A stretch of 55,879 nucleotides of DNA, taken from positions 1-55,879 of IMG/VR virus record IMGVR_UViG_3300021090_000024; one strand, given 5' to 3'. Of the stretch, positions 1 to 55,879 are shown piece after piece; the first letter of the stretch is position 1; each line of letters opens with the position of its first letter. The notes beneath the pieces were generated by a model. That model made no database searches. It had not been told where the DNA came from and was given only the letters and a program-made list of their open reading frames with translations. The translations under genes and the position numbers were made by a program. Source of the stretch: a virus.

Positions 1-38
1 GCGCCTTGTGTGGCGCGCATTGTGCTTTGCGCACTGTG

Positions 39-164
39 CCCAATATCTTACATAGTGCGCGTGGCGCAGGGTATGTAAGATATTGGGATTTGGCCTCACA
101 CCACGCGCGCCGTGTGGTGTACGTGGTGCAGTGCGCATATGCGTACATGCCCAATATCTTACAT
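39..164. repeat. Three copies of a 15-bp repeat (direct and inverted)
   Basis: CCCAATATCTTACAT occurs at 39-53 and 150-164, and its exact reverse complement occurs at 73-87. These AT-rich 15-mers stand out in very GT-rich surroundings. The first two form an inverted repeat with a 19-base loop. They look like binding sites for a phage protein or origin iterons, which is inference only. Confidence 0.85.
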
Positions 165-232
165 GGCCTCGATGCATACCATACACACACCACACACGTG
201 GTCGTGTACGTGGTGGTGGTGGAGGGAAGGCA

Positions 233-252
233 ACGCACGGCGCGCCGTGCGT
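233..252. repeat. 20-bp perfect palindrome
   Basis: ACGCACGGCGCGCCGTGCGT is identical to its own reverse complement over 20 bases and sits inside the GT-rich region. A protein-dimer site or cruciform-capable site is possible, and no function is assigned. Confidence 0.85.
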
Positions 253-692
253 ACCGTGGCGCGTGGTGTGCCTACCTATCCTCAGTGCACCACACACGTG
301 GTGTGTGGTGGTGGCGCGTGGTGGTGCGTGCCCTGGCCTCAGTCTACCAGTGCACACGTGGCGCGTGGTGGGGTGTGTGCATACGTGGGCGTGGTACGTG
401 TACGTGGTGGTGGAGGGAAGGCGCGCGCCATGCGTACGTGGTGTACTCCGGCCACCACCACGCGCCACGTGGTGGGACACATGTGGTGTGTGGTGGTGAG
501 TAAGAGGAAGAGTAAGCACACCACACACAAGGTAAGTAGAGACACACAACGCAAACGTGTAAACAGAAACGCAATAGAACAAGTGTGTGACCCCACGACC
601 CCCCCACGTACAAATGTTCTAAAGAACCTATGTGCGCGTCTACCACGCGGGCACCTCCGCAGTGGACTAGGCGTCGCGCTTTGTAAGGTATA

Positions 693-836
693 CCCCTACT
701 CTCTACGCACGAGTTCCTTTTAGAATGAAAGGTAGTGCCGGTGCTGTAGGTTCACCCTGACCGAACGTACTACCCCCCTGGTGTTGCGCGCGGAGTTCCT
801 TTTATGCCCCCTAGTCTCTAAGCATGAGTTCCTTTA
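693..836 (+). promoter_or_regulatory. Direct repeats upstream of the first gene
   Basis: Two imperfect direct repeats of about 30 bases (693-723 and 807-836) share the pattern CCCCTA-TCTCTA-GC-GAGTTCCTTT-AG. A third partial copy, GAGTTCCTTTTA, lies at 793-804. The last copy ends about 20 bases before the first start codon. They could be operator or early-promoter elements. No convincing sigma70 pair is visible. Confidence 0.45.
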
Positions 837-857
837 GGGTGGTATAGGAGGTATGCA

Positions 858-1532
858 ATGAACTTTGTTGACGACGACTGGAAGCCGCACGCAAGCCATG
901 TGATGACAGAGTGGCATTCCACCATCTTGTCGATGGCTAGTAACGACCGTTTCGGAGACATCCGCGAATGTCAAAATTGTCATGGCGAAGAAGCGCGCGC
1001 TGGTGGAGCGGGGAGCCATGTCAGACATTATGAACTTGATTTTCTTTGTTGTGTAAGTCAAGTCAACGCTGAATGGGAAGAGGCGTTCGAGAAACATTTC
1101 GAACCTTCAAACTTCAGCACACCCGCTCTCAAAGCAGCGGTGGCCGAGGTATTCCGCGCGGGATGGAACGCGGCAGAGCTACAGAGGGCGATTGCATTAG
1201 AAGCAAAGCTGGAAATTGCTACCGAGAGGGCTGAGCAACTTAAGGAAGCACTGAAATCAACTGCTAACGCAGAAGGAAACGCATTAGAGAGGGCTGAGAC
1301 GGCAGAGCGGGTAGCAGAACGTAATGCGGAGAAGGCGGGACTTCTGGATATTGTGGCTGATTGGCGATTAGACAAGGCAATAGAGCACTTCGGTGAATTG
1401 CTGGCCGTGAGCCGTAGTCTTGGTCGTGAGCCGAACCCAATTCTATATCGCTATCAAGGATGGCTGCTCATGTTGAAAGATAGTATTGGTGCCCTGACCA
1501 CGCCAGCGCCAACAGAGACGGAGATGAAATGA
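858..1532 (+). CDS. hypothetical protein with coiled coil
   Basis: 224-aa protein of unknown function. A strong Shine-Dalgarno site (GGAGGT, about 847-852) supports the ATG at 858. Residues about 100-165 are Ala/Glu/Arg rich with heptad-like spacing (LEAKLEIATERAEQLKEAL), suggesting a coiled coil. A Cys pair near residues 38-41 (CQNC) gives weak metal-binding potential. It is the first gene of the rightward early cluster and its stop overlaps the next start (ATGA at 1529-1532), implying translational coupling. Confidence 0.8.
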   Translation: MNFVDDDWKPHASHVMTEWHSTILSMASNDRFGDIRECQNCHGEEARAGGAGSHVRHYELDFLCCVSQVNAEWEEAFEKHFEPSNFSTPALKAAVAEVFRAGWNAAELQRAIALEAKLEIATERAEQLKEALKSTANAEGNALERAETAERVAERNAEKAGLLDIVADWRLDKAIEHFGELLAVSRSLGREPNPILYRYQGWLLMLKDSIGALTTPAPTETEMK

Positions 1533-1669
1533 GTAAGAAGCCTGACTGTCAGAAAGATGGTCATCTCTTCAGTATTGCGCCGTCGCGTGTCTTAGGTTGG
1601 GGACGTGTACCTGTAGCTCAATGCCTCCATTGCCCTTATCGGCGTGTCTATTGGGAGTGGTTGGTATGA
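1529..1669 (+). CDS. small Cys-containing protein
   Basis: 46-aa frame starting in a 4-base overlap with the previous stop. It has Cys7 and a C-x2-C pair at residues 32-35 (CLHC) followed by Pro-Tyr-Arg-Arg, so a small zinc ribbon is plausible. No function is recognised. It ends TGA at 1667-1669, overlapping an ATG at 1666. The same frame reopens after this TGA into a sensible Cys-pair protein (see the next entry). Confidence 0.6.
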   Translation: MSKKPDCQKDGHLFSIAPSRVLGWGRVPVAQCLHCPYRRVYWEWLV

Positions 1670-1867
1670 CCACTAACGCCGAGGGCCAGGGGTGGCCATG
1701 ATGACTACCAGTGGCGGTGTGAGCGCTGCCCTGGCGCTGGTCTCGACGCGCGCGACGTATTGCGCGAGTGGGGCGGCGTCAACGTCTATAGTGGTGGGAA
1801 GGGGATTGAGATGTGGCTTATAGCTAACGACATCCCTTGTTTCTATGTACATGGTGATCTATATTGA
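1666..1867 (+). pseudogene. small CxxC protein gene, apparently frameshifted
   Basis: The ATG at 1666 opens only 11 codons. One base on, from about 1697 to the TGA at 1865-1867, a frame reads HDDYQWRCERC, then GGVNVYSGGKGIEMWLIAND, which looks like genuine protein with a C-x2-C pair. It has no ATG, GTG or TTG of its own. A +1 shift near 1696 joins the two parts, so this is a sequencing error, a broken gene, or programmed recoding. The distal frame is also in phase with the upstream 46-aa gene across its single TGA. Confidence 0.55.
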
Positions 1868-1911
1868 ACTTGCACGGCTCCGAGTCAAAGTACCGGAAGC
1901 AAAGGAGAGAT

Positions 1912-2352
1912 ATGAACATCCCATTTGAAAACCCTATGTTACTCGTGAAGGAGACACGGCTGAACGCGGTCGGTCTCGTGTTTGTTAAGGCGGAGGGCGC
2001 GTCGCGTCCTGTGCCTGTAGAGATGGAGAACCGGCGTGTCGGCGAAGTAGTCGACATCCCTGGCCCCTCCGTTCATTTCACCTGGTGGTCGGAGTATGGC
2101 CCTGCGCCCGTGCCTGGCGACTGGCTGGATATGCGCCTCACCAAGCTCGTGCATGATGAGGTTTACCTCTCGGCAGATGAGGCGGTGGCGCGCGATAGGC
2201 TCCGGCGGAGCGAGATCGAGGCTGCGGCAGTAGTGTTAGATGAAGAGGGGCGCGTCTTACGAATGGACGAGCGTTTGCAATTTAACACTGCGGGCCTACG
2301 TTTCCTTGTTGTCCCGCATGACGAATATGCGCGGCTGTATCACTTAGTCTAG
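1912..2352 (+). CDS. hypothetical protein
   Basis: 146-aa protein with no recognised family. The ATG at 1912 is preferred over an upstream TTG at 1864 because AAAGGAG lies at 1901-1907. The sequence has a central Trp-rich stretch (HFTWWSEYGPAPVPGDWLD) and a mixed alpha/beta composition, with no signal peptide or membrane segment. It belongs to the rightward chain of small accessory genes. Confidence 0.75.
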   Translation: MNIPFENPMLLVKETRLNAVGLVFVKAEGASRPVPVEMENRRVGEVVDIPGPSVHFTWWSEYGPAPVPGDWLDMRLTKLVHDEVYLSADEAVARDRLRRSEIEAAAVVLDEEGRVLRMDERLQFNTAGLRFLVVPHDEYARLYHLV

Positions 2353-2389
2353 GAAATGACGAAGGGCCGTGCACCCTTTTGGAGACGCC

Positions 2390-2596
2390 ATGACTCGCAG
2401 CTACAGGCCTTACACTTATCACGGTTATAGTTACCCATCTATCTTCGCCAACCGTCTCGGTTGGTTCTTTTGGAAGCGCCTCTTCTGCCGCACCGGTTGG
2501 CACCTGTGGGATGAAGTATGGTCGCTGGACTTCCACGGCCTCTTTTGTGATGCGTGCGAGATTGAGGAAGAGATTAAAGATGCCGCCGACGTTTAA
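2390..2596 (+). CDS. small aromatic Cys-containing protein
   Basis: 68-aa protein. The ATG at 2390 follows TTTGGAG at 2378-2384, and an in-frame GTG at 2369 is less likely. It is Tyr/Trp-rich with HLWDEVW and a C-terminal FCDAC pair. This layout recurs in small phage proteins, but I know of no function. Its last bases overlap the next gene. Confidence 0.7.
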   Translation: MTRSYRPYTYHGYSYPSIFANRLGWFFWKRLFCRTGWHLWDEVWSLDFHGLFCDACEIEEEIKDAADV

Positions 2597-2732
2597 GTTC
2601 TGCGGTAAGTGTGGTGAGATGTACGTCTATATGCGCGTGCATAAGATCATGAGCGGGCATCGTCCCACGCCGCCGCCCACGATGCCGGAGCGTTCGATGG
2701 GCATCAGACAAGATCGTGTAGGCGGGCTATGA
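2580..2732 (+). CDS. small zinc-ribbon-like protein
   Basis: 50-aa protein beginning MPPTFKFCGKCGEMY, with a C-x2-C knuckle at residues 8-11. The ATG at 2580 overlaps the end of the preceding gene. Longer in-frame starts lie deep inside that gene and lack ribosome sites. The C-terminal half is Pro/Met/Arg rich. It ends in an ATGA overlap with the next gene. Function is unknown. Confidence 0.65.
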   Translation: MPPTFKFCGKCGEMYVYMRVHKIMSGHRPTPPPTMPERSMGIRQDRVGGL

Positions 2733-2992
2733 GCATTCGTTGGCGGAAAGATGGGCGAATGCTATGTGCGGCTATGACAGAGCCGGAAGAGAACGACACA
2801 TACATAGACGACCGGCTGCACTATCAATTATCTGTAATCTCGCGCACCATTCTCGCGGACGTGAATCATGAGACAAACGGCCTATGGCATTGGGTTCATA
2901 ATGATTTCCTGCGTGTCGAAGCGGAGCACGCCGTCATTGCCAGATTGGAAAAAGCATGTACGCCATCAACATCACCGCTAGTCTCGATTTAG
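2729..2992 (+). CDS. conserved small phage protein
   Basis: 87-aa protein starting MSIRWRKDGRMLCAAMTEPE. This opening, with the later DTYIDDRLHYQLSVIS and NGLWHW elements, resembles a small protein I have seen in many actinophage and environmental phage genomes, though its function is unknown. The start overlaps the previous stop by four bases. A function in early takeover is only contextual inference. Confidence 0.75.
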   Translation: MSIRWRKDGRMLCAAMTEPEENDTYIDDRLHYQLSVISRTILADVNHETNGLWHWVHNDFLRVEAEHAVIARLEKACTPSTSPLVSI

Positions 2993-3201
2993 AACGCTAC
3001 ACTGCGCTCGCGAAACTGCGCGCTTATGGCGGCTCTCACTATGAGGATGGCTGGCTCACCTATCGTGTTGAATTACATGATGTGGAAGTGGCTGATGAAT
3101 GGGTGGCGGAGCACGCCACGGCGGGCTTTTCGCTGTCGCGCCGCGATGAGAAACGGCTGAAGGAAATGGAGAAGGAGGACGACGATGGAAATCTCGCGTA
3201 A
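2956..3201 (+). CDS. hypothetical protein
   Basis: 81-aa acidic protein with a charged Lys/Glu/Asp-rich C-terminus (KRLKEMEKEDDD). It overlaps the preceding gene by 37 bases and the next by 17, as is usual in this tightly packed cluster. No domain is recognised. Confidence 0.65.
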   Translation: MYAINITASLDLERYTALAKLRAYGGSHYEDGWLTYRVELHDVEVADEWVAEHATAGFSLSRRDEKRLKEMEKEDDDGNLA

Positions 3202-3406
3202 GGATTTGCTCAAAGTCGGCGATGCCATGCGCTATGTTAATTGGGCGGGGCCATGTATGCGTGGATATGTAACGCGCGTTGGGCGGACACGCTACAATGT
3301 AGATGATGGCCGCGCCTACATCTACTTCTTCGAGGCGCATACTGAGCCATGCGAGCGCTGCACCGATCATCCGCAGACGGATTATCCACGAGGATACGAT
3401 CTATAG
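3185..3406 (+). CDS. hypothetical protein, beta-rich with Cys pair
   Basis: 73-aa protein. The GGAGG at about 3174-3178 supports the ATG at 3185. The body looks like a small beta barrel (GYVTRVGRTRYNVDDGRAYI) followed by a C-terminal CERC pair. Unknown function. A dyad-rich control region follows its stop, so it probably ends a transcription or translation unit. Confidence 0.7.
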   Translation: MEISRKDLLKVGDAMRYVNWAGPCMRGYVTRVGRTRYNVDDGRAYIYFFEAHTEPCERCTDHPQTDYPRGYDL

Positions 3407-3466
3407 TGCCGTAACATTTTCACGGCACAGGCGTTTTTCACAGTAGCGGTGAAAATATTAGGAGGA
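3407..3466 (+). promoter_or_regulatory. two adjacent inverted repeats in an intergenic gap
   Basis: TGCCGT (3407-3412) pairs with ACGGCA (3422-3427), and TTTTCAC (3435-3441) pairs with GTGAAAA (3449-3455). CATTTTCAC in the first loop can also pair with GTGAAAAT, giving alternative folds. A strong AGGAGG follows at 3460-3465. It may be an operator or attenuator for the next operon. There is no T-run, so it is not a typical terminator. Confidence 0.5.
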
Positions 3467-3472
3467 ATGAAA

Positions 3473-3565
3473 ATGATAACTGTTCGACTACTCGCGTATT
3501 ACGTTTTTATCTTTGGTGTCGTTGTAGTAATGGCGCAATGCCTAAGCGGTGGGGCGATCTACTGA
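3473..3565 (+). CDS. very small membrane protein
   Basis: 30-aa peptide beginning MITVRLLAYYVFIFGVVVVM, one predicted transmembrane helix from about residue 5 to 22 and a short polar tail with one Cys. The ATG at 3473 sits 7 bases after AGGAGG. An earlier ATG at 3467 is too close. The stop overlaps the next start (TGATG). Confidence 0.6.
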   Translation: MITVRLLAYYVFIFGVVVVMAQCLSGGAIY

Positions 3566-3915
3566 TGAAATCCCTCGAAGCTATTAAGGCGGAGAACATC
3601 GCCAACGCTTGTAACGGTATCGAAGGCGGAAGACACGACCTTCGCATTCAAGGCCATCCGAATTTTTCTCGCATCTATAGAGAATTCGCCACAGCCGACA
3701 ATCTCGACGTGGAGCTTACCTGCATCAAATGCGGTATCTCACGTAAGTGGCTAGGCGATCCCGACCGCCCAATCCGCGATCTACTCATCAGCCTGTATTC
3801 CGAACATGCGCTAGTGCCCACACCAGATGGTTATTTGTCCATCGAGAACCCCGTTCTGCTGCTCGATAAACTGACAGAGATCACAGAAATTCTCGCGGAG
3901 GAAGCCGATGTATGA
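3565..3915 (+). CDS. hypothetical protein with Cys pair
   Basis: 116-aa protein. ATG 3565 overlaps the previous stop. The upstream in-frame ATG 3538 lies inside the membrane-peptide gene without its own ribosome site. It contains LTCIKCGISRKW (C-x2-C) around residue 53, preceded by a His-containing segment, a possible zinc site. Function unknown. Confidence 0.7.
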   Translation: MKSLEAIKAENIANACNGIEGGRHDLRIQGHPNFSRIYREFATADNLDVELTCIKCGISRKWLGDPDRPIRDLLISLYSEHALVPTPDGYLSIENPVLLLDKLTEITEILAEEADV

Positions 3916-4207
3916 GTCCAATGCCTTACGTACCATGACTCCCGAAGAAGTGGCGGAATGGGAACAAGCCTTGGATGCACTAGAAGCAGCACAAACTTAC
4001 TCCCTCCGAAATTTCAAACAATTCAAAGGCGCGGCTGACTGGTCTCTCGACTTCACGTTCGACTTCTGCCGTCAGGGTAAGTTGCTGCGCAATCCATTTT
4101 GGGTACGGCCCCTAACTCCTAACCACAATACGCTCACACTTTTCGGGATTATTCTATTCCGTCTAAGTTTGCGTGTGGTGCTTAGTTGCACAAAGGCAAA
4201 TGTCTAA
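3908..4207 (+). CDS. hypothetical protein
   Basis: 99-aa frame overlapping the preceding stop. The first 60 residues look ordinary (MTPEEVAEWEQALDALEAA). The last 35 are hydrophobic and basic, unlike the rest, so a frameshift or alternative reading of the 3' part is possible. The stop overlaps the next ATG (TAATG). Confidence 0.6.
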   Translation: MYESNALRTMTPEEVAEWEQALDALEAAQTYSLRNFKQFKGAADWSLDFTFDFCRQGKLLRNPFWVRPLTPNHNTLTLFGIILFRLSLRVVLSCTKANV

Positions 4208-4539
4208 TGGGACAGTTAATAAAAATTGACGAAGGCTTTTGGCAGATGGTCTATACCGATGCGGAAGTTGAGGCTGCATGGTTAAAGCCGGATCGCTATT
4301 TCTTGAGCCGCATGTTCGAAGGAGAATTTTACACAGCAAAAGTAAAGTGCACCAAAGACACGGCCATCGAAATCGCTCAACTTTGGCTCACAAAAATCTT
4401 CACCGATCCAGCCTGTCAATACTACGATGGTCAACGGCTTTGGCTTTACTGCGGAGCCGCAGGGAGCAACGCGGCCACTGTCCTTGCCGCTACTGAAGCC
4501 CTCATCGATGGTTATCTTGCTGCTATACGTAAAGCCTAA
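4207..4539 (+). CDS. hypothetical protein
   Basis: 110-aa protein starting MGQLIKIDEGFWQMVYTDAE. The start is set by the TAATG overlap with the preceding stop, and an upstream TTG is not supported. It is a mixed alpha/beta sequence ending ALIDGYLAAIRKA. No family recognised. Confidence 0.7.
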   Translation: MGQLIKIDEGFWQMVYTDAEVEAAWLKPDRYFLSRMFEGEFYTAKVKCTKDTAIEIAQLWLTKIFTDPACQYYDGQRLWLYCGAAGSNAATVLAATEALIDGYLAAIRKA

Positions 4540-4540
4540 C

Positions 4541-5137
4541 ATGATCGAAGAAGTAGCAGAGCTTCGGCAAGGTTGGCGCACAGTAGCGATTGATCCAACT
4601 GGCACCATGTATGGCCATCGTTCACATGATGTCTTAGCTTCCTATGATTTACAAGCCGAGTGTCGTCCAATTGTAAATGAGGATGCAGCCCAACACTGGA
4701 CGAATTTTACCTTAGCCCAACGACAGGCTTTAGCTGCTAAGCATCTAGCTACTGGCGAATGTGGTTGCGGTTATTATGTTCTAAGTGATCCGCCTTTCGA
4801 GCGTATGCTTGGCGGATGGAGATGGGAGCAGCAACTTGTCACGCATTATTATAAACAGGCAGGCGTTAGTCAGACTTATTGGCATTGCGCAGTTTTTGTA
4901 ACCTATTGGGGTTATGCGGCTAAATTTGATGTGCCTCTAAGTTTCGTCAACGACCTGGCGGATGAAGAACGTGAAAAACGCTGGATAAGACGGGTACAAT
5001 TTGTTCGGCATGAGGCTATAATTGTACCTAATGCAATGACTGTTAAGCTTATAGCAGATATTCAATCTATCTACACTGTACCAGTCATGCATTTAGAGGA
5101 GTGGCAAAATGGAAACCGGCAAACAACGCAAGATTGA
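4541..5137 (+). CDS. hypothetical protein
   Basis: 198-aa protein. ATG 4541 directly follows the preceding stop, while the longer in-frame start at 4427 lies inside the upstream gene. The sequence is Trp- and Tyr-rich with a Cys pair (GECGCGYY) near residue 80. No catalytic motif is recognised. Confidence 0.7.
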   Translation: MIEEVAELRQGWRTVAIDPTGTMYGHRSHDVLASYDLQAECRPIVNEDAAQHWTNFTLAQRQALAAKHLATGECGCGYYVLSDPPFERMLGGWRWEQQLVTHYYKQAGVSQTYWHCAVFVTYWGYAAKFDVPLSFVNDLADEEREKRWIRRVQFVRHEAIIVPNAMTVKLIADIQSIYTVPVMHLEEWQNGNRQTTQD

Positions 5138-5237
5138 AATCATCCAAGCACCTGTGCGTGCGCCACAGCTTCAGCCAGTACGTGTACCAGATCGTGAGCG
5201 CGAAGCCGTGCCAGCGGGCGCACCCCAACGTCGATGA
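5109..5237 (+). CDS. small Pro-rich basic phage protein
   Basis: 42-aa protein METGKQRKIEIIQAP, then a Pro/Val/Arg-rich tail. Short proteins with a KIEII-AP-P pattern occur in many siphophages, always of unknown function. It overlaps the end of the upstream gene, has a GAGG-like site near 5097, and its TGA overlaps the next ATG. Confidence 0.65.
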   Translation: METGKQRKIEIIQAPVRAPQLQPVRVPDREREAVPAGAPQRR

Positions 5238-5587
5238 GATTACTCATCACTGGCTCACGTGGATTTGATAACCGAAAGTTGATGCATCGAGTCCTCCTTG
5301 AGGCTTGGGATAATGGTTATCGCGTTCTTATCCATGGCGCTGCGAGAGGTGCCGACCGTCTAGCCGCAGAAGTGGGAGAACGAATTGGTTTTGAAATCGA
5401 GGCCTATCCGGTACGTCGACAACTCGATGGGCCGTGGCCCGCTGCCGGTGTGAAGCGGAACAGTCGGATGCTCGAAGAGAGTCAGCCGCATATATGCTTC
5501 GCCTTCCCTCTAGCCGATAGCAGAGGCACGTGGGATATGGTGAATAAGTGCAAGGCGGCGGATGTACCATATGTGATTTGCACGTAA
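5234..5587 (+). CDS. DUF2493 / YspA-like SLOG-family protein
   Basis: 117-aa protein with the hallmarks of the YspA/DUF2493 group of the SLOG (DprA/LOG-like) superfamily: LLITGSRGF (residues 4-11), HGAARGAD (about 34-41), an R-N-S/E-rich segment (AAGVKRNSRM, about 71-80) and a late AFPL-x-SRGTWDMV stretch. The family has a Rossmann-like fold and is thought to bind a nucleotide or nucleic-acid ligand. Its phage role is unproven. ATGA overlap with the upstream gene. Confidence 0.9.
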   Translation: MRLLITGSRGFDNRKLMHRVLLEAWDNGYRVLIHGAARGADRLAAEVGERIGFEIEAYPVRRQLDGPWPAAGVKRNSRMLEESQPHICFAFPLADSRGTWDMVNKCKAADVPYVICT

Positions 5588-5601
5588 ACTAAGGTTGGCG
5601 C

Positions 5602-5844
5602 ATGATGCTAGATATGATCACATTTGCAATCCTATGGGTCGGGATTCTCAATCTCCCCCGTATCGTGAGATTGATCCGACGGGGTTTCTCCTTCCTATTC
5701 AAGGACATGGCTTGGTGTGCCTTTGGCTTCCATCGCTGGAACGAATGGCGTCACGATGGCCGGTACATCCGCCAATACAAAGCCGACATTCGGCTCTGCA
5801 CCATCACAGGCTGTCGAGCACGTCAGGAGCGTTCCTATGTCTAA
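5602..5844 (+). CDS. small membrane-anchored protein with zinc-like Cys/His
   Basis: 80-aa protein with an N-terminal hydrophobic segment (MITFAILWVGILNL), then a basic region and a W-CAFGFHRWNEW plus CTITGC arrangement that could bind a metal. ATG 5602 is chosen; ATG 5605 is equally possible. A second frame in this stretch is a shadow. Function unknown. Confidence 0.65.
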   Translation: MMLDMITFAILWVGILNLPRIVRLIRRGFSFLFKDMAWCAFGFHRWNEWRHDGRYIRQYKADIRLCTITGCRARQERSYV

Positions 5845-6322
5845 TGCACCGTATCCGCACTGCGATTCTTTGGTACTTCATGCCCCAGGAGAATGCGTGT
5901 TCTGTGACGACCGGCCTGATCTTCAAGCCTATCGACAAGAGCATGGTTTGAATTTCACCGGTCATGGGCCTGACATGGCCTCAGCACGGCGTCCGGTCGA
6001 GACCATCAACCAATGGTCTGGAAATCGGCCTGTTACCCAAACCGATATAGATGATTTCTCCACACAAACCCGTCGCACATTCAACTTGATGGTAGCCACT
6101 AAGACGGTACTCGGCGAAGTGAATGTAGTTTGTGATCGCTGTCGCAAAGAGGTTACGGGCTGGAATACTGTACAAGGTACGTCAAACTTTTATGCACTTC
6201 GGCCAGACGATTCACGGGAGTTCCCTTGGGCCTCGTGCTTTGGGCCGGATGAGGTAATCATTTGCGATGCCTGCATGTATGCTGACCCAGGCTACATCGC
6301 AGCATACGGGTCACGTGGCTGA
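5837..6322 (+). CDS. hypothetical Cys-rich protein
   Basis: 161-aa protein. AGGAG at 5825-5829 fixes the ATG at 5837, inside the previous gene. Three CxxC pairs are visible: ECVFC (about residues 18-21), VCDRC (about 101-104) and ICDAC (about 145-148), suggesting one or two zinc-ribbon folds. Its stop overlaps the next start. Confidence 0.75.
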   Translation: MSNAPYPHCDSLVLHAPGECVFCDDRPDLQAYRQEHGLNFTGHGPDMASARRPVETINQWSGNRPVTQTDIDDFSTQTRRTFNLMVATKTVLGEVNVVCDRCRKEVTGWNTVQGTSNFYALRPDDSREFPWASCFGPDEVIICDACMYADPGYIAAYGSRG

Positions 6323-6555
6323 TGGACGATCTAGTAGAGTACGCTTTAGAAAACGATGGACAGCGCCGACGCATTCGTGAATTGCTTGTGCTCCTTCGTA
6401 AGTCACATGATCTCATGGATGACTACAACGTGCAGCATGATCCGCAACAAAAGGTGCCGCGTTGCCTCTGGTGCCATACTCAAGGCGTTGACATTTTTGG
6501 TCAAATGCACACAACTGATTGCATACTCGTGCAGATCAGATTAGCAACACAATAA
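6322..6555 (+). CDS. hypothetical protein with Cys pair
   Basis: 77-aa protein starting MDDLVEYALENDGQRRRIRE, a helical N-terminus followed by CLWCHTQG and a late HTTDC, which together could form a Cys/His metal site. ATG overlaps the upstream stop. Unknown function. Confidence 0.7.
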   Translation: MDDLVEYALENDGQRRRIRELLVLLRKSHDLMDDYNVQHDPQQKVPRCLWCHTQGVDIFGQMHTTDCILVQIRLATQ

Positions 6556-6567
6556 CGGAGGAAAGAA

Positions 6568-6732
6568 ATGCCTGAATTGACGATTTGGCGACTACGGGAT
6601 TTTGACGATGATCGCGGCCCATTCAGTGATTGTACTCAGGCTGAAGTTATGGCTGCTATCGCAAATGGCGATGCAGTGGCAGAGTATGTATCGATAGAAG
6701 AGCCAGAGGTGCCGGATGCCCTTCGGCCCTAA
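6568..6732 (+). CDS. small acidic protein
   Basis: 54-aa protein beginning MPELTIWRLRDFDDDRG. ACGGAGGAAAG at 6555-6565 is a strong ribosome site. The C-terminal half is Ala/Glu/Asp rich. It overlaps the next gene in a different frame by 17 bases. No recognised family. Confidence 0.65.
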   Translation: MPELTIWRLRDFDDDRGPFSDCTQAEVMAAIANGDAVAEYVSIEEPEVPDALRP

Positions 6733-6895
6733 CTGCGAATACGCTACCTTCGATGAGTGTGTAAAGGCAAACAAGGATAAGAAAGACCCTGACGCCTATT
6801 GCGCTACCATCATGCGTGACACCGAAGAGCACTGCAAAAACAAGAGCTTCGTGACTGTTATGCGCGATCTCTTCACGCGGTTTAAGCGAGGATGA
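6716..6895 (+). CDS. small conserved Cys-containing phage protein
   Basis: 59-aa protein with MPFGPNCEYATFDECVKANK, then DPDAYCATIMRDTEEHC. The pattern F-x2-C-V-x-A/D-x-N-x(4)-DP-AYC is one I associate with short phage domains sometimes found at the ends of prohead proteases or alone; the role is unknown. Four Cys residues could bind metal. It starts inside the previous gene. Confidence 0.65.
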   Translation: MPFGPNCEYATFDECVKANKDKKDPDAYCATIMRDTEEHCKNKSFVTVMRDLFTRFKRG

Positions 6896-6896
6896 T

Positions 6897-7424
6897 GTGG
6901 CTGAAATCCCTGTAGAGGAATTGACATTAAGCACCGTCTTTAGGGTGAAGCGTGTGAGGCTTCACCCCAATGATTTGCATACAATTTTTCTTACCTGTTA
7001 TTCCGGCTCTCTAGTAGCCATGACGCTATATACTAATGGGTCGGAACCATGCCCCTTTTTGGAGGGCGACTTTTACGGCACAGAGATAAGTCAACATGGC
7101 GATTGGCATCTCGTGCGTTTGCCGCAAACCACAATCGATTATATTAGAATTGAAGAAGCTGCAATTGCAGCGCTCTCACCGGCTGAAAAGGCTAAGCGCA
7201 CTAAGGCATGGCATAACAGAGTTCGAACCATTTCTGAAGAAATACGTCGAGAAAAGCTTCGACATCATGCTACTGATTCTGAAGAACAGTGTGAATCTAA
7301 ATTGTTTCTTTCACAAAATGAGGCTCCAATTAACTGCCAGTATGTCTTAGGACATTCTGGATCGCATTGGAATGGACGCGGTATGGGCGACGGTTATACA
7401 TGGGATGATGCTGATGTGCTGTAA
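6897..7424 (+). CDS. hypothetical protein
   Basis: 175-aa protein read from GTG 6897, just after the upstream stop, with GAGG at 6888-6891. No ATG lies near the start in this frame. The N-terminal half looks like a beta-rich domain and the middle is charged helix (AEKAKRTKAWHNRVRTISEE). The C-terminus has C-x(15)-C and a GHSGSHWNG segment. Function unknown. Confidence 0.7.
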   Translation: MAEIPVEELTLSTVFRVKRVRLHPNDLHTIFLTCYSGSLVAMTLYTNGSEPCPFLEGDFYGTEISQHGDWHLVRLPQTTIDYIRIEEAAIAALSPAEKAKRTKAWHNRVRTISEEIRREKLRHHATDSEEQCESKLFLSQNEAPINCQYVLGHSGSHWNGRGMGDGYTWDDADVL

Positions 7425-7950
7425 CACTAGAGTAGATGTCCGCCTTCCAAGGGACGAGATTGCGTCGATCCTGCTTATTGCGGGATTTCGTGCGACACAA
7501 CATCCGCCTCTATTCATCCGTGAATTCGAGCCAATGCAGACTGAACGTCGTTGGATGGACGGCACCCCTATAACCGAAAACCGGCTAGTGCGGGCAACGA
7601 TACAGCCCTATGGTGTAAGCTTCTCCCTATCCCCATCTATCGCCAGTCACACTGAGGAACAGCACGCTCTCAATGCCCTTGGTGCGGCCATCATGTTCAA
7701 AACCGTCATGACGCTAGCCGAGCGCGGCGGCGGTAGTGCACGACAACTTCTACTGATGGCCGATTGCTTACGCGAAAATAGTTCGGATAGTAGGCTCTTA
7801 GCGGACTATAGTATAGAGCCTCCGATACAACTCGATTTCGCAAACCTATGTCTCGGCTTTAGAACCGTTTTGCTACAAGGCATAGGCGATGCTACAAGGG
7901 GAGCATTCGATGGAGAGTACCATTCGGAACCAGAAGCGCCGCCAGCGTGA
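7414..7950 (+). CDS. hypothetical protein
   Basis: 178-aa protein overlapping the end of the previous gene. ATG 7414 is preferred; ATGs at 7405 and 7408 are alternatives and none has a strong ribosome site. The sequence appears globular (LLIAGFRATQHPPLFIREFE) with a helical centre (ALNALGAAIMFKTVMTLAE). No motif recognised. Its 3' end overlaps the HNH gene. Confidence 0.65.
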   Translation: MCCNTRVDVRLPRDEIASILLIAGFRATQHPPLFIREFEPMQTERRWMDGTPITENRLVRATIQPYGVSFSLSPSIASHTEEQHALNALGAAIMFKTVMTLAERGGGSARQLLLMADCLRENSSDSRLLADYSIEPPIQLDFANLCLGFRTVLLQGIGDATRGAFDGEYHSEPEAPPA

Positions 7951-8437
7951 GCGTGCTGCTGATCTCCTAAAACGAGTTTGCACCCATCTCGGATATGAGT
8001 GTTGGTGGTGCAAACGGCCTCTAGTCTTAGCTAGAGACATCCCTGATGTCAATGTACTCAAGCGCACTGCGGATCATCTCACCTGGCGGTCTAATCGTCA
8101 CGGGCCGATCACAAAGTTGATCGCTACTGTGGATCATGTGTTACCATTAGCAGATGGTGGCAACAATTACTATACGAACCTGGTGCCGTCCTGCGGGCCA
8201 TGTAATCGGGATCGTACCAACAGGCCAGCCATATTCGCGAGACGGTTAGAGCAATTTCGCAGAGAGGCCTACAATGCCGAGCTACAACATACCATTCAAA
8301 GGCAGGGGAGTGGACGAAGCTGGCTACCAAGCGGTAGTGGCCAAAGCACTGCGCGAAGAAACCAGCGGGCCAGTCCTCATACGACCGCGAGGCCGTATTC
8401 GCGGAAAGTCGTGGGACAGCTACAAGAGGCTTTCTAA
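7910..8437 (+). CDS. HNH endonuclease
   Basis: 175-aa protein, ATG 7910 after GGGGAG. It has the HNH layout: CWWCKRP (Cys31, Cys34), DHVLPLADGG (Asp75-His76), YTNLVPSC (Asn90) and CGPCNRDR (Cys95, Cys98, Asn99). These residues form the beta-beta-alpha-metal nuclease centre, and a free-standing HNH here suggests a homing or DNA-processing nuclease. After about residue 118 the sequence turns Ser/Arg/Gln-rich and low in hydrophobics, because another credible gene (8274-8444) is read there in a different frame. The C-terminal tail may be a by-product. Confidence 0.85.
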   Translation: MESTIRNQKRRQRERAADLLKRVCTHLGYECWWCKRPLVLARDIPDVNVLKRTADHLTWRSNRHGPITKLIATVDHVLPLADGGNNYYTNLVPSCGPCNRDRTNRPAIFARRLEQFRREAYNAELQHTIQRQGSGRSWLPSGSGQSTARRNQRASPHTTARPYSRKVVGQLQEAF

Positions 8438-8444
8438 AAACTAG
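8274..8444 (+). CDS. small protein overlapping the HNH gene
   Basis: 56-aa frame starting MPSYNIPFKGRGVDEAGYQA and ending RGKSWDSYKRLSKN. Its composition is more protein-like than the overlapping HNH tail. It overlaps that gene by 164 bases in another frame. A site like AGAGAGG lies upstream at about 8260-8266. No family recognised. A long inverted repeat begins five bases after its stop. Confidence 0.5.
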   Translation: MPSYNIPFKGRGVDEAGYQAVVAKALREETSGPVLIRPRGRIRGKSWDSYKRLSKN

Positions 8445-8448
8445 CAAA

Positions 8449-8546
8449 ATCCATAGTTGATACATCAATGTTAATCGGCGTATATGAAAATAGATACGAA
8501 AATGGCCTAATATACGGCGATTAACATTTATGTATCAACTATGGAT
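8449..8546. repeat. 37-bp near-perfect inverted repeat
   Basis: The arms 8449-8485 and 8510-8546 match in 35 of 37 positions when one is reversed and complemented, separated by a 24-base loop. The arms begin ATCCATAGTTGATACAT. The RNA would form a very long hairpin just before the next ribosome site. There is no T-run, so it is not a standard terminator. A mobile-element remnant, origin-like hairpin or RNase III-type processing site are options. Confidence 0.9.
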
Positions 8547-8588
8547 ACAAAACCTTCCTGAAAAAATCGGGGAAAAAGGAGTGAAAAC

Positions 8589-8798
8589 ATGGACAATTGC
8601 ATCTGTCAGCCTTTCATCTCATATTGGGATGGGAGCGCCTATGCCGGTGAATTCAACAGCATACCAACCAGAGATTGCCCTGAACATGGTGATGCTGCTG
8701 AGGAGCGCTTTCGTGCGCTTGTGACTGCCATTGATGAAGTACATCGCGAAGCAGGGATCGATTCGAAAGACGGCTTTGAACTAGGCGGTGGTCACTAA
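8589..8798 (+). CDS. hypothetical protein
   Basis: 69-aa protein MDNCICQPFISYWDGSAYAG, with AAAGGAG 8 bases upstream. It has Cys at 4, 6 and 30 with His33, so a small metal site is possible, followed by a helix. It follows the long hairpin, whose folding could influence its expression. TAATG overlap with the next gene. Confidence 0.7.
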   Translation: MDNCICQPFISYWDGSAYAGEFNSIPTRDCPEHGDAAEERFRALVTAIDEVHREAGIDSKDGFELGGGH

Positions 8799-8923
8799 TG
8801 ACTACTGTGATTGGCATTCCGCTCCCTGGCGTGCGGGTGACTATGCCCACTGTACGCGACTACCCTGGTATCCATATCAGTAGGCCACAGCCCAAGCCAA
8901 ATAGCGCTCCTAAGAAGGTCTAG
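8798..8923 (+). CDS. small Pro-rich protein
   Basis: 41-aa protein beginning MTTVIGIPLPGVRVTMPTVR and ending in a Pro/Lys tail. It shares TAATG with the upstream stop. Composition is protein-like but no function can be given. Confidence 0.5.
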   Translation: MTTVIGIPLPGVRVTMPTVRDYPGIHISRPQPKPNSAPKKV

Positions 8924-8924
8924 C

Positions 8925-9071
8925 ATGAACCCATTGAAGAAGCTGAAGCATCGGGCGCAGCGCGTTGGCGGAGCATACGGCCATCAGCATGTCAATAAAT
9001 GGTTAAAGCGGGCGGCGAATCGTTTCATCCGCCGCTTCCTAAAGGAGGAACGTCGTGAATATGAAGATTGA
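8925..9071 (+). CDS. small highly basic protein
   Basis: 48-aa Arg/Lys-rich protein (MNPLKKLKHRAQRVGGAYGH; later FIRRFLKEERREYED). The charge suggests nucleic-acid binding, as for many short phage proteins, but this is inference. It overlaps the next gene, whose ribosome site lies within it. Confidence 0.55.
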   Translation: MNPLKKLKHRAQRVGGAYGHQHVNKWLKRAANRFIRRFLKEERREYED

Positions 9072-9591
9072 CGATTGGCCAATGGTTGGCTCGGCGGTCT
9101 TTTCGCCGGATAGACGCTATCGCTATACCCTAGAACGCATGTTTACCGCGACGCCGAATAGGTGGTATGAGTATCATGCGATCTTCATTATGCTTAACCC
9201 ATCGACGGCGGATGCAGACGTGGCTGATCCGACCGTCCGGCGCTGTATAACCTATGCGTATGATTGGGAATGCAATGGCGTCACGGTCTTGAACCTCTTT
9301 GCGCTGCGCTCCACCAATCCGCGTCATCTTAAAATTGTCGATGATCCTGTAGGGCCAGGCAACGATGATGCGATCCGAGCTTCATTGGAAGAACTCAAGG
9401 CTGATCGCCCTGAGCCAATTGTAGTGTGTGCCTGGGGTGAGCACGGGGCCTATCGGTATCGAGGCTCCGCCGTCTTGAATATAGTGCGAGAAGCAAACCT
9501 TACGCCTCATTATCTGAAGCTGAATGCTTCGGGACAACCGGCCCATCCGCTCTATCTCCCCAAAAATTTGACGCCCATTCCATATGTGTGA
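9055..9591 (+). CDS. DUF1643 domain protein
   Basis: 178-aa protein read from GTG 9055, 7 bases after AAAGGAGG. It shows the DUF1643 signature: FIMLNPSTADADVADPTVRRC (about residues 44-64, split here only as a description), then NLFALRSTNP (about 80-89) and VCAWGEHG (about 124-131). The family is common in phages and bacteria. It has a conserved fold but no agreed biochemical role. Last gene before the tRNA array. Confidence 0.9.
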   Translation: MNMKIDDWPMVGSAVFSPDRRYRYTLERMFTATPNRWYEYHAIFIMLNPSTADADVADPTVRRCITYAYDWECNGVTVLNLFALRSTNPRHLKIVDDPVGPGNDDAIRASLEELKADRPEPIVVCAWGEHGAYRYRGSAVLNIVREANLTPHYLKLNASGQPAHPLYLPKNLTPIPYV

Positions 9592-9623
9592 TATGTTTTA
9601 ACCTCATACACGTTTTAATCAGT

Positions 9624-9699
9624 AGCGCGGTAGAGAAGTGGTTATCTCGCTGGCCCCATAAGCCGGAAATCGTGGGTTCAAATCCCACCTGCGCCACCA
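9624..9699 (+). tRNA. tRNA-Met (CAT), initiator-like
   Basis: Cloverleaf with encoded CCA. Anticodon loop CCCATAA. It carries initiator hallmarks: unpaired A1/C72, an A11:T24 pair in the D stem and three consecutive G:C pairs next to the anticodon loop. Position 33 is C, not T. First gene of the array. Confidence 0.9.
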
Positions 9700-9720
9700 A
9701 TGTGCACACCGTCTCTCGCG

Positions 9721-9888
9721 GCGGTTAAGGGCGAAGTAGCCCAACTTCGGATAGGCGAGCCACCGCTGATCACGGTGATTAGTTTCCGAGGCATTATGGC
9801 TGGCCCCTATGTTAGGGGCAGTTGAACGGGGCGGTGACAAGAGGTTTGGAACCTCTTCCGGTTTCCGGTTGCAGACGGATAGCCGCCC
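9721..9888 (+). ncRNA. structured spacer with a D-arm-less tRNA-Pro-like fold
   Basis: The region has several perfect hairpins: GCGGT/ACCGC enclosing CGAAGT/ACTTCG (9721-9766) and GCCCCTA/TAGGGGC (9803-9819). At 9829-9888 GGGCGGT pairs with GCCGCCC around an AGAGG/CCTCT stem with loop TTTGGAA (Pro anticodon TGG) and a T-arm-like stem. There is no D arm and no CCA. It may be a decayed tRNA or a small structured RNA. Confidence 0.4.
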
Positions 9889-9968
9889 AATTTTCTAGTA
9901 TGTGGGGCGCGCTGTCGTGTCGTGAGTCATTGGAGGCTCCCTTGATTTCGACTCAAACACGACAATTT

Positions 9969-10042
9969 TCCCCGTTAGTCTAGTGGTAGGACGTGTGGCT
10001 CTGAACCACAAGGGCGGAGTTCGAATCTTTGACGGGGAGCCA
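9969..10042 (+). tRNA. tRNA-Gln (CTG)
   Basis: Acceptor TCCCCGT/ACGGGGA, anticodon stem TGTGG/CCACA, loop CTCTGAA, encoded CCA. The T stem uses two G:T pairs. Confidence 0.93.
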
Positions 10043-10069
10043 GACAAATAAGAGAAAAGGAGGTTCGAC

Positions 10070-10198
10070 GTGGACGGCGATAATCGCAGCGGATGGACGC
10101 CACGCATGGTTTTTTGGAATACCTTGGGCACCGTTGTTGGTGCTGTCTGCGGAACCTCCGCCTTGGTAATTTCTGTTATAGCCCTGCTTCAATCTTAA
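10070..10198 (+). CDS. small membrane protein inside the tRNA array
   Basis: 42-aa protein from GTG 10070 with AAAGGAGG 7-8 bases upstream. A short polar N-terminus precedes one hydrophobic helix (VVGAVCGTSALVISVIALL). Function unknown. Its location between tRNA-Gln and tRNA-Asp, with a strong ribosome site, shows the array is transcribed with protein genes. Confidence 0.65.
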   Translation: MDGDNRSGWTPRMVFWNTLGTVVGAVCGTSALVISVIALLQS

Positions 10199-10232
10199 AG
10201 CAGACGCACTTTTACAACTGAATAGTGAGCGC

Positions 10233-10307
10233 CCTGGCGGGGTGTGAAGGATGCATCCCTCCCTGTCAAGGAGGAGGTAGCGGGATCGATACCCGTCGCT
10301 AGGGCCA
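10233..10307 (+). tRNA. tRNA-Asp (GTC)
   Basis: Acceptor CCTGGCG/CGCTAGG, anticodon stem CCTCC/GGAGG, loop CTGTCAA, discriminator G and encoded CCA. A C1:G72 start is unusual. Confidence 0.88.
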
Positions 10308-10403
10308 GACGCATATCACGGGAAGGCGATAGCTTTAGGGGCATAAGCCTGGAAAAGCGGGTATCGTCAACGTTGGTAACGGGTTAGGCCAACAGGTTGG
10401 TTC

Positions 10404-10479
10404 GGGGGTGTAGCTCAATTGGGAGAGCAAGTGCCTTGCACGCACTAGGTTGCAGGTTCGAGACCTGTCACTTCCACCA
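10404..10479 (+). tRNA. tRNA-Ala (TGC)
   Basis: Acceptor GGGGGTG/CACTTCC with G:T pairs, anticodon stem AGTGC/GCACT, loop CTTGCAC, encoded CCA. Confidence 0.93.
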
Positions 10480-10595
10480 AGAAATAACGCATGGTTCCGC
10501 ATTTCGTAAGGATGCGGCGAGGAGTCGGGAAGGTGGGAGATGATGCGCCACCGCAGCAGGGTAGCAAGTAAGTCCCTAGCGCCAACCATGCATGA

Positions 10596-10670
10596 GCGTT
10601 CGTAGCTCAATGGCAGAGCAGGCGGCTCTTAACCGTCAGGTTCAGAGTTCAAATCTCTGCGGACGCACCA
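10596..10670 (+). tRNA. tRNA-Lys (CTT)
   Basis: Acceptor GCGTTCG/CGGACGC, anticodon stem GGCGG/CCGTC, loop CTCTTAA, encoded CCA. The 196 bases after it hold no tRNA or convincing gene. They contain dyads such as GCTTGTG/CACAAGC. Confidence 0.93.
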
Positions 10671-10866
10671 AGAAACTTGCGGCTAGAAGGGAACCTCCGG
10701 CTAGGTTTGTGGACTTTAAGGGTGCCGGACGAGCGGCTTGTGGAGTGGTTTACACAAGCGAAAAGAGAAGTGCAGGGACAGGTCGGGGATCGGACAGCGG
10801 ACGGTCTGATCGGGTCGGAGGCGCGGGCGCGGTACTAGCGCGAAGGGGCTATCCGACCGGCTGGAT

Positions 10867-10938
10867 GCGAGTGAGTCATGGCGACAAGCTGTGTCTCCAA
10901 AACCAGTGATGTGGGTTCGATTCCTACCACTCGTGCCA
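10867..10938 (+). tRNA. tRNA-Trp (CCA), atypical
   Basis: Acceptor GCGAGTG/CACTCGT, T arm GTGGG/CCTAC and an anticodon loop CTCCAAA followed by ACCAG are clear. The 5' anticodon strand reads CTGTGT, so one T must bulge for CTGGT/ACCAG pairing. The D arm is short. Either a degraded tRNA or one with an unusual bulge. Confidence 0.65.
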
Positions 10939-10949
10939 AAAATAGCTAT

Positions 10950-11024
10950 TCTGAGGTAGCTCAGCGGTAGAGCGGCTGTCTGTTAAACAGTTGGTCGAAG
11001 GTTCGAATCCTTCCCTCAGAGCCA
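10950..11024 (+). tRNA. tRNA-Asn (GTT)
   Basis: Acceptor TCTGAGG/CCTCAGA, anticodon stem GCTGT/ACAGT, loop CTGTTAA, discriminator G, encoded CCA. Confidence 0.94.
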
Positions 11025-11034
11025 AAAAATTTAC

Positions 11035-11110
11035 GGCTCTCTAGCCCAACGGCAGAGGCAATGGCTTCAAAACCCATCCAGTCTGAGTTCAAATCTCAGG
11101 GGAGCTACCA
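11035..11110 (+). tRNA. tRNA-Leu (CAA), class I variable loop
   Basis: Acceptor GGCTCTC/GGGAGCT, T arm CTGAG/CTCAG, loop TTCAAAA giving anticodon CAA, with a C31/C39 mismatch (ATGGC/CCCAT). The variable loop is 5 bases, unlike the long arm of normal bacterial tRNA-Leu. Confidence 0.8.
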
Positions 11111-11129
11111 AGAAATTTCGGGGCACTTA

Positions 11130-11187
11130 AAGGGGTCTGCCGCCATACGTGGCACTTATTTTTTTAGAGCAGACCCGCCCCTTTTAT
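11130..11187 (+). other. inverted repeat between tRNAs
   Basis: AAAGGGGTCTGC near 11130 pairs with GCAGACCC-GCCCCTTTT near 11170-11187, with a 2-base bulge. The loop contains GCCA-TACG-TGGC followed by a run of T's. It could be a transcription attenuator or RNA processing signal within the array. Confidence 0.5.
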
Positions 11188-11189
11188 AC

Positions 11190-11261
11190 GGCCCTTTCTG
11201 CTAGCGGTTAGGCATCCCGTCTCTCGAATGGGCAACGCCGGTTCGAATCCGGCAAGGGCCA
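11190..11261 (+). tRNA. tRNA-Glu (CTC)
   Basis: Acceptor GGCCCTT/AAGGGCC, anticodon stem CCCGT/ATGGG, loop CTCTCGA. The 3' CCA is not encoded (sequence continues ACG), the only clear case in the array. Confidence 0.9.
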
Positions 11262-11262
11262 C

Positions 11263-11337
11263 GGCCCCTTCTGTTAACGGTTAGGCAGCGTGTCCTTCAA
11301 ACACGTAACGCGGGTTCGACTCCCACAGGGGCCACCA
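11263..11337 (+). tRNA. tRNA-Glu (TTC)
   Basis: Acceptor GGCCCCT/AGGGGCC, anticodon stem CGTGT/ACACG, loop CCTTCAA. Position 33 is C instead of T. CCA encoded. It starts one base after the previous tRNA and closely resembles it, suggesting duplication. Confidence 0.88.
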
Positions 11338-11356
11338 GAAAAGAGGAGGAAGCAAA

Positions 11357-11521
11357 ATGAATGACGAATTGTATGATCTCATCGAAACTCTACGAGCACT
11401 ACGTGCAAGGGTGGACGACTTAAATGAACCGGAGATGGACGAGCATCGCGCGGCAGCAATTATGGAATCACTGACCAGTGCCATATCCAGTTTATTGGTA
11501 GCACGTCATCTCGTGAATTAA
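11357..11521 (+). CDS. small helical protein inside the tRNA array
   Basis: 54-aa protein MNDELYDLIETLRALRARVD, helical and coiled-coil-like, with GAGGAGG upstream. Function unknown. Its TAA is one base before tRNA-Phe. Confidence 0.65.
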   Translation: MNDELYDLIETLRALRARVDDLNEPEMDEHRAAAIMESLTSAISSLLVARHLVN

Positions 11522-11597
11522 GCCGTGGTAGCTCATACGGTAGAGCGCTTGCCTGAAAAGCAAGAGGTAGCTGGATCGTTACCAGCCTGCGGCACCA
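11522..11597 (+). tRNA. tRNA-Phe (GAA)
   Basis: Acceptor GCCGTGG/CTGCGGC, anticodon stem CTTGC/GCAAG, loop CTGAAAA, encoded CCA. Directly abuts the stop of the preceding small gene. Confidence 0.92.
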
Positions 11598-11609
11598 AAT
11601 AATTATTAT

Positions 11610-11687
11610 GCCGGTGAAGCTCACGTTGGCTTGAGCGCCCGCCTTGTAAGCGGAAGAACGGGGGTTCGATTCCCTCTACCGGCTCCA
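11610..11687 (+). tRNA. tRNA-Thr (TGT)
   Basis: Acceptor GCCGGTG/TACCGGC, anticodon loop CTTGTAA, discriminator T, encoded CCA. The D loop is long. Confidence 0.9.
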
Positions 11688-11688
11688 C

Positions 11689-11765
11689 GCGGGTGTGATG
11701 TTTAATGGCTAGCATGTCTGCCTTCCAAGCAGAACGAGGGGGTTCGAGTCCTCTCATCCGCACCA
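11689..11765 (+). tRNA. tRNA-Gly (TCC)
   Basis: Acceptor GCGGGTG/CATCCGC, anticodon stem TCTGC/GCAGA, loop CTTCCAA, encoded CCA. Confidence 0.92.
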
Positions 11766-11977
11766 AGAATGGGCCAATTCACGAAAAGCATGAATTCGTG
11801 AGTAGGAACTCTGCGAGGGGCGCAGGAGCGCTTGAAAGTGTGTGGCTGGATCGGAGTGTCGTAAGCACCAGCCTAGCGCAACGGTGAGCGGATACGCTCA
11901 TTAAACGCAAACACGTAGAGGGTTGGGTCGACCCAATGCCGTTGACACTGGCGGGTCGGTGGTAGCAGAGTCCCAAT
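11766..11977 (+). other. tRNA spacer with palindromes
   Basis: No gene or tRNA is visible in these 212 bases. They hold a TCACGAA/TTCGTGA dyad (about 11779-11801), TGAGCG-GATA-CGCTCA (about 11885-11900) and a perfect palindrome TTGGGTCGACCCAA (11923-11936). Processing or protein-binding sites are possible. Confidence 0.6.
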
Positions 11978-12065
11978 GCCAGTGCGCCGGAGATGGGGAG
12001 CCGGAGCGGTCTGTAAAACCGCCGCCCTTCGGGGCTAGTAGGTTCAAATCCTATCGCTGGCACCA
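11978..12065 (+). tRNA. tRNA-Tyr (GTA)
   Basis: Class II tRNA with long variable arm (CGCCC-TTC-GGGGC). Acceptor GCCAGTG/CGCTGGC, anticodon stem GCGGT/ACCGC, loop CTGTAAA, encoded CCA. Confidence 0.93.
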
Positions 12066-12074
12066 AAAAGTTTC

Positions 12075-12149
12075 GCCCGCTTAGCTCAGCGGAAGAGCAT
12101 GTTCCTTACAAGAACGGGGCCGGAGGTTCGAATCCTTCAGCGGGCACCA
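12075..12149 (+). tRNA. tRNA-Val (TAC)
   Basis: Acceptor GCCCGCT/AGCGGGC, anticodon loop CTTACAA, encoded CCA. Confidence 0.93.
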
Positions 12150-12236
12150 AGTCAAAGCGGGTCTTCATCAGGTAGATGCAATGCGCACCCTGAACCAGCA
12201 AACATGATAGTGAAAGTGGAGATAAGAGACTATCTT

Positions 12237-12314
12237 GCCCTTGATGCTCGATTGGACAGAGAAACGGAGTTCTAACCCGTATAAAAGTGGGTTCGAATCC
12301 CACCGAGGGCACCA
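12237..12314 (+). tRNA. tRNA-Arg (TCT)
   Basis: Acceptor GCCCTTG/CGAGGGC, anticodon stem ACGGA/CCCGT with one mismatch next to the loop, loop GTTCTAA, encoded CCA. Confidence 0.88.
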
Positions 12315-12315
12315 C

Positions 12316-12400
12316 GCCGGTATGACGGAATAGGCAGACGTAGCGGTCTTAAAAACCGTGGCCTTCGGGCATGTAGGTTCGACCCCTACTATCGGCACCA
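12316..12400 (+). tRNA. tRNA-Leu (TAA)
   Basis: Class II tRNA with long variable arm (GGCCTTCGGGC). Acceptor GCCGGTA/TATCGGC, anticodon stem GCGGT/ACCGT, loop CTTAAAA, encoded CCA. Confidence 0.92.
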
Positions 12401-12413
12401 GAAAATTGAATAC

Positions 12414-12491
12414 GGCTTTCTATCCCAATTGGCAGAGGAGACAGTCTTAGAAACTGCTAATGTCTCGGTTCGAGTCCGAGGAAAGCCACCA
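12414..12491 (+). tRNA. tRNA-Leu (TAG), class I variable loop
   Basis: Acceptor GGCTTTC/GAAAGCC, loop CTTAGAA giving anticodon TAG (reads CUA), T arm CTCGG/CCGAG, short variable loop. Similar to the CAA tRNA at 11035, so the two probably share ancestry. Confidence 0.83.
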
Positions 12492-12497
12492 AGAATT

Positions 12498-12572
12498 AGC
12501 CCTTTAGCTCAGTGGTAGAGCATCGGCCTTATAAGCCGGAGGCCGTTGGTTCGAATCCAACAAGGGCAACCA
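12498..12572 (+). tRNA. tRNA-Ile (TAT)
   Basis: Anticodon stem TCGGC/GCCGG, loop CTTATAA, encoded CCA. Reads AUA directly without lysidine. The first acceptor pair appears to be A:A. Confidence 0.88.
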
Positions 12573-12581
12573 GACAACTTT

Positions 12582-12668
12582 GGAGGAGTCGGCATGGGAA
12601 ACGCCAAACTGTCCTGAAAACAGCGGGCCGTAAAAAGCCAGGGGGTTCGAATCCCTCCTCCTCCGCCA
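12582..12668 (+). tRNA. tRNA-Ser (TGA)
   Basis: Class II tRNA, acceptor GGAGGAG/CTCCTCC, discriminator G, encoded CCA. Anticodon loop CCTGAAA has C at position 33, and the stem CTGT/ACAG is only four pairs. Confidence 0.87.
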
Positions 12669-12743
12669 GCCCGCTTAGCTCAATGGCAGAGCATCCGCCT
12701 TTTAAGCGGTCGGTTGTAGGTTCGACTCCTACAGCGGGCACCA
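12669..12743 (+). tRNA. tRNA-Lys (TTT)
   Basis: Begins immediately after the previous CCA. Acceptor GCCCGCT/AGCGGGC, anticodon stem TCCGC/GCGGT, loop CTTTTAA, encoded CCA. Confidence 0.93.
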
Positions 12744-12854
12744 GAAAATGGGAATCCTCAACTCCTGCGTGCAGGGTAGGGGCTACAGTGACTGGTCAGC
12801 ATTGTAGCAATAAGGGATGAGGCAATTCCGGTACGTGGAGAAGCCGGATAACAC

Positions 12855-12930
12855 GCCCTTTTAGCTCAGCGAACAGAGCAGCGGTCTTCGAAACCGCGTG
12901 TCGGGGGTTTGAATCCCTCAAAGGGCACCA
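12855..12930 (+). tRNA. tRNA-Arg (TCG)
   Basis: Acceptor GCCCTTT/AAAGGGC, anticodon stem GCGGT/ACCGC, loop CTTCGAA, encoded CCA. The 111 bases before it hold nothing recognisable. Confidence 0.92.
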
Positions 12931-12935
12931 GACAA

Positions 12936-13010
12936 GCCTGCTTAGCTCAGGGGTAGAGCACTGATCTGATACGTCAGTTGTCGGTGGTTCAAATCCATCA
13001 GCAGGCACCA
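12936..13010 (+). tRNA. tRNA-Ile (GAT)
   Basis: Acceptor GCCTGCT/AGCAGGC, anticodon stem CTGAT/GTCAG, loop CTGATAC, encoded CCA. Confidence 0.92.
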
Positions 13011-13068
13011 ATAAATGATCGTGTTGTCATCTTGACTGTTTTAGTGATTCTGACAACATAAGCATATA

Positions 13069-13143
13069 CGGGGTGTGGGGCAGCGGTAGCCTACTTGATT
13101 TGGAATCAAGATGTCGCTGGTTCGAATCCAGCCACCCCGACCA
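13069..13143 (+). tRNA. tRNA-Pro (TGG)
   Basis: Acceptor CGGGGTG/CACCCCG, anticodon stem CTTGA/TCAAG, loop TTTGGAA, encoded CCA. A TGTTGTCA/TGACAACA dyad (13022-13059) lies just upstream. Confidence 0.93.
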
Positions 13144-13195
13144 ATACTTCAAAATCCCTCATACTTGAGGGGCAATGCAGTAACATGTTCACCAA

Positions 13196-13272
13196 CGAGA
13201 GAGTGGTCTAAATGGTTAAGACGATAGATTGTGGCTCTGTAAATGCGAGTTCGAATCTCGCCCTCTCGACCA
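13196..13272 (+). tRNA. tRNA-His (GTG)
   Basis: Anticodon stem ATAGA/TCTGT, loop TTGTGGC, T arm GCGAG/CTCGC, acceptor CGAGAG/CTCTCG, encoded CCA. The usual His G-1 is absent. The next protein frame opens within it. Confidence 0.85.
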
Positions 13273-13679
13273 AAAAATGCACGAAATGTGGCCTCATCAA
13301 ATCGATTGAGGATTTCTTCTTGCGCAGTGATCGGTCTATGACACATCGCCCTGAATGCAAAAAATGCCACGGTGAGCAAACAAAACGTAATCATCGAATG
13401 CGTCCTGGCCGACATTTGAGGCCCCAATACGGTATAACTGAAGAGCAATATCAGACTATGCTCAAAGCACAAAATGGTGTGTGCGCTATTTGTCAACAAA
13501 ATCCAAAAGATCGGCGCCTAGCAGTAGATCACGATCACAGAACTATGCGCGTGAGAGGACTGCTTTGCAATACGTGCAATCGCGCTATTGGTCAGATGGG
13601 AGATGATCCAGTACGGCTTCGACGCGCGGCAGAATATTTAGGAGAGGTGGCAGAGAGGTTGAATGCACCGGATTGCTAA
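13212..13679 (+). CDS. endonuclease VII-like HNH protein between tRNAs
   Basis: Recombination endonuclease VII family (Holliday-junction or homing-type HNH). The core is NGVCAICQQ, LAVDHDHRTMRVRGLLC and NTCNRAIGQMGDD, with four zinc Cys and the DHDH catalytic motif, preceded by a KKCTKCG-x(25)-C-x2-C zinc ribbon. The only ATG in frame (13212) lies inside tRNA-His. No ATG, GTG or TTG occurs between the tRNA end (13272) and the zinc ribbon, so the start is uncertain. The stop TAA at 13677-13679 lies in the anticodon loop of tRNA-Ser, so its last 13 codons are tRNA sequence. This suggests insertion into a tRNA array. Confidence 0.8.
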   Translation: MVKTIDCGSVNASSNLALSTKKCTKCGLIKSIEDFFLRSDRSMTHRPECKKCHGEQTKRNHRMRPGRHLRPQYGITEEQYQTMLKAQNGVCAICQQNPKDRRLAVDHDHRTMRVRGLLCNTCNRAIGQMGDDPVRLRRAAEYLGEVAERLNAPDC

Positions 13680-13730
13680 TCCGGCAGGCCCGCAAGGGCC
13701 TCGTGGGTTCGAATCCCACCCTCTCCGCCA
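13641..13730 (+). tRNA. tRNA-Ser (GCT)
   Basis: Class II tRNA, acceptor GGAGAGG/CCTCTCC, anticodon stem CCGGA/TCCGG, loop TTGCTAA, variable arm AGGCCC-GCAA-GGGCCT, discriminator G, encoded CCA. Last tRNA of the array. Its 5' half doubles as the 3' end of the endonuclease gene. Confidence 0.94.
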
Positions 13731-13772
13731 AGAATATGTCGGGAAATCAGCACATTGCAGGAATGTCTGAAA

Positions 13773-13919
13773 ATGAGCACAAAAAGCGAACGCAGGGAGG
13801 CCATCCGCCGTAAGCGGCGCGGCCACCGCGTGCATCAAAGCTTCTTGCGCGTAACACGTGCACTGGCTGAGCGTTTTAAGCTACAGAGGAGAAAACAGAA
13901 TGTTCAAATACCTGATTAG
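13773..13919 (+). CDS. small highly basic protein
   Basis: 48-aa Arg/Lys-rich frame (MSTKSERREAIRRKRRGHRV). The nearest Shine-Dalgarno-like AGGA is about 12 bases upstream, weak. It overlaps the next gene by 20 bases. Basic composition hints at nucleic-acid binding. Unsure whether expressed. Confidence 0.45.
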   Translation: MSTKSERREAIRRKRRGHRVHQSFLRVTRALAERFKLQRRKQNVQIPD

Positions 13920-14127
13920 GCATCTCATGCCATACGCCGTCCGCACTGTCATCATGGCCGGATTGCTTATCGGCGTCCTACACGAGGCGGGGATCGCCAC
14001 TTTGCTCACTTTGGGGTTGATTTTCATGTCTATTGAGGCTCATCGACTGAATCACGGTATTCAAGCGCTTCGCGGCATGGTTTTTGCACCAATTAGGCAA
14101 AATAATCCCCGTTTTCGCATAAAATAG
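13900..14127 (+). CDS. small membrane protein
   Basis: 75-aa protein, ATG 13900 after AGAGGAG. Two hydrophobic stretches (VIMAGLLIGVLHEAGIATLL and LLTLGLIFMSIEA) could form one long or two membrane helices, with a basic C-terminus. It lies upstream of the endolysin region, so a holin-type or other lysis role is possible but not shown. A strong terminator follows. Confidence 0.65.
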   Translation: MFKYLIRHLMPYAVRTVIMAGLLIGVLHEAGIATLLTLGLIFMSIEAHRLNHGIQALRGMVFAPIRQNNPRFRIK

Positions 14128-14149
14128 CCTCAAAAAGGCGCAAAAAGGT

Positions 14150-14202
14150 AGAAAAACGCTCCAAAGTGACCATTTAGGGTCGCCAAGGGGCGTTTTTCTT
14201 AT
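14150..14202 (+). terminator. intrinsic terminator
   Basis: AGAAAAACGC (14150-14159) pairs with GCGTTTTTCT (14190-14199), with an inner GACC/GGGTC dyad and T-rich 3' strand. It ends the transcript carrying the tRNA array and the small membrane gene. The A-rich 5' arm would let it also act leftward. Confidence 0.85.
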
Positions 14203-14509
14203 GGTAAAGTACCAAAAATCGTTTTTAAGGGTGCGCTGTACTACCTCTTATGTGGCTGTCCGAGGCAGGAAACTACAGCTATACCGCCCCACACAAGGCC
14301 TCTGGAAGGCCTTCCAAAGCCCTTCACGCGGTTTAACCTACCAATGTAGGCCTCCGCACCGACCATGCACATTCTGGATGCAGCAGCGGTCGGACAAAAT
14401 TCACCTGTTTAGCCGCCATTCCCTGGCAAATAGTCGGCTCAGCACTAGCGGCTGCGGACTTGAATCACTTATATTCAGATTACAAAAGCACGCACCAAAC
14501 GGAGTTTCC
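14203..14509 (+). other. non-coding leader before the lysis-region genes
   Basis: About 300 bases without a convincing gene. An in-frame open stretch joins the following gene but its translation is Arg/Ser-rich and lacks a ribosome site. It contains dyads (AGGCCT-CTGGA-AGGCCT near 14300; GTCCGA near 14257 with TCGGAC near 14390) and one copy of the late-region motif at 14432-14451. It may be an mRNA leader or small RNA. Confidence 0.5.
14432..14451 (+). repeat. TCGGCT motif, copy a
   Basis: AGTCGGCTCAGCACTAGCGG. First of six copies of a 20-base motif with 11 invariant positions, found only at gene boundaries between 14.4 and 33.4 kb. This copy is in the leader of the lysis-region genes, 59 bases before the next start codon. 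Confidence 0.6.
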
Positions 14510-14761
14510 ATGATGAACACCATTCTTGATGTCGCCCCAAAGCAGCCACGGCAGATCGCACGGGAGCGATTCCCAACTGAGGCGCGCATAATTATGGCGG
14601 AAGACGATCTCGACGGACATGAGCGTATTTTCAATGCGCTTGTTCAGCAAACCGCGATTTTGAATGCCACTATGTTCAAATTGTTAAGCGCTATAATCGT
14701 AGCTATTCTCGGAATAGCGGGTGACATAGCAATTCGCATACTTCCAAAACTACTCGAATAA
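14510..14761 (+). CDS. small membrane protein, holin candidate
   Basis: 83-aa protein, ATG 14510 with GGAG five bases upstream (ATG 14513 is an alternative). The charged N-terminal half is followed by one membrane helix (FKLLSAIIVAILGIAGDIAI) and a short tail. Its position two genes before a GH25-like endolysin makes a lysis role possible (holin or spanin-like), on context only. Confidence 0.65.
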   Translation: MMNTILDVAPKQPRQIARERFPTEARIIMAEDDLDGHERIFNALVQQTAILNATMFKLLSAIIVAILGIAGDIAIRILPKLLE

Positions 14762-14776
14762 AAGAGGAGAATTCTA

Positions 14777-15862
14777 ATGGCAATCGTTGGTCAGATATGG
14801 GATACAAGTTCGCTAACTGCTCCACAGCATGAATTAGTTAGGCAAGCCGTTGAGGTTCGTAGCCGCTTTCCGTGGCCCTTGCTATCGCCAGGACTACTGG
14901 CAGGGAATGAGTGGTCGACGCCTGGCAAGACAGTCATTCCGGTAAATGTAAGAAGCCTCGCCAATTTTGCCCAAGAAGCAGCAGCAAATGGCTGGATTGA
15001 AGGTATCCACTATCACGCTATCCGTGTGAACCCTCTTACAGGCAAACTTGTTAGTCACGATGATGCAGTAACTAGCGGGATCGTGGAGTCTGACGTGGCC
15101 TCTGCTGTCTATGGTTTGTTCTGGTTTTACGGTCTTGTGGAAGTTGAAGAGACATTGGTACAGACACCAATTCTGTTCATTGAAGTCTTCCTTGCTGAAG
15201 GCGCACATGCTATCGACTTTTACTACATGCTGCCTACAGGCAAGCGTGGGGTTATTCATGCCATAATGTGCTCAGGACATACGAAGCACGCTTGGTTCCA
15301 GCCAACCCCTTATTTCGAGATGCCAGGCGAGGGTTTCATGGCATTCCCAATTGCAGGATTCTCAGATGTCCCTGTTACATTGCAAGGCTTCAGTCATCAG
15401 GCAATTGAGCCTGCGTTAAGTCTCGTGAAAAAGGTACTTGTACCGACCATAGACCCGCCACCTCCTCCAAAACCCGTTACAACTCGCCTAGCGATGAACG
15501 CACAGCCGGTTGGCGGCGTTCGCGGTACAAAACTTGCGGACTTCTCCATAAAGTTGCTAGACGCCAATGACGCGGTTAATGTGCTGGATAATTCAACACA
15601 AGTTACCGTGGCGATCCAGCCTGGTAACTACAACACCCGCACAGTCCAAGCAATCAACGGCATAGTGCCGTTTATTGGTGACATATTCCGCAATCTCACT
15701 GGTACGTTCTACTATTCAGTACGAGCATCCAACCTTGCGAGTATTGTGTCAGATTCTTTCATCATTGTGGCAGAGGGAACACCTCCACCATCTAGTGAAT
15801 ATGCGGAGGTAATGACACCAACCGGCGGGCACTTCAACCCAACGTTATGGGTTCGGAAGTAA
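14777..15862 (+). CDS. hypothetical two-domain protein before the endolysin
   Basis: 361-aa protein with AGAGGAG upstream. Residues 1-220 form an unrecognised globular domain with many aromatic and hydrophobic strands. A PPPPPKP linker follows at about 225, then a C-terminal beta-rich domain (about 235-345) that reads like an immunoglobulin-type fold (SIKLLDANDAVNVLDNS). It may be a virion or cell-surface-binding protein. Its stop overlaps the endolysin start (TAATG). Confidence 0.65.
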   Translation: MAIVGQIWDTSSLTAPQHELVRQAVEVRSRFPWPLLSPGLLAGNEWSTPGKTVIPVNVRSLANFAQEAAANGWIEGIHYHAIRVNPLTGKLVSHDDAVTSGIVESDVASAVYGLFWFYGLVEVEETLVQTPILFIEVFLAEGAHAIDFYYMLPTGKRGVIHAIMCSGHTKHAWFQPTPYFEMPGEGFMAFPIAGFSDVPVTLQGFSHQAIEPALSLVKKVLVPTIDPPPPPKPVTTRLAMNAQPVGGVRGTKLADFSIKLLDANDAVNVLDNSTQVTVAIQPGNYNTRTVQAINGIVPFIGDIFRNLTGTFYYSVRASNLASIVSDSFIIVAEGTPPPSSEYAEVMTPTGGHFNPTLWVRK

Positions 15863-16797
15863 TGCTGAGTCTTGGTGTCGACTTCTCACAAGGGGCATCG
15901 CTTACCCAGGCAACCATGGCCGCATGGAAGGCCGCAGGCGTCAAGCACGTCTACGTTCAATATAGTGCCAAGTTGCCTGAGTATCTTGCCGCTCTTGATG
16001 GGCAAGGCTTCATTGTCGACGTTTACGTATACCTCTATTTCCCACTCTCCCCGTGGGGTCAGGCACCAGAATCAAGAGTGCGCGCGGCCATCGAGATGTG
16101 TCGTGGACATGCTGTACGAACCATCTGGCTGGATGTGGAAGAGCCTACAGATAACGCAGGCCCCGTTGTCACTGTAGAGGCGCTGAAGCGCTGTGAGGCC
16201 ATTGTATGGGTGGCAGGGCTACAACCAGGCATCTATAGTGGGTTTTGGACATACATAGATCACACAGGCAACAGCGAAGCATTTGCGCATCTACCGCTGT
16301 GGCACGCAGATTACTTAGGCGTAGCGCCGCTGCCGGACATGGCCAAGCGTCCGACCGAGATAGTCTTTCGCAATGGCGCGTATGGTGGCTGGCACAAGCC
16401 CGCCGTTTGGCAATGGTGGAACACGACCATGTTCGGTGGGCATAGTGTCGACATGGACATCGAGGAAGAAATCGAGGAAGAAGAAATGTTCAACGTACTA
16501 GCATACGGTAGCGTTACGTGCTATCCAGACCCGAATGGTGAGACTCCATTCAATGTTGGCGATTTTGGACTACCTATCGGCGCTGCGCGTTATCGCTTGC
16601 AAGTGTTCTTCAATAACGATGCACCGGTCATCTTTTATCACGGGCTTCCTGACCCGTCTAATCGTGAGGCTGGTCGGACGTATGCGCCTTATGGCATAAT
16701 TGAGGTAATAGCGTCGCCGGAAGGGAATTTCTGGATCGTAGGAGATCACGAAATCACAATCGTACCGCTAGGCTATTATTCCGAGCGACAAGCGTAA
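15862..16797 (+). CDS. GH25-like lysozyme endolysin
   Basis: 311-aa protein from ATG 15862 (TAATG overlap; an ATG at 15847 is possible). Residues 1-205 match the GH25/Rv2525c-like barrel: LGVDFSQG (Asp7), VKHVYVQYS, a strand at 51-60, TIWLDVEEP with Asp91 and Glu93 as likely catalytic acids, LQPGIYSGFWTY and VWQWWNT. These enzymes cut the glycan strand of peptidoglycan. An acidic linker (EEEIEEEE) near 210 joins a C-terminal beta domain of about 95 residues that probably binds the cell wall. Confidence 0.82.
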   Translation: MLSLGVDFSQGASLTQATMAAWKAAGVKHVYVQYSAKLPEYLAALDGQGFIVDVYVYLYFPLSPWGQAPESRVRAAIEMCRGHAVRTIWLDVEEPTDNAGPVVTVEALKRCEAIVWVAGLQPGIYSGFWTYIDHTGNSEAFAHLPLWHADYLGVAPLPDMAKRPTEIVFRNGAYGGWHKPAVWQWWNTTMFGGHSVDMDIEEEIEEEEMFNVLAYGSVTCYPDPNGETPFNVGDFGLPIGAARYRLQVFFNNDAPVIFYHGLPDPSNREAGRTYAPYGIIEVIASPEGNFWIVGDHEITIVPLGYYSERQA

Positions 16798-16808
16798 AGG
16801 GAGAAATG

Positions 16809-17174
16809 ATGCGTTTATCTACATTTGCTGGTACTATGGTTGTGGGCCTTACCCCACTCATCTTCGCGATAGGCATATTGGTCGGAACAATCTACTCTGA
16901 TCCACGTGTGCCTGAGAAGGAATGGGTCTTGCCCGCTTATTTCAATGGGCAAGGGGCGTTCACACTAGGTTGTGCGCTATGGGATGAGACGTATGTTACA
17001 CCGTATGGGCCAGAGAATGCGCGAACAGATTTCGCCGCCCTATCGTTCGACTCAGAAGGGTTATTGGCGTTCATCGATGGGCCTAATGGCACGGAGCTTA
17101 TCAGCGGGAAGCACTGTGGCATCTCGGTCGACTGGCGCGCCATACCGCATGGCCCACAGCGACCAGGGGAATAG
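16809..17174 (+). CDS. signal-anchored or exported hypothetical protein
   Basis: 121-aa protein. The ATG at 16809 is five bases after GGGAG; ATG 16806 is closer than usual. A hydrophobic N-terminal segment (MVVGLTPLIFAIGILVGTIY) looks like a signal anchor, followed by a soluble domain with two Cys. Directly follows the endolysin, so a spanin or accessory lysis role is possible. Ends 14 bases from a convergent gene. Confidence 0.65.
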   Translation: MRLSTFAGTMVVGLTPLIFAIGILVGTIYSDPRVPEKEWVLPAYFNGQGAFTLGCALWDETYVTPYGPENARTDFAALSFDSEGLLAFIDGPNGTELISGKHCGISVDWRAIPHGPQRPGE

Positions 17175-17188
17175 GTCTCGGCAAGTAG

Positions 17189-17563
17189 CTAGGGGTCTTG
17201 TCTTACGAGGTGTCCTTCGCTATCAAAATACATATCCTCAACATCCCGATGATAGCCGTCATGGTTCGCCTCTAACACGCACGCGCCGTCAAATGCGCCG
17301 CAGATGATTAGAGCGGGATGCTCTGTTTCCTCTATTAAAGCACCATGCTCTTCTGCTGCCATAGTGAGTAAGCGCTCAATACGTGCTAAATCTGCGGCCA
17401 TTGCAACCACAAGATCAGACGAGGCCTCCCCGAACCAAGCAATGTAAGGCCGCTTTGTAGTAGCGTGCTGAAGAACAAAACCCATCGAGGCAATACTGCC
17501 TGCGTTGATAATCGCGGCTGCTACGGTTTCAAGGAACGCAATCTCTGGTCGTTTCTCAGTCAT
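17189..17563 (-). CDS. hypothetical protein in leftward island
   Basis: 124-aa protein, leftward. GGAGG six bases before the ATG at 17563 selects this start, and it overlaps the stop of the upstream HNH-like gene. The N-terminal 70 residues are helical (FLETVAAAIINAGSIASM), and a C-terminal stretch CGAFDGACVLEANHDGYHRD recalls a small Cys/His motif. It is expressed with the HNH-like gene and is of unknown function. Confidence 0.7.
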   Translation of the reverse strand: MTEKRPEIAFLETVAAAIINAGSIASMGFVLQHATTKRPYIAWFGEASSDLVVAMAADLARIERLLTMAAEEHGALIEETEHPALIICGAFDGACVLEANHDGYHRDVEDMYFDSEGHLVRQDP

Positions 17564-18182
17564 CATTTGCCTCCAAGCCATATTGTACAGCACGGTGCAA
17601 CATCTCGCGCTCATGCGCGACGGCGGCAGCGTAGCGTTTGTCGTCGGGGTTGTCTTTGCGCAATTGGCGGAACCTCATATTGAAAACATAGTCCATAGCA
17701 GATGCGCGATCTAAGAGGTGATAGTGCTTCCTATCTACGATGTAACAATTGAATTCCCGCACATGATCTCTTTGCTTCTGTGTATTATTTCGCAGGCGTT
17801 CTTTCCAGCAATCTTTGCATGTATTGCGGCGTTCTGCAAAGTCCTTTAGATCAAGATATGCACCACATTCTTTACAGAACTTATGCGTTTCTGGATGCAA
17901 TCTTTTTGCTTGTTCTTGTCGTGTTTGACGAAGGCTAACAAGTTCCCAATTCGAGGGTTCAAGATTCATCCAATTACCGTCGACTGGCCGGAGGTGGGCG
18001 ACCCGTGATGGCGCTGGAACCCCATGAATTTGCTCCCACAAGATGCGGTGCGCCGGAGCCAACACATGGCGACTGGCGTGATCTGGCGGCTCGGTGCAAC
18101 GGAGCAAATAGGGATGTCCGTGGCTGTTCATTGTCTCGCCGTAAGTACATAGGTCGTTCACGCCGTGGTCTATACACCTCAC
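17556..18182 (-). CDS. HNH-type endonuclease-like protein
   Basis: 208-aa leftward protein read from GTG 18182. Residues about 28-75 resemble the HNH_3 homing-endonuclease pattern: HRILWEQIHGVPAP, then AHLRPVDGNWMNLEPSNWEL (the usual first His-His is Ala-His here, so activity is uncertain). A Cys4 knuckle (FCKECG and CKDCW) follows at about 102-125, then a long charged helix. It heads a two-gene unit opposite to all neighbours, and its 5' end is duplicated in inverted orientation at 18250-18273. Confidence 0.7.
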   Translation of the reverse strand: MRCIDHGVNDLCTYGETMNSHGHPYLLRCTEPPDHASRHVLAPAHRILWEQIHGVPAPSRVAHLRPVDGNWMNLEPSNWELVSLRQTRQEQAKRLHPETHKFCKECGAYLDLKDFAERRNTCKDCWKERLRNNTQKQRDHVREFNCYIVDRKHYHLLDRASAMDYVFNMRFRQLRKDNPDDKRYAAAVAHEREMLHRAVQYGLEANDD

Positions 18183-18273
18183 GCTTAGTATATGTATATA
18201 GTATTAAGAACAAGTATTACGTACAACGCACTTAGCGATCTTCCCCAAACGTGCGGTGTATAGACCACGGCGT
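18160..18273. repeat. 24-bp inverted repeat in divergent promoter region
   Basis: Arms 18160-18183 and 18250-18273 match in 23 of 24 positions. The core is GTGGTCTATACACC. The left arm contains the start of the leftward HNH-like gene, and the right arm is an inverted copy of those first eight codons. The 66-base centre is AT-rich and holds the leftward promoter. Confidence 0.9.
18198..18226 (-). promoter_or_regulatory. leftward sigma70-like promoter
   Basis: On the minus strand TTGTAC (18226-18221) and TACTAT (18203-18198) are 17 bases apart. Transcription would begin about 8 bases before the GTG at 18182, giving a nearly leaderless mRNA for the HNH-like gene. It lies between the arms of the inverted repeat. 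Confidence 0.6.
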
Positions 18274-18288
18274 ATGCGAACAAAGGAC

Positions 18289-18317
18289 TTGACACCACGC
18301 GCCAGAAAACGTATGTT
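18289..18317 (+). promoter_or_regulatory. rightward sigma70-like promoter of the packaging/head operon
   Basis: TTGACA (18289-18294) and TATGTT (18312-18317) are exactly 17 bases apart. Expected transcription start is at or one base before GTG 18325, so the first gene may be translated from a leaderless mRNA. The right arm of the inverted repeat ends 15 bases upstream, an operator-like placement. Confidence 0.75.
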
Positions 18318-18324
18318 CTAAAAC

Positions 18325-18510
18325 GTGAGTGCAATTGATCATGTTCATACTCCTCTTGAGGGAACCGTTCTCGACGCTGAAGGACGCGCGACGAACGATG
18401 TCTGGATAAGTTGCAAAACGTGTGGCGCACCGCTAGGTATAAAAAAAGCTCTCCCATTCCCCCAGGAACCTCTTAAAGGTTATACAGCGTTTCTAACAAA
18501 AATACAATGA
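18325..18510 (+). CDS. small zinc-ribbon-like protein
   Basis: 61-aa protein from GTG 18325, no Shine-Dalgarno site, placed at the predicted transcription start, so leaderless translation is likely. Contains HVHTPLEGT and CKTCGAPLG (C-x2-C near residues 35-38), a possible half zinc ribbon. First gene of the packaging operon. Stop overlaps the next ATG. Confidence 0.65.
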   Translation: MSAIDHVHTPLEGTVLDAEGRATNDVWISCKTCGAPLGIKKALPFPQEPLKGYTAFLTKIQ

Positions 18511-18875
18511 AACCATCATACAGTGGAAAGCGTGGCTACCGCATCCTTTATTTGCATTGCAATAAGTGCAAAATGGAGCGACCATTTTTCCGAGTTAATT
18601 CCTGGCCAACGCCTCAGAAGAAAATAATTCGGCGTATCGGCGATCATCGATTCGTAGTATTGCCGTCGCCCAACCCTCTTCTTGGTGTGTCACCTACCGC
18701 CCGCTTGGTGAATGCAACTTGTATGATTTGTGGGAAGGCCGCACAGTATGTGGTGTCGCTGAGGGTCTTGGGCCGGAGTAAATACACCACGAGCGATTTA
18801 TGCTCTTGCGGTCTGCCGGTGCAGCACGTCGGCGCGCATTTGGAGGTTCTACGTGTCAAATCCAAAACCACCTAG
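18507..18875 (+). CDS. Cys-rich hypothetical protein
   Basis: 122-aa protein with three Cys clusters: HCNKCKME (about 17-24), TCMICGKA (about 72-79) and DLCSCG with a later His (about 97-110). Likely one or two zinc-binding units. Directly upstream of the small terminase candidate, which it overlaps. Function unknown. Confidence 0.7.
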   Translation: MKPSYSGKRGYRILYLHCNKCKMERPFFRVNSWPTPQKKIIRRIGDHRFVVLPSPNPLLGVSPTARLVNATCMICGKAAQYVVSLRVLGRSKYTTSDLCSCGLPVQHVGAHLEVLRVKSKTT

Positions 18876-19605
18876 ACTTTGCGCGAATGGTGATGGGAAG
18901 AAGCATTATGCTAATGGTTATTGCCAAGCGTGCTATATGCAATCTTACCGTGGCGGTGGCGCGCCTCTTGAGCCTGAAGAGGAAGTTGACTCGAATACTA
19001 TGGCTGGTGCTCCGCTGGCTCAGTCTGATTTAGATGAGCTTCTATCTGCCACCGCATCGCGTTACCCAACGAGTTTTTTAGCTGTTGATCCTCAAGAGGA
19101 TGATACCGATGGCGTGCGCCGAATGCGCCAACGTCTCTCACGTCAAGTATATTTAGCACGTCGGGAAATCGTGCGCATCATGCTTTTTGACGGCTATGAA
19201 TCGTGGCAAATTAAGAATGAGTTCTTGGTGCGACCGGAATTATTGAAACGCTTCGTGGCACCGCTGCGCGATCCAGATCGGATTTTGGATGACGATATTG
19301 CGTCAATTAAAGCCGAGGGTCGGTTGAATCCTCTGGCGCGCTATGTCGATGGCATCAAACGAGCACTTCGTCGGGCCAACGCCTTCGCTGACGATTCTGG
19401 TCTAAGCGCTAAGGAACGTTCAAGTTGGGCTAAGTCTGCTGACGACATGCAGCGCAATTTGGCTATCTTGGAAAAAGCTATCCACGTTGTGCCAGGCCAT
19501 GGTGATATGCCTGTGACCGGTGCAGGGATGGGTGATCCTGATGAGGATGATGGTGAGTATGACTTGCCGGATGTGGAGGAAGACGATGATAACGATACAG
19601 AATGA
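18853..19605 (+). CDS. terS: small terminase subunit candidate
   Basis: 250-aa protein from GTG 18853 with GGAGG upstream. An N-terminal CANGDGKKHYANGYCQAC zinc-like segment precedes a helical region (REIVRIMLFDGYESWQIKNE, about 105-125) with helix-turn-helix character, and an acidic C-terminus. Position two small genes before the large terminase and size fit a terminase small subunit, which recognises phage DNA for packaging. No decisive motif, so context carries the call. Confidence 0.6.
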   Translation: MSNPKPPRLCANGDGKKHYANGYCQACYMQSYRGGGAPLEPEEEVDSNTMAGAPLAQSDLDELLSATASRYPTSFLAVDPQEDDTDGVRRMRQRLSRQVYLARREIVRIMLFDGYESWQIKNEFLVRPELLKRFVAPLRDPDRILDDDIASIKAEGRLNPLARYVDGIKRALRRANAFADDSGLSAKERSSWAKSADDMQRNLAILEKAIHVVPGHGDMPVTGAGMGDPDEDDGEYDLPDVEEDDDNDTE

Positions 19606-19783
19606 GGGTCGCTATCCTTTCTTGTTGGATTCTACGATTAGTTTTGAATTAAAAACCGGTCGCCCACCTATTTCTGGTGAGATCGAGCGACTTGAGCAAG
19701 GAGACAGTTTGCTTATCAAAGTTGGCCACGATGTGAAAATCGTTTTGAGAGATGACATTTTAGCCATCCGTGCTGTAGTATAG
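19586..19783 (+). CDS. small hypothetical protein
   Basis: 65-aa protein MITIQNEGRYPFLLDSTISF, beta-rich, ATG 19586 with GGAGG about 8 bases upstream. A longer in-frame start lies in the upstream gene and is not supported. Unknown function. Confidence 0.65.
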   Translation: MITIQNEGRYPFLLDSTISFELKTGRPPISGEIERLEQGDSLLIKVGHDVKIVLRDDILAIRAVV

Positions 19784-19810
19784 AGACAGAAAAGAATTAG
19801 GAGGCTAATC

Positions 19811-20020
19811 ATGCGGTGGGATGTTGTTAAATCTTTAGCTCTACGAACGGCGGTTTCGGCGGTTCTAGCGGGGCTAGCTTACGGGGCAGATCATGTGACA
19901 GATGTGGGCGCAAGTGCGGATAATGCAGCGCTAATTACATTTGGCCTAACTTATGTGATGCACTTTGTGCACGCATTAGCCACGAAGTACGGTGTTGATC
20001 CGGCTGTCGACAGGGCGTAA
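19811..20020 (+). CDS. small membrane protein
   Basis: 69-aa protein after AGGAGG. Two hydrophobic segments (TAVSAVLAGLAYGAD and ALITFGLTYVMHFVHALA) suggest an anchored or two-helix holin-like protein, here just before the large terminase. Role unknown. Confidence 0.65.
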   Translation: MRWDVVKSLALRTAVSAVLAGLAYGADHVTDVGASADNAALITFGLTYVMHFVHALATKYGVDPAVDRA

Positions 20021-20030
20021 TTTGTAGGTC

Positions 20031-21491
20031 ATGGCTAAGCCTAAAAACTATTGGGAGCGCGAACGTGAGCGGCGGCGCAATGCAAGCACCGACCGTCGTT
20101 CACAGCGCATTGCTGGTCAGGATGTTTCTAAGAAATTCCATCCCATAAATCGTGGACAGACGGATGCTTGGAACTCTGATGCCGATATAGTTGCGGCTAT
20201 TTCGGGGCATGGTGGCGGGAAATCACAGCTTGGGGCTTATTGGTTATTGCGCGAGGCTAAGCGCTGGCCAGGCGATACCTTTATCGTTGCAGGCCCTACT
20301 CACAACACGCTTGAAAAGTCTTCGATTCCTAAACTCAAGGCCATTCTTGCACTCCACGGATTACCGTGGGATTATGATCACAACGCCAAAATCGGGTTTC
20401 GCGTTCAGCAGAAACAATACATGCTACCCAAGGGCGGTATCATTTATTTTGGCTCTTGTGAAAAGCCTGGCTCGATGCAGGGCGCACATGCGCGTGCTTT
20501 TTGGATGGATGAGACAGTTGACACTGAATACTACGCTTTCGAGACATTATATGGCCGTGTCGCTTTCAATGAGGGCCGTGGGATTATTACATCGACTCCT
20601 TATGACATGGGGTGGCTCTACGGGCAGATTTATCAGCCTTGGATCGCTGCTGGTCGCCCCGATGCTGCCACGGCAAAAGACATTTTTGTGGCACAATGGA
20701 AGAGCGTCGATAATCCTGCATTCTCGAAGTCACGCTTCGAAAAACTACGGGCAAAGCTCGAACCATGGCGTTTCCGCTTGCTCTATGAGGGTGAGTTTGA
20801 GCGACCAATGGGTCTGGTTTATGATTGCTTCACGCCGGAGACTTGGGTTAAGCCGTTCGAGATTCCACCAGAATGGCCCCGCAAACTTGGTATAGACTTT
20901 GGGGTGGTCGACCCAACTGCTTGTATTTGGATGGCTCAAGCACCTGATAAAGTGTGGTACGCCTATGACGAATACTATCAAAGTGGTTGGATGCGCTTTG
21001 CTGATGAGATCGAATCAGATGCTCTTTCTGGTAAACATTCGACACAAATGGAAATGATTGACGAAATTGTGGCACGCTGCATTGCGCATGAAGAGAAGCC
21101 AAGGGCGGTCTATTGCGACGATTCTGGTAAGGACTACATCATGCAGGCCAAGGATAAGTTTTATGAAACCCTTGGCACTAATGCTGTGTATCCTGCACAT
21201 AAGAAGGACATCTCCTCTGGCATTCAGCGGTGTTATGGTCTGGTTCGCAGTGGCAAGTTTCGTATCTTCAATACCTTGAAATATTTTAGGAATGAAGTTG
21301 AGAGCTATAGCTATGAACTCGACAAGGATACAGGTGAGTTGGCTAAGGGTGCGGCTCCGAAGGATAAAAACAATCACCTTATGGACGCATGGCGTTATGC
21401 GGTTGTTGGTTCGCCGGATGAGGCCTTCAATAGTTTCGGCTACGGCAGTCTTGGCCCGAATGACAACTTCCGTATGCCAGGGTTGAGTTAA
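20031..21491 (+). CDS. terL: terminase large subunit
   Basis: 486-aa DNA-packaging motor. The ATPase domain has Walker A SGHGGGKS (58-65), Walker B AFWMDE with Asp160-Glu161, and coupling motif TSTP (187-190). The nuclease domain has LGIDFG (Asp289), a YCDDSG motif near 360 and HLMDAWRY near 450, supplying three metal-binding acidic positions. Full-length for the family. The N-terminus is basic and helical (NYWERERERRRN). It cuts concatemers and drives DNA into proheads. Confidence 0.95.
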   Translation: MAKPKNYWERERERRRNASTDRRSQRIAGQDVSKKFHPINRGQTDAWNSDADIVAAISGHGGGKSQLGAYWLLREAKRWPGDTFIVAGPTHNTLEKSSIPKLKAILALHGLPWDYDHNAKIGFRVQQKQYMLPKGGIIYFGSCEKPGSMQGAHARAFWMDETVDTEYYAFETLYGRVAFNEGRGIITSTPYDMGWLYGQIYQPWIAAGRPDAATAKDIFVAQWKSVDNPAFSKSRFEKLRAKLEPWRFRLLYEGEFERPMGLVYDCFTPETWVKPFEIPPEWPRKLGIDFGVVDPTACIWMAQAPDKVWYAYDEYYQSGWMRFADEIESDALSGKHSTQMEMIDEIVARCIAHEEKPRAVYCDDSGKDYIMQAKDKFYETLGTNAVYPAHKKDISSGIQRCYGLVRSGKFRIFNTLKYFRNEVESYSYELDKDTGELAKGAAPKDKNNHLMDAWRYAVVGSPDEAFNSFGYGSLGPNDNFRMPGLS

Positions 21492-21493
21492 AT

Positions 21494-21513
21494 AGTCGGC
21501 TGAGCGCTCGACA
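21494..21513 (+). repeat. TCGGCT motif, copy b
   Basis: AGTCGGCTGAGCGCTCGACA, two bases after the terL stop and about 30 bases before the next start, which lacks a ribosome site. See copy a. Confidence 0.6.
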
Positions 21514-21543
21514 GGGAAACATCTTCCGTCTTACCCTTGCTTT

Positions 21544-21801
21544 ATGGCGATTAAGAGAATTGTGCCTTTCATTACTACAGGAGACAACCATAAGGTTACT
21601 TTTGCGAACGGTGATAGGCAATTAGCAGATTGGGAGCAGCCCTACGCTACGGATAGACTCTCTATCGACTTGACTGGCAAGCCAATGGTTGAACTAAACT
21701 ACGAGGAGTGGTTAGAGAAGGTCTACCATACCATGTTGGTTAGACAGCAATTGGTGAATGAGGTGCGCAGTCAATATGCAGCGCACTTCAAGCGATTCTA
21801 A
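21544..21801 (+). CDS. hypothetical protein
   Basis: 85-aa protein MAIKRIVPFITTGDNHKVTF, mixed alpha/beta, with a helical C-terminus. No Shine-Dalgarno site is visible before ATG 21544, unusual here. Lies between terminase and structural genes, function unknown. Confidence 0.6.
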   Translation: MAIKRIVPFITTGDNHKVTFANGDRQLADWEQPYATDRLSIDLTGKPMVELNYEEWLEKVYHTMLVRQQLVNEVRSQYAAHFKRF

Positions 21802-21815
21802 CAAGGAGTAAAACG

Positions 21816-22457
21816 ATGACACGAGGATTAAAAGCAGTTATACCAGGTGTTGGCCGCAGCATTCGTGTCAAGGCAGATGAGATCGAATCTGGCGCGGTCG
21901 AAGCGGCGGCGTTGGGTGTAGGTGTATTGGTTCCAGAATACTTAGGGATACCTGATCTTGCCGTCGATGATCATTTTCTCAATTCAATCGATATGCAGGC
22001 GACGGCTTATACGCTTACTGCGACCACTCTTCCGGCAGGGAATCCTCCTCGAACATTGACCTTCACACATACTTCTGATGGCGGTGCGGACACACTTGGA
22101 AATGTTGTTGTGGAAGGCACTGATGGCGAGGATGCTGTGATTACTGAGACTGTTGCACTTGTTGCGGCTAGTGCGGTCACAAGTCTAAAAGCATTTAAGA
22201 CGGTCACATCTGTCATCACTGCGGGTTGGGTGACTAACGGTGCGGCTGATCAGATTAAGGTCGGCTTTGGTGCTGGTCTTGGTTTAACGCGTCGCCTCAC
22301 AGCAGATGCCCAGGTATTCTTGGCAATGCTGGCTGGTTTGGTACGTTTACCTGATGCCATCAGCACTGATGTAACTGACATTGCTCTGAATTGGATTAGT
22401 CTAACCGGCGGCACTTACGACGGTGCAAAAGAAGCCCGTGCAATACTGGTGCTATAA
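21816..22457 (+). CDS. structural protein candidate, beta-sandwich type
   Basis: 213-aa protein with AAGGAG upstream. The centre (about 60-150) reads as a Thr/Val-rich beta domain (RTLTFTHTSDGGADTLGNVV, VTSLKAFKTVTSVI), a pattern I recognise from phage head or fibre accessory proteins. It lies between terminase and portal, so a capsid decoration or head role is plausible. Confidence 0.6.
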   Translation: MTRGLKAVIPGVGRSIRVKADEIESGAVEAAALGVGVLVPEYLGIPDLAVDDHFLNSIDMQATAYTLTATTLPAGNPPRTLTFTHTSDGGADTLGNVVVEGTDGEDAVITETVALVAASAVTSLKAFKTVTSVITAGWVTNGAADQIKVGFGAGLGLTRRLTADAQVFLAMLAGLVRLPDAISTDVTDIALNWISLTGGTYDGAKEARAILVL

Positions 22458-22469
22458 GGGAGCCACATA

Positions 22470-22859
22470 ATGGACATTGTTAAGAACATTTTTCGTAATG
22501 TAGGTCGTTTGGTGCATGGCTTTCGTGTGGGCCTTAATTTTACTAAGGCTTCAGATGGGACTTATACACTTACTCCCTCAATTGCAGCAGACCGTAATGT
22601 ACTGATTGCGGTTAAAGTCACAGAGACATTTGCTGCTGGCGACGGCGCTAAGCCGACATTCAAAATCGGTCAGACAGGTTCCACAAGCAAATTTGCGGCG
22701 ACAACTGCCTTTTCTGTCAGCGCCATTATGGGGGATGTACTGATATTCTCTGGCGTTTTGTCATCGGGTGCTGCCCTGCTTGTGACAGTAACAGCCGCTA
22801 CAGGCACCGCGACTGGTGCACTTGCGGTTGAGGCAATTGTCTTGCCTGCCACGGTATAA
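22470..22859 (+). CDS. structural protein candidate
   Basis: 129-aa protein with an amphipathic N-terminus (MDIVKNIFRNVGRLVHGFRV) followed by a Thr/Ala/Val-rich beta domain. AGGGAG upstream. Placed between a similar beta-domain protein and the portal, hence probably a virion protein. No family recognised. Confidence 0.55.
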   Translation: MDIVKNIFRNVGRLVHGFRVGLNFTKASDGTYTLTPSIAADRNVLIAVKVTETFAAGDGAKPTFKIGQTGSTSKFAATTAFSVSAIMGDVLIFSGVLSSGAALLVTVTAATGTATGALAVEAIVLPATV

Positions 22860-22881
22860 GCCGGAGGGAGGCACTTTTACT

Positions 22882-24369
22882 GTGCCACGTAATTTTCGAT
22901 TTGAATCACAGCCAGAACTGATAAAGGCGACGCCAGAACGTCTTGCAGAACGCAAGGTCGGTCTGGCGATTTTGCCTATTCCGAACACTCCGGCTGCTAA
23001 GCGTGATGTAAAACTCTATCGTGCATGGGCAGATCAGAATGAATGGATTCGTGCTGCAATCAATCATCGTAAATTTCAGGTCTCTAGCGCGCCGTGGGAT
23101 ATTGTTCCTATTGATTCGGAAGCCCAATACGATTTATCGACCCAACTTCGCATGATTGATCTACTTCAGCACCCTAATCCTGCTACAGACGGCTTCCGCA
23201 CCCTTATGGAGAAGAACGTTGAGGACATTCTAGTTTTGGATGCTGGCTGTATTGAAACAGTACGCACCTATCGCGGCATCCCTGCGCAGCTATGGAATGT
23301 CGATGGTGCCACCATGCGTGTGAGTCAGACATGGATGGGTGATGAGGATGAGCCGCGTTACTTCTGGTATCCTAATGGTCGTTTTGGCGCAGCCTTGCTC
23401 GATAAAGACTTGATGTATATGATGCAGAATCCGTCTACACATCGTGTGTTGGGCTTGTCTCCTCTTGAAACCTTGCGCGAAACAATTGATGCAGAAATGC
23501 AGGCGTCACGGTATAACAAGGGCCAAGTTATGCAAGCTCCTCCGCATGGGATTATTCATCTTGGCGAAGATGCAACTGTGGAGAATGTAGATCAATTCGA
23601 GCGCTACTGGCGAGCAGAAATTGCCGGTATCAAGACAACAGCCGTTATAGGCGGAACTAAAGACCCCAAGTTCTTGAGTTTCGGTCGCTCACAGCGTGAC
23701 ATGCAGTTTCTTCAGTGGCAGAGTTATTTGATCCGTAAGATTGCGGCGGTATTCGGCATCTCACCGCAGGATTTGGGCATCTTATTCGATGTCAACCGCG
23801 CCAATGCGGAGACACAGGCTGATCTATCTGAGGATCGCGGTCTGCGTCCCTTGATTAGTTTGATCGAATCCTATATCAATCGTGAGGTTATCGGCAACTT
23901 CCAGCGTCAGAAGGCTAAGCAGATGTTCTATCAGGGAACAATGACTGGTCAAACAATGGCTAATGCAATTGCATTGAGTTATCTCGATACGCGTACAGAG
24001 TCACGGTTGAAATTATTCAAGCAATTGACTGAGGCCAATGTTACGAATTTGGCCTTCCGATTTAAGATTCCCTCCGGTCGGAATACCGCAGCGCGCGCGG
24101 CGACGCATAAACTGGAACTTGGTGGGATTCCGTGGCAGACGGTTAATAAGGTACGTGACGAGGAATTAGAAGACCCTGTAGAGGGTGGCGATGAAATCAT
24201 TGTGATGACGCCGCTTGGCCCTGTGCGTTTGTCAACCATTACCGGTGCGACACAGCCAAATACCTTGGAGCAGGCATTCATTCAGAATTCTATATATGAG
24301 CGCAAGATAATTATTGGGTCTGGTAAGAAATCGGCTGAAGACTCGACAAGCGAAGCAGAGCTAGGCTAG
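22882..24369 (+). CDS. portal protein
   Basis: 495-aa portal from GTG 22882 (GGAGGGAGG about 11 bases upstream). Typical portal features are WIRAAINHRKFQVSSAPWDI, a GLSPLETLRETIDAEMQ helix, and the crown/stem region FLQWQSYLIRKIAAVFGISPQ followed by NRANAETQADLSEDRGLRP. The portal is the dodecameric channel at one head vertex through which terminase pumps DNA. The C-terminus is acidic, and its last codons contain motif copy c. Confidence 0.9.
   Translation: MPRNFRFESQPELIKATPERLAERKVGLAILPIPNTPAAKRDVKLYRAWADQNEWIRAAINHRKFQVSSAPWDIVPIDSEAQYDLSTQLRMIDLLQHPNPATDGFRTLMEKNVEDILVLDAGCIETVRTYRGIPAQLWNVDGATMRVSQTWMGDEDEPRYFWYPNGRFGAALLDKDLMYMMQNPSTHRVLGLSPLETLRETIDAEMQASRYNKGQVMQAPPHGIIHLGEDATVENVDQFERYWRAEIAGIKTTAVIGGTKDPKFLSFGRSQRDMQFLQWQSYLIRKIAAVFGISPQDLGILFDVNRANAETQADLSEDRGLRPLISLIESYINREVIGNFQRQKAKQMFYQGTMTGQTMANAIALSYLDTRTESRLKLFKQLTEANVTNLAFRFKIPSGRNTAARAATHKLELGGIPWQTVNKVRDEELEDPVEGGDEIIVMTPLGPVRLSTITGATQPNTLEQAFIQNSIYERKIIIGSGKKSAEDSTSEAELG
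24329..24348 (+). repeat. TCGGCT motif, copy c
   Basis: AATCGGCTGAAGACTCGACA, lying inside the last 15 codons of the portal gene (read as KSAEDST), about 40 bases before the protease start. See copy a. Confidence 0.55.
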
Positions 24370-24370
24370 T

Positions 24371-26374
24371 GTGATTGATATGGCGAACATGCAACAGCCA
24401 ACGCGATTCGATATTCTTCTTGGCGCTGTTAAGGCAGTTGACGAGGGCGGCTCTCCGCGCATAATTTGTACGGCATCGTCTGACGTAGTTGACCTTGGCG
24501 TAGATCGTTTCATGTTGTCTGCGCTCGAACAGATGGCCGTTACTTTCCCTGGTATGGCAATCTTTTTGAACCACAAATACGTGGTGCCAGAGGATGTGTT
24601 CGGTGCCGTAACAAAGGCCACAATTGTAGATCGGGAAGGCCATCACGATCTCGATCTTGAGATTGCAGTCGATACGCATAATGAACGGGCAATGGTGGTT
24701 TATCGCCAGATTCAGTCCGGCGTGAAGTTGGGTGTGAGTGTTGGTGTTTTGGTTTTGGATGCCGAATATTCCAGCGAAAAAGTGGACGGCAAGAAGATTT
24801 TGAATATTAAAAGCGTCAATACGTTGGAGGCCAGCATTGTTGGCATTCCAGCTAATCGTCGGTCTTGGGTGCAAGGTGCTCTTAAAGCAGCCAGTATGTA
24901 CTTCGAAGGCGAGACGCGTGAACTCCTTGAAAAGCTGGCGAATTCGATTCAGACCAGCGACGGAGGTACAGTAATGGAACTCGATGAACTAGCTGCTTTT
25001 GAAAAAGACGAAGATGTGCAAGTTCCTACTCCTGAAGAGGACGTAGAGGATGCGCCTACTCCTGATGAAGAAGGCGCTGAGGAAGATGAGCCGGAGATTG
25101 TCGAAGATGCGGTTGTAGAGATGGCACCTGTGCTGGCAGAAGTTACGGACTCCCCCGCAGTAAATGCTGAAGCAGTAGAAACGATAGTCGAGGATTCGGC
25201 GGAGCAGATCGTTACGGAACCGGAAGCAGAGCTTGCCGTGCCAGAGGAGCGACCCGAAGCTGAATCAGTATCGGTCATACTTGCTCGGCAGCGGTTAAAG
25301 CACGCTGACAAGAATCGTAAATGGTACGACATTACTGTAAAGGATGCCGAGCCAGATGATCTTGCAGCAGAAACCGAGGATTCGGTATCTCGTGTTGCAG
25401 AAGTCCTCATTTATGATTCTATCGGTGGCGCTGAGACTACTCAAGCCTTCGTTAATGCTGTTGATTCATTGGATGTGGAGCGCATTAACTTGCGTATCAA
25501 TAGTCCTGGCGGCATTATCGATGACGGGATCGCTATTCGAAATGCTCTATCTCGAAACAAGGCGGATGTTTACACATACGTTGAAGGTCTAGCAGCTTCG
25601 ATGGCATCGATCATTGCAATGGTTGGTAAAGAGTGCATTATGGCTCCTGACTCTATGATGATGATTCATGAGCCTTGGGGCTGTGCAATGGGTGATGCGA
25701 GTATCTTCGAAAAAGAAGCACGCATTCTCAACAAGTATGCTAATCAACTTGCCGGTGTGTACGCGAATAAGGCTGGCGGTGATCGTGAAGAATGGCGCGA
25801 TGTGATGCGCATTGAGTCATGGTACAGTGCTGAAGAAGCAGTAGATGCCGGTCTTGCTGAACGTGTTGGCGGCGAATCTGATGGCTATAAGGCTCCAAAG
25901 AAAAAGCCAATGCCTGGGGAAGAGCCGGAAGAAGAGCCAATGCATAAGGGCTTTGATGTCGACATTTTTACATTGTTCAAGAATGCACCTGTTTCGGCGA
26001 AGCGTTTCTTCACGCGAGAGTTCGTGCCAGAGCTTGTGGCCACTGTCGATCCGACAGAAATGACACAGATGGCTATTGGCATTAGCGGCTTGTCGACTGC
26101 TCTGCGTACAGCGCAGAAGGACAACGATTCTCTACGTGATAAATTGCTAGATAAGGAAACAGCCGTAACTACTCTTGAAACTGAGCGTGCGACCTTGTTT
26201 AAGGAAGTGCAGGAACTTATGGTGCATGTTAACCGTGTGCTTGACACGCCAATGCCTCGCCGTACAAGTGCGGTTTTCGCAAATGCTATCGAGGGAATTG
26301 CAAGTAAATGGCCTTGGTTGGACGAGCGCATTGTAGCACAGCTTGCACGGACAGAAGGTGAACCATCTAGCTAA
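24371..26374 (+). CDS. dual prohead protease with scaffold-like C-terminus
   Basis: 667-aa protein (GTG 24371 or ATG 24380). Residues 8-175 resemble an HK97-type (S78/U35) prohead protease: FLNHKY with His68 followed by VFGAV, then KLGVSVGV with Ser123, and TLEASIVGIPANRRS. An acidic linker covers about 205-300. Residues 318-500 form a ClpP-like (S14) protease: INSPGG, GLAASMAS with Ser410, and MIHEPWG with His433. The last 100 residues include a coiled-coil (DSLRDKLLDKETAVTTLETE) like a scaffold domain. Carrying both protease folds in one chain is unusual. It should process the head during maturation. Confidence 0.85.
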   Translation: MIDMANMQQPTRFDILLGAVKAVDEGGSPRIICTASSDVVDLGVDRFMLSALEQMAVTFPGMAIFLNHKYVVPEDVFGAVTKATIVDREGHHDLDLEIAVDTHNERAMVVYRQIQSGVKLGVSVGVLVLDAEYSSEKVDGKKILNIKSVNTLEASIVGIPANRRSWVQGALKAASMYFEGETRELLEKLANSIQTSDGGTVMELDELAAFEKDEDVQVPTPEEDVEDAPTPDEEGAEEDEPEIVEDAVVEMAPVLAEVTDSPAVNAEAVETIVEDSAEQIVTEPEAELAVPEERPEAESVSVILARQRLKHADKNRKWYDITVKDAEPDDLAAETEDSVSRVAEVLIYDSIGGAETTQAFVNAVDSLDVERINLRINSPGGIIDDGIAIRNALSRNKADVYTYVEGLAASMASIIAMVGKECIMAPDSMMMIHEPWGCAMGDASIFEKEARILNKYANQLAGVYANKAGGDREEWRDVMRIESWYSAEEAVDAGLAERVGGESDGYKAPKKKPMPGEEPEEEPMHKGFDVDIFTLFKNAPVSAKRFFTREFVPELVATVDPTEMTQMAIGISGLSTALRTAQKDNDSLRDKLLDKETAVTTLETERATLFKEVQELMVHVNRVLDTPMPRRTSAVFANAIEGIASKWPWLDERIVAQLARTEGEPSS

Positions 26375-27093
26375 TGACAGCACGAATTTATGGCCTTATT
26401 GATCCAGATACAATGGAGCTACGTTATGTTGGTCAGACACAGATGCCTTGGCCTAAACGTTTAGCTTGCCATATAAGGGCTGCTAAAAAGGGTCAGACAT
26501 ATGTCCACAATTGGATAAACTCCTGTGTTACCGCTCCTCTTTTGATTACTTTAGAACGCGATCCAATGGATTTGGATGAAGCCGAACGCCGATGGATTAA
26601 AGAAATGTTAGCGCAGGGCGCGCGTCTTACTAATATTTCTTCAGGTGGTGCTGGTATAACTGCGGCTGTCCGTATAAGCCAGCGCATAGCGCATTTGGGT
26701 AAAACTGTTTCTTGTCCTCCTCCTTCTTGGCTTGGTCGCCATCATACTTTAGAATCATGTATGGCAATAAGCAAAGCAAGAATGGGAATGCGCTTTTCTG
26801 TTGAGCATCGGGCGGCAATTAGTGCAGCACAGATTGGTGTTCCTTTAAGCGATGCTAAACTGGCACAGCTATCTAAACTGAGCGCTGGAAATATTGGAAA
26901 GAAATTTCCAGGTCGTGGTACTGGCAGGAGTCCAACTGCGGAAACTAGAGAAAAGATTAGTGCGTCACAGATGGGTAAAATTATTTCAGATGAAACTCGT
27001 GCTTATCAAAGTGCTGCACATTTAGGTAAGCCTTGGAGCGACATCCGGCGGGCAGCTTATATGCGTAAGTATGGGCTAGCTTTTCAAGAATAA
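26374..27093 (+). CDS. GIY-YIG homing endonuclease
   Basis: 239-aa protein whose ATG overlaps the protease stop (TAATGA). The GIY-YIG catalytic module is at residues 5-60: IYGLID then RYVGQT, an Arg after it (KRLACH) and a Glu in the ERRWIKE helix. Several NUMOD3-type DNA-binding repeats follow (SKARMGMRFSVEHRAAIS, REKISASQMGK, plus similar). Free-standing homing nucleases of this kind insert between phage genes and spread by cutting uninserted relatives. It separates protease from capsid, and its TAA directly precedes motif copy d. Codons look less optimised than in the capsid gene. Confidence 0.88.
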   Translation: MTARIYGLIDPDTMELRYVGQTQMPWPKRLACHIRAAKKGQTYVHNWINSCVTAPLLITLERDPMDLDEAERRWIKEMLAQGARLTNISSGGAGITAAVRISQRIAHLGKTVSCPPPSWLGRHHTLESCMAISKARMGMRFSVEHRAAISAAQIGVPLSDAKLAQLSKLSAGNIGKKFPGRGTGRSPTAETREKISASQMGKIISDETRAYQSAAHLGKPWSDIRRAAYMRKYGLAFQE

Positions 27094-27111
27094 TCGGCTG
27101 AGGACTTGCGC
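27092..27111 (+). repeat. TCGGCT motif, copy d
   Basis: AATCGGCTGAGGACTTGCGC, beginning within the stop codon of the GIY-YIG gene, in the 93-base leader of the capsid gene. See copy a. Confidence 0.65.
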
Positions 27112-27186
27112 GCTCCATATGCAATACATGAGAATGGCCTTGTAAGCGTAAAAGCAACAAGCCAAACTCCTAAAGGAGAAACGAAG

Positions 27187-28485
27187 ATGGCAACTGAAAA
27201 CGACAACCCAATTGGCGATGTGCGCACAGCTAGCGGCTTGCTCAAGGACATTGCTCCTTTGATCGAGAAGTGGGCTGCGCAGACCGCTCCTGATCCAACT
27301 CAGGTGGCCGCTCCTTCTGCACCGGAAACGCGTGCGGCAGAGAAGACTTTCGAGGAAATGCTCGATCTGCGTACCAATTTGATTAAGCAGAACGATGCCG
27401 TTCTCCATCGCATGATTGGCTATCAGTTGGTCAAGGGTGCACGTGAGAAGCAGGGTATATCTCTGCACCAGTGGCTTGGCGGAGATCGCCACGCATTGGC
27501 AGCACTTCAGTCTGATCCAATCATCTCAAAGGCACTCGATACGGCAGTGGGTTCTGCCCTGATTCGTCAGGACTTGGAGCCTTTGCTCTACGCAGCTTTT
27601 GTGCGGAAGTTCCCGTTGTGGGATCGTATTCGGAAGGAGCCATCTAACGGTTTGGTTCACGCCTACAACCGTACCGATGCTGCACCGGACGCATCCTTCA
27701 TCTCTGAACTTGGTGCTGTTCCAAGCGGTAATGGTGTCTACACACGTGCAGTCGCCAATGTCGCTATCGCAGCCATCAAGGTTGGGGTATCGGTGAAGAT
27801 GCAGCTAGCGGCTATGGCCGGTGGCGGTGGCTGGAACCCTGAGACTGAAGAGATTGCAAATGGTTTGACTGGTCTGCGGCGTAAGCTTCAGCGCACAGTC
27901 TTCAGTGGCAACTCATCTGTTCCTGGTAAGGTCGCAACCGATCCTGAAGGTCTGTTCGACATCAATGGTTTTGACGGTCTACGTGGGTTGATTCCCGCAG
28001 CCAACAAGACCTTGCATGATCCGGCAAACTTTAGCCTGACTCAGGACTTCAACAACGCGGATTCCGTGTTGTCAGTGTTCGGCGGAATGGCCTCCATCTT
28101 GGTGATGGATACTCGTGACAAGACGTTGTGGATGAACGAGCTTGAAGTTGCTGAGCGCATTCAGTTGCCTCAGTTGAGCCTCGTGCCTGGTCTTCCAAAC
28201 ATCACAGGTATCAACCTTGGCAACTCCGGTGAAGTTCCGGTTCTTGGAATTCCTGGTGACGAGATTGGTCACTACACCTTCGGCGGCGACGATGTTCGCG
28301 ACGCGTACCTTTTGGACGAGTCAACTATCACCGTCCCGTTCTTGGGCAGCGATATGCCAACCATCTTGGACATTCCAACGGGTACGGACGGTACTTTGAG
28401 CCATGTCTTCATCCTCTTCCAGATGGCAGGTTTGGCGGCAAAGATTCCGAACTACCTCTCAGCACTGCGTATCCCAACCCCATAA
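27187..28485 (+). CDS. major capsid protein
   Basis: 432-aa protein. ATG 27187 follows AAAGGAG. Upstream in-frame codons are open but lack a ribosome site. The N-terminal 90 residues are helical and charged, like an HK97 delta domain. Features such as LDTAVGSALIRQDLEPLLY, NRTDAAPDASFISELGAVPS and a central ILVMDTRDKTLWMNE fit an HK97-fold shell protein. Position after the protease supports it. Codon use is strongly biased to favoured codons, as expected for the most abundant virion protein. Confidence 0.85.
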   Translation: MATENDNPIGDVRTASGLLKDIAPLIEKWAAQTAPDPTQVAAPSAPETRAAEKTFEEMLDLRTNLIKQNDAVLHRMIGYQLVKGAREKQGISLHQWLGGDRHALAALQSDPIISKALDTAVGSALIRQDLEPLLYAAFVRKFPLWDRIRKEPSNGLVHAYNRTDAAPDASFISELGAVPSGNGVYTRAVANVAIAAIKVGVSVKMQLAAMAGGGGWNPETEEIANGLTGLRRKLQRTVFSGNSSVPGKVATDPEGLFDINGFDGLRGLIPAANKTLHDPANFSLTQDFNNADSVLSVFGGMASILVMDTRDKTLWMNELEVAERIQLPQLSLVPGLPNITGINLGNSGEVPVLGIPGDEIGHYTFGGDDVRDAYLLDESTITVPFLGSDMPTILDIPTGTDGTLSHVFILFQMAGLAAKIPNYLSALRIPTP

Positions 28486-28520
28486 GGGTTGGGGTGATGT
28501 AGGCAACGAAAGTTCCATCA
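28473..28520 (+). promoter_or_regulatory. tandem hairpins at the end of the capsid gene
   Basis: CCCAACCC (28473-28480) pairs with GGGTTGGG (28486-28493) across the capsid stop. GGTGATG (from about 28492) pairs with CATCACC (about 28514-28520). The two hairpins share bases, so they are alternatives. There is no T-run. mRNA stabilisation or attenuation between capsid and the next gene is likely. Confidence 0.6.
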
Positions 28521-28540
28521 CCTGACTAAGGAGAACGACA

Positions 28541-28978
28541 ATGACGATTACAGCATTTCAGACAAACAGCGAGACTAATCTCGCTAATATGGCGGCAGAC
28601 TTGCTGGCATTCTTTGGCACAGACCTTGATGGTGCCACAGATTCCAATGAGAATGCACAGATTCTCACAGTGATGTGGGCATTGGTCAAGGTTATCAAGG
28701 CTCGCCAGCACGCGGCACCTCATGTTGCCGCCGACGCAGGCAAGCTTGGGCGGGATCGTCTGTTCGAGCTTATTGGTGGCCACACAGCTAATGCATTCAT
28801 GGCGCTCGTCAACCAGATTGACGAGGTGTACAACGAGTTCTACGTCGCCTTCAACAGCGTCGACCAGAATCTCACGAATGATGACGATGAGATTTGGGGA
28901 ACAGCGCTTGGTACACGTGGCCCTGTGGGTGGCCCAATCTTGGGTTCGCCGAATTACACGGCTGGTCTCAGTCCGTAA
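28541..28978 (+). CDS. head-associated hypothetical protein
   Basis: 145-aa protein with AAGGAG upstream. Mainly helical (NLANMAADLLAFFGTDLD, MWALVKVIKARQH) with an acidic stretch and a Gly/Pro-rich C-terminus. Between capsid and connector genes and followed by a terminator, it is probably a minor head protein. No family recognised. Confidence 0.6.
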   Translation: MTITAFQTNSETNLANMAADLLAFFGTDLDGATDSNENAQILTVMWALVKVIKARQHAAPHVAADAGKLGRDRLFELIGGHTANAFMALVNQIDEVYNEFYVAFNSVDQNLTNDDDEIWGTALGTRGPVGGPILGSPNYTAGLSP

Positions 28979-28997
28979 TCTCGGTAAGATGGAATTT

Positions 28998-29035
28998 AAG
29001 AGGCGGAGCGCTATACGCTTCGTCTCTTTTGTTTT
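28998..29035 (+). terminator. intrinsic terminator after the head genes
   Basis: A 13-base arm (28998-29010) pairs with 29016-29028 around a 5-base loop with one or two mismatches, followed by TTGTTTTG. This should reduce transcription from the highly expressed capsid region into the connector genes. Confidence 0.8.
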
Positions 29036-29046
29036 GAGGGACACTA

Positions 29047-29703
29047 ATGGCTGATACCGTTTATCTGACTCCGACTGAATGGCAAGATTTAGCAACAGGC
29101 ATTGATTTCAGCGCATTAACGAATGCTGAAATGGAGGCCTTAATTGCTCGTGCTAGCGCTTTGGCGGAAGCAGAGGCTGGTTTAGCCAATGGTGGGTCTT
29201 GGCTGCTTACCGAATATATCAATGAACAGCATTCATGGCGGCAGACACATCGTGCCTATTTGTATAACTGGCCAGTGTCAGAGCTTACAGAGGTGCGTAT
29301 ACGGGTCGGTGCGCAGACTTCCGCAACAATTCAAGGTACTGAGGTATATGTTAACAACACGGCCCATCATATTGAAATCTCGTCTTTGGCATTGGCGTTC
29401 GGTATCGCACCGGATATTGTTAGCCTCGGATTAGCCGAGCCAGTAGTGGAAGTCGACTATATTGCAGGCTATGAGATCATTCCAGATGACATTAAGCACG
29501 CCGTGGCGATCATCGCTGCCTCCTTGTATCTATCTAAGTTGCTATTTGAAGAAGGCACAGCCGGTGTTGTTAGTTTCACCATCGGCAGCTATCAGGTTTC
29601 TTTTGGCACTAAGCAGCTTGGCGGAGTAGCTGGATTCGCGAACTTCGTGCCAGATCAGGCTAAATTGTTGCTACGCGGGTATAAGTCGATCTTCTTGAGG
29701 TAA
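29047..29703 (+). CDS. head-tail connector protein (adaptor) candidate
   Basis: 218-aa protein. A helical N-terminus (LTNAEMEALIARASALAEAE) and IIPDDIKHAVAIIAASLYLS helix with beta sections between resemble gp6-like head-tail adaptors. Position directly after head genes and before the closure and neck genes agrees with this. Confidence 0.65.
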   Translation: MADTVYLTPTEWQDLATGIDFSALTNAEMEALIARASALAEAEAGLANGGSWLLTEYINEQHSWRQTHRAYLYNWPVSELTEVRIRVGAQTSATIQGTEVYVNNTAHHIEISSLALAFGIAPDIVSLGLAEPVVEVDYIAGYEIIPDDIKHAVAIIAASLYLSKLLFEEGTAGVVSFTIGSYQVSFGTKQLGGVAGFANFVPDQAKLLLRGYKSIFLR

Positions 29704-29705
29704 AA

Positions 29706-30062
29706 ATGTTCGGGACAAATAAACGGATTTCGATCATTGAGACGACTCGGCCCATCTCAGATTCGGGCGCTGTTATGGAGGAGCTTGAAACTATCATCGC
29801 GTCCAATATTCCTGCCGCCATTCAGCATCATTTATTGAACAACCTTCCTCCGGCTCCTGATAGACCTATGCCATCTGGTATCTTCTATTTGAAGGAATAC
29901 CGTTGCTGGATACCTGTAAAGGCCATAGTGGGCCTCACGCCGCGTGTGACGTGGGTTATTCAGGACGAGGTGACTGGTGACAAGTTCCGCGTGCGCTCGG
30001 TCGCTGATGACGCTGGTAGAGGCCACCATTGGCTTTTACGTATGGAGAACTATGATGGCTAA
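29706..30062 (+). CDS. head closure / neck protein candidate
   Basis: 118-aa protein with ITEVTGDKFRVRS-like beta strands and a central WIPVKAIVGLTP. Size and position (second gene after the adaptor) fit a head-completion protein. Overlaps the next gene by 8 bases. No firm motif. Confidence 0.55.
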   Translation: MFGTNKRISIIETTRPISDSGAVMEELETIIASNIPAAIQHHLLNNLPPAPDRPMPSGIFYLKEYRCWIPVKAIVGLTPRVTWVIQDEVTGDKFRVRSVADDAGRGHHWLLRMENYDG

Positions 30063-30573
30063 ACAAGGTATGTGGATTGAATTCTCATTCGATGCTGGTG
30101 GCCCTATCATGCTCTTTGACGATATTATCCCTCGGCAGTTGCCCCAATGGATTAAAAAGGGTGCGGGTGCAGGCGCGATACGTGTGCAAGATATAATGAG
30201 GGCGGAACTTGACCGACTCATTTACTCCACGCCAGAATCGCCTAATTACAAACGAACGCATACATTGATGCGTGCTACTTATGCCGCGCGTCCTGGGGCA
30301 AACCATAGTGGTGATCATGCAGCGGCCAAGGCTGGCCAGGATTTGCGTGTATCGGCTCCGGCGGCTGGTGGTGTTGTAAAACTCGTTGGCTATGTGGCGC
30401 AAATTGATGTCGGGTCTTGGGCTGATTGGGCATGGCATGTGCACGAGGGTCATGGTAATGGTTCTCGTATACCCAAACCGTTTACAGTACGGCCTTTGAA
30501 CGAGGCTCAGGGTATTTTACGAGAAGAAATCGGCCAAGCATTGAATCTAGGACTGGCCAGTATTTTACGATGA
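30055..30573 (+). CDS. neck / tail completion protein, HK97 gp10-like candidate
   Basis: 172-aa protein, ATG 30055 seven bases after GGAG. Helical N-terminal half including IRVQDIMRAELDRLIY, then a YVAQIDVGSWADWAWHVHEG segment that resembles the substrate-facing part of gp10-like neck proteins. Stop overlaps the LAGLIDADG-like gene start. Confidence 0.6.
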   Translation: MAKQGMWIEFSFDAGGPIMLFDDIIPRQLPQWIKKGAGAGAIRVQDIMRAELDRLIYSTPESPNYKRTHTLMRATYAARPGANHSGDHAAAKAGQDLRVSAPAAGGVVKLVGYVAQIDVGSWADWAWHVHEGHGNGSRIPKPFTVRPLNEAQGILREEIGQALNLGLASILR

Positions 30574-31037
30574 ATACACGTAGAGAAGAGTTAGCGTGGG
30601 CCGCAGGTTTCTTTGATGGTGAAGGTTATACATCTGCAAAACCAGAGCGTCGAGATATTTTTATAGGGTTGCGTTTAGGTATATCGCAATCAGAAGAACC
30701 ACCATTTTCGTTGAAACGTTTTCGCGAGGCGGTTTCTGGTATAGGGACAATACATGGCCCATATTTGACAATGCATAAGCCTCGCTATACTTATTCTGCT
30801 AATGGTGTTGAAGCACAGGCTGTATTTGCAATGCTTGCTAGTTTTTTGGGGCCTGAAAAATTCAAACAAGGTGCAGACAAGATAAGAATTTGGTCGGCAT
30901 ATAGGCAAAAATGGCAGAAATGCGCTGCATTGGGTCATCGTATTCAAATCGGCGTGAATGCTAGCGGTGGCCCAAAACGTTATTGTATGGATTGTGTACA
31001 TAAAACTGATAAATCGGCTGAAGCCTTGCCAGAATAG
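30570..31037 (+). CDS. LAGLIDADG-like homing endonuclease
   Basis: 155-aa protein beginning MNTRREELAWAAGFFDGEGY. AAGFFDGEG (residues 11-19) is a LAGLIDADG variant with the catalytic acidic residue. A single motif implies a homodimer. A second part, VFAMLASFLGPEKFK, fits the usual core, and a late CMDCV pair is visible. ATGA overlap with the neck gene and motif copy e inside its final codons are typical of a free-standing element inserted at a gene junction. Confidence 0.8.
   Translation: MNTRREELAWAAGFFDGEGYTSAKPERRDIFIGLRLGISQSEEPPFSLKRFREAVSGIGTIHGPYLTMHKPRYTYSANGVEAQAVFAMLASFLGPEKFKQGADKIRIWSAYRQKWQKCAALGHRIQIGVNASGGPKRYCMDCVHKTDKSAEALPE
31012..31031 (+). repeat. TCGGCT motif, copy e
   Basis: AATCGGCTGAAGCCTTGCCA, forming the last codons (KSAEALPE) of the LAGLIDADG-like gene. 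GGC-TGAA-GCC inside it could form a small hairpin. See copy a. Confidence 0.65.
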
Positions 31038-31060
31038 GCTTAATTATGGAAGATAGTCTC

Positions 31061-31210
31061 ATGGCAACCAAATTAACTTTCACAGATAGTAAGCTGCATA
31101 CCTCGCAACATATAGAGGTGAATCATGGACAAATACGTCCTGTGGAGCGGATACTGTCTATTAAGACATCAACGGTGAAGCCGAAGGAGAATGACGATGG
31201 CAAGAGTTAA
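31061..31210 (+). CDS. small hypothetical protein
   Basis: 49-aa protein MATKLTFTDSKLHTSQHIEV with GGAAG about nine bases upstream (an in-frame ATG at 31046 is less likely). Basic, beta-like. It overlaps the next gene by 14 bases. Unknown function. Confidence 0.55.
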   Translation: MATKLTFTDSKLHTSQHIEVNHGQIRPVERILSIKTSTVKPKENDDGKS

Positions 31211-31577
31211 TATTCCCATTCTTGATGCTGATAAGAATTCGGCTGTTGGCCTTGATTTGACAGTAGGATCAGTCGCGGCTGATGTCACTGAAGATCACAA
31301 ATTATTGAACCGTACCTCGCGCATCATGCTTTTGGTTTGGACGGCTTCTGCCTCTGGTGTCGACATTTCATTTGATAGCGTTCCTGATCCTTATGGGCGA
31401 GAAGGCGACGCGACAGAGGAAGGCCCAACAACTATTGGTGCCTCAAAGTTTATGGCCTTTGGCCCATATTCTCCTGGCTTGTTCACGCAAAAGACTGGTA
31501 CATACAAGAATTACCTACAGGTAAATCTTGCCAATCTCTCTGGTACAGTGAAATTGGTTGCCGTCTCTATTCCATAA
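31197..31577 (+). CDS. tail-region protein, paralogue A
   Basis: 126-aa protein, ATG 31197 seven bases after GGAG. N-terminus MARVNIPILDADKNSAVGLD and C-terminus NLANLSGTVKLVAVSIP align with the ends of the next gene (MARLEIPVIVI and VSALTGTGILVAVSI), and both have a DPYGR motif. The two are tandem paralogues. This one lacks the extra central domain. Position suggests a neck or tail component. Confidence 0.65.
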   Translation: MARVNIPILDADKNSAVGLDLTVGSVAADVTEDHKLLNRTSRIMLLVWTASASGVDISFDSVPDPYGREGDATEEGPTTIGASKFMAFGPYSPGLFTQKTGTYKNYLQVNLANLSGTVKLVAVSIP

Positions 31578-31592
31578 AGAAGGATACTCAAT

Positions 31593-32381
31593 ATGGCACG
31601 CTTGGAAATCCCTGTAATTGTAATCTCTGCTAACGCTTCTGCCGAACTTGATTTGGGCGCGGTAGGTGCTCTTTTGAGTGATAAGGCCGCATTGGGCGGG
31701 CCTGATGGCGATGGCTATTACTTCGTCAATCCAGGTGGCCGTACTGTGCTTTTGTGCTTCCTAGACGATCCTGGTAAGTCTCAGGGCACCTTGACTGTCG
31801 ATGCACAGCCATCCGCTACAGACACCATGACTATTGGTGTTGCCGGAGGCGTAAAGGTATATACCTTCCGTGCTCTTGTGGATTGGGATGTCGATGGCGA
31901 GATCGCTATTGGAGCCACCCTTGCAGAGACACAGGCAAATATCGTGGCGGCGATCAATGGTACAGATGGCGTCAACACGCCTCATACACAGGTCATCATT
32001 GAGGCCTTCAATGACGAGGAAAAGGCTGTCATTACAGCCATAGTCCCAGGTACGACAGGCGACACGATTGCGACAACAGAGACCTTCACACCCGTAACAG
32101 ATGTGTTTGATGCAGCGACACTTGGTACAACCTCGGCTGGTGGTGCACAGGGTGCCGTTACGGTGAAGATTCTTGGTGTGGATGATCCTTATGGTCGTGG
32201 CGCAAGTCCGGCTGGCGATGTCACCTATACTCTGACTACTGGAAATGACGAGCGCGTACCATTTGTCCTTAGCCGTTTCACGCCAGCGATGTTCAATCAA
32301 AGCGGCGCGAACACGCGGCGTGTGCATGTGGATGTTTCTGCCCTAACGGGAACCGGAATACTGGTAGCCGTTAGCATTTAA
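31593..32381 (+). CDS. tail-region protein, paralogue B with inserted domain
   Basis: 262-aa protein related to the preceding gene at both ends. About 110 extra residues (about 65-180: TMTIGVAGGVKVYTFRALVD, then TLAETQANIVAAINGTDGVN) form a domain seen repeatedly in phage tail and fibre proteins. The arrangement suggests duplication followed by domain insertion, for example an exposed decoration domain. Function otherwise unknown. Confidence 0.65.
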   Translation: MARLEIPVIVISANASAELDLGAVGALLSDKAALGGPDGDGYYFVNPGGRTVLLCFLDDPGKSQGTLTVDAQPSATDTMTIGVAGGVKVYTFRALVDWDVDGEIAIGATLAETQANIVAAINGTDGVNTPHTQVIIEAFNDEEKAVITAIVPGTTGDTIATTETFTPVTDVFDAATLGTTSAGGAQGAVTVKILGVDDPYGRGASPAGDVTYTLTTGNDERVPFVLSRFTPAMFNQSGANTRRVHVDVSALTGTGILVAVSI

Positions 32382-32398
32382 CGGGGATAGAGGCTCAC

Positions 32399-32854
32399 GT
32401 GACAGTAGCTCGTGATGCGGCACAGCAACTCTATAGGAGCGTATATGCCATCCTGAGCGGCGATACCTCGTTGAATGATTTATTAGCATCCTCTCCTGAA
32501 AATCCAAAAGTATTTCAGACTTTCATTGATTTTGATTCTGCCTTTGCGCTCAAGAACGAGCAATGGCTTACCTTTGGCATCGTGGACGACCGGCCAATGG
32601 ATATTGAACAGATGCAGGATGTGCGCGAAATTGCGCTTGACGTACATGTTTGGGTACGAGGGCCAGGCTCCGATCTGGCAGAATTATTGGAAAAAAGGGT
32701 TCGAGAAGTTTTGGATAACGCAGACTTGTCTACCGCAACGCTTTTCGCTTGGTTTTGTCATTCAGTAGGCTACTCAAAGGTTTATGAAGCGGCTCCGCAA
32801 CTGTGGCACATTACAAGCAGCTATAATGTGTTATGTATGGCACAGGAAAATTGA
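32399..32854 (+). CDS. tail terminator / completion protein candidate
   Basis: 151-aa protein from GTG 32399. An N-terminal helix (RDAAQQLYRSVYAILSGDTS) and later EIALDVHVWVRGPGSDLAEL-EKRVREVLDNAD match the layout of tail-completion proteins (DUF3168-like). It lies just before the tail-tube gene apart from the leftward HNH insertion. The 3' end overlaps that gene antisense by 34 bases. Confidence 0.65.
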   Translation: MTVARDAAQQLYRSVYAILSGDTSLNDLLASSPENPKVFQTFIDFDSAFALKNEQWLTFGIVDDRPMDIEQMQDVREIALDVHVWVRGPGSDLAELLEKRVREVLDNADLSTATLFAWFCHSVGYSKVYEAAPQLWHITSSYNVLCMAQEN

Positions 32855-33300
32855 TGTGGGCAATACCCATAAAATCCGAGAGCCATATTGCAGTTATGAC
32901 ATAGGACGCGGATATGTGTTGGCCAATTTTTCAATACATATTCATAGAAATCACCATTAGGTAAAGAGCGGCGTTCGGCTCTACCTCCACCATTGATATG
33001 ATCAAGCGCTAAAAATTCTTCTCGATCCTCAGCACAACAAGCACATTTCCCGCCATAATATTGGAGTACCTTATGTCGAATTTTCTGGTGACGTATTTTA
33101 CTCGCATGGCTGTCTCGCTCGAAACAAGAATGACAACGTTGTTTGGTGCCATCGCTACCCCGTGGGCGTCCGCATGATTGACATTTGCCATCAGCGAGTC
33201 GTTGTTTCCTTTGCTTTCGTGCGCGTTCTCGGCAAATCGCGCATGTTTTATAATTAGAGCTTGCTGGTCGAATCTTGCAAGTCGAGCATTGTATTTCCAT
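32821..33300 (-). CDS. HNH endonuclease, leftward
   Basis: 159-aa leftward protein. Three N-terminal Cys pairs (CSTCKIRP, CAICRERA, CQSCGRPR, then CHSCFERD) precede the HNH core: GGKCACCAEDRE, LALDHINGGG, H-x-G and VLCHNCNMALGFYG. This pattern is common in free-standing phage HNH homing enzymes. Its orientation opposes the operon, its 3' end overlaps the tail-completion gene, and motif copy f and an inverted repeat lie at its upstream edge, consistent with insertion. Confidence 0.87.
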   Translation of the reverse strand: MEIQCSTCKIRPASSNYKTCAICRERARKQRKQRLADGKCQSCGRPRGSDGTKQRCHSCFERDSHASKIRHQKIRHKVLQYYGGKCACCAEDREEFLALDHINGGGRAERRSLPNGDFYEYVLKNWPTHIRVLCHNCNMALGFYGYCPHQFSCAIHNTL

Positions 33301-33342
33301 GTACTCATACTAATCTATATGAGTACATTGGGCAAATGCCAA
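33300..33342. repeat. two inverted repeats upstream of the leftward HNH gene
   Basis: TGTACTCATA (33300-33309) pairs exactly with TATGAGTACA (33318-33327), and ATTGG (about 33326-33330) pairs with CCAAT (about 33338-33342). They sit between the HNH start and motif copy f and may be an operator or element terminus. Confidence 0.7.
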
Positions 33343-33343
33343 T

Positions 33344-33363
33344 AATCGGCTCAAGCATAGACA
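33344..33363 (+). repeat. TCGGCT motif, copy f
   Basis: AATCGGCTCAAGCATAGACA, between the leftward HNH gene and the next late gene, 47 bases before its start. See copy a. Confidence 0.65.
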
Positions 33364-33409
33364 GACCACTATATATATGATTAGGATATTAACGTATTAG
33401 GAGGCCGAG

Positions 33410-33664
33410 ATGCCACGTGTGCGTAAGTCGACAGCGCAACTAGAGTTAGGAATTGTCCGACTTACAGGTCGCGCTAAGACTCTTCGAAAGCGTGGGCCAT
33501 CAGGAACTCTCTATGTATTTGAGCGTAGAGAGTTAACAGAAGTGCTTCCTAAAGATTGGGATTGGCTGGAAACATTTAATAGCGGGTATTCGCGCTTGGA
33601 GATTGTCTCGAAACCGAAAGTACCGGAGCCTGTTGTGACTAGCTCAGTCGAAGATCAGAACTAA
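33410..33664 (+). CDS. hypothetical protein before the tail-tube gene
   Basis: 84-aa basic protein after AGGAGG. Contains a beta-like stretch (GTLYVFERRELTEVLPKDWD). Position between neck and tube genes suggests a head or tail accessory. No family recognised. Confidence 0.6.
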   Translation: MPRVRKSTAQLELGIVRLTGRAKTLRKRGPSGTLYVFERRELTEVLPKDWDWLETFNSGYSRLEIVSKPKVPEPVVTSSVEDQN

Positions 33665-33675
33665 GGAGAACTACG

Positions 33676-34269
33676 ATGGCCTTTGATCCTTCCAAAATTC
33701 GTGTAGCGGCTGGTCGCATCTATTTCGGTGTGACTAATCCGACTTCCGGTGATCCGCTTGCTCTTACATCTGGTGTGCCTGCTGATGGTGATGAAATTGG
33801 TCTGACACAGGGCGAATCGACCATGACCTATGAAGTCACTTATGACGAGGAAATGGCCGATCAGGTTCTTGCACCTGTCGCGGTATTCGCCACACAGGAA
33901 GCCTTCCAGCTTGAATTCACCATGTTGGAGTATGCGGCCACTCAGTTGACCGTGTTCTTCCAGAATGCAGAACTAACGCAGGATGAGATTTCTACTCCGA
34001 AGACCGATCTTTACACCATCGGCAACCTGGCAGATGGTGCAGGTAGCTTTGTCGATCTGAATTCCATTTACCTGATTTCGCCGATTCCTGGCACTAGCCC
34101 ACAGCGATACACAATCGTTGGTCTATATCAGGCATACCAGAGCGAGCCTGGCGCGATTCGGTACACGCGTGAGGGCGCATCTGTCATGAAGTCGACCTTC
34201 AAGGCAATTACTGACCTTACACGCGACCCTGGCGACTTCTTGGGTCAGGTGGTTGTGGAACGTAACTAA
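33676..34269 (+). CDS. major tail (tube) protein
   Basis: 197-aa protein with AAGGAG upstream. MAFDPSKIRVAAGRIYFGVT, ALTSGVPADGDEIGLTQG and TMTYEVTYDEEMADQVLAPV form the beta-sandwich pattern of siphophage tube proteins. It is followed by a strong hairpin, the tail chaperones and tape measure in the canonical order, and codon bias resembles that of the capsid gene. Polymerises as hexameric rings around the tape measure. Confidence 0.85.
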   Translation: MAFDPSKIRVAAGRIYFGVTNPTSGDPLALTSGVPADGDEIGLTQGESTMTYEVTYDEEMADQVLAPVAVFATQEAFQLEFTMLEYAATQLTVFFQNAELTQDEISTPKTDLYTIGNLADGAGSFVDLNSIYLISPIPGTSPQRYTIVGLYQAYQSEPGAIRYTREGASVMKSTFKAITDLTRDPGDFLGQVVVERN

Positions 34270-34295
34270 AAATCAACTAGCGAGGCTTGGTAGGC

Positions 34296-34330
34296 AATGC
34301 CCTTCCCTTTTCGGAAGGGCATTTGCGCGT
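34296..34330 (+). terminator. strong hairpin after the tail-tube gene
   Basis: AATGCCCTTCC (34296-34306) pairs perfectly with GGAAGGGCATT (34313-34323) around CTTTTC. Only a short T tract follows, so it may be a partial terminator or mRNA stabiliser that lowers expression of the chaperone genes relative to the tube. Confidence 0.75.
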
Positions 34331-34381
34331 CTTGTGGTATATTGTTCTTAGTACAAATGTTCTTTGGAGGAGATACAACCC

Positions 34382-34852
34382 ATGACGCGCACACAAAATG
34401 ATTTTGAAGTTCTGGCCCCGAAGCCAGTAGATGTGACGGTTGGTGATCGTAAGTTCGTGCAGGAGCCTTTATCGCTTCGTGCCACTACTGGCTTGATAGT
34501 GGCTGTTTCGGAAGAATTTGAACGAGCCACATCGTCACCAGCGGTGATGGAGTTTATGGATTCCGATATGGAGAAAGTGCCTGCACTTTCATTCGTACCC
34601 AAACTTCTGAAGGCACTTTCTGATATTCCGAATGCGGTGCCACGGATTCTTTCTATCATCCTCACGGGCGATGATACAGATGCGGATTTAGTGGCCTTCA
34701 TTGATAAGCAGTGTCGTCCGGTACAGGCCTTGCGCATTCTTCGCACATTCGTTGAGCAGAATGAGCCAGAGGAATTGATCGAAAATTTTACCGCGCTGCG
34801 GTCGATGCTCGGAAACGCAATGAACAAGGCGAAGGAGAAGGCGACAACGTAG
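34382..34852 (+). CDS. tail assembly chaperone, gpG-like
   Basis: 156-aa protein, ATG 34382 after GGAGGAG. Helical, with a DFEV-LAPKPVDVTVGDRKFV opening typical of this position. It lies between tube and tape measure, where gpG-like chaperones coat the tape measure during tail assembly. Its 3' end overlaps the -1 frame of the next gene. Confidence 0.75.
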   Translation: MTRTQNDFEVLAPKPVDVTVGDRKFVQEPLSLRATTGLIVAVSEEFERATSSPAVMEFMDSDMEKVPALSFVPKLLKALSDIPNAVPRILSIILTGDDTDADLVAFIDKQCRPVQALRILRTFVEQNEPEELIENFTALRSMLGNAMNKAKEKATT

Positions 34853-35256
34853 AAAATAAATTCAGCCACTATCTTGCGCTTCAAATCGAATCGCTAATGG
34901 CTGATTGGGGCCGCACTCTTGCGGAAATACTTGACGGTATGACATTGCCGCAGTTTCGCCTTTTGGCAAAGATGCGTCAGCGTCGTATAACAGATGATCG
35001 CCGATGGGATTTGCAAATTGCAAGTTTGAGCCTGCAAACAGAAGAGCAGTCTGAGGCTTGGTCTGTTTTGATGGACAATCTAACGGAGGCGGAAACGGGT
35101 GAACCGGCACAGGCGGATATGGGTGGAGGCTTCACAGTCTCTAAGCGACATCCATTGCTTCATGAATTAACAGAAGCACAAGTTAGGGCAGACCCACAAC
35201 TACGTCGGATTATCAGATTCCGCAAAATTACGGAGCCAAGTAGTGTCGAAGCTTAG
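34804..35256 (+). CDS. tail assembly chaperone extension (gpT-like), probable -1 frameshift product
   Basis: The -1 frame is open from about 34804 through 35256. The ATG at 34897 (119-aa reading) lacks a ribosome site, so the domain is more likely made by a -1 ribosomal frameshift from the upstream chaperone, as with lambda G/GT. Candidate slip region: CTC-GGA-AAC-GC (about 34807-34817). C-terminal part includes WDLQIASLSLQTEEQSEAWS. Start coordinate is approximate. Confidence 0.65.
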   Translation, partial: DARKRNEQGEGEGDNVENKFSHYLALQIESLMADWGRTLAEILDGMTLPQFRLLAKMRQRRITDDRRWDLQIASLSLQTEEQSEAWSVLMDNLTEAETGEPAQADMGGGFTVSKRHPLLHELTEAQVRADPQLRRIIRFRKITEPSSVEA

Positions 35257-38200
35257 CGAAATTGTCATTAAAATCAAGGCCGACGCGATTCAATATCGTG
35301 AGACCTTGAAGAGTGCTGCCTTGGAATCGAAGTTGCGTATGCAGCAGATGCGTGAGGATGCACTTCGACTACGTACAGCGCATACAGACCTGGGTAAAAG
35401 CACTGATGGACTCTTGAGCAAGTTTAAGAATCTTGGTCTTGGCGTTATTGGCAACATCGCACGATTCACGGCCTACTATTTGGCCGTGGGTGCTTTGAAG
35501 AATATCTTCGGTGGTGCCATTGATGAGATGCGTAAGTTTGATGAAGCCTTGCGCAACATTCAATCGATTACCCTTCAATCCGATGAGGAAATTTCCCAAC
35601 TTAGTCAAGACCTCTTGGCTTTGGTATTCAGTGGAGATGCGGCTGGCGCATCGGCATCTGATCTTGCTGCCGGTATGTATGAATTGGTGTCTGCTGGTTA
35701 TAACTCTTCTGAAGCGCTTGGTCTTATCCAAATTGCTGCCGTAGGTGCTGCTGCTGGTTTATCCACTGTACAAAATTCTTCCCTTGCTTTGTTGGGCATT
35801 CTTCAGTCATATCATTTGCCTGTATCGCAAGCAGCCGAAGTTATGGATCAATTGTTCACCATTGTGGACTTGGGTGTTATTCATTTTGATGATCTCGTGA
35901 CAGGTCTTGGTTACTTGATTCCAACCGCCGCCGCCTTGGAAATACCTCTTAATGAAGTCGGTGCTGCCATTGAGATGCTAACCCGACAGGGCCAGATGTC
36001 GAGTCGGGTGATGACTAACCTAAATGATCTCATGACACGTTTGTTGAAGCCGAATAAGGATTTGGCGTTAGTAATTGCTGATTTAGGTTTTTCATCCGGT
36101 AAAGCAATGGTCGACGCGTTAGGGTTCGCTGGCACTATTCAGGCACTTGAACGCGCATCGCACGATACGACTAGAGCTATAAAAGAGCAGGCGGAAGAGA
36201 CTGAACATTTACAGTTGGCACAGCAATCGGCCAATCTCGCATTAGCAGATGTGCGCGATAGGGAGATCGATGCGGCAGAAGCGGTGAAGGAGGCTCAGGA
36301 AGCCTTAAACAAGCCCTTTAAGTTTCAGAAGGATAGGGATAAGGCTCAGCGTGATTTGGTGAAAGCACAGCGTGACTATCAGAAGGCCCTTATCGCCACG
36401 CGTGAAGCGGAGATGAAAGTTAGTGCTGCGACGGCAGAGTACACCGATAAAGTCAAGACGAATAGCATGACATTGGAGGACTCTGAAGGTAAGCTGGCTC
36501 GTATGGTTGGAGATGTGCGTGCGATGCGCGCCCTTTTGCCTCTAGCGGCAGAAGGCGGTGCATTGCTCAATGCCCAACTTGCTGAGCATAACAGAGTTGT
36601 GGGAGAAGGTGAACGTACTCGAAAGGCTTTGAATGAGCAGTTGAAATCCTTTAATCTACAGTCGAAATTAGCTGTATCTAATTTGAAGGCTTTCATAATG
36701 GCCATGATTGGGCCACTGCTTCCATTTATCAACAAGCTGCTTGTTTCTTTCAATAAATGGTTCCATCAATTTTCAGATTGGGATGAAAAGCAGGGGAAGT
36801 GGGTTCTAAATCTTTATAAGTTGAAGGATGCTGTACGAAAGGTATGGATGGCCGTTATTGCGGTTGCTACTCTGCTCGGCGCAGCCTTTATTGGCCCATT
36901 TGCATTGATTATTGGCGGAATCCTTTTGCTATTATTTAAGACGAATACGCTAGATGATGCTTTCCGTCTTTTGAAAAAGACTGTAAGTACGGTTTTCAAT
37001 GTCATCAAATCTGTCATAGAAGCTGTTATCCCTGTACTTGAGAGATTCGCTCACTTCTTTGCGCTCGGTCTCGGTGGCGGCGCAATGGGCGGTAAGCATA
37101 GCTTTATTGAGAAGATGGTTTTTGGTATTGGTAAGGCAATTCGAGATGCCCTACCGTATGTTAAGACTTTCATCTCAACCATTAAGGAATTAGTGCGATT
37201 ATTCCTCCTTGGTTTCAAAGGCGGAGGCATTGGTGGGGAGTTCAGTGGATTAGAAAAGGCGGCATTTAAGGCTGGTCAGGTTGTTAGCAAAATTTTGGAC
37301 TTCTTGAAGCAAAAGGTCGTCCCGTTTGCGCTGACTACGATAGTGGATGCCGCAAAGTCGTTATATGCTTGGCTTTTGAAAATGCAAACCAAGTTGGAAG
37401 AGATATGGAATTCTCCTGTTACAAAAAACGCTATAGCAGCATTTATTATAGCGTTGAACGTTATCGGTCAAGTAATCTCCTTTGTGGTTAAAAAGGTGGG
37501 AGAATTTTTTGCATCCGAGGCCGGTCAGAAGGTCTTAGAATTCCTTGGCAAGATCGTGCCAATAATTGCGGCTGTTGCTTTGGCAATGAACCCATTTGTG
37601 ATGCAATTCAGCGCAGCGGTGTTAGTTGTATGGTCGATTGTCAAGGCGATTGAATGGCTAGTTGTTCAATTTAATATGGTGAAGGACGCTATTGGCAATG
37701 CTTGGAATGCTATGATCGCCTTCGCAAATGGTATTGGCACAAAATTCTCCGAGATTAAGGACGCCATTGGCGGTTTCATTGAGGATGCTATTGCCACGCT
37801 CTCCTCCTTCCCAAGTCGGATTGGAGAGCTTGCTTCACGAGTATATACGGAGGCTAAAGGTATTGGCTCATCCTTTGTCGACGGTATCGTTGAAGGATTG
37901 AAGTCTATGGCTGGTTCCACGATGGAGATCGCCGGAACCATTTATGCTGCCTTGAAGGGCGCATTCAATCAAGCCTTAATGTGGGCACACAACAACCTCA
38001 AAAAGCATATTGGTAAAATCGGCGTTGGTAAATTCGCTGTCGATCTTGGTGATTTGCAATTCCCACTCGTGCAGTTTGCAAAGGGTGTGAGGGATTGGGG
38101 CGGTGGTTTGGCGATGATGGGCGAGAAGGGGCCGGAGGCGGCTATTCTACCAAGAGGGACATCGGTAGCTAATGCGCCTAAGACAAGTCGGATCATGGAT

Positions 38201-38386
38201 AATTTAGCTAGAACGGATCGTGGTGGCGCTACGGTAAACGCCAACTTCAATATCAACGGACAGACGCTCGATCAGATTCAGTCCCAATTGCTTCAATCTG
38301 TTAGCGAGCTTATGCGCGATTTGCGTCAGGGTTCTATTCGACGGGGTGCGGCATTAAATAGTAGACTACAGATAGCACCTAGTTAA
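35243..38386 (+). CDS. tape measure protein
   Basis: 1047-aa protein from GTG 35243, overlapping the chaperone gene. The N-terminal 360 residues resemble a TP901-type tape-measure core (FDEALRNIQSITLQSDEEIS, GMYELVSAGYNSSEALGLIQ). A coiled coil covers about 315-400, and several hydrophobic segments lie between about 500 and 860 (VWMAVIAVATLLGAAFIGPF, then LLLLF). It sets tail length and probably helps cross the host membrane. Its length corresponds to a tail in the 150-nm range by the usual rule of about 1.5 angstrom per residue. Confidence 0.93.
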   Translation: MSKLSEIVIKIKADAIQYRETLKSAALESKLRMQQMREDALRLRTAHTDLGKSTDGLLSKFKNLGLGVIGNIARFTAYYLAVGALKNIFGGAIDEMRKFDEALRNIQSITLQSDEEISQLSQDLLALVFSGDAAGASASDLAAGMYELVSAGYNSSEALGLIQIAAVGAAAGLSTVQNSSLALLGILQSYHLPVSQAAEVMDQLFTIVDLGVIHFDDLVTGLGYLIPTAAALEIPLNEVGAAIEMLTRQGQMSSRVMTNLNDLMTRLLKPNKDLALVIADLGFSSGKAMVDALGFAGTIQALERASHDTTRAIKEQAEETEHLQLAQQSANLALADVRDREIDAAEAVKEAQEALNKPFKFQKDRDKAQRDLVKAQRDYQKALIATREAEMKVSAATAEYTDKVKTNSMTLEDSEGKLARMVGDVRAMRALLPLAAEGGALLNAQLAEHNRVVGEGERTRKALNEQLKSFNLQSKLAVSNLKAFIMAMIGPLLPFINKLLVSFNKWFHQFSDWDEKQGKWVLNLYKLKDAVRKVWMAVIAVATLLGAAFIGPFALIIGGILLLLFKTNTLDDAFRLLKKTVSTVFNVIKSVIEAVIPVLERFAHFFALGLGGGAMGGKHSFIEKMVFGIGKAIRDALPYVKTFISTIKELVRLFLLGFKGGGIGGEFSGLEKAAFKAGQVVSKILDFLKQKVVPFALTTIVDAAKSLYAWLLKMQTKLEEIWNSPVTKNAIAAFIIALNVIGQVISFVVKKVGEFFASEAGQKVLEFLGKIVPIIAAVALAMNPFVMQFSAAVLVVWSIVKAIEWLVVQFNMVKDAIGNAWNAMIAFANGIGTKFSEIKDAIGGFIEDAIATLSSFPSRIGELASRVYTEAKGIGSSFVDGIVEGLKSMAGSTMEIAGTIYAALKGAFNQALMWAHNNLKKHIGKIGVGKFAVDLGDLQFPLVQFAKGVRDWGGGLAMMGEKGPEAAILPRGTSVANAPKTSRIMDNLARTDRGGATVNANFNINGQTLDQIQSQLLQSVSELMRDLRQGSIRRGAALNSRLQIAPS

Positions 38387-38401
38387 AAGGAGAGTTTCAT
38401 C

Positions 38402-39058
38402 ATGCGACACATTCATATATTGCGGAAGTACGGAGCAGCAACTACCATTTACCTGCCTATCATAAAACGGGCAGTTCAGGATTTCGCTGTCAGCGCGGAT
38501 TGGACGCCGGTTGCAGGTGATGTCAAGATTGATAAGAATGAGGCTGGCCCTGCTAACATTGCGACTTTGCCAACCCCTATTACAGCCGGTAACGGGGCTT
38601 ATTGGAAGCAACCATTAGCTGCCGCAGAGATGGAAGCAGCTAAAGTTGTGATCACAATGATCGATGCCGCGACTAAGACTATTGAAGACACGATGATCAC
38701 TATCGACACCTATGGCAATGCTTCGGCTGAGCACGCGGTTGATCTTGATGATTCGGTTCGTGCAGGCCTTACAGCCCTGCCTAACTCTATACCAGGCATT
38801 CGCGGTGGTCTCACGCTTCAGGGTGAGTTCTATAGCGGTGTGGCGGCATCTTCAACTCTCTCAACCGTTGTGTTACCAAATGACGCGCCATCAGGCGACG
38901 ATGATCTCAACAATGCTGTTGTGGCCGTCATCAAGGGCACTGGTAAGGGTCAAATGCGGCGCTGCACTGATTACACTGGTGCCACCCGTACAGTGACCAT
39001 AGACAGCGCATGGAGCACGCTACCGGATACTACGAGCTTGATCTTGGTCTGCTACTAG
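38402..39058 (+). CDS. tail-associated protein
   Basis: 218-aa protein with AAGGAG upstream. N-terminal 100 residues form a beta domain (ATTIYLPIIKRAVQDFAVSA). A later DDSVRAGLTALPNS stretch recurs in the 46248-46934 gene (QDAVRLGLTALPNA), so the two share a module typical of phage tail-tip or fibre proteins. Confidence 0.6.
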   Translation: MRHIHILRKYGAATTIYLPIIKRAVQDFAVSADWTPVAGDVKIDKNEAGPANIATLPTPITAGNGAYWKQPLAAAEMEAAKVVITMIDAATKTIEDTMITIDTYGNASAEHAVDLDDSVRAGLTALPNSIPGIRGGLTLQGEFYSGVAASSTLSTVVLPNDAPSGDDDLNNAVVAVIKGTGKGQMRRCTDYTGATRTVTIDSAWSTLPDTTSLILVCY

Positions 39059-39067
39059 GAGGACGCT

Positions 39068-39463
39068 ATGAGTGTTCCTCTACTCTTTCTGCTCCTTGAA
39101 GAGGAAGGAGGGTCGGGTGCAGGTATCAATGCCCAACTCGGCTCCTTCGTCTTCCAAACGGGGCTGGATAATGTCGAACCACAATCTGATAGTGATTGGA
39201 ATCGCGAACCGAGCGTGCAGATTACGCGTGCACGCGGGTCAGCGAAAGACACTATCTTGCGGCTCGCTATGGGATCATTCACACGATCATTTTCAGTATG
39301 GACGACGCCGGAACGTTTCCGCATATTACGCACGATGGTCTCGACTTTGCAGACTTTTGTAGATTGGGATGGGGAAACGCGTATCGTTTTTGTACAGACA
39401 GTCCATCGACAGGTGGGGCGACCCTTCCGCTGCAAAGTAGATATTGAATTGATTGAGCAATGA
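39068..39463 (+). CDS. small tail-tip protein
   Basis: 131-aa protein. The opening MSVPLLFLLLEEEGGSGAG is nearly repeated by the next gene (MSVPLILALLEDDGGGEAG), suggesting a shared docking peptide. The rest is beta-rich (SFTRSFSVWTTPERFRILRT). Lies between tape measure and hub, a distal-tail-like position. Confidence 0.6.
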   Translation: MSVPLLFLLLEEEGGSGAGINAQLGSFVFQTGLDNVEPQSDSDWNREPSVQITRARGSAKDTILRLAMGSFTRSFSVWTTPERFRILRTMVSTLQTFVDWDGETRIVFVQTVHRQVGRPFRCKVDIELIEQ

Positions 39464-42390
39464 GCGTACCACTAATTCTTGCACTCTTGGAAGATGATGG
39501 CGGTGGCGAAGCCGGTGCTGCTGTTGCCGAAGCTATTTCTTTAGCGACACTCTATGAGGAGGTTAATTATAAGACCTTCCATATGGTTGTAGCTATTGCC
39601 GGTCATTGGCTCGTGCCTAATGCGCGATCTCAAAGCCACACCTTCAGTATGGGTCAAACGCCAACTTGCAGCTTTGAAATTGATAATCCCGTACCAGCCT
39701 ATGTAACTGAAGATGCTTCTGTTGTAGTTTGGCATGGCTTCAATGGCCTGACGAAAGAAGTATTTAATGGCACGATTGAGAGCGTAAGTAGGACTGATAC
39801 CGGTGTGACCATACAGTGCTCCGGTCAAATGAAAAAACTTAGTGCACCATTTAAGCAACTTGTCTCGACAACAGGTAGCGGCTTATCCACAGCGGATGGA
39901 GGGCTTTTATCTTGGTTACAGTCCACACCATTCGTTGCTCCAAATCCTGGGTATGCGTTTGGTCTGCAAGAGGATTCTTCATTCAATATATGGAGTATGT
40001 ATCGAGGCATATTGCCACTCCCTAATGGGGCTTTTAATGTATTTACGGCGGTGGCATGGTTAGCGGCGCATGGAGTGCCTGGCTTTATACCGACAGAATT
40101 GATCGCCTTTTTGAATACCTCTGTATTTGATGCACCTAATGCTGCTTATAATTATGGTTTGCAAGAGGATTCTTCACATGATGTATGGCTGGTTTGGCAT
40201 GGCCAATCTCCCGCACCTAATGGTGCATTTACTTTAGAAGCAGCGACCGCTTGGTTATTGGAACATGGGGCATACGCAGTCAGCGGTACTGCTGGTGCAG
40301 CATTATCCGCACAGGATTTGGTTAACACTATCTTGATTGCGGCTGGTGTGACTAATAAGTATGTGAATCTTGGGCCTTGGGTGCCTGGTACGGTTGTGCA
40401 GCAGCCTCTACAATTTCAGACTTATGCGGATGCCGTTAACACACTTGCGGAGCCATTTGGCTCTCCTGCATATGAGATGCCTAATGGTCAAATTAGGGTA
40501 GAGCTTCGTGATCCGATACCTGCACCAGGATACTTCCGGCAGTATTTTGTAGGCATGATTAGCGCTGATGGTTCCGTAACGCAGCCATCGGCAATAGCGA
40601 ATGCTTTATCTCTACCGCGTATTCGCAGCATTAGCGCCAATATATTGCGTCGAGAGGTGTACAACAAAATCATAGTGCGGGGTGCATCCATACCACAAAC
40701 AGGGCCAGAAGGCGAAGAGAATAGTATCCTTTTGGAGACAACGGCATTTGCGACATCGCCTTGGATTCCTCCAATCAATGGTGTAGATCAATATAATGAG
40801 CTTCCTTATCAAAGCGAACTTTTGGATGTTCCGCAAGACCTTGCAACAGTTGCTTTGCGTTATCTCGATCTTTACAATCGTCTGATTGAAGAACTTAACG
40901 TCTCTATTGATGGCGATCCTGAGATAGCCCTTGGCATGACTGTGTACATTGCTGATCCGCAGAATACCGGTATTAGCTTCCGTTATTTCGTGTCCGGTTA
41001 CACGACAAGTGTTTCGGATAACGATTATGTGACCGAACTAACCTTACGTGGAGGACGCGCTGCTGGCTCTACACCACATATCGCGCCCTTTGCCAATTTT
41101 ACTTGGCGCAATCAATATTCTCAGATTCCACCTGCACAGGATAATCAGTCTCAGAACTCAATTAGCAAATCATCTATAGGATCAAAGGTGCAACAATTTG
41201 TGCCTACCGATGCTTTAGCCGATGACGATCCTGGTGTAGCTGGTCAGCGAGTATTGATCACATTTGATGCAAGCCCATCTTTTGATCCAGATGGTCGAAT
41301 TGTGGCGTACTCTTGGCGCGATAACTATGCTTACACTCGATCAGGAAAAAGAGTAACACTCGCATATGATCCTGATGCAGCCGGTAGCATTGAGATGACC
41401 TTGACTGTGTTTGACAATGAAGGGCTGTCCGCAACAGTGACGCAGACGGTTAACATCAATACATTTGGCCCTTCTGATGGCTATATCACAGGAGAGGATG
41501 CGGGCGGAAATTCTCAGACAGTTAGCGTCATGGTGGTGGGTGACGGTATTGCCGGTATCTCTAGTGATGGTGCCGAGAATTGGAATCTCTATGATGCGGC
41601 ATTTAGTGGAAGCGTTATAGGTGTAGTTGCTTACGGCCCATTGTCGGCAGTGCTATTTCTTGGAGAAGAATCTGGTTTGATCACACTCGATGGCGGAGTG
41701 ACATGGACTGTGATTGAAGGATTAGGTGAGACGCCTGCCGATGTAATCAGCCTGACAGTAAGCAACGATAATGGTGAGTTCTCACATTTTCAGGTATTGG
41801 CTACTAGCGGTCATGTCTATACCAGTGAGGTTAGCCGTTTACTGAATGGCGGCGTTTGGGATGCTTATCCTCTTTCACCTTCTAGGCTTCCTGGTTATGA
41901 GTCCGCTGCCGCCCCTACTGATTCTTTTACGAATGGCCGTATGTTCGCTCAGTATATTCTAGGCGCAAGTTATTTGTGGGTTGAAGGTGAGGTAATTTTC
42001 GGCGCTACAAATCGCGACTTGGGTGTTATTGAAGGTAACAGTGTTTCGGTACACGCTTGGACGAAATTGAAAGCGTATACAGCCCCACCAACTCCGTCGT
42101 TTATAACTGCCATAAGCGACGATGGAGATGTTGAATTCATAGCCGTACCCTCGCCAGTTGATACGGACGGGCCTGTGGTCGACATTCAAGCTGAATCGGG
42201 TATGGAAGGTACAATGCTGCTCGCAGATGCGGGCAAGATTTATAAGACTATCGATGGCGGAGACACGGTTGGTGAAGTCTTTGTAGTAGCAGATCATCCT
42301 GAAACAGCAGGTGGTACAATTATAAGGATCAGCACGCAGAATGTGCCCTCAATGGCTCCTGATGCTGATCTATACGAGATAGGGTCTTAG
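39460..42390 (+). CDS. large baseplate / tail-tip protein with PKD domain
   Basis: 976-aa protein. Residues 1-135 and 290-560 have the layout of a baseplate hub (VEVDD-type beta strands, TDTGVTIQCSGQMKKLSAPF). Between them two 55-residue repeats (FGLQEDSSFNIW and YGLQEDSSHDVW, each with PNGAF) resemble small host-binding modules. A PKD domain lies at about 590-670 (DASPSFDPDGRIVAYSW), and a C-terminal propeller-like part has BNR-type strands (LDGGVTWTVIEG, IDGGDTVGEV). It probably forms the receptor-facing tail tip. Confidence 0.75.
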   Translation: MSVPLILALLEDDGGGEAGAAVAEAISLATLYEEVNYKTFHMVVAIAGHWLVPNARSQSHTFSMGQTPTCSFEIDNPVPAYVTEDASVVVWHGFNGLTKEVFNGTIESVSRTDTGVTIQCSGQMKKLSAPFKQLVSTTGSGLSTADGGLLSWLQSTPFVAPNPGYAFGLQEDSSFNIWSMYRGILPLPNGAFNVFTAVAWLAAHGVPGFIPTELIAFLNTSVFDAPNAAYNYGLQEDSSHDVWLVWHGQSPAPNGAFTLEAATAWLLEHGAYAVSGTAGAALSAQDLVNTILIAAGVTNKYVNLGPWVPGTVVQQPLQFQTYADAVNTLAEPFGSPAYEMPNGQIRVELRDPIPAPGYFRQYFVGMISADGSVTQPSAIANALSLPRIRSISANILRREVYNKIIVRGASIPQTGPEGEENSILLETTAFATSPWIPPINGVDQYNELPYQSELLDVPQDLATVALRYLDLYNRLIEELNVSIDGDPEIALGMTVYIADPQNTGISFRYFVSGYTTSVSDNDYVTELTLRGGRAAGSTPHIAPFANFTWRNQYSQIPPAQDNQSQNSISKSSIGSKVQQFVPTDALADDDPGVAGQRVLITFDASPSFDPDGRIVAYSWRDNYAYTRSGKRVTLAYDPDAAGSIEMTLTVFDNEGLSATVTQTVNINTFGPSDGYITGEDAGGNSQTVSVMVVGDGIAGISSDGAENWNLYDAAFSGSVIGVVAYGPLSAVLFLGEESGLITLDGGVTWTVIEGLGETPADVISLTVSNDNGEFSHFQVLATSGHVYTSEVSRLLNGGVWDAYPLSPSRLPGYESAAAPTDSFTNGRMFAQYILGASYLWVEGEVIFGATNRDLGVIEGNSVSVHAWTKLKAYTAPPTPSFITAISDDGDVEFIAVPSPVDTDGPVVDIQAESGMEGTMLLADAGKIYKTIDGGDTVGEVFVVADHPETAGGTIIRISTQNVPSMAPDADLYEIGS

Positions 42391-42392
42391 CT

Positions 42393-43919
42393 ATGCCTTT
42401 TCGACGCATGTTTCCTGGCCCCAATTGGGCATCCGCGAGTGCCGATGATGACGGTATTTCGGACGATACTGTGGCTAAGAAATTGAAGTATCATCCACGT
42501 TCGAAGCTTATGACATATGTGACTGGTGGCGTTACAGGTAGTTTACGGGTTTCTAGCGATTCGGGCCGCAATTGGGAAGAAGCAACTCTGCCAACCGGTT
42601 GTGATGGCTGTCTGGACGTTATAGAGGCCTCTGGTGCCCTCTATGGCCTCTTTTACGTGTCTAGCACCGATACAGCTAAAGTGGCCACCTCTGTTGAGGG
42701 ACTAGCATGGGCTATTATCTATACGCACTCGACAGGTCATCAGGCTTTCAATATTGCGGCATCGGGAAGCAAGGTCGCATTCATAGCGCGAAATGCGCCT
42801 GTAGGGAGTCTTGGCACGCTTTATGAATTGGTGCTTGCGTTAGATGGGTTGGATTTTCAAATTAAGCCTATTGCAGAGAGCATCATGTCAGATTCTAACG
42901 ATATTCCTCTTGTCGCATTTACCGGTGGGAGCATACTTATCTACATGGCAGGTGATCCTGTGACGGAGGTGTTTACGCGGGTGTGGATTGCTAGTCAGGT
43001 ATATGATCCAGATACAGATAGTTGGACAATATTGCCGGAGGCCCCTCTTAGTGATAAGCCTATCGGTAATCCGGCTATAGATACCGTAGGGGCGTTGCTG
43101 AGCATCGATAACTCTGAATGGATTTCTACTGATGCATTGGCTTCTTTTACCAATTTTGCAGGGCCTTCGGAATCTGTAGGTGCGCATTGTTTTGATGCGG
43201 GTGGCCGATTATGGATATTAGGCTCTTTGGATGCCTATTTTTCAGACGATCTTGGACAATCTTGGGCAGCAGCGGGTGCAGGAGTAGAGCGATTTGGTCG
43301 TTGGAATATTGCGGCACATCCTACGGATCAGAATAAGATCGTCTTTACCGATTCTGATGAAATTACAGGTAATTGGGTGGCATTTATTACAGAAAATCGG
43401 GGAGTTTCTTGGACAGTAGTGGATGTCGCCCCTGTTTCGGCAAATAATGATGGGGTGCAGGGCGCACCCATTTGGATGGAAAACGGTACAATTATAGTGC
43501 CTTTTGAGAATTCAGGCACTCAAATCTTGGAAGTTTATGCAGGTGATCTTGGAGGATTTTCACAAGTTTATGTGCATCCAGAAGGGTCTGTTTTAGTAGA
43601 TGTGTGTGTAGGGGCTGGTTATGGCTTTGTGGGTGTGCTCAATCTTATTGATGCGAGTAGTGAGATTTTGCGGAGTGCTGATGGTGTGACGTGGGTAGCT
43701 TTACCGCTACCAGCCGAAGCAAATGGTGGGTTGGTTGCGATCAATTATCTGGCGCATACTAGCACTCTATATATGCTAGCCATGACTGTTCTTCCAACAG
43801 GCCGTCGTTTTTATGGTGTGCCAGATGCTACGATTTCTTGGTCTCCAATTTCGCTTACAGCCCCATCTGTTCTTCCCACTAATCCGCATGGGTTAGGTCT
43901 TATTGGTGCGAACGTGTAA
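42393..43919 (+). CDS. sialidase-like beta-propeller tail protein
   Basis: 508-aa protein with several BNR/Asp-box repeats: SSDSGRNWEEA near 50-60, FSDDLGQSWAAAG near 285-297, and ITENRGVSWTVVD near 328-340. Such repeats occur in sialidase and other propeller proteins and in phage tail proteins that bind or cleave glycans. No catalytic Arg triad can be assigned by eye. It directly follows the tail-tip gene, two bases apart. Confidence 0.7.
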   Translation: MPFRRMFPGPNWASASADDDGISDDTVAKKLKYHPRSKLMTYVTGGVTGSLRVSSDSGRNWEEATLPTGCDGCLDVIEASGALYGLFYVSSTDTAKVATSVEGLAWAIIYTHSTGHQAFNIAASGSKVAFIARNAPVGSLGTLYELVLALDGLDFQIKPIAESIMSDSNDIPLVAFTGGSILIYMAGDPVTEVFTRVWIASQVYDPDTDSWTILPEAPLSDKPIGNPAIDTVGALLSIDNSEWISTDALASFTNFAGPSESVGAHCFDAGGRLWILGSLDAYFSDDLGQSWAAAGAGVERFGRWNIAAHPTDQNKIVFTDSDEITGNWVAFITENRGVSWTVVDVAPVSANNDGVQGAPIWMENGTIIVPFENSGTQILEVYAGDLGGFSQVYVHPEGSVLVDVCVGAGYGFVGVLNLIDASSEILRSADGVTWVALPLPAEANGGLVAINYLAHTSTLYMLAMTVLPTGRRFYGVPDATISWSPISLTAPSVLPTNPHGLGLIGANV

Positions 43920-43931
43920 AAGGATAAACTT

Positions 43932-44417
43932 GTGGCGAGTTCGATAATTCTTACAAGCAACGATGAAGGAGAAACTTGGGAGATTTCTTATCCTGATAGC
44001 ACTGGCGCTTTGCCTATTGATTTGCTTCAACCAATGTACAGCGGCCCTATTTTCGCATTACGAGATTCATCGCTTACCGGCCCCTCGATTTTGCGGACTA
44101 CTAATGGTGCTACTTTTGATAGCTTCAATGATCCGGCGATAATAGCCGGTCTAAATGCGACTCCATTATCTATTGCGTATGATCTGGTTAAAGATGAATT
44201 GTATATCAGCTATACTGGCACTACCAGCATTTATGCTCTTATGAACGCTTCTCAGGTAGAGCCTGCGGCAGCTAATGCTGCTTTAGCCTCAGCAGCGGAT
44301 TCAGGTTTGCTTTTGATTACAGGCGCACTTCCGTATTGGCGGAGAATTACACCGCGATCTACAGTAGGGCGCGGCCCTCGTACTTTATTGGCAATTAAAC
44401 TGGCGCGAATACCATGA
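43932..44417 (+). CDS. propeller-fragment tail protein
   Basis: 161-aa protein from GTG 43932. It begins with an Asp-box (TSNDEGETWEISYP) and continues in the same style as the preceding propeller (LRTTNGATFDSF). It may complete that propeller as a separate chain or be a split-off part of it. Stop overlaps the next start. Confidence 0.6.
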   Translation: MASSIILTSNDEGETWEISYPDSTGALPIDLLQPMYSGPIFALRDSSLTGPSILRTTNGATFDSFNDPAIIAGLNATPLSIAYDLVKDELYISYTGTTSIYALMNASQVEPAAANAALASAADSGLLLITGALPYWRRITPRSTVGRGPRTLLAIKLARIP

Positions 44418-45544
44418 ATAAATTAGACATACCAGCTTTTCGCGAGCTTCAAGATGATTTACATCGGCAAGAAGCGGAGATTTTGCGCCTGAGAACTAGG
44501 ATCAATTTGATCTCCACTGGTTCACAGATTATTGGCACGCAGCCTACCGTGCCATCATCAGTCCCTATTGTGGTTTGGCTTAATGCTTCTGGCGCTGCGC
44601 GTGTTCGCGGCGAGGTTGTAGTATATACGCTCTCTACTGATCGCTCGTTTAATGTTACTTCCACAGAAGGCGATGCCGCTGTTTTGGGTGTGGTAGATGA
44701 GGCCATTGCAGTAGGGGCGAATGGCCGTATAAAGCACATTGGCTACCATAGTAATGTCGCGGTCATAGGAGCCGTTATTGCCGGTAGCTTTCTCAAGACA
44801 AGCTCCACACCTGGCAAGGCAATGGATGCGGGTCTCACGCCTGTATCTGGTGCTTTTGCGCGGGCATTGACTTCCGCAGCAGGGCCAGGCGAAAGTACGG
44901 TGGGTGCATACATATTTCCAGCATTGCGTGGTTCGAACCATGCAGAGCAGCATTATGAAAATGCTGCTGATGAGCTTATTGTAGAGAACCTTGGCTCCCT
45001 AGAATTTGATACATCTAAACGGCTTGGGCCTGATGGCTTCGGCGGTTTGTCTTGGTTGTCAGGAGGTGCTAGTCCTGGCTATACCATCATTCCTTTTGGC
45101 TCTGAAGCAATCGATGGGCATGGTTTTACAAATTCCGGTGGTGCCGATGCCTACACTCAGTTTGGAGTTGTACGTCGAAAGATTAGTCCAATAGTGTTTG
45201 GTTACACACCTCTGCGTATTCTAATAGAGGTGACTTTAGAGACATTAACTGCTGGAAAAAATGTTAAGGCACGTCTTTGGGATGCAACAGATAGCGCAGC
45301 TATTGCCGACTCGACAGTGGAAACAACATCAGAGACACCGGTACGTTTGCGATCTTCCTTTTTGACATTGGATACCGATGAACATGAGTATTACATCGAA
45401 TTTGGTGGGGAAGCTGCTGGTTCTTATGTGTGTTATGATGCAGTCATCTATGTAGGTGATTTGTCACTATCAGAACCAATCTATGCAGGCGGTAGGTGGT
45501 TCTCGAATTGGTTTGCTAGGTATATGGGTGCAGGGGTTTCATAA
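44414..45544 (+). CDS. tail fibre-like protein
   Basis: 376-aa protein. Residues 1-40 form an alpha-helical coiled coil (FRELQDDLHRQEAEILRLRT) followed by a DUF2190-like small beta domain (RVRGEVVVYTLSTDRSFNVT, AVLGVVDEAIAVGANGRIKH) and a C-terminal jelly-roll-like part with TLDTDEHEYYIEFGGEA. Typical trimeric fibre or spike arrangement. Confidence 0.65.
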   Translation: MNKLDIPAFRELQDDLHRQEAEILRLRTRINLISTGSQIIGTQPTVPSSVPIVVWLNASGAARVRGEVVVYTLSTDRSFNVTSTEGDAAVLGVVDEAIAVGANGRIKHIGYHSNVAVIGAVIAGSFLKTSSTPGKAMDAGLTPVSGAFARALTSAAGPGESTVGAYIFPALRGSNHAEQHYENAADELIVENLGSLEFDTSKRLGPDGFGGLSWLSGGASPGYTIIPFGSEAIDGHGFTNSGGADAYTQFGVVRRKISPIVFGYTPLRILIEVTLETLTAGKNVKARLWDATDSAAIADSTVETTSETPVRLRSSFLTLDTDEHEYYIEFGGEAAGSYVCYDAVIYVGDLSLSEPIYAGGRWFSNWFARYMGAGVS

Positions 45545-46248
45545 TGGCATTTCCAACTGTATTAGATGCACTCATTCAAGTATTTACATCATCAAATACA
45601 TCGCATAATGTGGCTATGCCTGCGACTGTGGGTGCCAACAATGCCTTGCTGGTGCTTATTCAAATGGCCGGTAATGTGACAATCACCACACCAGGCGGGT
45701 GGACTTCTTTGGGCCAGGTTGCGGATTCCACTCCTTCGTCACGTATGGCAGCATTTGGAAAAGTAGCGGTTGGTGATGAGGATGGAACTACTGTAGATTT
45801 TGTGTCTGCATCTGCATGTAAGGCTGCATCAAACGTCTATCAGATTTCGAGTTGGTTTCAAGATTTAGCAGGCATTGCAATTGCCACAGGTGGCTCGAAT
45901 AACCATGATCCGCCTTCCCTTAGCCCTTCATGGGGTGCACTTGATACTCTATGGATTATTACAGCTTCTCAGGATGGCAATATTGGCGTTAATGCTGGTA
46001 CGGTTCCCACAGATTATGGGAATAGAATCAATGCACATTATGATGAAAGTACACTTGAGTCATATGTGGATTCGGCTCGACGTGAATTTAATTCCGCTAC
46101 GGATAATCCAGTGGCATGGGGGAACTCAGCCGCGAACTTTGCTTTCACACTCGCTATCCGTCCATCGGCAGGCGGAGGTGGTGGTACAATTAAAGGACGT
46201 AGAACACTTCACATGCTCGGAACGCGTATGGGATCGAGGACACTCTAA
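45544..46248 (+). CDS. tail fibre / adhesion protein
   Basis: 234-aa protein of the kind NNALLVLIQMAGNVTITTPG with GWTSLG and FAFTLAIRP, a beta-sandwich module frequently found in phage fibres. The C-terminus carries a Gly-rich tail with RRTLHMLGTRMGSRTL. Stop overlaps the next ATG. Confidence 0.6.
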   Translation: MAFPTVLDALIQVFTSSNTSHNVAMPATVGANNALLVLIQMAGNVTITTPGGWTSLGQVADSTPSSRMAAFGKVAVGDEDGTTVDFVSASACKAASNVYQISSWFQDLAGIAIATGGSNNHDPPSLSPSWGALDTLWIITASQDGNIGVNAGTVPTDYGNRINAHYDESTLESYVDSARREFNSATDNPVAWGNSAANFAFTLAIRPSAGGGGGTIKGRRTLHMLGTRMGSRTL

Positions 46249-46934
46249 TGTATCCAATCAAACAATCTACAACTGCACAGCCTCTCATGTTTCTCATGGT
46301 GGATTCTACGGATCACGTGACAGGTAAAACTGGCTTGACACCTACTGTGACCATTTCCAAGAATGGTGCTGCTTTTGGCGCACCTGCTGGTGCGGTAACA
46401 GAGCTTACAAGCGGCTGGTATAAAGTGGCCGGTAATGCTACAGATACTAATACTCTTGGCCCTCTTCTATTGCACGCGACAGGTGCAGCCGCAGACCCAA
46501 CAGATGTGGTGTACTATGTCGTATCCTATGATCCACAGGATGCAGTACGGCTCGGTCTCACAGCCCTGCCTAACGCAGCCGCAGAAGCCGCAGGAGGCCT
46601 CTACACGCGCGGTACGGGTGCAGGACAGCTTAATCAGAATGCCAACGGTCAGCACGATGTGCGTGCGGTGACTTTAGCTGCGGACGTAATCACAGATACG
46701 TCTCTCGCAACTTCAGCGGGCACTGAATTAGCTGATGCCATTGCTGATGAGGTTTATGAAGGTACAGAGACCTTGCGACAGATCATTCGACTCATGCGTG
46801 CAATTATGTTAGGCGCAACTACTGGTCAGCCAAGCTCACCTGTCTTTAAGAGTGAGGATGGTGGAACCGACCGTGTGACGGCTACAGTAGATGGCAGCGG
46901 TAATCGTTCTGCCATTGTGACTGATCCAGATTAG
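46248..46934 (+). CDS. tail fibre / baseplate accessory protein
   Basis: 228-aa protein. The N-terminal 100 residues (LMFLMVDSTDHVTGKTGLTP, then ELTSGWYKVAGN) form a beta domain common in tail-fibre adaptors. A QDAVRLGLTALPN module follows, shared with the 38402-39058 gene, then a helical part (ATSAGTELADAIADEVYEGT) and a short beta C-terminus. Confidence 0.65.
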   Translation: MYPIKQSTTAQPLMFLMVDSTDHVTGKTGLTPTVTISKNGAAFGAPAGAVTELTSGWYKVAGNATDTNTLGPLLLHATGAAADPTDVVYYVVSYDPQDAVRLGLTALPNAAAEAAGGLYTRGTGAGQLNQNANGQHDVRAVTLAADVITDTSLATSAGTELADAIADEVYEGTETLRQIIRLMRAIMLGATTGQPSSPVFKSEDGGTDRVTATVDGSGNRSAIVTDPD

Positions 46935-46944
46935 GATTTGATCG

Positions 46945-47139
46945 ATGCGCATTAAATTGAGTACCGGTGCAATTTATGAACTTTTTGGCTCTTTGAAAGT
47001 AGGCGCTATCGGGGTGCCTGCGGCTAATGAGGAAGGAGATGTGAACGCAATGCGTCTTTTTCTTAATGGTGTAGAAGTAGTCCCTGGTGGTAGCATAAAT
47101 CAAACGGTGGCAATGAAGATTGCTTCATTGCGCGGTTAG
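46945..47139 (+). CDS. small hypothetical protein between fibre genes
   Basis: 64-aa protein MRIKLSTGAIYELFGSLKVG, beta-like. No strong ribosome site; expression is probably coupled to the upstream gene. Unknown function. Confidence 0.55.
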   Translation: MRIKLSTGAIYELFGSLKVGAIGVPAANEEGDVNAMRLFLNGVEVVPGGSINQTVAMKIASLRG

Positions 47140-47148
47140 AGGTATTTG

Positions 47149-48666
47149 ATGATCATCTTAGATGCTACAACGAAGAGCCTAGAAGTAGATTTGGATGGCG
47201 CTATCGCCACCAATCAACTCCCAATAGTTGCATCGTTTGTCGATGTAACAACTACGACATATGCGCCTGGTGCTACCGATACGGAAACCAATAATACGAC
47301 TGCGGTAACTGCCGTGGCCGCACCTGCGGCGTCTACGCAGCGACAGGTTAAACTCCTCACGATCTATAACCGTGATACGGCGGTAGCTATCGTGACGGTT
47401 CAATTGAACAATAATGCGACGCTCCGCACACTAATTAAAGTGACCTTAGCTGTAGGCGATACTTTGGTCTATACCGATGGCGAGGGATGGCGAGTCGTGA
47501 CAGCATCGGGGCAGATCAAGTCAGGTTTTGGACAGCATGATCACTCGCTCTCAACAGAAGCCAATGCACTCGTTCCCCTTTCATTAGATGTGACTGGCGG
47601 GCCTGTGAAGCTATCAGGCGATCTCTCTCCCTCACAGATCACGGCGAACCAGAATAACTATAATCCGACCGGATTGGCGACAGCGAGCATTTTGCGCCTC
47701 ACCTCCGATGCATCGCGTAACGTCACCGGCCTGGCAGGTGGGGCTGATGGGCGTCTTCTCATCATCTACAATGTTGGTTCAAATGATATTGTTCTGATTG
47801 ATGAGAGCAGTAGTTCCGACGCTGACAAGAGATTTGCACTTCCATCTGATAGTCTCACTCTTCAGATTGATCATGGTATTTTATTACAATACGATTCAAC
47901 AGTCTCTCGCTGGCGTACAGCGGAGACCCCTGCGCTGACCGGAGTGATCAATCCTTCACAGCTTGTAGCTAATACGAATGATTGGAATCCGACCGGCCTT
48001 GCCGGTGCAACGCATATTCAGTTATCGACTGATGCATCGCGCGATCTTACAGGCATTGTTGGCGGATATTCGGGCCGAATCCTGATACTGTATAACATCG
48101 GGACTAATCCTATTGTGCTGAAGAATGAATCAGGATCATCGTCGGCAACTAATCGCTTTAATATGGTGGCCGACGTTATCGTTCTTCAGAATGAGATGGC
48201 CATATTTCGATATGGCACCACGTTCAACAGGTGGCGTTATGTAGGGGGTTCGGCTTCGGGGTCTCAGGCCTGGACGCCTATACTATATCAAAACAACGCA
48301 TCGGTGACGGCTACAGTAGACTTAGCTCGTTACCTGCAAGTTGGAAAGCGAATCGATTACGTGGTTCGCTTATCAACAACAGGGACAGGCACCATTAACA
48401 CGATGATTGAAGTTAGCGTACCTGTAACAGCGCTGCCCGCTTGGAGTGGGGCCTTTGCCTTTGTCGGTTATGGTTTGCTGTTTGACTCCGACACTGGATT
48501 GGTATATCCATTCCTAGTTCAACTTGATTCGGGGAGTGGCCGTTTTTCATTTAGGCCCACGACTACTACGACCGATGCGCGTCTCGGTTTAACCGGCGCT
48601 CCTTTTACTGCGGCGCTCGCATCGGGGGACATCATCCAAATTTCAGGCTCATACGAAGCGGCATAA
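47149..48666 (+). CDS. tail fibre protein with tandem repeats
   Basis: 505-aa protein, ATG 47149 six bases after GAGG. Two tandem repeats of about 105 residues (from ITANQNNYNPTGLATASI and LVANTNDWNPTGLAGATH) share RLLIIYNVGSNDIVL / RILILYNIGTNPIVL strands and end near RWR. A C-terminal beta domain follows. The design fits an elongated fibre built from repeated beta modules. Confidence 0.7.
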   Translation: MIILDATTKSLEVDLDGAIATNQLPIVASFVDVTTTTYAPGATDTETNNTTAVTAVAAPAASTQRQVKLLTIYNRDTAVAIVTVQLNNNATLRTLIKVTLAVGDTLVYTDGEGWRVVTASGQIKSGFGQHDHSLSTEANALVPLSLDVTGGPVKLSGDLSPSQITANQNNYNPTGLATASILRLTSDASRNVTGLAGGADGRLLIIYNVGSNDIVLIDESSSSDADKRFALPSDSLTLQIDHGILLQYDSTVSRWRTAETPALTGVINPSQLVANTNDWNPTGLAGATHIQLSTDASRDLTGIVGGYSGRILILYNIGTNPIVLKNESGSSSATNRFNMVADVIVLQNEMAIFRYGTTFNRWRYVGGSASGSQAWTPILYQNNASVTATVDLARYLQVGKRIDYVVRLSTTGTGTINTMIEVSVPVTALPAWSGAFAFVGYGLLFDSDTGLVYPFLVQLDSGSGRFSFRPTTTTTDARLGLTGAPFTAALASGDIIQISGSYEAA

Positions 48667-48677
48667 GAGGAGATGAA

Positions 48678-48896
48678 ATGGCTCAATTTGTGATTACGAT
48701 TCCAGATCAATTCGTCACACGTGTGAGGACTGCCGTAGGTGATGGTCAATTGGCAACGATTCCCCAGGCGGAGGCTTTGATTCTCGGTTGGCTGCGCGAT
48801 TTTGTATGGGCTTATGAGGATCGCATACAGACATCATTGAAATTAACTGAAGCGAATACTGCCAATAGTGCACGTCGCAGTGAGATATGGGCGTAA
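48678..48896 (+). CDS. small hypothetical protein
   Basis: 72-aa protein MAQFVITIPDQFVTRVRTAV, last gene of the tail module, after AGAGGAG. A helical second half (AEALILGWLRDFVWAYEDRI). I recognise this as resembling small proteins at fibre-module ends, role unknown. Confidence 0.6.
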   Translation: MAQFVITIPDQFVTRVRTAVGDGQLATIPQAEALILGWLRDFVWAYEDRIQTSLKLTEANTANSARRSEIWA

Positions 48897-48943
48897 TTGA
48901 CTCTAACCTTACACTTGATGTAACAATGGTGTATGGAGGGTAG

Positions 48944-50464
48944 ATGTCGCTCGTAGAAATCGCCGTAACCAACACGCGCGCACGTATTAGGGCTAAGGAT
49001 CAGCTTATCTATGGGGATGTGGACAAGCTCCTTTCCTATTTCTCGAAGGTTGCGCCTTATCAGAAATCCTACAAGGTTTACCTTCGGGATAAAGAGAAGG
49101 CGCGCAAGGAAGGGCGCACACCTCGCGGTTGGAATGGTATAACCCATCTCTTTCGAGATAGTGATAAAAGTTTCCCTGCCGGTTTGTCCGAACGCCTGGC
49201 AGGTGCCATGCAAAACGCCGAGTATGAGATCGCTTTTCACGATAATCGCATTCGGCCAGATAGCCATCCTAAATTGACTGATGGGTACATTGTAGCCGAT
49301 CCACGGGAATGGCAGACCGGCGCATTCGAAGCAGCGAAAGCCAATGAACGTGGTGTATTTGAAGCCGCAACCGGCACCGGTAAAACCACATTGATGGCGC
49401 AGAACATCGCGCATTATGGCCAACCATCGTTGGTCTTGGTCAATCGCAACACCTTGGCGAAACAAACACTTACACGTTTTCAGAGCATCATTCGTTTTCC
49501 ACATGCAGAGAATCCCTTTGGCATCATCGGAGACGGTATTTGGGAACCTGGCTTGATTACGATAGCCACCTATCAGACGCTTCATTCCATGCTCATATCT
49601 GACAAGAAGGGTACGATGGAATGGCTCCGGCTATTTAAGGCCTTGCATGTGGATGAGGCACATCATGTACCGGCGCGTACCTTCTATGATTTGACGAATG
49701 CGACAGAAGAATGCTTTTATCGCTATGGCTATAGCGCCACACCATTTAAGAGCGATAAGGAAACCGAACTTCGACTTGTTGGAGTATGCGGTGAAATCAT
49801 CTATAGCTACACAGCACTTGATGCGATTAAGGATGGCGTTCTTGCACCTCCGCATATTTATGTGGTCGACCCTGATTTTTCTAGGCTCGCTAAAGCAAAG
49901 GCGGATGAAGATGGCAAGTATCATGGTAAATTCGGAGACGAATATAAGGAAGGGATTGTCGACCATCGAGAACGCAATCATCTTCTTGCGAATCTTGCCG
50001 AGATATGTGCGGACGCACATCTTCCTACCCTCGTCCTAGTGCGCCAGAACGCGCAAGGACGACGCCTACGCCAGTTGATTGATGATTCCGAGTACATCAA
50101 TGGGTCTACGTCTACAGAGGGCCGTGAGGAGGCTAAGAGACGGTTAGGATCGGGAGATTTGCCTGTATTGATTGCTTCGACTATCTTCAATGAAGGAGAG
50201 GACATTCCTGCCGTTGGTGCATTGATCCTCGGTGGTGGCTATAGAGCCGAACATTTAGCAATGCAGATGGTGGGCCGTGGTTTACGGCCAAGCCCTGGCA
50301 AGAAGTTCGTACTTGTATTTGACTGCTATGACAGCCAAAGCTTTCGTCTTGAGAGACATTCAAAATCGCGGATTAAGGCTTGGCGCGACGCTGGCTTCAA
50401 TATACACATTGTGGATTTAGATGAGCTTGAGGCCTTAATGGATAAGAAAGGCTTTTTCGGATGA
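48944..50464 (+). CDS. UvsW-like SF2 DNA helicase
   Basis: 506-aa superfamily 2 helicase. Motif I AATGTGKT (141-148), motif II DEAH (237-240), motif III SAT (264-266) and motif VI QMVGRGLR (441-448) are intact. N-terminal 120 residues plus REWQTGAFEA match the T4 UvsW-type arrangement. Such helicases remodel forks and branched DNA during recombination-dependent replication. First gene of the replication block, overlapping the next gene by ATGA. Confidence 0.88.
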   Translation: MSLVEIAVTNTRARIRAKDQLIYGDVDKLLSYFSKVAPYQKSYKVYLRDKEKARKEGRTPRGWNGITHLFRDSDKSFPAGLSERLAGAMQNAEYEIAFHDNRIRPDSHPKLTDGYIVADPREWQTGAFEAAKANERGVFEAATGTGKTTLMAQNIAHYGQPSLVLVNRNTLAKQTLTRFQSIIRFPHAENPFGIIGDGIWEPGLITIATYQTLHSMLISDKKGTMEWLRLFKALHVDEAHHVPARTFYDLTNATEECFYRYGYSATPFKSDKETELRLVGVCGEIIYSYTALDAIKDGVLAPPHIYVVDPDFSRLAKAKADEDGKYHGKFGDEYKEGIVDHRERNHLLANLAEICADAHLPTLVLVRQNAQGRRLRQLIDDSEYINGSTSTEGREEAKRRLGSGDLPVLIASTIFNEGEDIPAVGALILGGGYRAEHLAMQMVGRGLRPSPGKKFVLVFDCYDSQSFRLERHSKSRIKAWRDAGFNIHIVDLDELEALMDKKGFFG

Positions 50465-51075
50465 TGTATGTCATCGAACATGACGGCGATTTGAGTCAGA
50501 TGCCGAAATGGTGGGAATGGTGGTATGCTTCATTGCGACCACAATGGCAAGCGCGCGATCTTTATTTAAGGTTGTGTCGGCCTGAATACGCTGAATCCGA
50601 GAAAGCTATTGCCGATAGACTATTGGCGCATCAGGCCAATCTCTCGAAGTTCGCGTTAGAACGTAGTCTGCACGCATTGGAAGCCATTGAGTTTCTAAGC
50701 CTCTTTGAGGATGAGGGCACGACCTTTATTAAGGTGTTCTCGCCGCCTAAGCCCACATCTGCGGAGGAACAACAGGCTGATGTGATTGGCAAGCAACGCC
50801 GTGAAACAGAGCATCAGGCCGCAGATGAGTTTGTCAAAATTTGGAAACGCGATTTTGAAAAGACGTTCAATGAGGCTTATCTTCCTAATGGCCTTGACCA
50901 GCGTATGGCGCAACGCCTTGCCCACAATGAACCGGATTGGAAAGGTATTCGCGCTGTGATCGAATATTATTGGCATTATGAGAATGATGATCAGTATAAG
51001 CGATTTTCTGCTTTTGCTACTGAGTATGATCGTTTTGCAACTGAGAAGGGTCGACTCGAAAGGAACATGCTTTAA
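50461..51075 (+). CDS. hypothetical replication-module protein
   Basis: 204-aa mostly helical protein with many Trp and Glu residues, read from ATG 50461 (or 50464). It lies between two helicases and overlaps the next gene by one base, so a helicase-loader or accessory role is possible, but no motif is recognised. Confidence 0.6.
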   Translation: MMYVIEHDGDLSQMPKWWEWWYASLRPQWQARDLYLRLCRPEYAESEKAIADRLLAHQANLSKFALERSLHALEAIEFLSLFEDEGTTFIKVFSPPKPTSAEEQQADVIGKQRRETEHQAADEFVKIWKRDFEKTFNEAYLPNGLDQRMAQRLAHNEPDWKGIRAVIEYYWHYENDDQYKRFSAFATEYDRFATEKGRLERNML

Positions 51076-52556
51076 TGGCAACGCAAGAGCGATTTCGTTT
51101 AGCCGCCTTGCACGCACTTTGGGGATTGTCCCATAATGAACATTTCATGCGCGAGTTTGCAGACATCATTTCTCCCGATACATTTGGACATCAGGCAGAG
51201 CAGCTATTCGCTAGTTGGTGCCTCGATCATTGGAAGAAATACCAGGCTATCATCACAGATTCCGCACTCGACATTTACATGGACGAAGATGATGAATTCG
51301 AGATTTTGGAGCTTACTCCTCGCAGCATTGATCGGCTTATCGAAGAGATGCTACCCATCGGTCAGAAAGATCGTCTACGTATTTATGAGGATATAGCCGA
51401 ACTATGCCAGCGCATGGCATATAAGCGGGCACAGGAAGAAGCTAATCAAATTCTTGAGGATGAAGGCGCGGAGGCTGCGTTTGAAGCGTTTGAACGTGCC
51501 CGTAAGAGCGCGCCGCGTAAAGGTGCAGTCACCGGCTATAACTTTCCTGATGATGAACGTACCGCCACTAACAGCATGTCTACATTGGAAACAATTAAGA
51601 CCGGCCTACCAAAGCTCGACATATGTATGGATGGCGGCGTTGGTTTAGGTGAAGTAGCGATTTTCGTTGGCGCGACCGGAACAGGGAAGAGCCAATGGCT
51701 ATGCTTTGTGGCTGCACAGGCTATGATGCATGGCATTGATTGTGTCTTCTATACATTGGAGCTAGGGCCGGAAGAAATTTACGCTCGTATTGAGGCCTCT
51801 GCTACCGGTTCATCTATTGACGACATTAAGAGCCTTGCTGAAGAAGGTAGCGATCCTGAATTGGATGCGCTCCGCAAGAATGTAAAGGCTAATTACACTC
51901 TTTTCAAAAAGCGTATGCTAAGAGCCGGTCATGGAAAGAACATAGTTAGAGTGCGTGATTTGTCTGATGAAGCGCCCGATATGCAAATGATTCTGGATGA
52001 TCTCGATGTCTTGGAACGTGAAGGCTTCAAACCGCCGTTAATCATTATTGACTATGCGGACATGCTTCAACCTCGGGATAAGTACCCTACTGAGCACGCC
52101 GGTCAGACAGAAATCCATAGGGAATTATCTCGTTTGGCTAAGTCGCGCAATGTTGCAATTTGGACGGCCTCGCAGGTTGGACGTAAAGGTTTGACGATTG
52201 CGGATAAGAGTATTGCAGCATTGCTTGCCGATATTCAAGGTGCTTTTGCTAAGGCATTCACAGCGACGTTTGTGGTATGGAGCACGCAGAAGGCACAGAT
52301 GCGAAAGCGTAATGAAAGCATCTTCTTGATGGTTAAGGCTAGACGTGGTAGATATGCTGGACATCATTTCTTTGTGAACTATGACTATGCGCGTTCTTAT
52401 TTCCGTGCAGCAAAAGATGCTGACGATGAGGGCGATGAGGATGGTGCATTTACAAATGCCAATACCTATGAACGCGATAGCATCTATAACGATCCTTTTG
52501 ATAAAGAAGAAAATGAAGAGGATGATGATTTTAATTACCGGTCGAGACGCCAATGA
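51075..52556 (+). CDS. DnaB-like replicative helicase
   Basis: 493-aa RecA-fold helicase. Walker A GATGTGKS (199-206), Walker B PLIIIDYADM (321-330), plus FYTLELGPEEIYARI motif (about 225-239) typical of DnaB/T4 gp41. The N-terminal 150 residues are helical, and a very acidic C-terminus (KEENEEDDDFNY) follows. It should form the hexameric fork helicase with the next-encoded primase. Confidence 0.88.
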   Translation: MATQERFRLAALHALWGLSHNEHFMREFADIISPDTFGHQAEQLFASWCLDHWKKYQAIITDSALDIYMDEDDEFEILELTPRSIDRLIEEMLPIGQKDRLRIYEDIAELCQRMAYKRAQEEANQILEDEGAEAAFEAFERARKSAPRKGAVTGYNFPDDERTATNSMSTLETIKTGLPKLDICMDGGVGLGEVAIFVGATGTGKSQWLCFVAAQAMMHGIDCVFYTLELGPEEIYARIEASATGSSIDDIKSLAEEGSDPELDALRKNVKANYTLFKKRMLRAGHGKNIVRVRDLSDEAPDMQMILDDLDVLEREGFKPPLIIIDYADMLQPRDKYPTEHAGQTEIHRELSRLAKSRNVAIWTASQVGRKGLTIADKSIAALLADIQGAFAKAFTATFVVWSTQKAQMRKRNESIFLMVKARRGRYAGHHFFVNYDYARSYFRAAKDADDEGDEDGAFTNANTYERDSIYNDPFDKEENEEDDDFNYRSRRQ

Positions 52557-53497
52557 GCGCATTTGATCAAATGTTGCGACATTGGGATGTGGTGCGCTTT
52601 TTGCGTCGGCATGGTTTTGAGATTCATTTGACCGAGACCGGCGAAGCACATGTTAAATGCCCTGGTTGTCATGATCATAAAGCACGCCTCTATATCAATC
52701 GTCGTTCCTTCAATTGGACTTGTCACAATTGTTCGGGCAAGGGCCGTGGCGCGCTTAGTTTTGTCAAATGGGTGCTCTCTTGCGATGAAGACAAAGCTAT
52801 AAAGGCTATTGTGATGACAAAAACAGTAGCTATGCGGTACGAGACAGATGCGGAAGAAGAGCCTTCAAAATCGCATACTGCTGAAGAGCCGTTACCGTTA
52901 GGTTATCGTGCCCTTGAATTGCCTATGGACGAGCGCTCCACACCTTATTGGGAATATGTGCTGAGTAGAAATATCACGCCCTCAATGGTGCGGCAGTATG
53001 GTCTTGGCTACTGTCGATATGGGCCTTATAAGGGACGAGTAATCATTCCAGTGAATATTTTTGGTGTACGGCGTGGTTGGGTAGGCCGATCTCTTAGTGA
53101 TACTGTTGCACGTAAGTACATGAACCCTGATGATGTACATACGAGCCGCCTTCTTTTCAACATAGACGCTGTGATCGCTAGTGGTTCGGACAAGGTGATA
53201 TTAGTCGAAGGCGTATTCGACGCTTTGCGACTTCCAGATACTGCTGTATGCACCTTCGGGAAGAAAATCAGTATTCAGCAGATCGAGATTCTTCGTGAGG
53301 CTGGTTTCCGTAAGTGGGTATTTTGTTACGATGGAGACGCTATTGAAGATGCAGAGTATTTTAGCGAGCGTATGCCATCAGGTGTTCAATGCTATAAAGT
53401 CGAATTGCCGGAAGAGTATGATCCAGGAAATGCTCCTATGAGAGTGCTCACTCAGGCGATAAACAATGCGAAACTATGGAATCGTGTATCAGTTTGA
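52553..53497 (+). CDS. DNA primase
   Basis: 314-aa DnaG-type primase. A CHC2-like zinc ribbon has Cys36, Cys39, Cys57 and Cys60 (CPGC and CHNC). The TOPRIM catalytic core begins LVEGVFDAL with Glu219, and CYDGDA (258-263) supplies the conserved acids. It makes RNA primers for the helicase encoded just upstream. ATGA overlap with the helicase gene. Confidence 0.9.
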   Translation: MSAFDQMLRHWDVVRFLRRHGFEIHLTETGEAHVKCPGCHDHKARLYINRRSFNWTCHNCSGKGRGALSFVKWVLSCDEDKAIKAIVMTKTVAMRYETDAEEEPSKSHTAEEPLPLGYRALELPMDERSTPYWEYVLSRNITPSMVRQYGLGYCRYGPYKGRVIIPVNIFGVRRGWVGRSLSDTVARKYMNPDDVHTSRLLFNIDAVIASGSDKVILVEGVFDALRLPDTAVCTFGKKISIQQIEILREAGFRKWVFCYDGDAIEDAEYFSERMPSGVQCYKVELPEEYDPGNAPMRVLTQAINNAKLWNRVSV

Positions 53498-53505
53498 GGT
53501 AGCAT

Positions 53506-53736
53506 ATGCCACGAAAATCTAAGCAGGAAGCACCGCCGACGATCACATCTTGGGCAGAATTTCGCCGAACTCTTGGTCTGCCTGAATCGCTTCAACTTCG
53601 CGCGCATGGTAAGTGCTACGATTGTGGCGCTGATCTCTCACCAGGGCCATGCGGCTTTTGGCATTCACGAGTGATTGAATACGGACGTGTTGGTTATCCA
53701 GTAGAATTTTGTTGTAGGTGTGCCGGTCATGGCTAG
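53506..53736 (+). CDS. small zinc-binding-like protein
   Basis: 76-aa protein with CYDCGADLSPGPCGFW and CCRCAGHG near the C-terminus, likely a four-Cys zinc ribbon. Follows the primase by nine bases and overlaps the next gene by eight. Function unknown. Confidence 0.65.
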   Translation: MPRKSKQEAPPTITSWAEFRRTLGLPESLQLRAHGKCYDCGADLSPGPCGFWHSRVIEYGRVGYPVEFCCRCAGHG

Positions 53737-53959
53737 ACGAATTATCATTCCCGATCCTACGCTCAAGTATTGGCGTGTCAAATTGACTGAAACGATTGGT
53801 CTCTTAACTGTGGAAGGTTGGATTCGCCACATATGGGCAAAGTCCAAGGAAGAAGCGGCAACGAAAGCGCTTCTGTTTCATATGCGGAAGAACCCTGGTA
53901 GCAGACCGCATCTTCAGGCAGTGGAGCTTGAACCATACTCGCACCCCATTCAAATCTAG
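53729..53959 (+). CDS. small hypothetical protein
   Basis: 76-aa protein MARRIIIPDPTLKYWRVKLT, ATG 53729 overlapping the previous stop. Mixed alpha/beta with a basic middle (KSKEEAATKALLFHMRKN). Unknown function. Confidence 0.6.
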   Translation: MARRIIIPDPTLKYWRVKLTETIGLLTVEGWIRHIWAKSKEEAATKALLFHMRKNPGSRPHLQAVELEPYSHPIQI

Positions 53960-53963
53960 GGGG

Positions 53964-53992
53964 TTGACTCTAACAAAAGCCCGATTTACATT
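53964..53992 (+). promoter_or_regulatory. sigma70-like promoter
   Basis: TTGACT (53964-53969) and TACATT (53987-53992) are separated by exactly 17 bases. It lies 18 bases before the ATG at 54010, so the mRNA leader would be only about 10 bases. It would drive the downstream DUF5664 gene onward. Confidence 0.65.
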
Positions 53993-54009
53993 GACAAAGA
54001 AGGGAACAG

Positions 54010-54465
54010 ATGTCCGATACAACTAAGCCGACCAATCCCAAAGATGCTTTAGGCGCTGATAAGGTGCCACTGAGCCTCTGGCCAGAAACCGCGACCATAT
54101 TAGGTGCAATGGGTCTTTTAGATGGGATGCTCAAATATGGCCGTTTGAATTGGCGTGCAGTAGGGGTTCGAGCTTCCATCTATGAAGATGCGGCTCGTAG
54201 GCACCTTGCTGCATGGTTTGAAGGCGAAGATACTGATCCTGATTCTGGTCTACCGCATCTTGCACATTGTCTTGCAAGTCTCGCCATTATTGTGGACGCC
54301 ATTGCTACCGGCAAGTTCCGTGATGACCGTCAAATACAAGGCGGTTATCGCGCTCTCCTTGATGAGATGACGCCGCATGTTAAGCGTCTCAAAGAGAGAC
54401 ATGCGAATAAGAATCCTCATCATTACACCATTGCTGACAATGGGAAGGATTTCGACAGTGCCTAA
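54010..54465 (+). CDS. DUF5664 (dATP/dGTP diphosphohydrolase-like) protein
   Basis: 151-aa protein with NPKDALGADKVPLSLWPETA at the N-terminus, then YGRLNWRAVGVRASIYEDA, HLAAWFEGEDTDPDSGLPHL-AHCLASLAIIVDA. This is the DUF5664 / MazG-like dNTP pyrophosphohydrolase pattern of many phages. A role in nucleotide metabolism is inferred, and its active-site residues are plausible but untested. Confidence 0.8.
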   Translation: MSDTTKPTNPKDALGADKVPLSLWPETATILGAMGLLDGMLKYGRLNWRAVGVRASIYEDAARRHLAAWFEGEDTDPDSGLPHLAHCLASLAIIVDAIATGKFRDDRQIQGGYRALLDEMTPHVKRLKERHANKNPHHYTIADNGKDFDSA

Positions 54466-54943
54466 TGTGGGAAAAACTAGAGCCACCGCTCCGATCTTCG
54501 ATGATGTCTTCATCAATGACGAAGATGTGACCGAGGAAATTACAGATGTATTTCATAGGCTCAAAATCGATGCCAATAATCTGGCTGATGAGGCTGTAGA
54601 TCATCCTTCGCTTTTCGCTCGAATTGCGGTATTGGCGGAAGAAGCGTCTAGTGAGGCTCGCTTTGCGCGGCGTCGTCTTGATCTTGCAAAGGCTGCATTA
54701 GATGGTAAGATTCGGCGTGAGTCTTCGGTAGATGGCGGTAAGAAGCCGACCGAACCTCAAATCGAGAATATGGTTGTGACTGATCCCGAAATTACAGATT
54801 TGACGGAAGCCTGGCTGGACAGTGAACGCTGTGCCGGTATTGTCAGCGCCATTCGTCAATCACTTACACATAGACGAGAGATGTTGGTCGAGCTTATGCG
54901 CGACCGTCGACATGAGAATGCGTCGTATACCACTAACGAATAG
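54458..54943 (+). CDS. hypothetical protein in replication block
   Basis: 161-aa protein from GTG 54458 (GGAAGGA upstream), overlapping DUF5664. Helical and charged with DHPSLFARIAVLAEEASSEA and ERCAGIVSAIRQSLTHRREM. It resembles conserved phage proteins near recombination genes, but I cannot name it. No catalytic motif. Confidence 0.6.
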   Translation: MPNVGKTRATAPIFDDVFINDEDVTEEITDVFHRLKIDANNLADEAVDHPSLFARIAVLAEEASSEARFARRRLDLAKAALDGKIRRESSVDGGKKPTEPQIENMVVTDPEITDLTEAWLDSERCAGIVSAIRQSLTHRREMLVELMRDRRHENASYTTNE

Positions 54944-54952
54944 GAGGTAGAG

Positions 54953-55120
54953 TTGAATTCTGAACTTTTTTATGTGTTAGATGTTGGAGACGCCTTAGCC
55001 ACCCCACTTAGTGGCATACTTCAACCCATGCTGGCAGGTATTGTGGGGCACTTAGTTTCGTTTGCACTTAATGGTGCGTTATGGATCGGCCTCGCAGCCG
55101 TTGCCATACGAATCGTTTAA
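54953..55120 (+). CDS. small membrane protein with TTG start
   Basis: 55-aa protein read from TTG 54953 with AGGAGGTAG ten bases upstream, a strong site that argues for this start. One hydrophobic helix or two (ILQPMLAGIVGHLVSFALNG, ALWIGLAAVAIRIV). Located in the replication region, function unknown. Confidence 0.6.
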   Translation: MNSELFYVLDVGDALATPLSGILQPMLAGIVGHLVSFALNGALWIGLAAVAIRIV

Positions 55121-55138
55121 TAGAAAGGGAGAACACAA

Positions 55139-55879
55139 ATGGCACTCAACGTAGGCAAGGTTAACGCAAAGAAAGCTGCTGAGACTCAGCATGAGATAGA
55201 GAAGGGTAATCGGCGTTATTGGACGCCGGATGAGGGCCGTAACGAGATACGCATCATGCCGCCGCCCGCCGATCATGATGAATACTTCTCGAAGGCTGGT
55301 TTTCACTACCAGGTCGGGCCAGACAATCGGATGTTCCCATGTCCGAAGCTTGGTGGAGCACGTCGTACTTGCTTCCTCTGCTCTGTATCGGACAAATTGA
55401 AGAAGTCGGATGACGCCGATGATGTAGCCGAAGGTAAAGAACTTCAGCCAACGAAGCGGTATCTCATGTCTGTTGTAGATGTGACGGCCCCGAAGGATCG
55501 CTTCCAAGTCTGGACGGCAGGTGTTAAGGCCTTCGCTGAGATTAACTACTACTTTGCTGATCCTGAATGGGGCGATGTGAGTGATCTCGAAGAGGGTTAC
55601 AACTTCGTCATTAACCGTAAGGGTACGGGTCTTGGTACGGACTATAATGTGAAGATTGCCAAGAAGCCGTCTAACTTCGTGGACTTCTTAGAGGACAACC
55701 TTGGAGATGATTACTCCGAGGAAATGTTCGATGAACTTCCGGTTCTGGAAGAATTCTTAGAGTATCCAACGGATGCAGAAATGGAAGCCGCTTATAACGG
55801 TGTCGTGACTGCTGCTCGCGGGTCATCTAAGAATGAGGAAGAGGATGAGGAAGAGGAAGAGGAAGAGGAAGAGGAAGAA
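55139..55879 (+). CDS. gp32-like single-strand DNA-binding protein (partial)
   Basis: At least 247 codons from ATG 55139, running off the window. MALNVGKVNAKKAAETQHEI opens a basic N-terminus. Cys68, Cys78 and Cys81 with a His near 56 form a T4 gp32-type zinc site, and RYLMSVVDVTAPKDRFQVW is the OB-fold strand pair. The visible end is an acidic tail of Glu/Asp. Acidic tails in these proteins recruit other replication proteins. Its full length is not visible. Confidence 0.82.
   Translation, partial: MALNVGKVNAKKAAETQHEIEKGNRRYWTPDEGRNEIRIMPPPADHDEYFSKAGFHYQVGPDNRMFPCPKLGGARRTCFLCSVSDKLKKSDDADDVAEGKELQPTKRYLMSVVDVTAPKDRFQVWTAGVKAFAEINYYFADPEWGDVSDLEEGYNFVINRKGTGLGTDYNVKIAKKPSNFVDFLEDNLGDDYSEEMFDELPVLEEFLEYPTDAEMEAAYNGVVTAARGSSKNEEEDEEEEEEEEEEE

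Follow-up and report, generated by a model that had tools for sequence, protein, structure and literature searches.

Genetic context of the protease gene

The window (the whole stretch of viral DNA analysed, 55,879 bp) includes a reading frame of 667 codons, open throughout, that lies between a portal gene and the gene for the major capsid protein (Table 1). The initial annotation had placed the start at GTG 24371, but the start codons of the corresponding genes in two related contigs, L015 and L016, align with ATG 24380 (residue 4), which is therefore probably the true start. Residues are numbered here with GTG 24371 as residue 1.

Table 1. Features of the protease gene and its neighbours in the window.
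Feature	Coordinates	Strand	Basis
Portal protein gene, directly upstream	22816..24369	+	Phage_portal 118 bits; 80% / 60% identical in L015 / L016
S78-ClpP-scaffold ORF	24371-26374	+	ORF list
S78-ClpP-scaffold gene, complete, from probable start	24380..26374	+	ORF list; start aligned with L015/L016
S78 (HK97-type) prohead protease domain, residues 8-175	24392..24895	+	Pfam, conservation, AF2 model
S78 residues His68, Ser123 and invariant Glu153	24572, 24737, 24827	+	
Acidic linker, residues 176-312	24896..25306	+	Composition, 31% Asp+Glu
Internal Shine-Dalgarno GGAGGT and ATG (24974), candidate start of ClpP-scaffold product	24962..24976	+	Best-scoring Shine-Dalgarno among in-frame ATGs; like position in L015 and L016
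ClpP-type (S14) head maturation protease module, residues 313-505	25307..25885	+	Pfam, NCBIfam, AF2 model, residue census
ClpP residues Ser410, His433, Glu497	25598, 25667, 25859	+	
Post-ClpP segment with FDxxxF..NAP motif	25886..26050	+	Alignment; motif common to stand-alone ClpP-type head proteases
Scaffold-like C-terminal tail, helical, ends PMPRR...PWLDERIVAQLAR	26051..26371	+	AF2 helix; motif common to ClpP-less S78 relatives
GIY-YIG-like homing endonuclease ORF, between protease and capsid genes	26374..27093	+	ORF translation, read by eye
Major capsid protein	27184..28485	+	PHROG major head protein; whole-length alignment with L016 capsid protein

A portal search identified two related contigs, L015 and L016. 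L015 encodes a 740-residue ORF made up of an S78 domain (~70% identical to that in the window), an insert with a PHHD motif, a ClpP domain (54% identical) and the same tail, whereas in L016 the S78 domain is followed by a PHHD-motif region and the tail, with no ClpP. As L015 is an independent contig with equal architecture, an artefact of assembly or frame that joined two genes was ruled out, and its probability is considered negligible. The capsid protein of L016 can be aligned with that of the window over its whole length, N-terminal region included. A search with the window capsid protein retrieved no relatives from viral contigs or phage records, tblastn giving no match among 50,697 phage records; the protein is very divergent.

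A GIY-YIG-like ORF, recognised by eye, was also present in L015 (coordinates 8457-9227), located before the protease gene, while that in the window is on the opposite side of it. ORFs at 17556-18182 (-), 30570-31037 (+) and 32821-33300 (-), among the structural genes of the window, have by eye the look of homing endonucleases or HNH-type proteins. The window also has 24 tRNA genes clustered at 9624-13730, which together serve most amino acids.

The HK97-type protease domain

Residues 8-175 had been read as an HK97-type (S78) protease with His68 and Ser123, and this assignment was borne out. Peptidase_S78 (PF04586) matched residues 62-168 with 30 bits when the domain was searched alone and 27 bits for the full-length protein (cut-off 21); PHROG profiles of an S78-type head protease and of protease/capsid families matched the N-terminal part. 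The HK97 equivalog model TIGR01543 (NCBIfam) gave 29.8 bits, below its cut-off of 59, hence the domain is divergent and is not filed as an HK97 equivalog. His68, Ser123, Glu153, Ser155 and a PAN motif were invariant in 27 distinct S78 relatives (all S78 relatives used are metagenomic contigs).

An AlphaFold (AF2) model of the domain, built from four sequences, had a mean pLDDT of 70.5. T4 gp21 (5jbl) provided its only PDB matches under E 0.001, with a best E of 7e-5 and TM-scores near 0.4, and many prohead proteases were matched in a viral structure library; this structural match is taken as moderate evidence. The S78 domain alone had no match among annotated phages at E 1, and the L016 domain used as query gave only matches above E 0.1, mostly to annotated prohead proteases. 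No S78 relative was confirmed in two scans of bacterial genomes, the second of which gave two short weak matches, and a PDB sequence search with the S78 profile returned nothing relevant.

Between the window and L015, dN was 0.27 for the S78 domain, 0.43 for the ClpP domain and 0.53 for the tail, with dS saturated. With the slowest rate of change of the three parts and with invariant catalytic residues, the S78 domain is unlikely to be a dead relic.

The ClpP-type module

The second domain had been assigned to residues 318-500 as a ClpP-type (S14) protease with Ser410 and His433, in agreement with the profiles. CLP_protease (PF00574) matched residues 368-500 with 104 bits (cut-off 20.2), and NCBIfam NF045542 ('head maturation protease, ClpP-related') scored 163 bits (cut-off 120) over residues 340-496 counted from ATG 24380, or 343-499 counted from GTG 24371. 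Several PHROG head maturation protease families were also matched, with up to 221 bits. A ClpP module of host type was ruled out because NCBIfam assigns it to the head-maturation type. The AF2 model of this part (24 sequences) had a core pLDDT above 90 and matched ClpP with an rmsd of 1.6 Å over about 163 residues and a TM-score of about 0.8 on the ClpP chain.

Ser410 and His433 were invariant in 24 ClpP-type relatives, and the SPGG motif is retained. At the acid position, Asp was found in 20 of the 24 (including L015) and Asn in three, while the window has Glu497, suggesting that the activity of its ClpP domain may be weak. The orf5 product of phage D3 is likewise of the ClpP type, with no S78 match, and its His141 aligns with His433 of the window. 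Changing D3 His141 to Gln was described as an 'active-site mutation' giving an inactive protease (PMC12749128).

The presence of two unrelated head-protease domains and a scaffold-like tail in one polypeptide, proposed in the initial annotation, thus proved right, with Peptidase_S78 and CLP_protease each above cut-off in the same chain, both His/Ser pairs conserved, and the AlphaFold models of the two halves matching T4 gp21 and ClpP, respectively. The confirmed order is S78 (HK97-type) protease, acidic linker, ClpP-type (S14) head protease and helical scaffold-like tail.

Linker, tail and internal start

The acidic linker between the protease domains was found as described earlier (Table 1). 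In the AF2 model, the C-terminal part forms helices, including one long helix at about residues 586-625, and it carries the motif PMPRR...WPWLDERIVAQLAR, which corresponds to PxGRK...APWLxPxVxRxLEAQ in relatives and gave weak to moderate scores across the S78 group. The scaffold-like tail proposed previously therefore stands as a helical tail with a motif common to S78 relatives, whereas its function as a scaffold is one that we infer.

In the window, L015 and L016, the best Shine-Dalgarno energy among in-frame ATGs is found 19-20 codons after the end of the S78 domain. The window sequence at this internal start (ATG 24974) is GGAGGTACAGTAATG, with an energy of -10.8 versus about -3 kcal/mol for the gene's own start. 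Synonymous-codon shuffles gave P values of 0.005 for the window, 0.12 for L015 and 0.47 for L016, so the support for an internal start is suggestive; in more distant S78 relatives a Shine-Dalgarno and ATG are mostly not kept at that position. The arrangement suggests that a separate, more abundant ClpP-scaffold product may be made from the internal start after S78.

Distribution of the two protease types

A scan with a four-sequence profile identified 78 further S78 loci, and no ClpP match was present in the ORF or the fetched flanks of any of them, bringing the S78 relatives without ClpP, L016 included, to about 80. In the 29 records found via the ClpP part, no S78 match was detected by a search whose positive controls performed as expected, but this absence is only partly informative as many of the records are short contigs. 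The usual order portal - ClpP protease - capsid was seen in four annotated neighbours, Arthrobacter phage Elesar, Corynebacterium phage CL31, a Vibrio plasmid-prophage and Streptomyces phage Dagobah, with no annotated S78 protease in the stretch shown. Since S78 relatives occur without ClpP and ClpP records without S78, the two types of head protease are normally alternatives. Among the sequences examined, they are combined only in the window and L015.

In the S78 tree, L016 branches beside (95/93) a clade made up of the window and L015 (99/95); in the ClpP tree the window and L015 group with the stand-alone proteases of L002, L003 and L013. A common origin for both ClpP inserts was neither shown nor rejected (p-AU 0.27), and it is possible that ClpP was lost in L016 instead of gained in the window and L015. 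As the S78 domain and the tail are also found in L016, whose portal is related and whose capsid protein is similar, S78 is likely to be the core protease and ClpP is optional. The latter is also indicated by the 78 further S78 relatives without ClpP, some of which have other domains in its place.

A variable place between S78 and the tail

A Pfam scan detected a ferritin-like domain (PF00210) between S78 and the tail in L064, L075, L083, L103, L109 and L119, and Hva1_TUDOR in L056, L061, L083, L091, L102, L103 and L109. By BLAST, the ferritin module was present in 19 of 82 S78 ORFs. A PHHD motif follows S78 in L015, L016, L043 and L045. The S78 domains of L063 and L064 are 99% identical, as is their DNA over the first 642 bases, but L064 is longer by about 585 bases that span the ferritin module. 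This module is also present in L068 and L076 and is missing from L070, L072, L073 and L077, the ORFs of which are of L063 length. The occurrence of unrelated domains at one place, together with this presence/absence variation, suggests that the protease-scaffold gene has a variable place, of which the ClpP block would be one occupant.

S78-ferritin/Dps-like fusions with the module ahead of the scaffold-like tail include L064 (6932-9199), L103 (6962-9007) and L083 (2598-5048), among others. In L015 (ORF at 9236-11458), a Cys/His-rich stretch (CGVPEC...MCSEH) at codons ~355-385, between the PHHD insert and ClpP, is possibly a small zinc-binding module.

Relationship to known head proteases

Tailed phages are generally considered to mature their heads with a single protease, which belongs to one of a few unrelated types. 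The N-terminal domain, its His/Ser pair and the portal-protease-capsid gene order resemble those of HK97-type S78 proteases (PF04586, TIGR01543), but the window domain is below the TIGR01543 cut-off and is fused to ClpP and a scaffold-like tail. The second domain belongs with the ClpP-related proteases (NF045542; D3 orf5); however, these are the sole head protease found in D3 and the other relatives examined, whereas that of the window follows an S78 domain and has Glu in place of Asp. Each protease type is known within fusions (NF045540, ClpP-MCP; NF045541, S78-MCP), though these combine one protease with a capsid domain, and the window protein, which has both proteases, scores far below both cut-offs.

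Herpesvirus UL26/UL26.5 is a protease-scaffold pair with a nested scaffold product, and the window gene appears to share the protease-linker-scaffold order and may have a 3' co-terminal scaffold product. T4 gp21 is matched by the S78 model. Unlike the window protein, neither UL26/UL26.5 nor T4 gp21 includes a ClpP domain, and herpesvirus membership is not claimed for the window. In lambda C/Nu3, a head protease of the ClpP superfamily is accompanied by a nested scaffold made from an internal start, but the protease is of the S49 type and there is no S78 domain. No description of an S78+ClpP chain or of a Dps-carrying prohead protease was found in the open-access literature (subscription papers were not covered).

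Possible roles of the two proteases

The preferred reading, to which a probability of about 0.6 is given, is a protease-scaffold fusion with an inserted ClpP head-protease module, in which S78 would perform maturation, ClpP would be accessory and a nested ClpP-scaffold product would be made. A herpesvirus-UL26-like gene with an S78-linker-helical tail layout would have received a phage ClpP-type module between protease and tail. The tail would dock the chain inside the assembling prohead, where the S78 domain would make the specific maturation cuts in the capsid protein, itself and the scaffold. The ClpP module would be carried with the chain and would probably be an active accessory peptidase, oligomeric in form, that helps to break down scaffold, and the internal start after S78 would probably add ClpP-scaffold copies without S78, as UL26.5 does for UL26. 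The ClpP module is thus seen as an acquired, optional and probably active accessory carried into the prohead by the scaffold; scaffold digestion, an oligomeric core or a cargo role could each be its contribution.

If both centres were needed in sequence, cleavage would be staged or cross-activating, for example with S78 freeing the ClpP part and the ClpP ring then degrading scaffold or cutting capsid protein. Both Ser/His pairs are retained, both domains have been kept in two phages despite 30-46% sequence change, and a ClpP-type head protease alone can process the capsid protein in phage D3 (PMC12749128). However, no second protease that could stand in for ClpP was seen in the 12.5 kb contig of L016, which is of the same capsid lineage and lacks ClpP, and the ClpP triad of the window has Glu in place of Asp. 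Staged cleavage is accordingly regarded as possible but not favoured, and as rather unlikely.

The variety of domains at the place between S78 and the tail (ferritin-like, Tudor-like, PHHD-motif and ClpP) is what would be expected if the occupant were a payload taken into the head by the tail and freed by S78, ClpP in the window and a Dps-like ferritin in relatives, and the near-identical L063 and L064 differ by just such a module. T4 internal proteins, which enter the core via a capsid-targeting sequence and are then cut by the head protease (PMC5694885), offer a precedent. This reading is somewhat unlikely, as the inserted ClpP belongs to the head-maturation type and not to a host or effector one, and as Dps and ClpP might serve instead as cores for oligomerisation. 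ClpP and Dps/ferritin families form closed rings or cages, and the finding of both at this place, with Glu497 departing from the usual Asp, would also fit a catalytically idle ClpP core aiding scaffold assembly. Ser410, His433 and the SPGG motif, whose loss would be expected in an idle domain, are all kept, and this role is quite improbable. A broader proposal, that the S78 clade has a slot through which exchangeable domains (ClpP-type, Dps/ferritin, Tudor-like and PHHD) are loaded into the prohead as S78-released cargo or as assembly modules, with the window as the two-protease version, is tenable, if at somewhat less than even odds.

Use of the internal start would yield a ClpP-scaffold product without S78 in the window and a scaffold product without S78 in L016. 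A chain with two proteases, together with close relatives that have one, provides a natural series for testing the role of each. The ClpP block being one among several optional domains is indicative of modularity at this site of a capsid-assembly gene, which might also be a way of placing enzymes such as Dps or a protease inside phage heads.
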